Part shown: positions 1 to 36,936 of the stretch, in pieces
Layout of the letters: the number at the start of each line of letters is the position of its first letter
How positions within the stretch are numbered: the stretch's first letter is position 1
NCBI GenBank assembly: GCA_002699185.1
Contig: PABG01000003.1
Location: 1 to 36,936, forward strand
Direction of reading: 5' to 3'
Length of the DNA: 36,936 nt
Source of the DNA: Gammaproteobacteria bacterium
GTDB lineage: Bacteria; Pseudomonadota; Gammaproteobacteria; Thiohalobacterales; Thiohalobacteraceae
The notes under the pieces: generated by a model
What the model saw: only the letters and a program-made list of their open reading frames with translations
Database searches by the model: none
Told to the model about the DNA's origin: nothing
Translations under genes and position numbers: made by a program

Positions 1-22
1 CCCTCTCCCTCAAGGGAGAGGG
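1..22. repeat. Perfect 10-bp palindrome
   Basis: The arms CCCTCTCCCT and AGGGAGAGGG are perfectly complementary around a 2-base loop. It lies downstream of the kinase gene stop (minus strand), but neither side has a T-run, so I read it as a dispersed palindrome rather than an intrinsic terminator. It is at the window edge and may be longer. Confidence 0.5.
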
Positions 23-35
23 GTATGAGGAGCGC

Positions 36-122
36 GTAGGATGGGTGAAGCGAAGCGCAACCCATCGTTGATCCGCTCAGCGTCTGATGGGTTACGGCGC
101 TACGCGCCTGCGCCCATCCTAC
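36..122. repeat. GTAGGATGGGT inverted-repeat element, copy 1
   Basis: The element begins GTAGGATGGGT and ends with GCCCATCCTAC, with inner arms AACCCATC and GATGGGTT, so it can fold into a long hairpin. A second copy with the same ends and similar interior lies at 3386-3468. A further related half (GAAGCGCAACCCATCG) follows at about 152-168. No coding potential is visible. It is probably a small non-autonomous mobile or REP-like repeat. Confidence 0.75.
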
Positions 123-172
123 AAACCCGGATTGTGGGTAAGAGGGGGTAACGAAGCGCAACCCATCGCGTG

Positions 173-982
173 TCAGCCGGTGGCCTCGCTCTTGTTCAGC
201 ACGGTACCGAGGATGTTGGTGTTCTCCAGCAGTTCGACCGCGCGCTGGGCCTCCTGCTGCTGGGTCTTGCCGTCCTCCAGCACCAGCAGGGCGGCGTCCA
301 CATAGGGCGCGAAGGCCAGCGCATCGGCCGCGCTCAGCACCGGCGGCAGATCGAACACCACAATGCGTTCCGGGTAGCGGGTCTTGAGTTCCTCCACCAG
401 CTGGATCATGCGCGGCGAGTTCAGCAGTTCGGCCGAGTTCTGCACCGGCCGGCCGCCGGGCAGCAGCACCACATGGTCCAGGCCCTCGGGATGGACCAGC
501 AGGTCGGCCAGATCGACCTCGTCCAGCAGGTATTCGCTCAGGCCCTGGGCCGCGCCGATACCCAGGTAGTCATGGATCGACGGCTGGCGCAGGTTGGCGT
601 CGACCAGCAGCACGGTGTGGTGGATCTCCAGGGCGATGCTGGCGGCCAGGTTGATGGCGGTGACCGTCTTGCCCTCGTCCTCGGACGGGCTGGTCACGGC
701 CAGCACGTTCCAGTCGTTCTCGCGCAGCCGCTGCAGCACCTGGGTGCGCAGGATCTTGAAGGCGTCGGCATACTCGCCGCTCGGGTAGGCAGGCAGGATG
801 CGGTGCTTTTTCATGGCGATATTCGAGGCCTTGGCCGTCCGGGTCTGGGTGTAGCTGATATCCTTGGTCGAGGCGGCCTTGGCCACGGCCCGGCCCGGTG
901 CCGCGGGGCGGTGGGCCTGGGGTTGGCTTCCGCTCTCGCGGTCCTTGCGTGCCTTTTCCAGCGCGACCTTGATGCGCTCCAT
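173..982 (-). CDS. CpsD/CapB-family tyrosine autokinase of an XrtA-type exopolysaccharide locus
   Basis: Cytoplasmic bacterial tyrosine kinase (BY-kinase) partner of the chain-length protein encoded just upstream. The 269 residues begin with the MERIKVALEKARKDR helix typical of PEP-CTERM-associated kinases. A P-loop, VTSPSEDEGKT (Lys about 105), is followed by a Walker A' motif, VLLVDANLRQPS, and a Walker B-like IVVFDLPPVL. The P-loop reads SEDEGKT where GEGKT is usual; Lys and Thr are kept. I see no C-terminal tyrosine cluster of the Wzc/CapB type, which is normal for this subgroup as far as I know. The start is supported by AGAGG eight bases upstream of ATG. It is the last gene of the minus-strand EPS set in the window, separated from the chain-length gene by 548 bp of repeats, so it may have its own promoter. 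Confidence 0.9.
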   Translation of the reverse strand: MERIKVALEKARKDRESGSQPQAHRPAAPGRAVAKAASTKDISYTQTRTAKASNIAMKKHRILPAYPSGEYADAFKILRTQVLQRLRENDWNVLAVTSPSEDEGKTVTAINLAASIALEIHHTVLLVDANLRQPSIHDYLGIGAAQGLSEYLLDEVDLADLLVHPEGLDHVVLLPGGRPVQNSAELLNSPRMIQLVEELKTRYPERIVVFDLPPVLSAADALAFAPYVDAALLVLEDGKTQQQEAQRAVELLENTNILGTVLNKSEATG

Positions 983-1173
983 ATCTCAAACCTCTTTGGC
1001 AGAATCGCCGGCCCGGTGACCGGCCCCGCATTATAACCGTGATTGTGTCGGCCCGATAACAGCCGGGGGCGGATGTTCAGGCTATCGGGCGGCAGGGTGA
1101 AAAACTTTAGTAATAATAAGTGATTAATCGATAGCCACGGAAAGCACGGATGAGTGCATGACTCTTGCCGGAA

Positions 1174-1259
1174 TCCGTAGGCCGGGATAAGCGCAGCGTT
1201 CCCGGCATGTGCGGGCACCGCCGGAAACGGGCCTCATGGCCCTTATTCCGGCCTACGGA
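1174..1259. repeat. TCCGTAGGCCGG inverted-repeat element
   Basis: The outer arms TCCGTAGGCCGGGATAAG and CTTATTCCGGCCTACGGA pair at 17 of 18 positions across 86 bp. The layout (GTAGG start, then an AAGCGCAGCG box, then a motif repeating the start) matches the GTAGGATGGGT elements at 36 and 3386, although the arm sequence differs. It may be a variant of the same repeat class. Confidence 0.65.
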
Positions 1260-1270
1260 CTTCCGATACC

Positions 1271-1454
1271 TGTCATTGCGAGCGAAGCGCGGCAATCTCG
1301 TAACGCAGGATGTAGGCGTTTGGAGATTATTCGCTACGCTCACCCCTTCGTACCCATAGGGCATAAAGGGCCGCCCTGCGTACCCAAAGGGCATAAAGGC
1401 GTTCTGTGCTCGCAAGCTCGCTTGTGCCACGGCGCTGCGCGCCTCGCAATGACA
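1271..1454. repeat. TGTCATTGCGAG inverted-repeat element
   Basis: The ends TGTCATTGCGAG and CTCGCAATGACA are perfect 12-bp inverted repeats 184 bp apart. Inside are a GGCAATCTCG box and two direct copies of TACCCAWAGGGCATAAAGG near 1350 and 1379. The same ends and a related TACCCA..GAGGGCATAAA box occur in the element at 26980-27184. It is probably a MITE-like dispersed repeat; no transposase is present. Confidence 0.75.
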
Positions 1455-1530
1455 CGTGACGTTTCACGCCGTGCGCGGAGCGCTTCGGCAAAATCATGAA
1501 TGTCCGTGTTTTCCGTGGCTATGAAATCCC

Positions 1531-3282
1531 TCAACCGATGAAATCCATCCCGGTCATGTCACCGGCCTTGCGCAGGAGGCGGAACCAGAGCACATCCAGC
1601 GGCGACATGAAGAAGTGCACCGCGAGGACGGCGATCAGCACCGCGACCGCCGTACCGCCCAGGACCTTCCACTTGCGGCTGCGGCGTTTGCGCGTCTCGC
1701 CCTCGGTGCGCTGGTAGGGGATGGCGGCCAGCGGCATCACCTGCAGGGTGTTGGCCACGCCCCTGGTGCCGCGGATGGTGTGATCCAGGCTCTCGGCCAC
1801 CGCAGCCAGGCCGAAGCCCGAGCCCAGCGCCAGCACGAAGCTGAGGAAGATGATGGCCGGGCGGTTCGGAGAGACCGGCTCCTCCGGCAGTGCGGCCGGG
1901 TCGATCAGGGTGAAACGCTCGCCCTTGGACTCGGATTCCAGCTGCTGGGCGATCCGGGCCTGCATCTCCTTGGCGGTGATCTCCTGGTACTTGGCCACCG
2001 TGTTCTGCAGTTCGCGTTGCATGGAGCGGTATTCGCGCTCCACCTCGGGCGCGGCGGCCAGACGCTGCTCGTATTTCTTCAGATCGGCCTGGAGTTGGGC
2101 CTTTCTGGCCTCCTGGGCGCGGATGTCGTTCAGGGTGGATTCCAGCTGCGACTGCAGGGTGACATAGGCCGGGTTGTCCGGGGCGCGCTGGGCGGGCGGG
2201 GTTTCCGGGGTCTGCGCAATCTGCGCATTGAGTTCGTCCACCGTTTTCTGCAGCTTGACCACGTCCGGGTGCTCGGGGGCGTATTTCTCCCGCAGAGACG
2301 CGAGTTCGGTCTGCAGCCGGTCGCGCTCCTCCAGCAGGGAGGCGCGGTCCGGGCCCAGGCCGGTTTCCTGTTCCAGGCTCTTGATTTCACGCTGCAGGCG
2401 CCGCACGTCCGGGTGGTCGGGCGAGTAGCGCGCGCTCAGGGCGAAGTACTGGGTGCGCAGGGCCTTGAGCCGGGCGGCGGGATTCATCTCCACGTTCTGG
2501 CCGTGCGGCTCGATCTGGCCCAGCTGGCCCTCCAGATAGAACTTGCGGTCCTCCAGGGCATTGATCTGGTTGTCGACATCGTCGAGCTGGCGCTCGGTGC
2601 GGTCCATCAGCTGGGTGGTCAGCTGCGCCTGCTCGGGCAGTGAGTGCAGGTGCTGTTCCTTGAACGCCGAGAGTTCGGATTCCAGGCTGCCGATCCGGCG
2701 CTTGAGCCGGTTGGCCTCGCCGCTGAGGAAGGCCAGCGACTGGGCGGCCTGGCTGGTACGCTCCTTGAGGTTCTCGTTCAGGTACAGGTTGGTCAACTCG
2801 CTGGTGACCTTCTGTACCTGGGCCGGGTTCTCGCCCTTGAACGAGAGTTCGAAGGCAATGGTGGCCGGCATGGGGCGGCCGCTGCGGGGATCGATGACCT
2901 CGGCGCTGATCATCTGCACGCCGATGTCCTCGCGCATGGAGGCCAGGACCTCCTCGGTGGTCTGGCGTTCGAGTTCTTCCCGGTAGAGACCGTACTTCTC
3001 GATCAACTCCATCAGGTTGGCGCGGGTCATGACCCGCTGGCTGATCACCTGGATGCGCTGGGCGGCGTAGCTGGTCACCGTGGACTGGACCAGTTCGCGC
3101 GGCACCTCCTGCTCCTCGATCAGGATGGTGGCGGAGGATTCATAGGTCGGTGGCCAGACCAGGGCGATGATCACGCCAAGGGTGAAGATCACCAGGAAGG
3201 TCGCCGCGATGGCGCTGCGGCGGCGCTTGAAGGCGCTGAGATAATCGCTGAGGTCTTTGGTGTTCTCTTCCATCTTCAACAT
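1531..3282 (-). CDS. Wzz-like polysaccharide chain-length determinant (XrtA/PEP-CTERM type)
   Basis: Inner-membrane polysaccharide co-polymerase that sets chain length and recruits the tyrosine kinase. In 583 residues I see an N-terminal Wzz segment (DLSDYLSAFKRRRSAI) with a membrane helix at about 24-45, then a long periplasmic coiled-coil region with two YxPxHPDV(x)nL-type repeats (YSPDHPDVRRLQ and YAPEHPDVVKLQ). A second membrane helix near 485-507 and a hydrophobic C-terminal stretch (VAVLIAVLAVHFFMSP) follow. The extra C-terminal extension is usual in the PEP-CTERM-associated subgroup. There is no kinase domain; that function is in the separate downstream gene. The start is ATG at 3282 or, in frame, at 3273; neither has a strong ribosome-binding site. 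Confidence 0.92.
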   Translation of the reverse strand: MLKMEENTKDLSDYLSAFKRRRSAIAATFLVIFTLGVIIALVWPPTYESSATILIEEQEVPRELVQSTVTSYAAQRIQVISQRVMTRANLMELIEKYGLYREELERQTTEEVLASMREDIGVQMISAEVIDPRSGRPMPATIAFELSFKGENPAQVQKVTSELTNLYLNENLKERTSQAAQSLAFLSGEANRLKRRIGSLESELSAFKEQHLHSLPEQAQLTTQLMDRTERQLDDVDNQINALEDRKFYLEGQLGQIEPHGQNVEMNPAARLKALRTQYFALSARYSPDHPDVRRLQREIKSLEQETGLGPDRASLLEERDRLQTELASLREKYAPEHPDVVKLQKTVDELNAQIAQTPETPPAQRAPDNPAYVTLQSQLESTLNDIRAQEARKAQLQADLKKYEQRLAAAPEVEREYRSMQRELQNTVAKYQEITAKEMQARIAQQLESESKGERFTLIDPAALPEEPVSPNRPAIIFLSFVLALGSGFGLAAVAESLDHTIRGTRGVANTLQVMPLAAIPYQRTEGETRKRRSRKWKVLGGTAVAVLIAVLAVHFFMSPLDVLWFRLLRKAGDMTGMDFIG

Positions 3283-3295
3283 CTCTTGTTGTATT

Positions 3296-3331
3296 CGTCA
3301 TTGCGAGGCGCAACGCGCCGAAGCAATCTCC
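3296..3331. repeat. Partial CGTCATTGCGAG repeat end
   Basis: CGTCATTGCGAGG followed by AAGCAATCTCC repeats the left end of the elements at 1271 and 27008, but no matching right end follows. It runs instead into another small inverted repeat (GGTCGGATTA..TAGTCCGACC, about 3350-3376). It looks like a truncated copy. Confidence 0.55.
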
Positions 3332-3385
3332 AGGCCGACAACCCCCTGGTCGGATTACGCTGCACTAGTCCGACCTGCAGCCTGA

Positions 3386-3468
3386 GTAGGATGGGTGGAG
3401 CGAAGCGTAACCCATCGTTGTCCGGTGTTGCGATGGGTTTCGGCGCATAGCGCCTGCACCCATCCTAC
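3386..3468. repeat. GTAGGATGGGT inverted-repeat element, copy 2
   Basis: Starts GTAGGATGGGTGGAGCGAAG and ends ACCCATCCTAC, with the same inner ACCCATCGTTG and CGATGGGTT boxes as the copy at 36-122. Length is 83 bp against 87 bp. It sits immediately after the stop of the outer-membrane protein gene (minus strand). Confidence 0.75.
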
Positions 3469-3475
3469 ACAAGCA

Positions 3476-4753
3476 TTAACGCGACACCGCCATCTTCGGC
3501 CACTGGTAACTCAGGCTCAGGGTGACGGCATTGCCGGTCGCGTCCTCGTCGGTATCCTCGCGGCTCTGCTCGGTGTAGCGGTAGCTGGCGCGGAAACTCC
3601 AGTCCCGGGTAAGCCGCCAGCGCAGGCCGGGGGTGATCCGGATGAAGGACTGGTCCAGGCGCAGGTCGTTGTCGCTGGAGTCCTCCGAGCGGGTCCATTG
3701 TACCCTGATATCGGCCTGGAGCCGCTCGCTGAAGCGATGCTCGAAGGCTGCCACCAGGCTGTCGGTGACGGTGGTCCCGGAGAAGGCGTTGGGCTGGACC
3801 TGGCGGCTGGCGCTCAGTGACAGATGACCGCGTTCCAGGTCGTAGCCGGCGTTGAAATTGCCGACGAAGCCGGTGGAACTGGAATCCCGGGTGAAGGTGG
3901 TCTGGACCAGGTTGCTGGTCGCACCGGTGCTGCGGTCGATACAGGGTGCGCCGGTGACCAGGAATTCGAAGAAATCGGTGCGGTCGAAGCCGGCGGGACA
4001 GACGAAGGCACCCTGGCGCAGGGTGGTCTCGGTGCGCCGCGCGCCCAGTGAGCCGCTGAGATTGATTCGCTCCGAGTACTGGTGGTCGAAGCCCAGGGTA
4101 AGTTGTTGATTGTCGCTCTGGATGGTGTCGTCGTCGCGCTCGAAGCGGCTGGCGCCGGCAGCGAGGATGAGTTGGGTCTGGGGCGTGAAGCTGCGCGCCG
4201 CGCTCAGATTGAGGCTGTAGTTGCGGTAGTCGCCCAGGCCGGTGCGGGCACTGTCGCCGTCATAGTTGACATCCGTCAGGCCGAGGCTGGCGCTGAGCTG
4301 GGTCTTCTCGTCCCAGGAATACAGCCAGCCAGGCGTCAGGGTCGCGCGGGTGCGGTCGATGCGGTCGAAGACGATGCCGGTCTCCTCCAGCAGGCTGTCC
4401 AGGGTGGTGTCCTTGATCAGATTGAAGTCCAGGCTGGCCCGCTGGCGCGGACTCAGGTTGTAGAAGGACAGTAGATCGAAGCGGCCGTCGGTGGTGTCCA
4501 GTCCGTCCTCGTCGAAACGCCGCTCGGTGATCTCGAGCGCGCCGGTCAGTTCGCTGCGGGCGGTGCGGCGCGAGAAATCGGCCCAGGCGCGCAGGGCGCC
4601 CTCGTGGACGTCGATCTCGTCCTGACGCTGCAGGCGCAGATTGTCGTCATAGCGGTAGCGACCCTCCACCCCGGGCTCGAAGGCCCATTCGGCGGCGGAC
4701 AACGGCAGGGCGGCAGCGCCCAGCAGGAGCAGCAGGGTGAGGCGTTGTTTCAT
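3476..4753 (-). CDS. Outer-membrane beta-barrel protein of the EPS locus
   Basis: 425 residues with a clear signal peptide (MKQRLTLLLLLGAAALPLSA, cut before AEW). The rest is a regular alternation of amphipathic strands such as LSASLGLTDVNYDG and LNLSAARSFTPQTQLILAAG, rich in Tyr, Arg, Asp and Ser with few Cys, as expected for a beta-barrel. The protein ends in LSLSYQWPKMAVSR, so the usual terminal aromatic is not the last residue. The length and position between the export and chain-length genes fit the PEP-CTERM-associated outer-membrane proteins (TIGR03016 or BBP2-like); I cannot decide which from sequence reading alone. The likely role is passage or anchoring of the polysaccharide at the outer membrane (inference). 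The ATG start immediately precedes a good signal peptide. Confidence 0.8.
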   Translation of the reverse strand: MKQRLTLLLLLGAAALPLSAAEWAFEPGVEGRYRYDDNLRLQRQDEIDVHEGALRAWADFSRRTARSELTGALEITERRFDEDGLDTTDGRFDLLSFYNLSPRQRASLDFNLIKDTTLDSLLEETGIVFDRIDRTRATLTPGWLYSWDEKTQLSASLGLTDVNYDGDSARTGLGDYRNYSLNLSAARSFTPQTQLILAAGASRFERDDDTIQSDNQQLTLGFDHQYSERINLSGSLGARRTETTLRQGAFVCPAGFDRTDFFEFLVTGAPCIDRSTGATSNLVQTTFTRDSSSTGFVGNFNAGYDLERGHLSLSASRQVQPNAFSGTTVTDSLVAAFEHRFSERLQADIRVQWTRSEDSSDNDLRLDQSFIRITPGLRWRLTRDWSFRASYRYTEQSREDTDEDATGNAVTLSLSYQWPKMAVSR

Positions 4754-4834
4754 CCATCCAGGCCCTAGTCAGGATTCAGAAAAACCATCGGCCGGCCGGC
4801 GCGGGAACTGCAGCGGGGCGCCAGTAGAACTCCA

Positions 4835-4944
4835 GGGAATCTCTGAACAATTTTCTTCCGCCATCCCGGCGAAGGCCGGGATCCAGTCGAATCAGACCCA
4901 TGGATGCCTGCCTTCGCCGGCATGACGGGTCGATCAGAAATCCC
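4835..4944. repeat. GGGAATCTCTG-ended inverted-repeat element
   Basis: The left end GGGAATCTCTG and right end CAGAAATCCC form imperfect outer repeats. Inside is a hairpin core, CATCCCGGCGAAGGCCGGGATCCAG, followed by CTGCCTTCGCCGGCATGACGGG, a very common dispersed palindrome type in proteobacteria. The outer ends resemble those of the element at 26980-27184 (GGGAACCTCTG and TCGATCAGAGGTTCCC). Total length is 110 bp with no coding capacity. Confidence 0.7.
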
Positions 4945-5063
4945 GTAACTATATAATATTTATAGTAAGTCTTTGGCCGATGCCATTATTGTTATGCAGT
5001 TTGGAATTCTACAGAAAAACTGCCCCAAAAGGGAATGTCAGCCCCCCTTCATCTGGTTTTATT

Positions 5064-5117
5064 CCCCCTCCCCTGGCGGGAGCACCCAAGGGGCAAAAGG
5101 GTCAGAGGGGGAGGGGG
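5064..5117. repeat. CCCCCTCCCC/GGGGAGGGGG inverted repeat
   Basis: Ten-base arms pair across a 34-base spacer just beyond the stop of the export gene (minus strand). On the minus strand the second arm is followed by GAATAAAACC, not a T-run, so it is not a standard intrinsic terminator, but it could still stop transcription or protect the 3' end. Confidence 0.45.
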
Positions 5118-5121
5118 ATGA

Positions 5122-5682
5122 TTACGGCACCACCACCACATCCCCCGGCTGCAGCACGATGTTCTGCTCCAGGTTCTCACCCTTCTCGATCTCACCGTAC
5201 TCGAACGGGATGGCGCGCAATTCGCTGCCCTGGCGGCGCAGGATCCTGATCTTGTTGGCCGCGGCGTAGGTGCCCATGCCGCCGGCCATGGACAGGGCCT
5301 GCATCACGTCCACGTTGCGGGTGACCGGGAAGGCGCCCGGGCGGTTGACCTTGCCGATGACATAGACGGTGTTGCCCCGCAGTTCGCCCACGTCCACGCT
5401 GACCACCGGATCGGGGATGTATTTCTCCAGCCGGGCCTCGATCTGCTCACGCAGGCCGGAGACCGGCTGACCGGCGCCGGCGAGCTCGCCGACCAGCGGG
5501 AAGCTGATCATCCCGTCCGGCCGGACGATGACCTCGCGCTGCAGGTCCTCCTCCTTCCAGACCGTGATGCGCAGGATATCGCCGGGCTGGATCAGATAGG
5601 CCTCGGCGGGCGGTTCCTCCGCCTGGAGATGAAGGCTGGTCAGCAACAGTAAGAGGGTGAGGATGGATTGGATCTTTCGCAT
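5122..5682 (-). CDS. Wza-like polysaccharide export protein (XrtA/PEP-CTERM type)
   Basis: Periplasmic or outer-membrane export component of the EPS system. The 186 residues begin with a signal peptide (ILTLLLLLTSLHLQA) without a lipobox cysteine. The Poly_export domain starts at YLIQPGDILRITVWKE and contains the conserved VRPDGMISFPLVGE strand. A single SLBB-like segment follows (VYVIGKVNRPGAFPV), and the protein ends exactly at LQPGDVVVVP. It is far shorter than E. coli Wza and lacks the C-terminal transmembrane helix, as is usual for the PEP-CTERM-associated subgroup. It is the first gene of the minus-strand EPS group; the 368-bp gap to the next gene suggests a separate transcript. No strong ribosome-binding site is visible before the ATG. 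Confidence 0.9.
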   Translation of the reverse strand: MRKIQSILTLLLLLTSLHLQAEEPPAEAYLIQPGDILRITVWKEEDLQREVIVRPDGMISFPLVGELAGAGQPVSGLREQIEARLEKYIPDPVVSVDVGELRGNTVYVIGKVNRPGAFPVTRNVDVMQALSMAGGMGTYAAANKIRILRRQGSELRAIPFEYGEIEKGENLEQNIVLQPGDVVVVP

Positions 5683-5833
5683 TGTTCTCGGTCCCGCGGT
5701 GATTGGTGGATGTCCGGATTCTTGCCCTTCGGGAGGTATTTTTCAAGGGTGGCATATCAGGGTTGTGGCGGATGTCCGACGTCATGTTAGATGTTGAATG
5801 CCGTGCTCTGAAAATGAAGTTGATTGATGACAC

Positions 5834-5863
5834 AAAAAAGCGCGGCTCAAGGGCCGCGCTTTT
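5834..5863 (-). terminator. Intrinsic terminator of the 853-residue surface protein gene
   Basis: GCGCGGC and GCCGCGC form a GC stem with a 6-base loop, flanked by A-run and T-run. Read on the minus strand, a run of six T follows the stem 27 bases beyond the stop codon at 5890. The four T on the plus strand make it possibly bidirectional. Confidence 0.85.
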
Positions 5864-5889
5864 GACTTTATTACGCTGTGAGCGACAGT

Positions 5890-8451
5890 TTAGTGCAGGC
5901 GTCGCCGGCTCAGGCCGAGGCCTGTAAGGAATACGCCGATCAGCACCCACTCCAGACCGGGAGTCCTGGTATTCCCCAGGGAACAGCCGGCGCTGGACCC
6001 CAGACCGGGACCGTCGATTTCCGTGTCCGACGTCGCTTCTGCTTCGCCGCCAGCGCCGCTGGTGGTGAAGTTGAGGTTGAAGTTGGGTCTGAAGCCGGTG
6101 AAGTTGCCGGTGAGAATCTGCGCTCCCGGGCAACCGTCGCCGTCGGCGTCCATCGCAGCAAGCTCAAAGGTTGCATCAGCCGGGAAGGAGCCGGAAGGCG
6201 CCCTTGGACCGGAGAAGATGGTGGATCCCGACGGGGGTGTGAACACGCTGTTTCGCTCCCACAGATTGACTACATGGATATCGCGCTCCTGGTTCCAGTC
6301 GAACAGGATGTGCGCTCCGACCTGATCCGCGCCGACCGTGAGTGTGAGTATCTGGTCCGGGCTGCCACCGCAGTCATCGCCCATGCCTGCCTCGATGTCA
6401 GCCGCGCGGCAGGCCGTATCGATGGTGTAGGTGCCGGGGCCGAAGACACGGATGTGGTGCGCTGCCCAGGAGAACCCGAAGAAGGGAAAGCCAGGGTTGC
6501 TGGACAGGGCCTCGGCTGCGGTTGCCGCGGACTCCGGGCTGCCCGGAGGCGTGGTGAGTGGGCTGCCGATGGGCACCGCAGTGCAGCCCGGGTTGGAGCC
6601 CTCGCTGCACATGGTCATGTTGAAGTTGGTGCCGGTGGATGTTGTGTTGAACGTGCCATCCCACACGGCAATGATGTCATTGGTGCCGCCGAAGGTGGCG
6701 CAGTTGCTGCCGTCCGCAGCGTCCAGCATGGTGAAGTTGCCGTACACCTGCCCGATAATGATACTGATGGTGTTGGTAACAGTATCAGTGCCATCAGTGA
6801 TGGTGTAGGTGAAGCTGTCGGTGCCCATATCCAGATCGGGTGAGGGGCTGTATGTCAATGTGTTGCTGCCATCAAAGGACACCGTGCTGCCGGTTTGTGT
6901 GGGCTGGGTCGTCGAGTCCAGTGACAGCACATCGCCTTCTGTATCCGTGCAGTTCGCTATCAGGTCATTGGCAACATCGATGGTAATGTCCTCACCAGAG
7001 GCGGTAACAAGATCGAAGTCCTGGCACACAGGCGCATCATTGACGGAGTTGATGGTGATGTTCACGGTTGCCGTGTCGCTGCCACCGCGTCCATCGAAGA
7101 TCTGATAGTTGAAGCTGTCCGCTCCGAAGAAATCCTCGGGTGGGGTGTAGGTGAGGGTGCCATCGCCATTGTCCACTACGACCACGCCCTGTGCAGTCAG
7201 GTTGTCAAAATCGAGGATCACCAGGGGGTCGCCGTCCGGGTCCGTGTCATTTGTCAGCGGGTCGATCACTAGAGGTGTGTCTTCATCGGTCACTACCGCA
7301 TCGTCGTTGGCGGTGGGTGCCGTATTCGTGGGGTCGTTGACGTTGATCGTGACAGTCGTGGTGTCGGGGTCGCCGTCCTCGTCCTCGATCGTGTAGTCGA
7401 ATGTATCCTGGCCGAAGAAGCCTGAGTCAGGGGTGTAGGTAAGGGTGCCGTCACCATTGTCAGTAAGCGTGTTGCCGGGTTCCGTCGGCTGGGTGAAGCT
7501 GGTGAAGGTCAGGACTTGCCCAGTTGCGTGCGTGTCGTTGGCGAGCAGATCGGCGTCGATATCGATGAGCAGCGGGGTGTCCAGGTTGGTCGTGAGAGTT
7601 TCGCTGTTGGCGACAGGGTCGGCAGAAACAACCTCGAACTGCACATTGAAGGCCTCGGAGTACGGCGTGCCATCAAAGGCGCCCCAAGAGGCGCCGACGT
7701 TGCCCACAGAAACCAGTACAGCATCCAGGATGCCATCGCTGTTGGCGTCGCCGATAGGACGGCCCGAAAGAGTGAGGTTCACGGCTCCGGTGCCGGGATC
7801 AAAGTTTGATGCGGATCCTGTGGTGAAGAGTTCGTAGTTTCCCGTGGTGGGGGCGCCAGTGCCGGCAACGTTGACTGAATCGTCGATATTCCAGGGCTGG
7901 ATTCCCAGTGAGCCTTCAAAGAATTGCGCTACACCTACACGGCCGGTGACATTCAGGTTCATGTTGCCCGCGGCGTCAACGGTTCCGCCTGCCTGAGGAT
8001 CGATGCTTCCGTCTGGCGGAGTCATGGTGGTCTTGAAGGTGCCGCCGGCGGTACTCAGATAGGGGTCAACCTGGAAGGCATCAAGAGTATAACTGATGTT
8101 GCCGCCGGAATCGGCTTTGCCCGTGGTGATGGTCAAGGTGCCGGCAAGTCCGTCGCCGGAGACGCCGTCACCGCCGCTCAGGGCGGGAGCGGTGGTAACT
8201 TCATTATCCGTGAATGCGCTCGGGCTGCCCGCGCTCGCCTCGCCAGGACACAACTCACTGATGTCACCAAAGGTGAAGGCCGAGCACTGGTCGACTGCAT
8301 CCGGATCATCCCATACGAGGATCTTTACGGTGTAGACGGCGTTTTCTTCCAATGTGGCGGCCAGCACGGGGGTGCTGAAGCCTGCTCCCAGTGCCAGGGC
8401 AACGGCGATGGAAACAGCTGAAGGTTGACCTATGGTCTGATGTCTGGACAT
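5890..8451 (-). CDS. Large modular surface protein with cadherin-like repeats
   Basis: 853 residues with a signal peptide (VALALGAGFSTPVLA). Domains in order: an N-domain (about 33-277) that shares the motifs GDGLAGTLTI, WNIDDS and GNVGASWGAFDGTPYSEAFN with the PEP-CTERM proteins at 10715 and 19192; three cadherin/Ig-like repeats of about 95 residues (about 278, 374 and 470 onward) with NDNGDGTLTYTP and DTFDYTIEDEDGD-type calcium-binding motifs; and a C-domain (about 569-797) with FTMLD, MDADGDGCPG and GFRPNFNLNF, resembling the 330-residue protein at 17052. The tail TPGLEWVLIGVFLTGLGLSRRR has the Pro-helix-Arg plan of sorting signals but not the PAAVWLFGSG sequence. GGAGGAG lies ten bases before the ATG. 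It is probably an adhesin or matrix protein, transcribed with or after the FadL gene 90 bp upstream. Confidence 0.85.
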   Translation of the reverse strand: MSRHQTIGQPSAVSIAVALALGAGFSTPVLAATLEENAVYTVKILVWDDPDAVDQCSAFTFGDISELCPGEASAGSPSAFTDNEVTTAPALSGGDGVSGDGLAGTLTITTGKADSGGNISYTLDAFQVDPYLSTAGGTFKTTMTPPDGSIDPQAGGTVDAAGNMNLNVTGRVGVAQFFEGSLGIQPWNIDDSVNVAGTGAPTTGNYELFTTGSASNFDPGTGAVNLTLSGRPIGDANSDGILDAVLVSVGNVGASWGAFDGTPYSEAFNVQFEVVSADPVANSETLTTNLDTPLLIDIDADLLANDTHATGQVLTFTSFTQPTEPGNTLTDNGDGTLTYTPDSGFFGQDTFDYTIEDEDGDPDTTTVTINVNDPTNTAPTANDDAVVTDEDTPLVIDPLTNDTDPDGDPLVILDFDNLTAQGVVVVDNGDGTLTYTPPEDFFGADSFNYQIFDGRGGSDTATVNITINSVNDAPVCQDFDLVTASGEDITIDVANDLIANCTDTEGDVLSLDSTTQPTQTGSTVSFDGSNTLTYSPSPDLDMGTDSFTYTITDGTDTVTNTISIIIGQVYGNFTMLDAADGSNCATFGGTNDIIAVWDGTFNTTSTGTNFNMTMCSEGSNPGCTAVPIGSPLTTPPGSPESAATAAEALSSNPGFPFFGFSWAAHHIRVFGPGTYTIDTACRAADIEAGMGDDCGGSPDQILTLTVGADQVGAHILFDWNQERDIHVVNLWERNSVFTPPSGSTIFSGPRAPSGSFPADATFELAAMDADGDGCPGAQILTGNFTGFRPNFNLNFTTSGAGGEAEATSDTEIDGPGLGSSAGCSLGNTRTPGLEWVLIGVFLTGLGLSRRRLH

Positions 8452-8541
8452 GGTGTGTTACTCCTCCAAATCTGTAATCACGATAGTCTTGCGCTATCGC
8501 GGATGTTCCGGATTGTTTTGTTCTGATTGCTGTCTCGGTAA

Positions 8542-9996
8542 TCAGAGCCGATAGCCGAAGCTGATACCGATGGAATTGATCCGCATGTCGATGGCTGCGT
8601 TCTCGCCCACCTCGGTCAGACCGCTCTGCGGTCCGAATGGGGTCGGACCCTTGATCGTATTGCTGAAGGCGTGCATGTAATTGGCGGACCATTCGATGTT
8701 GGGGCTGGGACGGTAGCTGAGACCCAGGGTGATGTGGTGTTCATTGACCGCCGGCGCCAGGAAATTGAACAGGATCTGGTCTTTCTGTATCGGGGTTTCC
8801 GCATAATTGTAGCCGGCGCGGAATGACCATTGGCTGTTGTAGTCGTAATTTATGCCGATCTTGTAGACCTCAGCGTCGTTCCAGCCGAAGCCCAATCCCT
8901 TGTCCCTGCCCAGGGCGCAGGGCTGATCTTCCAGTGCAACGCCCGCAGGGCAGTCATTACTGCTCGGGAAGAATGAACTCGGGTTGGAAGGATCGGGGCC
9001 GGGATTGCCGACTGAGGGGATGTCGTTGTAGTTGATTTTCTGATAATCCGCGGCAACGGTGAGCTTGTCTGTCAATTCGTAGGCCAGTCCCAGTGCCCAG
9101 TGTTCGGGGATGTCGAAGCCGCCTTGGCCAGCAAACAGGTTCTTGTACTTGTCAAATTTGCTCATATGGGTCTTGGAGGCATAGTTGGCACCGAGCGACA
9201 GTTTGCCGTCAATGAATTTTCCGAGCCATCCGAGACGGAAGCCTGCGCCGTACGACCAGTCATTGCCCTCGTTGGTCAGTTTGCCGCTACCGGCGCCGAA
9301 GCCGAGACCGATGACGGCACCGGGATTTCGCGGGTCAGGTACCTGGCCGAAGGCCTGCAGGCCGTAGGCACGGAATTGCTGTACCGCGATGATGAGAGAA
9401 GCACCGAGGGTATGGTTCTCTGTCAGCTTGTAGGCCAGGCCGGGCAGCATCTGCATCTGCATCAGGGAGACGCCGGCGGTCTGGCTGCCGATGCAGTTGA
9501 AATTGAACAGGGTGGATGCGCTGCCATCGCTGAAATTGCTGTCCATGCAATTGGGTTTGCCGGGCACGGTCTGGTCATAGCGGGTGTTGGCGCCATTGCC
9601 GATCACCGCCATGCCGACTGTCAGGTCACGGTTGAATTTGAATGTGAAGCCCATGCTGGGGATGAGAAACACGTTCGAGCCGCTGCGATGGCTTACCGCG
9701 GAATCGCTGCCGGGAAAGTTGCTTTCAAGTGCGACACTGTCATGGGAGGCGGCGCGTTTAGGGAGAAAGAATTCCCCGCCCATGTCGAATCGCATGACAT
9801 TGGACTCGACATCCGCCATGCCGGCCGGGTTTGCTGCCCCGGCCAGGGCATCCTGGGCATAGGCAACGCCGACACCACCCATGGAGCGGGATTTGGCGCC
9901 ATAACCGATCAGAAAATAGCCGTTGGTGGCGAAGGCCGTGGCCGGCAGGAACAGGGCGGCCGCAATGGCGGCGCTGCAAAGCTGACGTTGATTCAT
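8542..9996 (-). CDS. FadL/TodX (OmpP1)-family outer-membrane transporter
   Basis: Outer-membrane channel for hydrophobic substrates such as long-chain fatty acids or hydrocarbons. The 484 residues have a signal peptide ending ATAFA, then the family N-terminus TNGYFLIGYGAKSRSMGGVG and the hatch-region motif YAQDALAGAANPAGM. Many beta strands follow, including YGAGFRLGWLGKF and WSFRAGYNYAETPIQ, and the end NSIGISFGYRL is typical of the family. Paired cysteines occur in an extracellular-loop-like region (SNDCPAGVALEDQPCALG). GGAGGAG lies a few bases before the ATG. The substrate cannot be told from the sequence. The surface protein gene follows by 90 bp on the same strand and may be co-transcribed. 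Confidence 0.93.
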   Translation of the reverse strand: MNQRQLCSAAIAAALFLPATAFATNGYFLIGYGAKSRSMGGVGVAYAQDALAGAANPAGMADVESNVMRFDMGGEFFLPKRAASHDSVALESNFPGSDSAVSHRSGSNVFLIPSMGFTFKFNRDLTVGMAVIGNGANTRYDQTVPGKPNCMDSNFSDGSASTLFNFNCIGSQTAGVSLMQMQMLPGLAYKLTENHTLGASLIIAVQQFRAYGLQAFGQVPDPRNPGAVIGLGFGAGSGKLTNEGNDWSYGAGFRLGWLGKFIDGKLSLGANYASKTHMSKFDKYKNLFAGQGGFDIPEHWALGLAYELTDKLTVAADYQKINYNDIPSVGNPGPDPSNPSSFFPSSNDCPAGVALEDQPCALGRDKGLGFGWNDAEVYKIGINYDYNSQWSFRAGYNYAETPIQKDQILFNFLAPAVNEHHITLGLSYRPSPNIEWSANYMHAFSNTIKGPTPFGPQSGLTEVGENAAIDMRINSIGISFGYRL

Positions 9997-10714
9997 TGGC
10001 TCCTCCAGGATGCAACTTTTTGATTTAATTTATGTTCAAGGTCACGCGCCGCGGTGCTTTCGATGCAGATCTTGACAATCTGACTGTGGTTTGGTGCATC
10101 GCGATGTCGGCGGTGGTTAATGCGTTGTCATCTGTGCTTGATATTCTGTGGTGCGCTTGACGACAACCGGATCCCGACTAGTCCAAGGCGGCTAATCATG
10201 ATCAGCGGTTTCTTCTCTGTCAAGGCACATGTATGGCACATATCGGGGAAAATGTAAGTCAGGTATGTGCGTACATATCACTAGGATGAATGCTGACACC
10301 TGGTGTGTGTCGACCATGGGGTGTGGGCCGGTTAGACTCATCCGGATCGAGTACCGTCGGATACGGTCGGTTAACAAAAAGCCGGTAATGCCTTCAACCC
10401 GTCTTGTCGGGCTTCTTTGCAACCGGCAATCAGCGATGGTGACAGCGGTGGGGTAAATAAAAATATTGATAAAACAATGTGATATTAGTGTCTCGAGGGC
10501 TGCGGGCAGTCGTTCCGGTTGTCGGAATCATTAACAAAAATAGCTGTTGTGTGCAGCCAAGATCAGTACCTGCTTGATCAGGCAGGAATTAATTTTTATG
10601 GCATGTGACTTGCTTTATCCAATGCGTGTAAGTGACAGACTGATAGTCACTCACGCGAGGCATGTAGGACATTTGATGTCTCAACAACCAAAATCCTTTT
10701 GGAGGAGTTTGATA
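9997..10714. other. 718-bp divergent regulatory gap between FadL and a PEP-CTERM gene
   Basis: No gene is supported; the ORF running 10547-10714 is only an upstream extension of the PEP-CTERM reading frame. The gap is AT-richer than its neighbours and contains a sigma-54-type promoter at 10599-10614. A small CCCG-TCTTGT-CGGG hairpin near 10398-10411 is followed by CTTCTTT, and may be a weak terminator or part of a leader. Promoters for the FadL gene on the minus strand must lie here, but I cannot identify them. Confidence 0.6.
10599..10614 (+). promoter_or_regulatory. Sigma-54 (-24/-12) promoter for the first PEP-CTERM gene
   Basis: TGGCATGTGACTTGCT matches the RpoN consensus TGGCACG-N4-TTGCA: GG and GC are separated by exactly ten bases, and TGGCA and TTGC are kept. 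It lies 101 bases upstream of the ATG at 10715, on the same strand. Control of PEP-CTERM genes by RpoN together with PrsK/PrsR is known in other proteobacteria; neither regulator is encoded in this window. Confidence 0.75.
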
Positions 10715-11506
10715 ATGAAGAAAACGATTCTTTCCGCAGCAATGATCGCCGCCATGGGCGCCGGCAGCGCGCAGGCCGCATTCCTGCAGGCTGGCTCCAC
10801 CGGCACCATCGATTTCACCGCCGGCTGCTTCACCTTTGGCGACTGTGCCATCGGTGGTACCGGCAATGTCACTGACAACGACATCACCGTGCGCGGCAAC
10901 GGTACCGGCGTGGCCGGCGACGGTCTCGTGGGCCAGATCAGTTTCACCGTGGCGGCTGATGGTAACACTCTGATCATCGACAGTTTCCAGCAGGACACCT
11001 ACACCGGTACCGCAGGCGGCAACTTTGCCCTGAATACCGATGCCGCCAGCAGTAGCGGCTTCATCTCGGATTCCGGTGATGTCTCCCTGAGTCTGGCGCG
11101 TTCCGGCTTCCCCCAGTTCTTCTCTTACCTGGATGGGGCTGCTTGGAACATCGATGATTCCACCGTCGCTACCAATGCTGGCACCGCAACCAATACTTGG
11201 GATGTGCTGACCAGCGGTACCAGTACCAATCTGGACCCCTCGACTGGTGATCCGAATGCCAGTGGCACCGGTGTTGCACTGTCTTCCGCGGGTGCTGGTA
11301 TGTGGACTGGTGCAATCGTGAATTTCGGCAACGTTGGTGCCGGCTGGAGTAGCTTCAATAACACGCCCTACTCCGAGAAATTCAATATCACGGTGAACGG
11401 CGTTGCTGCTACCACCTCACCGGTCCCGGTGCCGGCGGCAGTCTGGCTGTTCGGCTCCGGCCTGCTCGGTCTGGTGGGCGTGGCCCGTCGCCGCAAGGCA
11501 GCCTGA
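10715..11506 (+). CDS. PEP-CTERM surface protein, paralog 1
   Basis: 263 residues. The signal peptide (MKKTILSAAMIAAMGAGSAQA) is followed by a 215-residue domain with CFTFGDC near its start, GDGLVGQISF, AWNIDDSTV and NVGAGWSSFNNTPYSEKFN. The C-terminus VPVPAAVWLFGSGLLGLVGVARRR is a textbook PEP-CTERM sorting signal, predicted to be cut by an exosortase (XrtA type) after translocation. I chose ATG 10715, not the track start at 10547, because GGAGGAG lies seven bases upstream and a signal peptide starts there. A close paralog is encoded at 19192, and the same domain forms the N-terminus of the 853-residue protein. A sigma-54 promoter precedes the gene and a strong terminator follows it, so it forms a single-gene transcript. 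The function of the domain is not known to me. Confidence 0.92.
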   Translation: MKKTILSAAMIAAMGAGSAQAAFLQAGSTGTIDFTAGCFTFGDCAIGGTGNVTDNDITVRGNGTGVAGDGLVGQISFTVAADGNTLIIDSFQQDTYTGTAGGNFALNTDAASSSGFISDSGDVSLSLARSGFPQFFSYLDGAAWNIDDSTVATNAGTATNTWDVLTSGTSTNLDPSTGDPNASGTGVALSSAGAGMWTGAIVNFGNVGAGWSSFNNTPYSEKFNITVNGVAATTSPVPVPAAVWLFGSGLLGLVGVARRRKAA

Positions 11507-11558
11507 AGTCGTAACGGCGCTACCGGGAGGCTGTAAGCCGCCTCCCGGTGGGAGGATG

Positions 11559-11594
11559 AAAGCGGGCACTGGTTACCAGTGCCCGCTTTTTTTT
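11559..11594 (+). terminator. Strong intrinsic terminator after PEP-CTERM paralog 1
   Basis: AAAGCGGGCACTGG and CCAGTGCCCGCTTT pair perfectly around a 3-base loop and are followed by eight T in a row. A second smaller hairpin (GGGAGGC..GCCTCCC) precedes it at about 11525-11546. It separates the PEP-CTERM gene from the sulfotransferase pair. Confidence 0.93.
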
Positions 11595-11647
11595 GCGTGT
11601 TGGCTGTCGCGTGTAAGCGAGGCTTCGTGCGAGACTGAATACCCATA

Positions 11648-13321
11648 ATGGCAATAATCGCAGACAAGCTGCATAAGGCGGCAACCAGGCTCAGGAAGGG
11701 CGACCTCGAGGGCGCCTGGAAACAGGCGGAAACCGCCCGTCGCCGTGCCCCGGCGAGTCCGCAGCCACTTGTCATGCTCGGGCGTATCGCCTTGCAGGCC
11801 GGCAGATATCACCAGGCAAGAGAGGCGCTTGAGCAGGCGGTACAGCGCGATTCCCAGGATGCGCGAAGTCTGTACCTGCTTGGCTACGCCTGTATGCAGC
11901 AGGGTGATCCTGCAGCAGCGGTCCTGCATCTGTCTGCGGCCTGCGAGGTCGATCCCGAGCTTGGTGAGGCGTACAACCGGCTGTGTGCTGTACTCGGCCA
12001 GTCAGGACGAATAATGGAAGCGGCCAGGGCCGGCGAGCGGGCGATCGAGTTGCTGCCTGATTCGGCTGATGCATACACGAATCTCGGCAGCGTTTACGAA
12101 ATCCAGGGAAGGCTGGACGCCGCACTGCGATGCCGTGAACAGGCAGCCCGCCTGCTGCCGTCGCATCCACGAATTCAGCACTGTCTGGCCAACGCCCTGT
12201 TGGCGGTTGGGCAGACGGAAGCAGCCGAGAAACACTATCGCAAGGCACTTGAACTGAAGCCCGACTTCGCCCCGCCCTGGCGGATTCTTGTGCGTCTGCA
12301 CCGTTATTCGAATCCTGATGCCGAGGATGCATTGAAAATTCGTGAACAACTGGAGAAAGTGCCCGAGGCGGACCGCGGCGATCTGCATTTCGCCCTGGGT
12401 AAGATCTATGATGACTGTGGCGTGGTAGCGGAGGCTTTCGAGCAGTTTCAGCTGGCCAACAGGATTGAAAATGCCCGGCATAACTTCGATATCGAGGCTT
12501 TGCGTACGCGGGTGGACGCTGTCGTGGCCGCATTCACGCCGGAATTCTTTCGTGCCAGGGCCGGCTTTGGCGTGGAATCGGAGCAGCCGGTTTTCATTGT
12601 CGGTATGCCGCGCTCGGGAACGACGCTGGTGGAAAGTATTCTTGCGGCCCACAAGGATGTCTTCGCTGGTGGCGAGTTGTACTGGTTCGGTGAGTTGGAT
12701 CGGCTGGTGGAGCAGGCTGTTGGTGGCGATGCTGCCTATCCGCGTTGTGTGCGGGAACTGAGTTCAGAGCATTGTCGCCAGCTTGCCGAAGATTACCTGG
12801 ACTATCTGAGACAGTTGACAGATGGCGAGGCTTATTTGCGGATTACCGACAAGCTGCTGTCAAACCTGTTCCATCTCGGGATGTTACATCTTGTTTTCCC
12901 TCAAGCCCGGATAATTCATTGCAGGCGTGACCCGATGGATACCTGCTTCTCGATTTATAAGATCAAGACGCCGGACAGTCTGCCTTTCGCCTATGATCTG
13001 GAAAATGTTGCGCATATGTATAATTGTTATCGCCGACTCATGCATCATTGGGAAAAGGTGTTGCCGCAGCAGATCATGACGATCGATTATGAATCGCTTG
13101 TGAGTAATCAGGTTGATCTGACGCAGCGTCTGCTGGACTTTGTCGGATTGCCCTGGGACGAGGCCTGTGTTCAATTTCACGCGAATAAAGCCATGACGCG
13201 AACGCTCAGTGCGGAACAGGTGCGTGAACCTCTGCATGCAAGATCGATTGGTCGCTGGCAAGCCTACGAGACCTTTCTTGAGCCCATGCGCAAAATACTG
13301 GAACAGGATGGCCTGGGCTGA
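11648..13321 (+). CDS. TPR-repeat sulfotransferase, first of a tandem pair
   Basis: 557 residues: an N-terminal half of tetratricopeptide repeats (about 5-210, for example DSADAYTNLGSVYEIQGRLD) and a C-terminal PAPS-dependent sulfotransferase domain (Sulfotransfer_3-like, about 312-545). The 5'-phosphosulfate loop reads VFIVGMPRSGTTLVES (about 315) and the 3'-phosphate motif reads IIHCRRDPMDTCFSIY (about 421); both look intact. No signal peptide, so it is probably cytoplasmic. The substrate is unknown: polysaccharide, lipid or protein tyrosine are all possible. The ATG has only a weak ribosome-binding site and lies 54 bp beyond a terminator, so an unrecognised promoter must lie in that short gap, or readthrough occurs. 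The second copy begins directly at its stop codon. Confidence 0.88.
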   Translation: MAIIADKLHKAATRLRKGDLEGAWKQAETARRRAPASPQPLVMLGRIALQAGRYHQAREALEQAVQRDSQDARSLYLLGYACMQQGDPAAAVLHLSAACEVDPELGEAYNRLCAVLGQSGRIMEAARAGERAIELLPDSADAYTNLGSVYEIQGRLDAALRCREQAARLLPSHPRIQHCLANALLAVGQTEAAEKHYRKALELKPDFAPPWRILVRLHRYSNPDAEDALKIREQLEKVPEADRGDLHFALGKIYDDCGVVAEAFEQFQLANRIENARHNFDIEALRTRVDAVVAAFTPEFFRARAGFGVESEQPVFIVGMPRSGTTLVESILAAHKDVFAGGELYWFGELDRLVEQAVGGDAAYPRCVRELSSEHCRQLAEDYLDYLRQLTDGEAYLRITDKLLSNLFHLGMLHLVFPQARIIHCRRDPMDTCFSIYKIKTPDSLPFAYDLENVAHMYNCYRRLMHHWEKVLPQQIMTIDYESLVSNQVDLTQRLLDFVGLPWDEACVQFHANKAMTRTLSAEQVREPLHARSIGRWQAYETFLEPMRKILEQDGLG

Positions 13322-15040
13322 GTGCTGCCGGTCATCAGGTTGATCGATATGTCAAGTGACCGGGTTCAGGCGGCGATTGCGGCGTTCAAGGCCGGGGATT
13401 ATCGGCGCGTCAGGACGCTGTGCCGGAAGGTCTTGAAGAGGCAGTCGGGTCGACCGGATATGCTCGAGTTGCTCGGTCTTGCTGAACTCCGATTGGGCCG
13501 GCCGCAGCAGGCTGAGCCCTGGCTGCACAAACTGATCGCCGCTCGACCGACCGACCCGGTAGCTCACTATAATCTGGGTCTGGCACGTTATAGAGGGGGT
13601 GATCCGCAAGCGGCGCTGCCGCTGTTTGAGCGTGCGCTGGCCATCACCCCCGATCTTGCGCCCTGCTGGTCGGATATGGCGCTGGCATTGAAGGACTGCC
13701 GGCGGTACGAGGAGGCAGTCGCAGCGATAAGTCAGGCCTGCCGGCTGGCACCTGATGTGGCAGGGTTTCATAACAATGCCGGAGTTATCCATCAGGCTTA
13801 CGGTTTGCTGGAGCGGGCCTATGATCATTACCGTCGTGCGGTTGAGCTGGATGCATCCAATCCCGTCTACCTCAAGAACCTGGGGCTCGCGCATCTTGGG
13901 TACGGCAAACGCGAACAGGCTGAAGCGGTTTTTCGCAAGGCATTGATGTTTCAGCCTGAGTATGGCGAGGCCTGGCGCCATCTTGTTTTTACCCACTGCT
14001 ACGACTCAGTCCAGCACGAGGATATCCGCCGGCTTGAGGCGCTGCGGCAGCGGGAGAATTTGCCGGCGACAACTCGGGTGGACATTCTGTTCGCCCTGGG
14101 TAAGGCCTATGACGACTGTGGCGAATACGAATCGGCCTTTGTCTGCTTCCAAGAGGGCAATGCCAGTGAGAGTGCCAGACTCGGCTTCGATCCCGGCCGT
14201 TTGCGAAGCAGGTATCGAGACAGTGCAGAAGTGTTCAAGGCCAGGAATCTGCCGCCGGCAGCGCCGGTTTCTGGCCCATCGGCTTATCCTGAGCCAGTCT
14301 TCATCGTGGGCCTGCCAAGATCAGGGACATCTTTGCTGGAGGGGCTTCTGGCCGGCCATTCGCTGATCTGTGCTGGCGGCGAGCGATACTGGTTCAACGA
14401 TCTTGAGCAACGCCTGCCATCGCTGACCGCCGGGCATCAGCCCTATCCCTGGTGTCTCAGGGATATGGGTGAGGATTTATTGAATGAGTTGGCAGGAGAA
14501 TACCGCAAACACCTCGCGTCTATTAGCGACGGTTCCCCGTATGTCATTGATAAACTGCCAGCGAATTTCGAGCGCTTGGGCCTGATCCGGATGTTGTTTC
14601 CCACAGCGCCGATCATCCATTGCGAGCGTAATCCGATGGATGTGTGCTGGTCACTGTACACGCAGCGATTCCCGGATGCGCTGCATTATGCATACGATTT
14701 CCAGCATTTGGCTCAGTACGTCGAATATCACCGGGACATTATGGCGCTTTGGCATGAGTGTTATCCCGGGGTAATTCTGGATGTCGGCTACGAGTCATTG
14801 ATTGAAGAGCCCCGGGATACTCTGCGGGCGTTGTGTGGCTTCATCGGTGTGGCCTGGGAAGAGAGCTGCATGATGGGCTCGAATGCCCGCCGCTGGGTGA
14901 ATACGGCGAGTGATTATCAGGTCCATGGAGGCGTCCGATCCAATACTGGTGGACGGTGGCAGCCTTATATGCATTACCTTTCCGGCCTTCACGCTGACTT
15001 GGCAAGGGTGGGCGGCTGGCCAGGATGTGTTTCCCCGTGA
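13322..15040 (+). CDS. TPR-repeat sulfotransferase, second of a tandem pair
   Basis: 572 residues with the same plan as the preceding gene. TPR repeats fill about 10-215, a shared linker has (F)ALGKxYDDCGxxxxAF, and the sulfotransferase domain carries VFIVGLPRSGTSLLEG (about 326) and IIHCERNPMDVCWSLY (about 430). The 3'-phosphate motif has Asn where the first copy has Asp; the Arg and Ser are kept. The track start is GTG 13322, which abuts the upstream TGA; an in-frame ATG at 13349 is an equally good choice and neither has a clear ribosome-binding site, so translation is probably coupled. The two copies are diverged and may act on different acceptors. The expected location is the cytoplasm. 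Confidence 0.87.
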   Translation: MLPVIRLIDMSSDRVQAAIAAFKAGDYRRVRTLCRKVLKRQSGRPDMLELLGLAELRLGRPQQAEPWLHKLIAARPTDPVAHYNLGLARYRGGDPQAALPLFERALAITPDLAPCWSDMALALKDCRRYEEAVAAISQACRLAPDVAGFHNNAGVIHQAYGLLERAYDHYRRAVELDASNPVYLKNLGLAHLGYGKREQAEAVFRKALMFQPEYGEAWRHLVFTHCYDSVQHEDIRRLEALRQRENLPATTRVDILFALGKAYDDCGEYESAFVCFQEGNASESARLGFDPGRLRSRYRDSAEVFKARNLPPAAPVSGPSAYPEPVFIVGLPRSGTSLLEGLLAGHSLICAGGERYWFNDLEQRLPSLTAGHQPYPWCLRDMGEDLLNELAGEYRKHLASISDGSPYVIDKLPANFERLGLIRMLFPTAPIIHCERNPMDVCWSLYTQRFPDALHYAYDFQHLAQYVEYHRDIMALWHECYPGVILDVGYESLIEEPRDTLRALCGFIGVAWEESCMMGSNARRWVNTASDYQVHGGVRSNTGGRWQPYMHYLSGLHADLARVGGWPGCVSP

Positions 15041-15448
15041 GGAAACCCTGATGAATGCGATGGTAGGTATGGTGAAGCGAAAGTGCGTGGTTTATGGTCG
15101 ATGAGTATGAAATGGCCGCTCTCGCTGATATGTTTCGCAAGCATCACAGGTTGGGATAGCCCGCAGGGCGTAACCCAGCATTCAGACTGCATTCGTTGAT
15201 CTACTCGCTCTCGCGACTGACCCAATCAACAGAGCCGTCTGCTTAGCATATGTGTAAGACTAGCTGAGTCGGCTTCTTCCAACGTAGCATTCCACAGTCA
15301 GGCCGAACAGGCCGGTAGCGTCCAGTCCGGACGAATCGTCGATGTTCCCGGGCTGCATGTCGATGCAGTCAGAGGAAAAGCCGGAATAGCTGTCCTAACC
15401 GTGGACGTTAAAACCATACTGTCAGCGCTATCCACACGGGAACCATGT
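15041..15448. other. 408-bp gap between the sulfotransferases and the 376-residue protein gene
   Basis: Genes converge on this gap. It holds a single repeat half (AGGTTGGGATAGCCCGCAGG.., about 15148-15180) resembling the GTAGGATGGGT family, and a possible gene remnant at 15260-15394 (separate entry). No intrinsic terminator with a T-run is visible. Confidence 0.5.
15260..15394 (-). pseudogene. Possible remnant of a secreted-protein gene
   Basis: A 44-codon open frame without a start codon near its 5' end reads DSYSGFSSDCIDMQPGNIDD and then SSGLDATGLFGLTVECYVG. Its codons are GC-rich at third positions, like those of real genes here, and NIDDS recalls the WNIDDS motif of the neighbouring PEP-CTERM family. 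A stop codon lies directly upstream in frame. It is too short to be sure; it may be chance. Confidence 0.25.
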
Positions 15449-16579
15449 TCAGCTTTTGAGGCCGGTTTCCAACCGTTCACGAATCAGGCTGCAGTAAAGT
15501 ATTTGATAGCTGGACGCGCCCAGATTACCTACTTTGAGCGAGTGCCGCTGCCTGGCCGGGCTGCCTGGACCATGAAGCTTGAACAGCAAGGGTTGCAGAC
15601 CGGCCAATGTAAGTTCCCGATGCAGCGTCCTGAATGTGCGTGTCCGGCCTTCGAAGTCTTCCGGTGTGTCCCCGGCGCCAATGGTGAATATCAGATCGGC
15701 CTCGGTATCCAGGCAGGGTGTAAGGCGGCTAAGAAATTCCCGTACATCAGGAAGCATCCGATGATCGATCCTGAACCCCGTTACCAGGTTTCGGGGCGGA
15801 CGGCCTTCGCCCCGTAGCGTGTCAAGTGCTTCTGGTGTGGGTAGGTTGTATGCCCTGACATTCAGTTCAGTGTTCTGTTCCAGAGATTGGAATTGCTCCC
15901 GATGTCTGGAATCGACATCCACGATGACACTGTCCGGTGTTGTCTCATGGGTTGTAGACAGCCGATACAGCGTATCCCCGCCATGCCTCGTCAGTGTGAT
16001 TCTTGGAGCAAGATGCATGAACAGCAGGTCGCGGTTGCCCTCACCACAGCCAAGGCCCAACTGGAGAAGTTCCGAGGTCGGACGGGTGAAGAGTCCCAGG
16101 TTTCGCAGTAGTTGAACGCTGCGCATGGTGTCCATGGCGTGTAGCTTGCCAACGATCCTTGCGCGGAATTCGTCCGGTTTGTGCCGGGAAGCTTCCAGGA
16201 ACTGCCTGGCCAATGCCAACAGCTGATCACCGCGCAGTTGGTTCAGGCTGAGGGAGGAATCATGCAGGAGATGACAGCATGCAGCCAGGTGGGCGATGGC
16301 AAAGGCAGTGCGCAGCTGTGCGTTCCTGGTGCTTAGTGGATCGATGCCCTGCTGAGCACCAGCCTCACGGGTGAGTGCGGCGCTAGTAACCGGGGCGGCC
16401 GCGCATTCCGAGAGGTAGGCGGAATGATCGGAGAGGCATTGCAGTAATGCGGCGAAATCCGGCCGTTTCGATAATCGGGCCAGCAGACTGATTTCACTCA
16501 GGTAGTCCTTGCAGAACCTTTCGTGGCTGGGTGGACGATACCGCAGTTCCGGATTGTCTGTGCCGTGTTGCATTCTCAT
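15449..16579 (-). CDS. Unrecognised 376-residue protein, possibly Rossmann/methyltransferase-like
   Basis: I do not recognise the family. There is no signal peptide or membrane helix, so it should be cytoplasmic. The N-terminal half (1-165) looks all-helical. The segment LLQLGLGCGEGNRDLL (about 167) resembles the glycine-rich SAM-binding loop of class I methyltransferases, and later strands (DSVIVDVDSRH, ADLIFTIGAGDTPEDF) would fit an alpha/beta fold. However, the acidic residue expected after the second strand is not obvious. Codon use is like its neighbours. It is the only minus-strand gene among the sulfotransferase and PEP-CTERM genes, and its 5' end faces the sigma-54 promoter region of the next gene. 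No good ribosome-binding site is seen; ATG codons occur at 16579 and 16573. Confidence 0.75.
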   Translation of the reverse strand: MRMQHGTDNPELRYRPPSHERFCKDYLSEISLLARLSKRPDFAALLQCLSDHSAYLSECAAAPVTSAALTREAGAQQGIDPLSTRNAQLRTAFAIAHLAACCHLLHDSSLSLNQLRGDQLLALARQFLEASRHKPDEFRARIVGKLHAMDTMRSVQLLRNLGLFTRPTSELLQLGLGCGEGNRDLLFMHLAPRITLTRHGGDTLYRLSTTHETTPDSVIVDVDSRHREQFQSLEQNTELNVRAYNLPTPEALDTLRGEGRPPRNLVTGFRIDHRMLPDVREFLSRLTPCLDTEADLIFTIGAGDTPEDFEGRTRTFRTLHRELTLAGLQPLLFKLHGPGSPARQRHSLKVGNLGASSYQILYCSLIRERLETGLKS

Positions 16580-17051
16580 ATTCTACCGGAAAAAGAATGA
16601 CTTTGGGTGTTGTTTGACCTGGTCTGCAGGGTCATTGTCTGGTGCTGATCTTGAGCCTGGGGTTGTAATTCAACCGGTCGTCGGATGCTGCGTCGATAAT
16701 TTTTACAGCATGTTTTGGGCCTTCCGGCCAGTTTTTGCTGCCTCATCTACATGAATTTAAGCAATAAAAAATAAATCATCCGATTTAGTCCTACATCTTG
16801 TTGTTTAAGACTGTCTTACAGAGGTTCTGTCGGTGATCTTTATTCCTGGTCAGGTTCATATTGGCAAGGTGTCGCGTTAACTTAATGAATAATTTAGTTA
16901 AAGTTGTGTTGGCCCGGCGCTTGCAGAGTGCTTTATGACGATCACAGAAATAAAGCGGAAACGGAATTCAGCGCGGAGGAGTCTTTGTTGTCCTGCCATC
17001 AAAAGTAACCACAGCGGCTGGGCAGTTCATCAAGTTTGAGGAGGTAAGACG
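16580..17051. other. 472-bp divergent AT-rich regulatory gap
   Basis: No gene is supported. The gap is clearly AT-richer than its surroundings (for example TTTAAGCAATAAAAAATAAATC near 16752) and carries a sigma-54-type promoter at 16910-16925 for the plus-strand gene. The AT-rich stretch about 100-200 bases upstream of that promoter is where an activator or IHF would be expected to bind, but I cannot point to a specific site. Confidence 0.6.
16910..16925 (+). promoter_or_regulatory. Sigma-54 (-24/-12) promoter for the 330-residue secreted protein
   Basis: TGGCCCGGCGCTTGCA matches TGGCACG-N4-TTGCA at all key bases except one (C for A), with the exact ten-base spacing between GG and GC. It lies 127 bases upstream of ATG 17052. 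Distance and orientation parallel the promoter at 10599. Confidence 0.8.
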
Positions 17052-18044
17052 ATGCAAATCGCGAAAAGAATCAGCAAGCAACCAATCATCTTCAAACCAG
17101 GTGTGTTGGGGGTCGCCTTGTTGCTTGCAGGTGGATCTGCGAATGCCGGCCTGCTCGGTGGGTTGCTTGATACCACCAAGGATGTCGTGGAGGACACAAC
17201 ACAGACGGTTGAGGATACCCTCGATGCGGTCAATGTTGACGCGAAAGTGGCCAGTGTGGGCATGGATTTCAGTGGCTGGGTGACAATGCTCGATCCCCAG
17301 GGGCGACCACTACAGAATCCGAATTTTCTGGATGAGCCCAGGTTCAATGGCTGGCGCACTCCCGTTTCTGGCAGCATGGTGTTGAACATTACCAACGATG
17401 GGCTGGTGGGCAAGGCAACCTTCGGCTCCTTCAAGTTCTTTTTTCAGGATGCTTCTGGAAGAGATGTGACCTTTGTTTCGGCTCATACGCTGCTTGGTGT
17501 TCCGTCCGATACGCTTCTCATCGGCAATATGCTGTTCGATTTCGGTGCGACCAGGGGGATCCCCGTCAGCGTGGTTCTTGATGTTGGCGGACTTACGACT
17601 GCACTTCAGAGTACTGCTGAAGGACAGGTCCTGAAGGGTCTGCTGACTGCGGAGTCGGATAACACTCAGACTCCCGATCCCAGCGTTGATATATCCATTG
17701 GCCCCGTATTGGTGGCTACCACAGCGTGGAATACCACGGATGTAGATACAGACGGAGATGGCCAGCCGGGGCCTCTCGAACTGGGAGACAACCCCAGCGG
17801 CACGACACCGCTGATTCGTGATATGGCGGTTGACGCGACGAATGGAGATATTGGAATCGGCGGCTCTCCGATGAGTACCTTGCCATTCCAGGGATTCAGC
17901 CCGAATTTCGATATAGAAAAAGCCACAGTGACCTGCGTGAGTGCAATCCTGTCAGATTGTGAAGCAGGTGGGTTGTCACTGCCCAAGTTTGAAATGAGCG
18001 CTCAGCCGCTGGAGCCCTTGGTGGATTTGCTCAACGCGGAGTGA
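17052..18044 (+). CDS. Secreted protein lacking a C-terminal sorting signal
   Basis: 330 residues. An extended N-terminus ends in a hydrophobic signal segment (GVLGVALLLAGGSANA), followed by a short helical stretch (LLDTTKDVVEDTTQTVEDTL) and a beta-rich domain. Motifs WVTMLDPQG, MLFDFGATRGIPV, DTDGDGQPG and FQGFSPNFDIEKATVTC parallel, in the same order, motifs in the C-domain of the 853-residue protein. DTDGDGQPG looks like a calcium-binding loop. The protein ends ...PLVDLLNAE with no membrane helix or Arg cluster, so it should be released or retained by partners. GAGGAGG lies nine bases upstream of the ATG. It has a sigma-54 promoter and may be co-transcribed with the PEP-CTERM gene 116 bp downstream. 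The function is unknown to me. Confidence 0.85.
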   Translation: MQIAKRISKQPIIFKPGVLGVALLLAGGSANAGLLGGLLDTTKDVVEDTTQTVEDTLDAVNVDAKVASVGMDFSGWVTMLDPQGRPLQNPNFLDEPRFNGWRTPVSGSMVLNITNDGLVGKATFGSFKFFFQDASGRDVTFVSAHTLLGVPSDTLLIGNMLFDFGATRGIPVSVVLDVGGLTTALQSTAEGQVLKGLLTAESDNTQTPDPSVDISIGPVLVATTAWNTTDVDTDGDGQPGPLELGDNPSGTTPLIRDMAVDATNGDIGIGGSPMSTLPFQGFSPNFDIEKATVTCVSAILSDCEAGGLSLPKFEMSAQPLEPLVDLLNAE

Positions 18045-18160
18045 TGCGATGATAGCGCTGCTCCGCTGGTTGTTATTCGACCGGAAGGCAGCTGTAAATT
18101 CTCGTTTATGGGTTTGATGGCAATAAATTGCGACCGTGTGGCATCAGAGGAGTAAACACA

Positions 18161-19054
18161 ATGACTATCAATAAAATCATAGGTGTGCTGGGTGTGGGCG
18201 CGATACTTGCGTTGAGCAGTCAGCAGGCCGCAGCCGCGGTTGTGGGCAGTGGTATGGCTGCCAGCCATGGGCTTGAGGCTGGTTTGAGCGCATTCGATGG
18301 AAACCTGAGCCTCAGTATCGATCCGTTGCCGGTGGGTGTGTCGGTCGTGGCGCCGCCTCCGGGCAATGTGAGTAACACTCATTTTGGCGTGGATACCGGA
18401 GATGCGTTCAAGCCGGGATTGCTATCCTCGACTTTCGCAATGGAGTTGTCCACAGGTGTTCTCAATGCCAGTGCCTCATCCACGGTTGATGGTGCTCCGG
18501 GCGTGAAGGAGAGTTCGGCGTCGTCATCTGTCGATGATCTTGATTTCAGGATTGGTACGCTTGATCTGCTGGGTTTGATTTCTGCTTCCACGGTAGATCT
18601 GACTGCAGGCACCATCAGTTCCAGTGCAAGCGTCGGTGGCACGCCTGGAAATTTTGTGGCGAATGGTGGGACTACGCTGGAGGATGCCAGTTTATCGCTG
18701 GTCGATGCGGATATCCTGGGTATTGGCCTGGGCCTGGATGGCAATCTAATCGTTAATCCAGATCCTAACCTTGTGATTGTTAATGCGCTGGGGCTTACCG
18801 TGACCCTGAACCGCCAGCTGGTTAACGGTGAGGTCGGTGGTAGCTGCGCTATTAACGACTGTCATATCAGCGTGGATGCCATTGTGCTTGAATTCACTGA
18901 TTTTCTCCTGGGGGGCGGGCTGCTGAATGGCGAACTTGTCCTTGGGCATTCGGAAGCCGGCGTGAGTGCTGTTCCGGTTCCAGCCGCTGTGTGGCTTTTC
19001 GGTAGTGGTCTGGTTGGGCTGTATGGGTTGGCTAGAAGAAAAGCAGTGGCATGA
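18161..19054 (+). CDS. PEP-CTERM surface protein, distinct family
   Basis: 297 residues. The signal peptide (IIGVLGVGAILALSSQQAAA) is followed by a Ser/Gly/Asp-rich beta domain with repeated short strands such as LSLSIDPLPVGVSV and LDLLGLISASTVDLTAGT, and a CAINDC cysteine pair near the C-terminal third. The end, VPVPAAVWLFGSGLVGLYGLARRK, is a canonical PEP-CTERM signal, nearly the same as in the two paralogs at 10715 and 19192, although the rest is unrelated by eye. ATG 18161 is preferred over the track start at 18128 because AGAGGAG lies nine bases upstream and the signal peptide starts there. It lies between the 330-residue protein gene (116 bp upstream) and PEP-CTERM paralog 2 (137 bp downstream), so one transcript for all three is possible. 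Confidence 0.9.
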   Translation: MTINKIIGVLGVGAILALSSQQAAAAVVGSGMAASHGLEAGLSAFDGNLSLSIDPLPVGVSVVAPPPGNVSNTHFGVDTGDAFKPGLLSSTFAMELSTGVLNASASSTVDGAPGVKESSASSSVDDLDFRIGTLDLLGLISASTVDLTAGTISSSASVGGTPGNFVANGGTTLEDASLSLVDADILGIGLGLDGNLIVNPDPNLVIVNALGLTVTLNRQLVNGEVGGSCAINDCHISVDAIVLEFTDFLLGGGLLNGELVLGHSEAGVSAVPVPAAVWLFGSGLVGLYGLARRKAVA

Positions 19055-19191
19055 ATATGCCCCAGGTGGAGTTCAGGGGTATTTAAGGACGGCTGATTGA
19101 TGGCGAGTGAAGTTGTTGCAATTGGCCAATGAGCAGGGATGGCTGGTAGAGATTGTTTGTATGCTATACGTCAATATGGAGGAGTTTGGTT

Positions 19192-19995
19192 ATGAATATC
19201 AAGAAAACAATCCTGTCGTCCGCGGTGATCACCGCGCTGGGTGTTGCAGGTTCAGCTCAGGCCGCATTCCTGCAGGCCGGTACCACCGGTACCATCGATT
19301 TCACCGGCGGCTGCTTCACCTTCGGTGACTGCGCCATTGGTGGTACTGGCAATGTTGCAGACAATGATATTACTGTGCGGGGGAATGGCACTGGCGTGGC
19401 TGGCGATGGTCTGGTTGGGCAGATCAGCTTTACCGTGGCAGCTGACGGTAATACTCTGATCATCGATAGCCTTCAGCAGGACACCTACACTGGTACCGCC
19501 GGTGGTAACTTTGCCCTGAATACCGATGCCAGCAGCAGCAGCGGTTTCATCTCGGATTCGGGGGAGGTTTCCCTGAGTCTCGCCCGTTCAGGGTATCCGC
19601 AGTTCTTCAGCTATCTGGATGGCTCTCCGTGGAATATCGATGATTCCACGGTGGCAACCAATGCCGGCACCGCAACCAATACCTGGGATGTTCTGACCAC
19701 TGGTACCAGTACCAACCTGGATCCGTCTACCGGTGATCCGAATGCCAGTGGTACGGGGGTTGCCCTGTCTTCCTCGGGTGCCGGTATGTGGAGCGGGATG
19801 GTTGTCAATTTCGGCAACGTTGGTGCAGGCTGGGGGAGTTTCGACAATACGCCATATTCCGAGAAGTTCAATATCACCGTTAATGGGGTGGCTGCGACAA
19901 CTTCACCGGTACCTGTTCCGGCTGCGGTATGGCTGTTCGGTAGTGGTATGCTTGGTCTGGTCGGTATTGCACGGCGGCGTCGGGCCCAGGCTTAG
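19192..19995 (+). CDS. PEP-CTERM surface protein, paralog 2
   Basis: 267 residues, near-identical in its mature part to the protein at 10715 (about 90 percent by eye) with a slightly different signal peptide (MNIKKTILSSAVITALGVAGSAQA). It has the same landmarks: CFTFGDC, GDGLVGQISF, PWNIDDSTV, NVGAGWGSFDNTPYSEKFN and C-terminal VPVPAAVWLFGSGMLGLVGIARRRR. The DNA differs at many third codon positions while the protein is conserved, which suggests selection to keep both copies. ATG 19192 is chosen because GGAGGAG lies seven bases upstream, exactly as in paralog 1. No canonical sigma-54 site is found in the 137 bp before it. A terminator follows at 20065. Confidence 0.92.
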   Translation: MNIKKTILSSAVITALGVAGSAQAAFLQAGTTGTIDFTGGCFTFGDCAIGGTGNVADNDITVRGNGTGVAGDGLVGQISFTVAADGNTLIIDSLQQDTYTGTAGGNFALNTDASSSSGFISDSGEVSLSLARSGYPQFFSYLDGSPWNIDDSTVATNAGTATNTWDVLTTGTSTNLDPSTGDPNASGTGVALSSSGAGMWSGMVVNFGNVGAGWGSFDNTPYSEKFNITVNGVAATTSPVPVPAAVWLFGSGMLGLVGIARRRRAQA

Positions 19996-20064
19996 GGTCT
20001 GGTTGGTTCTGGTGAGAACCAGGTAAACTTGAATAATAAACAGATTTGCTGCGGAAAGTCTCGT

Positions 20065-20090
20065 GGGGCGGTTCCCGCCCCTTCTTTTTT
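20065..20090 (+). terminator. Intrinsic terminator after PEP-CTERM paralog 2
   Basis: GGGGCGG and CCGCCCC form a 7-bp stem with a TTC loop, followed by TTCTTTTTT, 70 bases beyond the stop codon. It closes the plus-strand PEP-CTERM block. Confidence 0.88.
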
Positions 20091-20132
20091 CAGTTCGCCG
20101 GTTGAGTTGCCTGTTGTTGGTGAAATCCGTTG

Positions 20133-20154
20133 GGCGGCCGTCGTGCCGCCTTTT
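20133..20154 (+). terminator. Second, weaker terminator-like hairpin
   Basis: GGCGGC and GCCGCC with a 6-base loop are followed by TTTTG. It lies in the convergent gap between the PEP-CTERM gene and the response regulator gene, and may back up the terminator at 20065. On the minus strand no T-run follows. Confidence 0.5.
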
Positions 20155-20225
20155 GTTATGGATTGCCAGTAAGTTTTCCGGGTGCCTGTCGCCACCTGTT
20201 TAAAAAGGTTCGCTGAAAAGCTGCT

Positions 20226-20858
20226 CTAATCGATCAGCCCGTTCTTGATGGCATAGTAGGTGAATTCCGCATTCTTGGACATGTTCATCTTCTCCAGGAT
20301 GCGGGTGCGGTAGGTGCTCACGGTCTTGACGCTCAGGTTCAGCTCCCGGGCCGTCTCGGACACGCTCTTGCCGGAGGCCAGCATCTGGAAGACCTGGAAT
20401 TCGCGGTTGGACAGCGTTTCGTGCGCGGGTCGGTCCTCGTCCGAGGTCAGGGTATCGGCCAGGATCTCGGCAAGGGAGGCGCTGATGAAGCGCCCGCCGC
20501 GCGCCACCTTGTGGATGGCGGCGACCAGCTGGTCGGGCGCGCTTTCCTTGGTCAGGTAGCCGGAGGCGCCGGATTTGAGCAGGCGGACGGCGAACTGGTC
20601 CTCCGGGTACATGCTCATGAACAGTATTGCCGCCTGGCAGCGGGCCGCGCGCAGTCGTTGCAGCAGATCCACGCCGCTTGGCCCGGGCATGGAGATGTCC
20701 AGCAGGAGGACATCGAAGCTCGACCTCAGGGTGGCTTCCAGGACTTCTTCCCCCGAACCGGCCTCGGCGATCACGCTGGCCTGGTCATCGGCATCGATGA
20801 TCTGGCGCATGCCGGCGCGGACGACGGGATGGTCATCGGCAATGAGAACATTGATCAT
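20226..20858 (-). CDS. NarL/FixJ-family response regulator
   Basis: 210 residues. The receiver domain (1-120) has the acidic pocket IADDH, phospho-acceptor Asp54 in LLLDISMPG, Ser82 and Lys104 (YLTKES). The C-terminal LuxR-type helix-turn-helix (about 147-200) reads LSNREFQVFQMLASGKSVSE followed by LNLSVKTVSTYRTRIL. It is therefore a DNA-binding transcription factor activated by the kinase encoded immediately upstream; the reading frames overlap by four bases (ATGA), and GAGGAG lies inside the kinase gene before this start. The ending KNAEFTYYAIKNGLID is usual for the family. Targets cannot be read from the sequence; nearby candidates are the PEP-CTERM, diguanylate cyclase and tad genes. It is not a sigma-54 activator, so it is not PrsR. 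Confidence 0.93.
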   Translation of the reverse strand: MINVLIADDHPVVRAGMRQIIDADDQASVIAEAGSGEEVLEATLRSSFDVLLLDISMPGPSGVDLLQRLRAARCQAAILFMSMYPEDQFAVRLLKSGASGYLTKESAPDQLVAAIHKVARGGRFISASLAEILADTLTSDEDRPAHETLSNREFQVFQMLASGKSVSETARELNLSVKTVSTYRTRILEKMNMSKNAEFTYYAIKNGLID

Positions 20859-23104
20859 GCGGTTGGCTCCTCTTGTTGTTGTGCGCCGGACCGGGTAACG
20901 GGGATACGCACCCGCAGCCGCGTACCCTCGCCGGCCCGGCTCATGATATCCAGGCTGCCGCCGAGTGCCCGGGCGCGCTCCTGCATGCTGTATAGACCAT
21001 AGGACCCACCGGAGGATTTTTCCTCAACGTCGAAACCGATCCCATCGTCGATCACGTCGAGCGCGGCCTGCTGCGCATCGATGATCAGCACCACGCTGAC
21101 CCGGTTGGCCCCTGCATAACGGGTGATGTTGGTCAGCCCCTCCTGGAGGATGCGGAACAGGGCGATGGTCTGGTCCTGGCTCAGGCCGGAGGCCTCACCG
21201 TCGCAATGCAGGTCATACTCGATCCCGGTGCGCTGTCCGAACTGCTCCAGCTGCCATTCGACCGCGGGCAGCAGGCCGAGGTTGTCCAGTATGGGCGGGC
21301 GCAGGCTGGTGGAAATGCGCCGGGTGGTGGCGATGGCGTCCTGCACCCGGTTGTTGATCCGGTCGATGTCGGTACGGACCTGTTCCGCATTGGAGGCTTG
21401 CTGCTGCAGTGCTGACAACTCGATCTTGAGTGAGGTGAGCAGGCTGCCCAGTTCATCGTGCAGTTCACGCGCGAGACTGGCCTTTTCCTCCTCGCGCACC
21501 GTCTGCAGGTGGCGCGACAGGGCCTGCAGTGATTCGCGCGAGCGCGCCAGTTCGGTTTCGGCCTCCTTGCGCTCGCTGATGTCGTTGATGATGATGGAAT
21601 AGCCGCGCAGCTGCCGGTCGCCGTCCCGGATCGGATTGATGGCCAGGATGGCCCAGAAACGGCTGCCGTCGCTGCGCAGGAACCAGCCCTCGCGCTGATA
21701 ATGGCCGTCCGTGCCGGCGATGCGTAGCATGGTGCCGGGTTGCAGCCCGGCCTGTTCCCCGGCCTGGAGGATCTGGTCGAAATGGCGGCCGATGACATCC
21801 GCTTCGGTGTAACCGCTGATGTGTTCGGCGCCCGGGTTCCAGCTGACGATACTGCCGTCCCGGTCCAGCATGAAGATGGCGTAATCGGTTACGCCCTCGA
21901 CCAGGAAACGGAAATTCTCCTGGGTGAAGGCCAGTGCCTGCTGTACCTGGCGCTGCGCGGTGATATCGACGCCGGTGCTGACGACATGGCTGCACCTGCC
22001 ATTGTCGCCGAGTATGGCGGTGGTGCACAGCTGCAACAGACGGCGTTCACCATCCCTGCCATTCCATTGCACTTCGGTTTCGCGGGGGAAGTTGCCCTGG
22101 GTCACCGCAGTGAAATCACGTCGGAATCGTTCGGCATTGTCTTCCGGCAACAGGGTCTGCCACAGGGGTTTGCCGATCAGTTCGTGGGCCTGGAAGCCGG
22201 TCGCGGCCTCGCCGGCGCGGTTGAAGCGCAGAATGACGCCGTCCAGATCCATGACCATCACGATGGCGTTTTCGGTGTCCAGCACGCCGGAGATGAAATC
22301 GCGCTCCTGACGCAGGCGCGCCTCGGTATTGCGTCGGATGGCGACCTCGCGGCGCAGTTTCTGGTTGAGGTGATCGGTCTCCTGTTTGGCCTCGCGCAGG
22401 TGATCGATCAGGTCGGTGTTGTAGACGCCTACCCGGATGCCCTGAAAGGTCAGTCTCTGCATCTTGTGGGCAATCAGCGCAATGGCAAGCAGGAACAGGC
22501 CCGCCAGCACCGCCAGCCGGTCGTGGGTGACGCTGTCCTCGCTGATCAGTCGAATGATCATGGGCAGGGTTGCGGGTATGGAGAAGATGAGTACCGAGAC
22601 CAGCATGCCGGAATGGGCCGTCACTGCGACAGCGATCACGCCGGCAAGGATGAGCAACAGCAGGATCTGCTGGGGCAGGGAATCGGGCGGGTAGATCAGT
22701 AACGCGGCGCTGCCCCAGGCCAGGCCGCTTGCGCCGTTCCAGACCAGCAGCGAAAGGCGGATGCGCTGCAGGTCGGTATGTCCCGCCCGGCTGCGGCGCC
22801 GGTGGCGAAGCAGGGAAGCCAGGCGCAGCACTGCAATTCCGACAGTCGCGCCGCACCACATCAGGATGGCGCGATGGCTGACGCTGTTGCTCAGAAGATA
22901 ACCGACCAGAGGCGCGGCCAACAGTGACAGAAGGGCCGCTAGTTGAGTGCCGTCCATGAGCAGCCTAGCCTGTGCCTGCTTGAGCCGCTCACCCTGGCGA
23001 AACAGGGCCGCCCCCGTCAGCGGCGCGGTGGTTTCGGCCATCTGGCCATCGTCCGTTGCGTCAGTACGGGTCTGGTATCCGCGGTCGGCGATCAGCGTCT
23101 CCAT
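20855..23104 (-). CDS. Membrane PAS-sensor histidine kinase (HisKA_3 type)
   Basis: About 749 residues from the start chosen here. An N-terminal integral membrane domain of several helices (about 35-197) contains WNGASGLAWGSAALLIYP. A coiled-coil linker, two PAS domains (from about 268 and 396, the second with a PAC motif YSIIINDISERKEAETEL), a HisKA_3 dimerisation box with the phospho-acceptor His in LARELHDELGSLLTSL (about 545), and an ATPase domain ending YGLYSMQERARALGGSL follow. It phosphorylates the overlapping downstream response regulator. The track start at 23188 lacks a good ribosome-binding site, whereas ATG 23104 (METLIADRG) has CCGGAG ten bases upstream, so I prefer it. The membrane domain resembles that of the divergent diguanylate cyclase. 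The signal is unknown. Confidence 0.9.
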   Translation of the reverse strand: METLIADRGYQTRTDATDDGQMAETTAPLTGAALFRQGERLKQAQARLLMDGTQLAALLSLLAAPLVGYLLSNSVSHRAILMWCGATVGIAVLRLASLLRHRRRSRAGHTDLQRIRLSLLVWNGASGLAWGSAALLIYPPDSLPQQILLLLILAGVIAVAVTAHSGMLVSVLIFSIPATLPMIIRLISEDSVTHDRLAVLAGLFLLAIALIAHKMQRLTFQGIRVGVYNTDLIDHLREAKQETDHLNQKLRREVAIRRNTEARLRQERDFISGVLDTENAIVMVMDLDGVILRFNRAGEAATGFQAHELIGKPLWQTLLPEDNAERFRRDFTAVTQGNFPRETEVQWNGRDGERRLLQLCTTAILGDNGRCSHVVSTGVDITAQRQVQQALAFTQENFRFLVEGVTDYAIFMLDRDGSIVSWNPGAEHISGYTEADVIGRHFDQILQAGEQAGLQPGTMLRIAGTDGHYQREGWFLRSDGSRFWAILAINPIRDGDRQLRGYSIIINDISERKEAETELARSRESLQALSRHLQTVREEEKASLARELHDELGSLLTSLKIELSALQQQASNAEQVRTDIDRINNRVQDAIATTRRISTSLRPPILDNLGLLPAVEWQLEQFGQRTGIEYDLHCDGEASGLSQDQTIALFRILQEGLTNITRYAGANRVSVVLIIDAQQAALDVIDDGIGFDVEEKSSGGSYGLYSMQERARALGGSLDIMSRAGEGTRLRVRIPVTRSGAQQQEEPTA

Positions 23105-23519
23105 GGGACGGCTTCTCCGGAATGGTCCCCGTAAGCCACTGTGCTGTCGGTGATCATGATATATCAGTCTCGCATGGGTGGCGGGCATTACCTGATTCTA
23201 TGAAGTTTTCACTCATGCCGCAGTCGGTCAGGCACTGACACGGTATTCCCCGGGTGCCATGGCTGCCTGCATGTGCGGTTCGAAATGCCCGTTCCGGGTA
23301 TCGGCAAGTACAGGATAATTCTGTACTTGCCGATTTCAACTCAATGTTTTGTAAGTGTTTGTCTGACGCGCTGACTTTACAGTCATGCGGTTCTGGATGA
23401 TGATGAAACCAGAAATTCTGGCCGGCCGTATTCAGTCATATGGGTATGCCCGCTGTGCCGGGTATGGTTAAAGGGTTGGGATTGCAGGCCGTAACCCTGC
23501 AGTACAGGAGGTAGCAGCC
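23105..23519. other. 415-bp divergent gap between kinase and diguanylate cyclase genes
   Basis: No gene is supported. It contains a perfect 14-bp inverted repeat (23300-23334) and a second, weaker hairpin (GGGTATGCCCG..CCGGGTATGG, about 23440-23466) just before the cyclase leader. Promoters for both directions must lie here, but I cannot identify -10/-35 boxes with confidence. Confidence 0.6.
23300..23334. promoter_or_regulatory. Perfect 14-bp palindrome, candidate operator
   Basis: ATCGGCAAGTACAG and CTGTACTTGCCGAT are exact inverted repeats around the 7-base spacer GATAATT. It lies about midway between the divergent kinase and cyclase genes, about 190 bases from each start. No T-run follows on either side, so a binding site for a dimeric regulator is more likely than a terminator. 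The binding protein is unknown; the neighbouring response regulator is one candidate. Confidence 0.5.
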
Positions 23520-23594
23520 ATGTCTGTTCGTTGGTGTCAGATGGATCCTGCTGTTGCAGGACAGACAGCGGTAGCAGGGCCATGCTGGCAGTGA
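23520..23594 (+). CDS. 24-codon leader ORF overlapping the diguanylate cyclase start
   Basis: ATG at 23520 has a perfect AGGAGG eight bases upstream, the best ribosome-binding site in this region, and opens a 24-codon frame (MSVRWCQMDPAVAGQTAVAG then PCWQ) ending TGA at 23594. The frame runs past the cyclase ATG at 23582, which has only a weak site of its own. It could be a leader peptide that couples translation of the cyclase, or a sign that the cyclase N-terminus is reached by frameshift or a sequencing error. It is too short for the ORF track. Confidence 0.5.
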   Translation: MSVRWCQMDPAVAGQTAVAGPCWQ

Positions 23595-24694
23595 TCAATC
23601 CCCATAATGTTTCAGCTCAGCAGGCGGCGCAGCTGCATCGCTATGCCGGTATCGGTTTCCTTGCGAGCCTGACCAATGCCCTGATTCTTACACTGTTTCT
23701 ATGGTCGCATCTGCAGCATGACTGGATACTGCTGTGGCTGGCGGCGGTGCTGGCTGCCGCCGCCACCCGGCTGGCGTATGCACGTACACACAGACGTGGC
23801 GGCCGTAGTGCCGCAGCCGACAGTGGTCAGACCACAGCCATGCTGGTCCTGACGGCGGTCAATGGCATGGTGTGGGGGGCAACGGCACTGTTGTTCTACC
23901 CTGGCCTGGCTGAGCCCTATCAGATGTTTCTGATCTTCATGCTGAGCATCACCAGCGCAGGTGCCCTGCCGCTGTACATCGCGGCCCCGGCAACCTACCT
24001 GCTGTATCTGTCCTGCGTGCTGGTGCCGATGATCCTGATGCTGCTGTTCGGCAATGATGCCGTGGATTATCTGATGGCGCTCATGCTGGTGATCTTCTCC
24101 GGCACCCTGGCCATCACGGCCTGGACCATGCATCACGGCCTGATGGAGTCGTTGCACAAGTATTTCGGATACCAGAGTCTGGCCAGCGTCGACGGCCTGA
24201 CCCAGCTGGCCAATCGCCGCACCTTCGACGAGACCTACCGCGACGAGTGGAACCGGGCGGCACGCGCCAGCCTGCCCCTGTCGGTTATCCTGATCGATAT
24301 CGACAACTTCAAGAAATACAACGATCACTATGGGCATCAGGAGGGCGATGCCTGTTTGCGTGAGGTTGCCAATGCGCTGGCGCGCTGCATGCGCCGCTCA
24401 GGTGACCTGGTGGCCCGCTACGGCGGGGAGGAGTTCGTGGTGGTGCTGTATCAGATGACGGGCGATGAGGCCGCCCGCTATGCTGAGCAGATGCGCGCGG
24501 CGGTGGCCGGGCTCGGCCTGGTGCATGAGAAGAATGAAGCCGGATATGTCACCATCAGCCTGGGCGGGGCCACCTGCATCCCGCACTCGAGGGACAATCC
24601 CGAGGATCTGGTGCGGGCGGCGGATGACGCTCTCTACCGGGCCAAGGAGGCCGGCCGTGACCAGGTCTGCTGGAAATCGATATTAACCATATGA
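23582..24694 (+). CDS. Membrane diguanylate cyclase (GGDEF)
   Basis: About 370 residues. The N-terminal domain has several membrane helices (about 15-190, with AVNGMVWGATALLFYP) and the C-terminal GGDEF domain makes c-di-GMP from GTP. The active-site motif RYGGEEF (about 280) is intact, and RSGD five residues upstream is the inhibitory I-site, so product inhibition is expected. The DGLTQLANRR motif marks the domain start. I chose ATG 23582 over the TTG at 23531 in the track; the strong AGGAGG site belongs to an overlapping leader frame (23520). The gene lies 89 bp before the Flp pilin on the same strand and divergent from a kinase with a similar membrane domain, suggesting c-di-GMP control of pili or surface growth. 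Confidence 0.9.
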   Translation: MLAVINPHNVSAQQAAQLHRYAGIGFLASLTNALILTLFLWSHLQHDWILLWLAAVLAAAATRLAYARTHRRGGRSAAADSGQTTAMLVLTAVNGMVWGATALLFYPGLAEPYQMFLIFMLSITSAGALPLYIAAPATYLLYLSCVLVPMILMLLFGNDAVDYLMALMLVIFSGTLAITAWTMHHGLMESLHKYFGYQSLASVDGLTQLANRRTFDETYRDEWNRAARASLPLSVILIDIDNFKKYNDHYGHQEGDACLREVANALARCMRRSGDLVARYGGEEFVVVLYQMTGDEAARYAEQMRAAVAGLGLVHEKNEAGYVTISLGGATCIPHSRDNPEDLVRAADDALYRAKEAGRDQVCWKSILTI

Positions 24695-24783
24695 AAAAAG
24701 TGTTTTACTCAAGTGAAATTTGTGACAGACCGATAACAATTACGCTTCACCCCCCGACAAACCATTAAAGAGGAGACCCAACG

Positions 24784-24987
24784 ATGGATATGCAGGGAGT
24801 AAAACGGGCAGTCGTGAACTTCATCCGTGACGAGGAAGGCGCCAGTGCCATCGAGTACGTGCTGATCGCGGCCATGGTCGCGGTCGCGCTGGTGACCTTC
24901 GTCACCCCGATCAGGACGGCGGTGACCAATATCTTCACCGATATCAAGAATGCGCTGGAAGGCGCGACCAGTTCCGGCACGTCCTGA
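24784..24987 (+). CDS. flp: Flp/Fap-type pilin
   Basis: 67 residues, the major Tad pilus subunit. The short leader ends in the prepilin peptidase region DEEGASAIEYVLIAAMVAVAL, with the conserved Gly before the cut, Glu at position +5 and the following Tyr typical of Flp pilins; the hydrophobic helix builds the pilus core. AGAGGAG lies nine bases before the ATG. It is the first gene of the tad operon and is processed by the peptidase encoded 15 bp downstream. Confidence 0.95.
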   Translation: MDMQGVKRAVVNFIRDEEGASAIEYVLIAAMVAVALVTFVTPIRTAVTNIFTDIKNALEGATSSGTS

Positions 24988-25002
24988 TTCCGGGCTGTTG
25001 AC

Positions 25003-25506
25003 ATGCCTGAAGTCCTGGTTCTGGGCTTGTGGGCACTGATGGCGGCCGGGTTTGACCTGCGTCGGCGTCGCCTGCCCAACCTGTTGACGCTGGGTGGTCT
25101 GGCCGTGGGTGTGGCGGTGGTGCTGGTGAGCGGCGCCAGTCTGCTGGGCATGGCACCGGCCTCAGCCTGGCAGGGGCTGGGACTGTCGCTGCTACTGACC
25201 CTGCCGGCCTATGCCCTGGGACAGCTCGGTGCCGGCGATGTCAAGCTGGCCGCGGCCATTGCCATGCTGACCGGCCTGCTCCATTTCATTGCCACCTTTG
25301 CGCTGGCGGCGATCCTGGCCCTGGTCGTGCTGGTGGCATGCCGTTTCGTCTGCGACCTGCCCTATCTGCACGCGCTCTGTCCCGGGGGCTGGCTCCCGGA
25401 CGGACAGAGCACGGGCCGTGCGCGCCGGACGGTGCCTTTCGGGGCCGCCTTGGGGATCGCCCTGCCGGTGTCTCTGCTCCTGCTGGCCGGCATCGGGGCA
25501 GGCTGA
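25003..25506 (+). CDS. tadV: TadV/CpaA prepilin peptidase
   Basis: 167 residues, an A24-family aspartic peptidase of the inner membrane that cleaves Flp and TadE-type prepilins. The two catalytic aspartates are in FDLRRRRLPN (about residue 18) and GAGDVKLAAAIA (about 78). Several membrane helices are evident, and the protein lacks the N-terminal methyltransferase domain of PilD, as expected for the Tad type. It follows flp by 15 bp and precedes tadE by 16 bp. Confidence 0.94.
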   Translation: MPEVLVLGLWALMAAGFDLRRRRLPNLLTLGGLAVGVAVVLVSGASLLGMAPASAWQGLGLSLLLTLPAYALGQLGAGDVKLAAAIAMLTGLLHFIATFALAAILALVVLVACRFVCDLPYLHALCPGGWLPDGQSTGRARRTVPFGAALGIALPVSLLLLAGIGAG

Positions 25507-25522
25507 GATTCGGAGTACGAAC

Positions 25523-26020
25523 ATGATCGAACATGCATACTCAATGAAGGCGACAGGTGCGTTGAGGCACCAGCGCGGCAGTACTGCGCTTGAGTTCGCG
25601 CTGCTGTTTCTGCCTATGTTCGCCCTGTTCTATGCCATCGTCAGCTATGGCCTGGTGTTCCTGCTGATGGAGAGTTTCAGTTCGGCCGCCGAAGGTGGGG
25701 CGCGCGCGGCGGTGGCGGTGGATCCCACGGCATATACCGATACCGACGATTATCTGAACAATGGCGTGATACCCGTCGTGCGTGATCAGGTGGCAGCACA
25801 GCTGGGCTGGTTGCCGGACAGTATCAAGGGTGTGGTGCTTGGTGCGGATAATCAGAATGTCCAGGTCAGCCTGGACAGCAGCAACCAGGTGCTGACGGTC
25901 GAGGTCGGCTACGAGGATTATCACGCCAGCCCCGTCATTCCCATGCTGACGCTGCCCATGATCGGTACGCTGCCCAAGGTGCCGGCCGAGCTTGGCAGCC
26001 GGGCCACTGTGAGGCTTTGA
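25523..26020 (+). CDS. tadE: TadE-like pseudopilin
   Basis: 165 residues. The N-terminal HQRGSTALEFALLFLPMFAL segment is the TadE signature: a prepilin-like cleavage site followed by Glu in a hydrophobic helix. The remainder is a small periplasmic domain ending SRATVRL. The track start at 25289 is a shadow extension within tadV; ATG 25523 has CGGAG seven bases upstream. Only one TadE-type gene is seen here, with no separate tadF. Confidence 0.88.
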   Translation: MIEHAYSMKATGALRHQRGSTALEFALLFLPMFALFYAIVSYGLVFLLMESFSSAAEGGARAAVAVDPTAYTDTDDYLNNGVIPVVRDQVAAQLGWLPDSIKGVVLGADNQNVQVSLDSSNQVLTVEVGYEDYHASPVIPMLTLPMIGTLPKVPAELGSRATVRL

Positions 26021-26128
26021 GTCACTGGCGTAGGAAGACGGAGGATGTAGGTCGGTTAGTACAGCGTAACCCGGCCTGGTCACTGCCAGCCACGGTAGGC
26101 GACAAGCAACAATGATAAGGATAACGGG

Positions 26129-26980
26129 ATGAATATGCAGGCCATGCGCATCCTGGCGATGCTGCTCGCACTCGGGGCAGTCGTGCTGGGTTACATCGGC
26201 TACAAGCTGAGTACCGCGCCGGTGGAGACGCCGCAGACCGAGGTGCAGCCCGTGGCCGAGCCCGAGTCGTCCGCGGACCTGCGGCGGGTGATCATCGCCA
26301 GTCGCCGGATCGAGGCCGGAGCCGCGATCATGGCGGATGATCTGGATACGATCCGGGTTCCCGTGGTGCGCGAGGGGGCCTTTCATACCACCGAACCCTT
26401 GCTGGAGCGCACGCCCGCAGTTCCCGTCGCGGCCGGTGAGATCGTACTGGAGAGTCATTTCCATAGCGGCAGCCGGATCGCGCGCCTGCTGGAACCGGGC
26501 ATGCGCGCAATCGCCGTCAAGGTGGATGAGGTCATCGGCGGCGGCGCCTACGTTCAGCCCGGAGATCATGTCGATGTTCTGGTGTACCTGCGCGGCGGCA
26601 TGACCGAAGTCAGCCGCAGCACTGCGCGGATACTGCTCGAACGGGCGGAGGTGCTCGCCTATGGCAAGACCGTGGCCGTCAGGCAGGACGGGCGGGTGGT
26701 GAATCTCGAGGATGATCCGCGCGCGGATCCCGGCAGCCGCTCGGCTGTGCTGGCAGTGCCGCGTGAGCAGGCCGGTCGGTTGATGCTGGCCGAACATGCC
26801 GGGGCGATCCGGCTTGCCGTGGTCTCCAGCCGGGAGACGGAGGAGCTCGGCGCCGGGGGGCAATCCGGCAGCGCCCGGGTCATGCTTGATGAACTGGCGG
26901 GCGACTCCCGGCCGAGCCGGAGTTACAGCATTCCTGTGTATCGCGGCACCGAGCGCAGTGCCCAGACGGTTTCACGCTAG
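26129..26980 (+). CDS. cpaB: CpaB/RcpC pilus assembly protein
   Basis: 283 residues. An N-terminal membrane helix (LAMLLALGAVVLGYIGYKL) anchors a periplasmic protein with an SAF domain (VIIASRRIEAGAAIMADDLD) and a RcpC region (GMRAIAVKVDEVIGGGAYVQ then PGDHVDVLVYL). It works with the secretin in crossing the outer membrane. AAGGAT lies before the ATG. The 108-bp gap upstream contains a partial repeat (GTAGGTCGGTTAGTACAGCG). The stop codon TAG is directly followed by the left end of a 205-bp repeat element. Confidence 0.93.
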   Translation: MNMQAMRILAMLLALGAVVLGYIGYKLSTAPVETPQTEVQPVAEPESSADLRRVIIASRRIEAGAAIMADDLDTIRVPVVREGAFHTTEPLLERTPAVPVAAGEIVLESHFHSGSRIARLLEPGMRAIAVKVDEVIGGGAYVQPGDHVDVLVYLRGGMTEVSRSTARILLERAEVLAYGKTVAVRQDGRVVNLEDDPRADPGSRSAVLAVPREQAGRLMLAEHAGAIRLAVVSSRETEELGAGGQSGSARVMLDELAGDSRPSRSYSIPVYRGTERSAQTVSR

Positions 26981-27184
26981 GGAACCTCTGGTGAATTACA
27001 AAATACCCGTCATTGCGAGTACCCAAGAGGGCATAAACGAAGCGTGGCAATCTCGTAATGCAGAATCAATCGGTTGGAGATTGCCACGTCGCTTTCCCAT
27101 TGAACCCCTTCGGGGTTCATCATGGGTACCTTACCCTTGCGGGTCAAGGCATCCTCGCAATGACGTAGTCGATCAGAGGTTCCC
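26980..27184. repeat. 205-bp nested inverted-repeat (MITE-like) element between cpaB and cpaC
   Basis: Three perfect inverted repeats are nested: GGGAACCTCTG/CAGAGGTTCCC (26980 and 27174), CGTCATTGCGAG/CTCGCAATGACG (27008 and 27154) and GTGGCAATCTC/GAGATTGCCAC (27044 and 27077). A further tight hairpin, TGAACCCC-TTC-GGGGTTCA, lies at 27101-27119. The middle repeat is shared with 1271-1454, the outer one resembles 4835-4944. The element fills the gap between two pilus genes; its right end supplies AGAGG eight bases before the cpaC ATG. Confidence 0.85.
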
Positions 27185-27187
27185 CAG

Positions 27188-28555
27188 ATGGAAGACTCTA
27201 TGAATAACAGGGACAGAATTCGCGTACACCGGCTGCTCAAGGTCTGCCTGCTGTGGTGTCTGGCGCTGGTCCAGGGATTGGCAGTCGCGGCAGATCGGAC
27301 GCTCGAGATTCCGCTGGCCCAGCAGCAGAACCTGAGCTACAGCCAACCGGTGACACGGCTGGCACTGGGTGATCCCGGGGTCGCGGACGTGCAGGCCGTG
27401 GGCAGCCGGGATGTCCTGATCACGAGCCGGAGGCTGGGCAGCACCAGTCTCAAGGTGTGGCTGCAGGGAGGGGAAGTGCGCAGCTACCGGATCCGGGTGG
27501 TGCCGACCGAGGAGACCACAGCGGCACTCGGCGGCACAGGCATGCAGCTGGTGCCCGCCGGTGAAGGCGTGGCGCTGACCGGTGAAGCGGACTCTCTGCC
27601 GGAGCATGCGGCGGCACGGGCCGCAGCCGGGCAGGATGCAAGGCTGGATGATCGCACTCGTACCGGTTTCCGGCACCAGGTGCAGACCGATATCCGAATC
27701 GTCGAAATCAGTCACAACAAGCTCAAGGAGGTCGGCTTCTTCCTCAGTAAGGTCAACCGCAATACCACCGGCGCTATCGCGCCGCCGGGCGTGCTCTCCG
27801 GCGTCAGCGGCGGTGGTGGCAGCGGCTTCTCCCTGTCCAGCGGCAGCGGCTTCCTGCCTTCCATAAACAGTTTCAACCTGGTCTTTGGCCGCGCCAGGGA
27901 CAATGTGCTCGGGGTGCTGAGCGTGCTGGAGGGCAACGGCTTCGCCTATACCCTGGCCGAACCCTCGCTGGTGACCCTGAGCGGCCAGCAGGCCAGCTTT
28001 CTGGTGGGGGGGGAGTTTCCCATTCCAGTGCGGCAGGGTTCCGGCAGCGATGCCTCCATCAGTATCGAGTACAAGGAATTCGGTATCCGGCTGTTTCTCA
28101 CACCCACGGTGCTGGCCGAAGACCAGATCATGTTGCGGGTCGCGCCCGAGGTCAGTGAACTGGACTTCAGCACCGGGATCGAAAGCGGCGGGGTGTCGGT
28201 GCCGTCCCTGCGGGTGCGTCGCACCGAGACCAGCATCGAACTTGGCGACGGCGAAAGTTTTGTCGTCAGTGGTCTGATGAGCCGGGAGACAATCTCCAAC
28301 GTCGACAAGGTGCCCGGCCTGGGTGACGTGCCGGTACTGGGTGCCTTCTTCCGCTCGTCCCGGCTGGACATGAGCGACCGCGAATTGATCATGGTGGTTA
28401 CCCCGCGTCTGGTCAGCCCGCTGGCCGCCGATGCGGAACTGCCGCCGCTGCCGGGTGAGAAGTATCGCGAGTACGACCCTTCATTCAGTGAGTTCGCGCT
28501 GCCGGGAGTGACCGGGGGCGAGCCGCGGGACGCCAACTACGGATTCTCGGACTAG
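27188..28555 (+). CDS. cpaC: CpaC/RcpA Tad secretin
   Basis: 455 residues, the outer-membrane channel for the Flp pilus. A signal peptide (LLWCLALVQGLAVA) is followed by the pilus secretin N-domain (EIPLAQQQNLSYSQPVTRLA and VADVQAVGSRDVLIT), a Gly/Ser-rich loop (GVSGGGGSGFSLSSGSG), and the secretin core (TLSGQQASFLVGGEFPIPV, VSVPSLRVRRTETSIELGDG, VPGLGDVPVLGAFFRS, ELIMVVTPRLV). The start is ATG 27188 with AGAGG eight bases upstream, provided by the repeat element; ATG 27200 with GGAAG is an alternative. It is separated from cpaB only by the repeat. Confidence 0.95.
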   Translation: MEDSMNNRDRIRVHRLLKVCLLWCLALVQGLAVAADRTLEIPLAQQQNLSYSQPVTRLALGDPGVADVQAVGSRDVLITSRRLGSTSLKVWLQGGEVRSYRIRVVPTEETTAALGGTGMQLVPAGEGVALTGEADSLPEHAAARAAAGQDARLDDRTRTGFRHQVQTDIRIVEISHNKLKEVGFFLSKVNRNTTGAIAPPGVLSGVSGGGGSGFSLSSGSGFLPSINSFNLVFGRARDNVLGVLSVLEGNGFAYTLAEPSLVTLSGQQASFLVGGEFPIPVRQGSGSDASISIEYKEFGIRLFLTPTVLAEDQIMLRVAPEVSELDFSTGIESGGVSVPSLRVRRTETSIELGDGESFVVSGLMSRETISNVDKVPGLGDVPVLGAFFRSSRLDMSDRELIMVVTPRLVSPLAADAELPPLPGEKYREYDPSFSEFALPGVTGGEPRDANYGFSD

Positions 28556-28558
28556 ACC

Positions 28559-29776
28559 ATGCGTGCGAAACGAAGCTATGTCGTAGTCAGCAGCCGGGAT
28601 GATCACATCAGGTGGCTGCAGAGCGCTCTGGGCGAGACCGGCGACATCGTAGTCGCCGACGGCAACAGCCTTGAACGGATCCTGCAGATCATCGATGTCA
28701 CCGGCGCACTGATCGTGTTCATCGACGTCAACCGCGAGCAGTTGCTGGAGCAGACGTCGATGATCGAAGGTCTGCTCAGCGTCAAGCCGCTGATCTCGGT
28801 GGTGGCGCTCTCCAGGAACGATGACGCCGACCTGGTGCTGGCCATGATGCGTGCCGGGGCGAGGGACTACCTGACGCCAGGCGAGGACCGGGCACAGGTG
28901 GCGGCGCTGGTGAACCGGCTGGGGCAGCGCCTGCCGCAGGTGCAGCAGGGTGAGCGCGGCAGTCGGATGATCGCGCTGGCCAACGCCCGGCCGGGCAGCG
29001 ACACGGTCATGCTCGCGCTGCATCTGGCACTGGCGGCGCAGGAACAGGCCCCTCAGGAGCGTACCCTGCTGCTGGATCTGGGGGTGCCGCAGGGCGACGC
29101 GCTCCTCTATCTCAACATCAAATCCTCCTATACCTTCGTGGATGCCGTGCGCAGCCTGCGGCGGCTGGATGAAACCCTGATCGAGAGTGCCTTCGCCGCG
29201 CATTCCAGCGGGTTGAGGATTCTGGATATGGGCAATGATGCCACCGAGATGCATGACGTCACTTCGGCCGACATCTTTGTGCTGCTGGGTACCCTGCGAG
29301 CCTTCTTCCCCCGTATCGTGGTCAACCTCGGTGGGTTGCCGACCTCCGAATTCTTCGATGTTCTGATACGACACGCCGACCAGACCCTGGTGGTGGTGGA
29401 GCAGAGCGTGCCCAGCGTGCAGCAGAACATGACCATGATTCAACATATTTCCTCGCAGAAGATTGCCAGTGATCACATGGGGCTGGTGGTGGATCGCTAC
29501 TATTCCAAGCTTGCGCCCGGGGCCGATGTGATCGCGCGGGGCTTCGGTCTGCCGATGCTGGCCACACTGCCGCCCTGCGGTCTGGCGCGGCTGAATGTGA
29601 TCAATTCCGGCGTGAGCATGTTTGAGGGTGCGCCCAAGGAGCCCTACTGCGCCCGAGTGCGCGCCTTGTCGCGTCAGCTGTTCCAGGACGCGGAGCGCGC
29701 TGGAGCGGCTGCCGGAACCTCGGCGGCAGGGCGTCTGCTGGAGCGGGTCAAGGGCCTGTTCGTCAGTGAGGAGTGA
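28559..29776 (+). CDS. tadZ: TadZ/CpaE-like pilus localisation protein with degenerate P-loop
   Basis: 405 residues. An N-terminal receiver-like domain (RAKRSYVVVSSRDDHIRWLQ onward, with MMRAGARDYLTPGED) precedes a ParA/MinD-like domain from about residue 135. TadZ proteins direct pilus machinery to the pole or assembly site. The P-loop position reads ALANARPGSDTVMLALHLA: the Gly-Lys-Thr of active ATPases is missing. A Walker A'-like LLLDLGVPQGDALLYL and later RIVVNLGGLP are still visible. It is probably ATP-independent or weakly nucleotide-binding, as reported for some TadZ proteins. It is spaced three bases from cpaC and ends GAGGAGTGA, which also serves as the ribosome-binding site of tadA. 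Confidence 0.9.
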   Translation: MRAKRSYVVVSSRDDHIRWLQSALGETGDIVVADGNSLERILQIIDVTGALIVFIDVNREQLLEQTSMIEGLLSVKPLISVVALSRNDDADLVLAMMRAGARDYLTPGEDRAQVAALVNRLGQRLPQVQQGERGSRMIALANARPGSDTVMLALHLALAAQEQAPQERTLLLDLGVPQGDALLYLNIKSSYTFVDAVRSLRRLDETLIESAFAAHSSGLRILDMGNDATEMHDVTSADIFVLLGTLRAFFPRIVVNLGGLPTSEFFDVLIRHADQTLVVVEQSVPSVQQNMTMIQHISSQKIASDHMGLVVDRYYSKLAPGADVIARGFGLPMLATLPPCGLARLNVINSGVSMFEGAPKEPYCARVRALSRQLFQDAERAGAAAGTSAAGRLLERVKGLFVSEE

Positions 29777-29778
29777 AA

Positions 29779-31050
29779 ATGGATATCATCGGACTGTCGC
29801 ACAACTACAGCCTCAAGCACACTGACGAATATCAGGATCTCAAGTCACGACTGCATCGCTACCTGATCCAGTGCATCGAGGACGACCAGGTTTCGCTCAA
29901 GCAATGGGAGCCGGAGGTCCTGTCCAGCTATGCCCATGGCCGGATCAGCCGTTATATAAGCGAGCATCACCTGGCGGTCAATCGCGACGATATCGAGGCG
30001 CTGGTCAGGGAACTGATCGATGAGCTGACCGGCTATGGGCCACTGCAGGGACTGCTGGCCGATGACAAGGTCGACGATATCCTGGTCAACGGTGCGGCCA
30101 ACATCTACATCGAGCGGGGCGGCCGGCTGCAGCAGACGCAATTGCGCTTCATCGACGACAATCATGTGCTGAGGGTGATCCAGAAGATCCTCGCCCCGCT
30201 GGGACGCCGGCTGGATGAGACCAATCCCATGGTCGACGCCCGTCTGCCCGACGGCAGCCGGGTGAACGCGATCATCCCGCCGTTGTCGCTGGACGGTCCC
30301 TGCCTGTCCATACGCAAGTTCCGCAAGGAACCCCTGCGCTCCAGCGACCTGCTGGCCTATCGCACGCTCGACGAGGACATCCTGGAGTTTCTGTGTCGGG
30401 CGGTCGAGGCACGCTGCAATATCCTGATCAGTGGCTCTACCGGTTCGGGCAAGACCACGTTGCTGAATATACTCACCCGTTATATCGACGAGAACCAGCG
30501 CATCGTCACCATCGAGGACGCCGCCGAACTGCAGCTCGATCATTCCCATGTCGTGCGCCTGGAGACACGGCCCCCGAACATCGAGGGTGAGGGTGAGGTC
30601 ACCGCCCGCGATCTGGTGCGCAATGTGCTGCGGATGCGCCCTGATCGCATCGTGCTGGGCGAGATCCGCGGCATGGAGGTACTGGACATGCTGCAGGCCA
30701 TGAACACCGGCCATGAAGGTTCGATGAGCACCCTGCATGCGAACAGCGGACGGGATGCGCTGAGCCGGCTCGGCATGCTCGCCGGATTGGCGGCCTTCAA
30801 GGGTACGGAGGAGACGCTGCGGGAAATGATCGCATCGGCGGTCGACCTGGTGGTGCATGTCGGGCGCATGCCGGACGGACGGCGCCGGATCACCCAGATC
30901 ATGGAACTGGTGGGCGTACAGGATGGCCATTACGCGATTCATGAACTTTTTGCCCACGATGCGCACAGCGATAGCTTCAGGCGTGTCGGCGGTAAACCGC
31001 AGACGGCCAAGCTTGTGAGTCAGCCCGCGCACGGGGGCGGGGAACCTTGA
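29779..31050 (+). CDS. tadA: TadA/CpaF secretion ATPase
   Basis: 423 residues from ATG 29779, the hexameric motor for Flp pilus assembly. Walker A is [16 protein letters not shown] (Lys about 225), then the Asp/Glu box [11 protein letters not shown], Walker [11 protein letters not shown] and His box [12 protein letters not shown]. The N-terminal region ([20 protein letters not shown]) is standard. The track starts at GTG 29773, but GAGGAG ends five bases before ATG 29779, which is the better start. The stop overlaps the next gene (TGATG). Confidence 0.96.
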
Positions 31051-31958
31051 TGTCGCCGGTGACCTGGATCCTGATCGCCGAGGCCGGGATGCTGCTGGGA
31101 CTGGCGGCGATCCTGATGCGGGGCGGCCGGGATGCGGGGCTGGAGAAACGCATCAGTGAACGCTTCGCTGTCCTTTACACCCGGCCGCGCCCCAGCCAGA
31201 ACCGGACAGGCTGGTGGGGCAGACTGTGCCGGCGCTATGAGACTGTGCTGACGCGGGCCGGCCTGGCGCCGGATCAGCGCCGCCTGCGGACCGGGGTGAG
31301 CGTGGCCGGTGTGCTGGTTCTGTATGTCGCCCTGCGTCACGGCCCGGCCGCCGCCGTGATGGCTCTCATGGTCGGTCTGATCGCCGTTTACGCCCTGCTG
31401 CAGTACCGCTACAGGAAACGGGCGGAACTGCTGCTGGCGCAGTTGCCGAGGTTCGTCGACAACCTGGATCGTTCGCTGGCTGCGGGGCATTCGCTGCAGA
31501 ATGCGTTGGGGCAGGCGGCGGCGCTGGCCCGCGAGCCGCTGCAGGGCATACTGCTGCGGGTGAAGTCCAACGTCGACCTGGGCGGCGAATTGGGCGAGCA
31601 ACTACAGCTTGCCGCCAATGCCATGGCAGTGAAGGAATTCCAGTTGCTGGCGCTGGCCATGGATGTGCATCAGCGTTACGGCGGCAGCATCAAGGCACTG
31701 CTGCACAGCGTCTCCGGCATGGTCAAGCAGCAGGAGCAGGCCCGGCGTGAATTCGCCGCCCTGACCGGCGAAACCCGCTTCAGTGCCTGGGTGCTGGGCC
31801 TGCTGCCGCTGCTGATTGCCGGTTACATGCTGGCGATGAATCCGGGCTACCTCGACTCGATGTGGAATACCGAAGCCGGACGCAGCGTGCTGTATCTCGC
31901 CGTTGGGCTGCAGGCCACCGGCGGTCTGATTCTGTGGCGGATGATCAAGAGCATATGA
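31050..31958 (+). CDS. tadB: TadB inner-membrane platform protein
   Basis: 302 residues, a T2SSF/GspF-family polytopic protein forming the inner-membrane base of the Tad pilus together with TadC. Membrane helices are near the start (LIAEAGMLLGLAAILM), in the middle (VAGVLVLYVALRHGPAAAVM) and at the C-terminus. The T2SSF core contains LPRFVDNLDRSLAAGHSLQN. ATG 31050 overlaps the tadA stop (TGATG) and is preferred over TTG 31047 in the track. Confidence 0.94.
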   Translation: MSPVTWILIAEAGMLLGLAAILMRGGRDAGLEKRISERFAVLYTRPRPSQNRTGWWGRLCRRYETVLTRAGLAPDQRRLRTGVSVAGVLVLYVALRHGPAAAVMALMVGLIAVYALLQYRYRKRAELLLAQLPRFVDNLDRSLAAGHSLQNALGQAAALAREPLQGILLRVKSNVDLGGELGEQLQLAANAMAVKEFQLLALAMDVHQRYGGSIKALLHSVSGMVKQQEQARREFAALTGETRFSAWVLGLLPLLIAGYMLAMNPGYLDSMWNTEAGRSVLYLAVGLQATGGLILWRMIKSI

Positions 31959-31962
31959 GCGC

Positions 31963-32877
31963 ATGAATACCTCGGTCATCATTCTGCTGGCGGCGATACT
32001 GGGGGTGGTCAGCCTGGTGCTGTTGAGTTTCAGTCTGCGCGGCGCGGTGCGGTTGCGTGCTCTGGCCGATCAGCGCTTCGGCCATCTGCTCAAACTGGAT
32101 TCGGATACGGGTACGGATGAGGCCGGGGTCGTGCGGCTGCTCGAATCCTGGCTGCAGCGGATCGGGCTGCGCCAACCCGGCTCCGATCTGCGCAGCCTGC
32201 TGGACAATGCCGGTCTTCTGCGCCCGGATGTGCGTGTTCTGGCGCAGGCGGGGGTGGTATTCGCCCCTCTTCTGTTCGCCCTGCTCAGCGTCGTGTATGT
32301 CCTGCTGACCGAGGATGAGATGCGGCTGGTCCCGGCAGCGTTCATATTCGGCGTTCTGTTCGGTTACCTGGCGCCGCGTTATGTTCTGCGGTATCTGGCC
32401 GACTCGCGGCGACGGGCGCTGGCCGACGAGGCACTGATCATGGTGCACCTGATGAAGATGCTGTTCGATGCCGGCCTGTCGATCGAGCAGGCGCTGCGCA
32501 CCCTGCATGCCCAGGGCGGTGTGCTGCTGCCGCGGGTCCGGGAAGAACTGGAATGGGTGCTCAAGCGCATCGAGGCGGGCATGGAACGGTCCGAGGTGCT
32601 GGGTGAATGGGCCGAACAGGTCGGTGTCAGCGAATTGTCCGACCTGGCTGACATGCTGGCCCAACTCAGCCGCCAGGGCGGAAATGTGCAGAAGAGCCTG
32701 ACCGACATGGCACAGTTGATGGAGGACCGTAACCGGACCCGTCTCAGAGAGAAGGTGGGGAAGCTGTCGGGCAAGATGACAGTGATCATGGTGCTGTTTC
32801 TGTTCCCGGCCCTGATGATCTTCGTCGCCGGGCCGGGTGTCATGGCCCTGGCCGCCGCGCTGGGAGGTGTACGATGA
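31963..32877 (+). CDS. tadC: TadC inner-membrane platform protein
   Basis: 304 residues, the second T2SSF-family platform protein. The N-terminal helix is IILLAAILGVVSLVLLSFSL, a central pair of helices surrounds VFAPLLFALLSVVYVLL, and the core LIMVHLMKMLFDAGLSIEQA and C-terminal helix MTVIMVLFLFPALMIFVAG are typical. It follows tadB by four bases and overlaps tadD by four (ATGA). Confidence 0.94.
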   Translation: MNTSVIILLAAILGVVSLVLLSFSLRGAVRLRALADQRFGHLLKLDSDTGTDEAGVVRLLESWLQRIGLRQPGSDLRSLLDNAGLLRPDVRVLAQAGVVFAPLLFALLSVVYVLLTEDEMRLVPAAFIFGVLFGYLAPRYVLRYLADSRRRALADEALIMVHLMKMLFDAGLSIEQALRTLHAQGGVLLPRVREELEWVLKRIEAGMERSEVLGEWAEQVGVSELSDLADMLAQLSRQGGNVQKSLTDMAQLMEDRNRTRLREKVGKLSGKMTVIMVLFLFPALMIFVAGPGVMALAAALGGVR

Positions 32878-33590
32878 GAGCGGACATGGCGTTGCTGACC
32901 ATGGCACTGCTGCTCGGCGGTTGCATGAATGCGGCCGTCAGACCGGCCGGGGACGTGACGACCGCGCTTGCGGCGGATATCGATTGCGCCGAACTCGAGG
33001 ACGGGGAACGGCTGAAGCTGGGGCTGATCGAGGATGAGCTCAAGGTCGGCCGCCCGCGCGCGGCCATGGCGCATCTGGATGCGCTGCCCGAGGCTATCGC
33101 CACTCGACCGCTGGCACAGTATCTGCGCGCCGAGTCCCATCGGCAGGTGCAGGAATACGATCCTGCGGTCGCGCTGTATCGCCGTCTCAGCGAGGGCTGC
33201 CTGCCGGGTGCCGGCCATCACGGGCTGGGCCTGGTAGCCGCCGCACACCGGGATCTGGATGGCGCGGTGGAGCATCTGCGGCGTGCCCGCGAACTGCTGG
33301 CCGCCGACCCCAGGGTGCGCAACGACTACGGCTATGCCCTGCTGCTCAGCGGCCGGCCGGCGGCGGCCCGGGTGGAGTTCGAAACCGCGCTTGAGTTGTC
33401 GGCGGGGGAGCCGAGGGCCGCCCGCAATCTGCTGCTGGCGATGTTGGTCGCCGGCGAAGAGCAGGCCGCTCAGCGTTACGGCCGTTCACTGAAACTGAGT
33501 GACGCCGAAACCCGGCGGTTGCAGCGTCATGCCATGGCGCTGCGCGAGCAAGTGCTTAAGGAGTCTGATCATGATGAAGCGGTGGATTGA
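32874..33590 (+). CDS. tadD: TadD TPR lipoprotein
   Basis: 238 residues. The N-terminal lipobox LLLGGC (Cys about 17) marks an outer-membrane lipoprotein; the rest is helical TPR repeats, for example VRNDYGYALLLSGRPAAARV. TadD acts as a pilotin-like partner for the secretin in other Tad systems. Start ATG overlaps tadC by four bases. The 3' end overlaps the next small gene by 20 bases. Confidence 0.9.
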   Translation: MRADMALLTMALLLGGCMNAAVRPAGDVTTALAADIDCAELEDGERLKLGLIEDELKVGRPRAAMAHLDALPEAIATRPLAQYLRAESHRQVQEYDPAVALYRRLSEGCLPGAGHHGLGLVAAAHRDLDGAVEHLRRARELLAADPRVRNDYGYALLLSGRPAAARVEFETALELSAGEPRAARNLLLAMLVAGEEQAAQRYGRSLKLSDAETRRLQRHAMALREQVLKESDHDEAVD

Positions 33591-33852
33591 CTATCCGGGC
33601 CTCGCGCTCGGGCTGCTGACTGTCCTGCTTGTTGCTCAAGCCGCGGCGGCGCCGGTGCATGATGGGGTGCGGGACGGGGAAGCCGGCGTCCGGGCCTGGC
33701 TTGAACTGCAGGCCAGCGGCCGCCAGGCTGCAGCCTCCCCGGGACAACCGGGTGAGGCGGCGGCGCGGGTCTGGACCCGATATCTGGAATCGTTCGAGTA
33801 CCCGATTCCCGAAACCTATTTCGAGCAGCAGGACGGCTTCGTGAGCGAATGA
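33571..33852 (+). CDS. DUF3613-type small secreted protein of the tad locus
   Basis: 93 residues. A signal peptide (LALGLLTVLLVAQAAAA) is followed by a short helical region ending RYLESFEYPIPETYFEQ, which matches what I know of DUF3613 proteins found next to tadD. The function is unknown. The track ORF starts at 33499 inside tadD; ATG 33571 with AAGGAG seven bases upstream is the real start. It overlaps tadD by 20 bases and tadG by four (ATGA), so translation is coupled. Confidence 0.8.
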   Translation: MMKRWIDYPGLALGLLTVLLVAQAAAAPVHDGVRDGEAGVRAWLELQASGRQAAASPGQPGEAAARVWTRYLESFEYPIPETYFEQQDGFVSE

Positions 33853-35573
33853 TACAGCTGCAGCGACACACAGGGGCTGTCAGCTTCAGCGCCATCGGTG
33901 CCCTGGCGATGGCGGTGATCTTTGCTGCCCTGGCCATCGATGTCGGCCGCCTGGGCTGGGTGGCCAAGCAGTTGCAGGACACCGCCGATCTGGCGGCGAT
34001 GGATACCATGACCGACGCCGGCTGGTGTGCCGGGAAGACCGCGCTCAGTCAGGCCGAACTGGCGGCTGCCGCCCAGGCCAGCGCCCAGCGCAACGGCTAC
34101 ACAGGGGACCTGGTGGCAGAAAACGCGGTGGAAACGGGTACGCTCTCCACTGTCAACGGCAGATACGCTTTCGTTCCCGGCGGGCCGATGGCCGAAGTCA
34201 ATGCCGTCCGTGTGACGACCACGCAGACCGTGCCCAGCAGCCTGGTGGCGGGCGGCTGGCTGGGGGGCGATACCCGGCTGCAGCGTCAGGCCGTGGCGCA
34301 TGACGTGGTACTGGGCGCCTTTTCCGCCGGCAGCTTCCTGGGCTCGGTCAGCAGTGACGACTCCCTGGTGCTGAATCCGGTCATGAGCGGTCTGCTGGGC
34401 GGTTCGGTCAGTCTGAGTGCGGTTTCCTACGAGGGGCTGGCGGCGGCCGAGGTCAGTCTGGGTGAACTGGCCGCGGCTTCCGCCGCGCTGGGCCACAGTG
34501 CCGACAGCGTCGAGGGTTTCCTCAACGCCAGCATGACGGTGGGTGAATTCCTGCAGGTCATGGCGAACGCCCTGGGCAGCGGCAACGCGGCCTATGCCGA
34601 TCTCAACGGCCTGGCGATGGCCGCGGCCATGCCCGATGACATCGATGTGGGCGATCTGATCCGTGTCAGTTCCGATCGGAAGGACGATGCCGCGGAGGTG
34701 GATCTGAATGTATTCGATCTGGTCAGCGGCTCGGCCCAGATCGCCAACGAAGGCAATACGGTCAACATCCCCCTGACCCTGAACCTGCCGTTGGGGCTGG
34801 GTGATGTGGATGTGGACCTGCACCTGATCGAAGGGCCGCAGTACGACATCGGGTTGCCGGGGCGGGATGCCGGCGGCGATTGGAGGACGCAGGTCAGGAC
34901 CGGACAGGGGCGCCTGGAGATCAGTATCGATCTGTCCGATAGCCTGGCGATCCTCGGGGGACTGGTCGAGGTCGACGGCACCCTGAAGCTGTACGCCGAT
35001 TTCGCCCGGGCCTCGGCCTGGCTGGAACAGATCCGGTGCGCTGACGCGGACAGCCTGGCGCATGCGGTCAGGATCGGGGCGCGCACCGGTGCCGTCGACC
35101 TGGGGATCGGGCAGTTCGACGACATCAGCGACCCGGCTGGTGGTACCAGCCCCGGTCCGGCACTGTCGGTCGATGTCGGCGGAGGTCTGGTGTCCCTGAC
35201 CGCAGGCGTTTCGGCTGTCACTCAGGTCGCCTCGCCCCGTGACGCCCGACTGGATTACACGGTCAGTCAGGCCAGTCCCCTGCCGCAGGAACAGACGGCG
35301 GGCACCCCGCTGGCGGGCGCCCTGGGCAACATGACCGGCTCGCTGGCTTCCTCTCTGGATATCACGCTCAGCGGCGGCGGCCTGCTGGGTGTGCTGGGGT
35401 TGACCCTGTCCGATATTGATAATGCGCTGGTTGGCACACTATTGGCGCCGCTGCTCAATGTGATTGACGATCTGTTGCTGGATCCCCTGCTGCGTGCGTT
35501 GGGTGTGCACGTCGGAGGGGTGGATGTGCAGCTGATCGATATCCTGCGCCGTGATCCGCGGCTGGCCGGATGA
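33849..35573 (+). CDS. tadG: TadG-like pilus protein
   Basis: 574 residues. A TadG-type N-terminal membrane segment (GAVSFSAIGALAMAVIFAAL then AIDVGRLGWVAKQLQDTADL) with the DTADLAAM stretch is followed by a large periplasmic beta-rich region. A repeated Gly-rich pattern (SGLLGGSVSLSAVSYEGLAA and LSGGGLLGVLGLTLSDIDNA) is present. No von Willebrand A domain or MIDAS motif is visible, unlike some TadG proteins. It is the last gene of the operon and converges on the HDOD gene with 26 bp between the stops. Confidence 0.88.
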   Translation: MIQLQRHTGAVSFSAIGALAMAVIFAALAIDVGRLGWVAKQLQDTADLAAMDTMTDAGWCAGKTALSQAELAAAAQASAQRNGYTGDLVAENAVETGTLSTVNGRYAFVPGGPMAEVNAVRVTTTQTVPSSLVAGGWLGGDTRLQRQAVAHDVVLGAFSAGSFLGSVSSDDSLVLNPVMSGLLGGSVSLSAVSYEGLAAAEVSLGELAAASAALGHSADSVEGFLNASMTVGEFLQVMANALGSGNAAYADLNGLAMAAAMPDDIDVGDLIRVSSDRKDDAAEVDLNVFDLVSGSAQIANEGNTVNIPLTLNLPLGLGDVDVDLHLIEGPQYDIGLPGRDAGGDWRTQVRTGQGRLEISIDLSDSLAILGGLVEVDGTLKLYADFARASAWLEQIRCADADSLAHAVRIGARTGAVDLGIGQFDDISDPAGGTSPGPALSVDVGGGLVSLTAGVSAVTQVASPRDARLDYTVSQASPLPQEQTAGTPLAGALGNMTGSLASSLDITLSGGGLLGVLGLTLSDIDNALVGTLLAPLLNVIDDLLLDPLLRALGVHVGGVDVQLIDILRRDPRLAG

Positions 35574-35599
35574 GTCCGCGGGTCCTGGCGAGGCCCGAC

Positions 35600-36936
35600 T
35601 CAGGCAGCCAGCCGGTGCGCCAGTTCGTCGAGCAGGGGATGCGCTTCGGTCAGCCGTTGCATCGCCATTTCGACCGCCGCCTGATTCAAGCCCAGGTACT
35701 CAATGAGGCTGTCCCTGTCGTGGTTCGCATCGTCATGGCCGGCAAGCACTCCCTGTTTGGGGACCAGGACCGAGCATAGTCGCATCAGCTGACTGTAGCC
35801 CGAATGCTCACGATCGTAATCTGTATCATGATGATGGCGAGTGGCTACGACCAATTCGTCCGGCAGTCCCCAGCCTTCCAGTAACTGGCCTCCGAGTTCC
35901 TGATGACTGAATTCCAGCAGGCAGGATTCCAGTTGTACAAGTGGGACACCGGGATTGAGTTGCGCGCTGTCGACCAGCATCCGGTGCTGCTCTGGAAAGT
36001 TGCAGGCCAAAAACAGCAGTCCGATGTTGTGCAGCAGGCCCGCCATGTAGGCGGTGCCGGGGCATACACCGGATTTCGCGGGCATGCTGCCGGCCAGATA
36101 TTTTGCCAGGGTGGCACGGTAGACCGCGTTACGGTGATAGGACTCCAGTTCTTCGGCATCCTGCCCATTCCGCCCCAGGATCTCGTGCAGACTCATGCCG
36201 AAGGCGATGGCCAACGCCCGGTCGAAGCCGAGGATGCGGGCGATCGCGCTATCCAGATCGCTCACCCGTCCGGAAAAGCCGTAGGCCGGCGCATTGGCGC
36301 ATTGCAGGAGCCTGGTGGAGATGGCGAGATCCTGCTCGACCGCCAGCCTGAGATCGCGGGCACCGGCGTTGGCGTCGGCGGCCACTTCCAGCAGCTTGCG
36401 GGCGGTGACGGGCATGACTGGAAGTGAGCGACACTGTTCGGCCGAACGTGTGGCCCGTTCCGGAAAGAGTTCGGCCAACGCCGGTTTGAGTCGGGGATCG
36501 GAGGACATGCGCAGGTGTCCGGATGGCGCGTGCCGGTGCTGGGAGGGGAGGTATGAAAACCGCCCCAGTGCGCAGTTGTTGAGGGCTCGTTGCAGGTCGC
36601 GTGTCGGTATCAGCACTCGTGTCCGGTTCCGTCCGCTCTGCAGCGAGAGTTCGAGCCCGGTATACAGGCCGACGTCGACGATGGTCTCCACGGCATAGGG
36701 CTGTCCCAGTGGCGGCGTGCAGCCCGGGCTGCAGTCCGGGAACACAGCGCGGAGTCGGGCCGTGTTCAGAGGATGAAGCTCGCGGCCGAGCAGTCCATTC
36801 AGAAGGCGTATGTCGACCATGTGGTCTTCCGGAACCACGGCGAGCACAATTCCCTGAGCATCTTCCAGTGCAACGCTGCGGCATCTGAGGCTCCCGACCG
36901 TGCCTGGCTCCCGACGAGCGTCTGTGCCTCGCCTCC
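35600..36936 (-). CDS. YbaK-like/HDOD fusion protein, 5' end outside the window
   Basis: The track starts at GTG 36847, but the frame stays open to the window edge and reads TVGSLRCRSVALEDAQGIVL before MVDIRLLNGLLGRELHPLN, which is the pattern of YbaK/ProX aminoacyl-tRNA deacylase-like domains. The gene is therefore partial and the true start lies to the right. The C-terminal part (about 175 residues onward from the GTG) is an HDOD domain: LPVMPVTARKLLEVAADANA, LLQCANAPAYGF and AGLLHNIGLLF, with HN where metal-dependent HD hydrolases have HD. HDOD proteins act in signalling, often near c-di-GMP or chemotaxis systems. Deacylase activity cannot be judged because the N-terminus is missing. It converges on tadG. 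Confidence 0.85.
   Translation of the reverse strand, partial: RRGTDARREPGTVGSLRCRSVALEDAQGIVLAVVPEDHMVDIRLLNGLLGRELHPLNTARLRAVFPDCSPGCTPPLGQPYAVETIVDVGLYTGLELSLQSGRNRTRVLIPTRDLQRALNNCALGRFSYLPSQHRHAPSGHLRMSSDPRLKPALAELFPERATRSAEQCRSLPVMPVTARKLLEVAADANAGARDLRLAVEQDLAISTRLLQCANAPAYGFSGRVSDLDSAIARILGFDRALAIAFGMSLHEILGRNGQDAEELESYHRNAVYRATLAKYLAGSMPAKSGVCPGTAYMAGLLHNIGLLFLACNFPEQHRMLVDSAQLNPGVPLVQLESCLLEFSHQELGGQLLEGWGLPDELVVATRHHHDTDYDREHSGYSQLMRLCSVLVPKQGVLAGHDDANHDRDSLIEYLGLNQAAVEMAMQRLTEAHPLLDELAHRLAA

Follow-up and report, generated by a model that had tools for sequence, protein, structure and literature searches.

Results

The window (the whole 36,936-nucleotide stretch of DNA that was analysed) contains a locus that runs, in order, from genes for a chain-length determinant, a TIGR03016-like protein and an exopolysaccharide (EPS) export protein, through a large protein of 853 amino acids (A), a FadL-type porin, a small PEP-CTERM protein of 263 amino acids (B), two TPR/sulfotransferase-like proteins, ORF 17052 and ORF 18128, to a second small PEP-CTERM protein of 267 amino acids (C) and an RR/HK pair. 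The coordinates are collected in Table 1, in which N1 denotes the module common to A, B and C. Translation of the small proteins starts at the ATG codons at 10715 (B) and 19192 (C), a correction of the earlier starts.

Table 1. Positions of the genes, modules and signals discussed in the text.
Feature	Position	Strand	Basis or remark
XrtA-system polysaccharide chain-length determinant	1531..3282	-	
TIGR03016-like PEP-CTERM-system outer membrane protein	3476..4753	-	41 bits, below cut-off
Exopolysaccharide export protein (Poly_export/SLBB, XrtA-system type)	5122..5682	-	
A, large surface protein (predicted): signal peptide, N1, three cadherin-like/tandem-95 repeats, N3, Cys-containing C-terminal tail	5890..8451	-	
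C-terminal tail of A: SSAGCSLGNT, hydrophobic helix, RRR	5893..5997	-	sequence
N3 module of A, residues 568-800	6052..6750	-	also stand-alone VPVPA-CTERM proteins in relatives
Three bacterial Ig/cadherin-like repeats of A, residues about 280-567	6751..7614	-	Pfam Big_9 E 5e-53, Cadherin_5 8e-50; tandem-95
N1 module of A, residues 33-279	7615..8355	-	profile search; pairwise match 59-277
GDANSDGILD, DxNxDGxxD calcium-type loop in N1 of A	7723..7752	-	putative calcium binding
FadL/Toluene_X-type outer-membrane beta-barrel, directly upstream of A	8542..9996	-	Pfam E 8e-25; adjoins large protein in relatives too
B, 263-aa VPVPA/PEP-CTERM protein built of N1 module	10715..11506	+	
Sorting signal of B, VPVPAAVWLFGSG...RRRK	11423..11503	+	TIGR03370 29.6 bits, cut-off 25.35
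Two TPR proteins with sulfotransferase-like P-loop (GMPRSGTT)	11648..15040	+	sulfotransferase part read from sequence
330-aa secreted protein with N2 module (module of G002 pair), no PEP-CTERM tail	17052..18044	+	
C, 267-aa B paralogue, N1 module and VPVPA-CTERM	19192..19995	+	

From short motifs recurring in the same order, the initial annotation had proposed that the N-terminal region of A and the bodies of B and C share a domain, and this proposal is borne out. A and B are 37% identical (36.5%), with 53% positives, over 219 amino acids (A residues 59-277, E 6e-26), and A and C are likewise 37% identical (E 1e-25). The Smith-Waterman score of N1 of A against B was 304, whereas 1000 shuffles of B gave 57 +/- 10 with a largest value of 96, and the profile match between the N-terminal region of A and B/C is clearly significant. 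In A, the motifs follow one another as GDGL (99), TAGG-F, WNIDDS (187), DPGTG (218), GNVGASW (250) and TPYSEAFN (262). The alignment takes in residues of about 57-279 of A and almost all of the mature part of B and C, so that the module makes up the mature body of the two small proteins ahead of the sorting signal. B and C are close paralogues with 90% identity over 263 amino acids; more than half of their synonymous sites have changed (dS 1.1) and few others have (dN 0.066, dN/dS 0.06), indicating that purifying selection keeps both copies. Since they are such close paralogues, the sharing among three proteins, although homology holds for all of them, amounts to two independent lines of evidence and not three.

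The remark that the domain belongs to no named family also stood, in that none of the Pfam, NCBIfam and PDB sequence families covers N1 in A, B, C or the wider set. No carbohydrate-binding family matches it. Within the source genome, N1 occurs in A, B and C only. It was found in none of ten relatives of the order, in none of 84,980 GTDB genomes in a first scan, in no plasmid or IMG/VR sequence, and in a phylum sample nowhere beyond the source genome; a second scan of GTDB genomes detected it in a single MAG, G104. Among 369 genomes of a class sample, two contained N1 and five matched a larger profile, two of the five by chance and one through a 109-amino-acid remnant (G203); intact copies outside the source genome were confined in this sample to G104, another gammaproteobacterial MAG. 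N1 is new as a family, but it is rare. In G104, N1 is carried by four tandem small VPVPA-CTERM proteins and by one large protein (weak PKD match), which does not adjoin a FadL gene and has no sorting tail. In the N1 tree, A groups with B and C, and in G104, too, the large protein falls together with the small ones. Monophyly of the two large N1 proteins was rejected (p-AU 0.0005), indicating that the large proteins acquired or homogenised N1 separately.

A DxNxDGxxD-type loop is present in A (GDANSDGILD) and in the G104 proteins (GDINGDGIDD in one of them), six of the eight N1 members in all, and is absent from B and C. From its sequence pattern, this loop may bind calcium. When the eight-member N1 profile was compared with the PDB, the single short stretch of note was the calcium loop of integrin alpha-V (E 0.0085), and the family profile carries a calcium loop of the FG-GAP/integrin type (DxDxDGxxD). 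Assignment of N1 to the FG-GAP/integrin beta-propellers was considered and rejected: repeated blades are absent, and one motif alone matches (Pfam E 0.04-0.05). AlphaFold models of N1 were poor, with a mean pLDDT of 32.5 from three sequences and a pLDDT of 55.4 and pTM of 0.62 from eight sequences, the latter being all beta. Foldseek with the low-confidence model returned nothing at E <= 0.001, the best matches being PsbO barrels with a TM of about 0.3. A distant relationship of N1 to the modules designated N3 and N2 was also rejected, as hhalign probabilities were 0.1-0.4%, though by eye their ends seem similar. N2 and N3 themselves have a common end motif (97.8%, 23 columns).

The cadherin-like repeats that had been noted behind N1 in A were recovered by Big_9, Cadherin_5 and tandem-95 models. 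The second PEP-CTERM-type module near the C-terminus of A, its Cys-containing tail and the repeated module sharing in relatives had previously been missed. Within the genus and family, N3 of A matches other large proteins as well as small VPVPA-CTERM proteins; since N1 and N3 each have stand-alone PEP-CTERM relatives, this property is true of both ends of A. The tail of A matched none of the sorting-signal models, including that of JDVT-CTERM (NF033191). A similar tail is borne by the protein at the corresponding position in the related genome G002, and this tail reached 28.4 bits against JDVT-CTERM when scanned alone (cut-off 27). A Cys precedes the hydrophobic helix in the large-protein tails of the window, G002, G003 and G006, and there is none in that of G001. 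For MYXO-CTERM proteins, lipidation of the invariant Cys is proposed to precede cleavage by an intramembrane protease, and this Cys is shared by JDVT-CTERM (PMC11980579). In the window, A is flanked by FadL and export genes, and the two-gene MrtJ/JDVT arrangement was not seen there.

B and C begin with a putative N-terminal signal peptide read from the sequence (MKKTILSAAMIAAMGAGSAQAA), and both end in a PEP/VPLPA-type signal with a hydrophobic stretch and a basic end. The tail of C scores 24.9 bits against TIGR03370, just below the cut-off of 25.35 that B exceeds. The source genome has an exosortase gene on contig 50 (PF09721, E 1.9e-77, 260 bits). Seventeen places in this genome resemble B, most of them in the VPVPA tail only. 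B and C were also considered as flocculation proteins of the floc_PepA family (NF033554) and rejected, since they score 30 and 25 bits against a cut-off of 80 bits and hhalign of the bodies gives 0.3%; a PepA-type protein proper lies elsewhere in the source genome (contig 50, 84 bits). A search for sigma-54 sites gave 19 matches, compared with 23.5 expected by chance, and only one of them is fittingly placed, 116 bases upstream of B; it was given no weight.

The order FadL, large protein, export, TIGR03016 and chain length is kept in five genomes of the family, G000, G001, G002, G003 and G006. In G008, the FadL gene and the large protein are kept, and the contig stops inside the latter. TPR/sulfotransferase-like homologues are found at the locus in the relatives examined. 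In G001, an RR/HK pair (97% and 83% identical) closes the other side of the island, and genes for small PEP-CTERM and TPR/sulfotransferase-like proteins lie inside it. At its N-terminus, the large protein bears N1 in the window, N2 in G002, N3 in G001 and G008, N4, distantly N3-like, in G003, and N5 in G006; N1 and N5 match none of the modules of the other family genomes. The module of the large protein always recurs in a small PEP-CTERM protein encoded by the same genome, usually at the locus. In G002 and G006, the small gene lies next to FadL in divergent orientation, where B lies in the window, and large and small modules are 54% and 51-58% identical, respectively. In G003, the two lie 10 kb apart on one contig and are 65-73% identical; in G001, identity is 77% with a small protein elsewhere in the genome and 39-42% with those at the locus; in G104, it is 45%. 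The match of G008 within its own genome is weak (30%, E 5e-10), its best match being in G001. The best match of the large N-terminal module lies in its own genome in six of seven cases. A relative in the same genome at E < 1e-9 exists for all six large proteins and for 10 of 79 small PEP-CTERM proteins in six family genomes (Fisher p 2e-5), a comparison that is not fully blind because PEP-CTERM genes served as the starting points for retrieving loci and an N3 query supplied the N3 loci of G001 and G008; the pairs in G002, G003 and G006 were not chosen for resemblance between small and large proteins. Some other small proteins of the source genome carry modules that do not match, among them the N2 protein at 17052-18044 and ORF 18128-19054.

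DNA flanking the island is 95-96% identical between the window and G002, and elsewhere in both genomes 92-94%; no DNA match over A was found in G002 or G001. At the protein level, the EPS chain-length and export proteins of the window and G002 are 98% and 80% identical, and the modules are unrelated. The synonymous divergence (dS) between paired modules in one genome is 1.6 in the window and 2.6 in G002; across genomes, paired copies have a dS of 0.5 to 2.6 and are still under constraint. Compared with the flanks, these values indicate that the pairs of the window and G002 predate the split of the two species, which argues against a fresh copy in each species and for matched sets that were exchanged or sorted as sets. 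Judging from this divergence, matched module sets seem to have been swapped together between relatives.

Discussion

The homology of the module, the sorting signals of B and C, the exosortase gene, the conserved locus order and the module matching in relatives form the observed basis of our interpretation. Sharing of a module between a large and a small protein, repeated with other modules in relatives, suggests that large and small proteins are matched to each other on the cell surface. N1 would then be an interchangeable surface module that is used twice in one system. A would be exported and anchored on the outside of the cell by its Cys-containing tail, the FadL-type porin being its partner in the outer membrane, and would present N1 outward on a stalk of Ig/cadherin-like repeats; the porin beside the large gene may help display the large protein. 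Exosortase would free B and C from their membrane tails to join the exopolysaccharide layer, where the anchored copy of N1 could capture or seed the sorted copies and so tie a protein/EPS matrix to the cell. In this scheme we infer the surface location, cleavage, lipidation, the role of the porin and the contact between modules. As the same module is present in A and B/C and is swapped jointly in relatives, like-with-like assembly appears to be its most likely use, and we assign a probability of roughly 40% to co-assembly of anchored large and exosortase-sorted small proteins through like modules. The weak match of G008 within its own genome, the placement of the large protein in G104 and its missing sorting tail, the small proteins with non-matching modules and the loss of the loop in B and C count against co-assembly.

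Large and small modules could instead have one polysaccharide as their common ligand, such as a sulfated EPS made by the strain, and change together with it, so that contact between the proteins would be unnecessary. This reading, which we consider somewhat unlikely, gains from the position of the locus within EPS export genes and beside the TPR/sulfotransferase-like genes, and from PepA, another PEP-CTERM protein, which moves EPS from the soluble to the bound form in another bacterium, indicating that proteins of this kind can influence the matrix (PMC9850573). A common ligand fits poorly with the close similarity of the EPS proteins of the window and G002 despite their unrelated modules, and with the lack of a carbohydrate-binding family that matches N1.

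Neutral or recombinational shuffling, in which modules of PEP-CTERM genes nearby recombine into the slot of the large protein and the matching is without function, would account for the N1 tree, in which each large protein groups with the small proteins of its own genome and the large-protein clade is rejected, and the genes do lie close together. We judge it unlikely, as the paired copies are old and constrained, down to the dN/dS of B and C, several distinct modules are matched in distinct genomes, and the pairs of the window and G002 are older than the split of those genomes. Finally, N1 may be an ordinary lineage-specific surface domain in three proteins of one genome, in keeping with the high diversity of PEP-CTERM proteins and their lineage-specific paralogous families (PMC1569441), but this is very improbable because it leaves unexplained why the FadL-adjacent large protein is the matching one in relatives with quite different modules.

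Co-assembly could be carried one step further: the island that the EPS genes and the RR/HK pair enclose might be a hypervariable self-recognition cassette, in which the anchored protein, its FadL-type partner and the small sorted proteins carry one matched module, sets are exchanged between species, and a matrix is shared only among cells whose module is the same. We regard this extension as speculative and quite doubtful. The part of interest is the matched-module locus, beyond the rare N1 family itself. Many PEP-CTERM proteins of exosortase genomes have no known partner or role; should the small partners of the large FadL-linked protein be predictable from its module, this would provide a sequence-based rule for pairing anchored proteins with exosortase-sorted matrix proteins. 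If true, it would also offer a testable route by which related biofilm or floc bacteria keep their matrices separate, and the locus would be a surface-type marker like a pilin or O-antigen locus.

The system resembles the PEP-CTERM/exosortase (XrtA) system in the putative signal peptides and the VPVPA-type tripartite tails of B and C, the exosortase of the genome and the XrtA-type EPS genes at the locus. It differs in that B and C have a body outside the named PEP-CTERM families, one that recurs in a large protein whose tail is of another type. That tail recalls the JDVT-CTERM/MYXO-CTERM signals with their invariant Cys, given the score of the G002 counterpart above the JDVT-CTERM cut-off and the Cys before the helix in four large proteins, whereas the tail of A matches no sorting-signal model and that of G001 lacks the Cys. 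As with the flocculation protein PepA, a PEP-CTERM protein is found in an EPS setting, and B gives a weak whole-length match; this match is far under the cut-off and lies mainly in the tail, and profile-profile comparison of the bodies finds nothing. The stalk of A, composed of tandem-95/Big_9 repeats, is like that of tandem-95/cadherin-like adhesins of the Bap/LapF type, but A has three repeats only and PEP-CTERM-type modules at its ends, and it scores 38 bits for adhes_GNV_Cterm against a cut-off of 180. In curli, an anchored protein and a soluble protein, CsgB and CsgA, are composed of like units, and polymorphic surface proteins of the TraA type match their own kind. A and B/C may work like CsgB/CsgA or like TraA-type self-recognition, an analogy alone, with no sequence relationship claimed; unlike in either of these systems, the whole module is replaced here in both partners.

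Surface modules and neighbouring genes

The N2 module, which occurs in the large/small surface-protein pair of G002, a genome used for comparison, is also present in the window in a secreted 330-aa protein without a PEP-CTERM tail, and another N2-like PEP-CTERM protein is encoded on contig 38 of the same genome (L015). The two N5 proteins of G006 lie one on each side of the gene for a FadL-type outer-membrane porin and are 51-58% identical; their module contains an EF-hand-like MDxDGxGSVSDSE motif, and G010 (L146) also encodes small N5-like proteins. In G203, an open stretch that resembles one part of N1 looks like a broken copy of the module; it has a TPR gene on one side and a sulfotransferase-like one on the other.

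TPR/sulfotransferase-like genes accompany the FadL-large protein-export-TIGR03016-chain length locus in the relatives examined, and such genes, the two of the window among them, might encode modifiers of the EPS or of the surface proteins. The 376-aa island protein matched no family in Pfam or NCBIfam, and a Tad-type pilus locus adjoins the island. Outside this contig, an exosortase and a PepA-type protein are encoded together on contig 50 of this genome, G000 (L088, L045, L080), accompanied by a second export/chain-length set.

Positions of the features in the window and in two other genomes
Feature	Position
Sigma-54-like site TGGCATGTGACTTGCT, one mismatch	window 10599-10614
Two TPR proteins with sulfotransferase-like P-loop, beside the island	window 11648-15040
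376-aa protein, within the variable island	window 15449-16579
Secreted 330-aa protein with N2 module	window 17052-18044
Secretin, MinD/CpaE-like and TadA-like ATPase genes (Tad-type pilus locus)	window 27188-31050
N5 module pair (G006)	L090:10590-15303
109-aa open stretch similar to part of N1 (G203)	L038:2884-3072

The gene for B, the 263-aa PEP-CTERM protein, starts 116 bases downstream of the sigma-54-like site, sites of this kind being expected in the window by chance. Sigma-54 use is known for PEP-CTERM genes.

Follow-up and report, generated by a model that had tools for sequence, protein, structure and literature searches.

The palindromic block of 203 bp that lies between cpaB and cpaC is, with very high probability, a non-autonomous MITE of the IS5 family, composite in build, which an IS5-type transposase placed into a CTAG target at this junction after the split from Thiohalobacter thiocyanaticus HRh1. 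It is an ordinary, well-resolved transposon insertion, as opposed to an evolved gene switch. The element is one copy of a common miniature transposon that carries no gene. The window referred to below is the whole stretch of 36,936 nucleotides that was analyzed, which belongs to a 2.9-Mb draft genome that is 79% complete. An earlier note on this DNA had proposed that a mobile element inserted at the cpaB stop, and this is now strongly supported by an empty site in HRh1, by a target-site duplication (TSD) and by an autonomous IS that shares the element's ends.

The gene upstream of the element, cpaB (RcpC/CpaB; 26129-26980, forward strand), matched TIGR03177 with 176 bits against a cut-off of 71, as well as PF16976, and its TAG stop (26978-26980) lies within the target duplication. 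Downstream is the cpaC secretin (27200-28555, forward strand; PF00263 and PF13629), whose M-N-N-R-D start is conserved in HRh1. Its native start is probably ATG 27200, with ATG 27188 being an in-frame alternative and not the main start. By profile matches the neighboring genes form a tad pilus set consisting of a prepilin peptidase, a TadE-like protein, CpaB, the secretin, TadZ, the TadA ATPase and a TadB-like protein.

Three nested perfect inverted repeats had been described in the block, and all three arms were verified at their exact coordinates: an outer pair of 11 bp (GGGAACCTCTG, 26980-26990 and 27174-27184), a middle pair of 12 bp (CGTCATTGCGAG, 27008-27019 and 27154-27165) and an inner pair of 12 bp (CGTGGCAATCTC, 27043-27054 and 27077-27088). 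Beyond these, the block holds a fourth hairpin with perfect 8-bp arms (TGAACCCC/GGGGTTCA, 27101-27119) and an imperfect arm pair of 10 bp with 90% agreement (27019-27028 and 27120-27129). The RNA fold of 26970-27200 has a predicted energy of -104.4 kcal/mol, compared with -65.0 +/- 4.4 for shuffled sequences (z = -9.0), and none of 200 shuffles folded as stably. From the copy counts given below, the repeats are not due to chance. The left end had been said to abut the cpaB TAG, which is correct as to the location of the junction, yet the outer repeat actually shares the last G of that codon. Delimited by the target duplication, the element proper occupies 26981-27183. It begins with the left terminal inverted repeat (TIR) GGAACCTCTG (26981-26990, forward strand) and ends with the right TIR (27174-27183, reverse strand), so that, with its flanks, it reads (CTAG)GGAACCTCTG...CAGAGGTTCC(CCAG). 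Between the ends lies a core palindrome of 156 bp, GTCATTGCGAG...CTCGCAATGAC (27009-27164), which is an independent dispersed repeat. The central hairpin of the core, CGTGGCAATCTC/GAGATTGCCACG (27043-27088), is common to core copies, and the 27101-27119 hairpin, TGAACCCC-TTC-GGGGTTCA, is an extra module in the right arm of the window copy, to which modules of other long cores are related. In its long middle, the window copy combines two arm types that are both known from other core copies. A transposase ORF is absent from the 203 bp, a size under the MITE limit of about 600 bp.

Comparison of the junction with that of relatives, which the earlier note had suggested as a check, revealed the empty site. 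Strain HRh1 belongs to the same genus and carries an orthologous cpaC that is 91% identical. Its junction, CAGACGGTACACTAGATGGAAGATTATATGAATAACAGGG, contains one CTAG, lacks the element and continues with ATGGAAG...ATG; the empty-site sequence, ...CAGACGGTACACTAGATGGAAGATTATATGAATAAC, holds its single CTAG at the same place as the left TSD of the window (26977-26980). One CTAG in the empty site is what a target-duplicating insertion predicts. The right TSD (27184-27187) is CCAG, one base off the left copy, which is a point against insertion, although single-base differences between TSD copies are frequent in the family. Had the site originally been CCAG, cpaB would have lacked its TAG stop, and CTAG is therefore likely the ancestral target. 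On the sequences compared, the cpaB TAG is itself part of the duplicated target. Insertion would have duplicated CTAG, with the left copy retaining the TAG and the right copy later drifting to CCAG. Because the duplication preserves the TAG, neither gene is harmed; cpaB, cpaC and the native Shine-Dalgarno sequence of cpaC would have remained intact, which is probably the reason that the insertion was tolerated.

The window block gave 50 BLAST matches within its own 2.9-Mb draft genome. Counts of the repeat pairs, also suggested earlier, gave 9 exact genomic occurrences of GGGAACCTCTG against 1 for the reversed control. Two of the nine are supplied by an intact IS of 1166 bp on contig C51 of the same genome, which is bounded by the same target as the window element, (CTAG)GGAACCTCTG...CAGAGGTTCC(CTAG), and whose ends read further inward as (CTAG)GGAACCTCTGC...GCAGAGGTTCC(CTAG). 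Its 320-aa transposase scored 348.9 bits to NF033581, 'IS5 family transposase', against a cut-off of 140. Identity between the ends of this IS and those of the window MITE is confined to the first 10-11 bp, and the ends of the window copy are degraded past 10 bp. Ends nearer to GGAACCTCTGATTTATTC were found in another genus of the same family (genome G006), where IS5 elements whose ends are GGAACCTCTGATCAATCG and GGAACCTCTGATTTATTAAC and whose targets are CTAG or CTAA match the MITE consensus over a greater length. Several of these elements (L168, L170, L172, L174) are intact and, having ends similar to the MITE's, are candidate mobilizing partners. No fully matching autonomous partner of the MITE was found in the 79% of the window's genome that the draft represents. 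The MITE would have been mobilized in trans by an IS5 transposase.

Target duplication was also evident beyond the window. We compared 25 TIR pairs, with ends 60-320 bp apart and readable flanks, drawn from loci of the window's genome, from 1.2 Mb of HRh1 and from further relatives. In 17 of them at least 3 of the 4 bases match between the two flanking tetramers; when the flanks were re-paired at random (5000 trials), matching pairs numbered 8.7 on average and never more than 16. The consensus target is YTAR (CTAG, TTAA, CTAA). At least 7 TIR-paired copies containing the window's core are present among the loci of the window's genome, along with additional single ends. A TIR search allowing 2 mismatches was mostly noise (68+60 hits against 48+35 in the control) and served as a lead only. 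The element has TIRs that match those of an autonomous IS5-family element, a 4-bp YTAR duplication, a short transposase-free body and dispersed copies. A literature search for GGAACCTCTG together with MITE and IS5 found, among the papers listed, none that places the sequence in a MITE context.

The IS5-type ends, or shell, enclose a palindrome that is far more common than they are. The core half-site GTCATTGCGAG occurs exactly 184 times in the genome (91+93) and not once in the control. Only a minority of the 73 paired core copies examined are flanked by GGAACCTCTG-type ends; the rest stand alone or carry a second outer end type, (G)AATGGCACTTA..TTAAGCC. Ends of this second type were seen at L009, L010, L036 and L042, with L010 being a mosaic that has one end of each kind. 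Shell ends without cores are found in genomes G031 (32 ends, 0 cores) and G043 (8 ends, 0 cores), and G046 has many shell ends and no cores. Conversely, genome G026 lacks shell ends but contains 29 core half-sites. In G010 an alternative palindrome, GTCATCCCGGCGAAGGCCGGG, is located inside the shell with TTAA on both sides. At locus L038 (272-438) the core in the window's genome is 167 bp long and includes extra hairpin modules, in contrast to a basic core at the HRh1 orthologue, and from these orthologous sequences the modules seem to have been gained or exchanged in place.

The earlier suggestion that one element had inserted into another is therefore correct in kind: the element is composite, with shell and core each occurring alone, and the core would have entered the shell by either insertion or recombination. 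When 1.2 Mb of HRh1 were surveyed for empty sites of the core, both flanks were present for 17 of 73 copies, and no clear core-only duplication emerged. We tentatively propose, with more doubt than conviction, that the IS5-type miniature ends in Thiohalobacter and its relatives act as an interchangeable carrier for host palindromes of the GTCATTGCGAG or GTCATCCCGG type, with cores that swap hairpin modules, as a modular and recombining family of composite MITEs. A full-text literature search for GTCATTGCGAG returned only papers on unrelated subjects.

Other repeats are present in the window. A 182-bp core copy, GTCATTGCGAG...CTCGCAATGAC, without IS5-type ends lies between exopolysaccharide genes (1272-1453), a further core half-site is at 3297-3307, and at 4836-4970 a shell-like end in degenerate form (GGAATCTCTGA...) precedes a different palindrome, CCATCCCGGCGAAGGCCGGGATCC. 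Three secreted-looking proteins (10547-11506, 18128-19054 and 19153-19995) share near-identical C-terminal tails, VPVPAAVWLFGSGL(L/V)GL...RRR, a PEP-CTERM-like sorting signal, and occur near exopolysaccharide genes.

The earlier note had read the block as supplying the ribosome-binding site of cpaC. The right TIR does hold an AGAGG (27175-27179) eight bases before an ATG, but that ATG is the one at 27188, probably not the main start. The AGAGG is also predicted to be about 0% unpaired in the transcript owing to its pairing with the element's left end, the whole right TIR being predicted as fully paired. The in-frame ATGGAAG...ATGAATAAC is shared by element-free HRh1, where 5 nt separate GGAAG from the second ATG, which corresponds to 27200 here. 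That GGAAG (27190-27194, forward strand) is probably the native Shine-Dalgarno sequence of cpaC; it lies outside the element, 5 nt before ATG 27200, and is conserved in HRh1 (ATGGAAGATTATATGAATAAC), so that the proposed role as supplier of the site is not upheld. An RNA element dedicated to the tad operon, setting the ratio of CpaB to secretin through the cpaC ribosome-binding site or by mRNA protection, would be in keeping with the very stable fold, the exact intergenic position and the AGAGG; moreover, hairpins of Correia MITEs within transcripts are reported to be cut by RNase III (PMC10969869). Even so we regard such an element as quite improbable, given that many similar copies exist elsewhere in the genome, that an Rfam scan of the window at gathering score matched no family, that a scan of 26900-27300 for an intrinsic terminator (GC hairpin followed by a T run) found none, and that both HRh1 and two Thiogranum tad loci (66% and 63%), with short junctions, are without the block, which argues against an evolved function in the operon. 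A tolerated transposon insertion is the most likely account of function. Before insertion the cpaB stop and ATG 27200 were 12 nt apart, and the addition of 207 bases may have weakened translational coupling from cpaB to cpaC, which may be partly lost. By analogy with Correia elements, the long hairpin could be processed by RNase III within the transcript of the tad operon.

Another reading is that the element is old and was precisely deleted in HRh1, which is the only congener with an orthologous tad locus available for comparison. We consider this exceedingly unlikely, however, as precise excision of DDE elements that leaves a single TSD copy is rare, HRh1 has exactly one CTAG and the Thiogranum junctions are likewise element-free. 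A different origin is raised by the core, which as a pair of inverted half-sites at high copy number is REPIN-like. On that view a REP-associated tyrosine transposase (RAYT) would have moved the whole structure as a REPIN-type palindrome, and the resemblance of its ends to IS5 would be incidental; Y1 transposases do occur in 5 of the 7 relatives searched. This is very improbable, since the insertion at cpaB-cpaC is bounded by IS5-type ends and a CTAG duplication and not by the ends of the core. For the core by itself we likewise rejected a REPIN/RAYT origin: the window's genome (draft, 79% complete) gave no Y1 match, and the Y1 genes of the relatives have GTAG-type repeats at their flanks or no repeats at all, with no GTCATTGCGAG copy within about 1.5 kb. 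At L322 and L323 such Y1 genes are flanked by repeats of the GTAGGGTGCGTC or GTAGGTCGGGTTAG type, an arrangement of the RAYT/REP kind that differs from the core.

With the composite IS5-family MITE, a suspected regulatory element is replaced by a dissected insertion, and it is evident that an element targeting YTAR can hit a stop codon and leave both genes unharmed. The insertion also points to a polar or decoupling effect that may act in a tad pilus operon and can be measured. The separable shell and core provide a clean comparative system for studying nesting and module exchange among bacterial palindromic repeats.

Several known systems share features with the element. IS5-family IS elements of the NF033581 'transpos_IS5_4' group and their MITEs have the same GGAACCTCTG... 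ends and 4-bp YTAR duplication (CTAG/TTAA/CTAA), and the MITEs are likewise small, transposase-free and present in many copies; unlike them, the window copy is filled by an unrelated dispersed palindrome. Correia elements (CREE) of Neisseria are also MITEs of about 100-200 bp that form a long RNA hairpin and are often gene-adjacent and found in transcripts, yet the window element has other ends and another parent family. The high-copy inverted half-sites of the core recall the REPIN and BIME palindromes associated with RAYT, from which the core differs in that it lacks a GTAG-type start, that the draft genome yielded no RAYT and that the Y1 genes of relatives are not linked to it. A mosaic nature is also found in the TIMEs (PMC4133298), in which miniature ends form non-autonomous elements together with other DNA, although these derive from the Tn3 family and are filled with mobilized genomic DNA, whereas the window element is of the IS5 family and has a dispersed palindrome as its filling.
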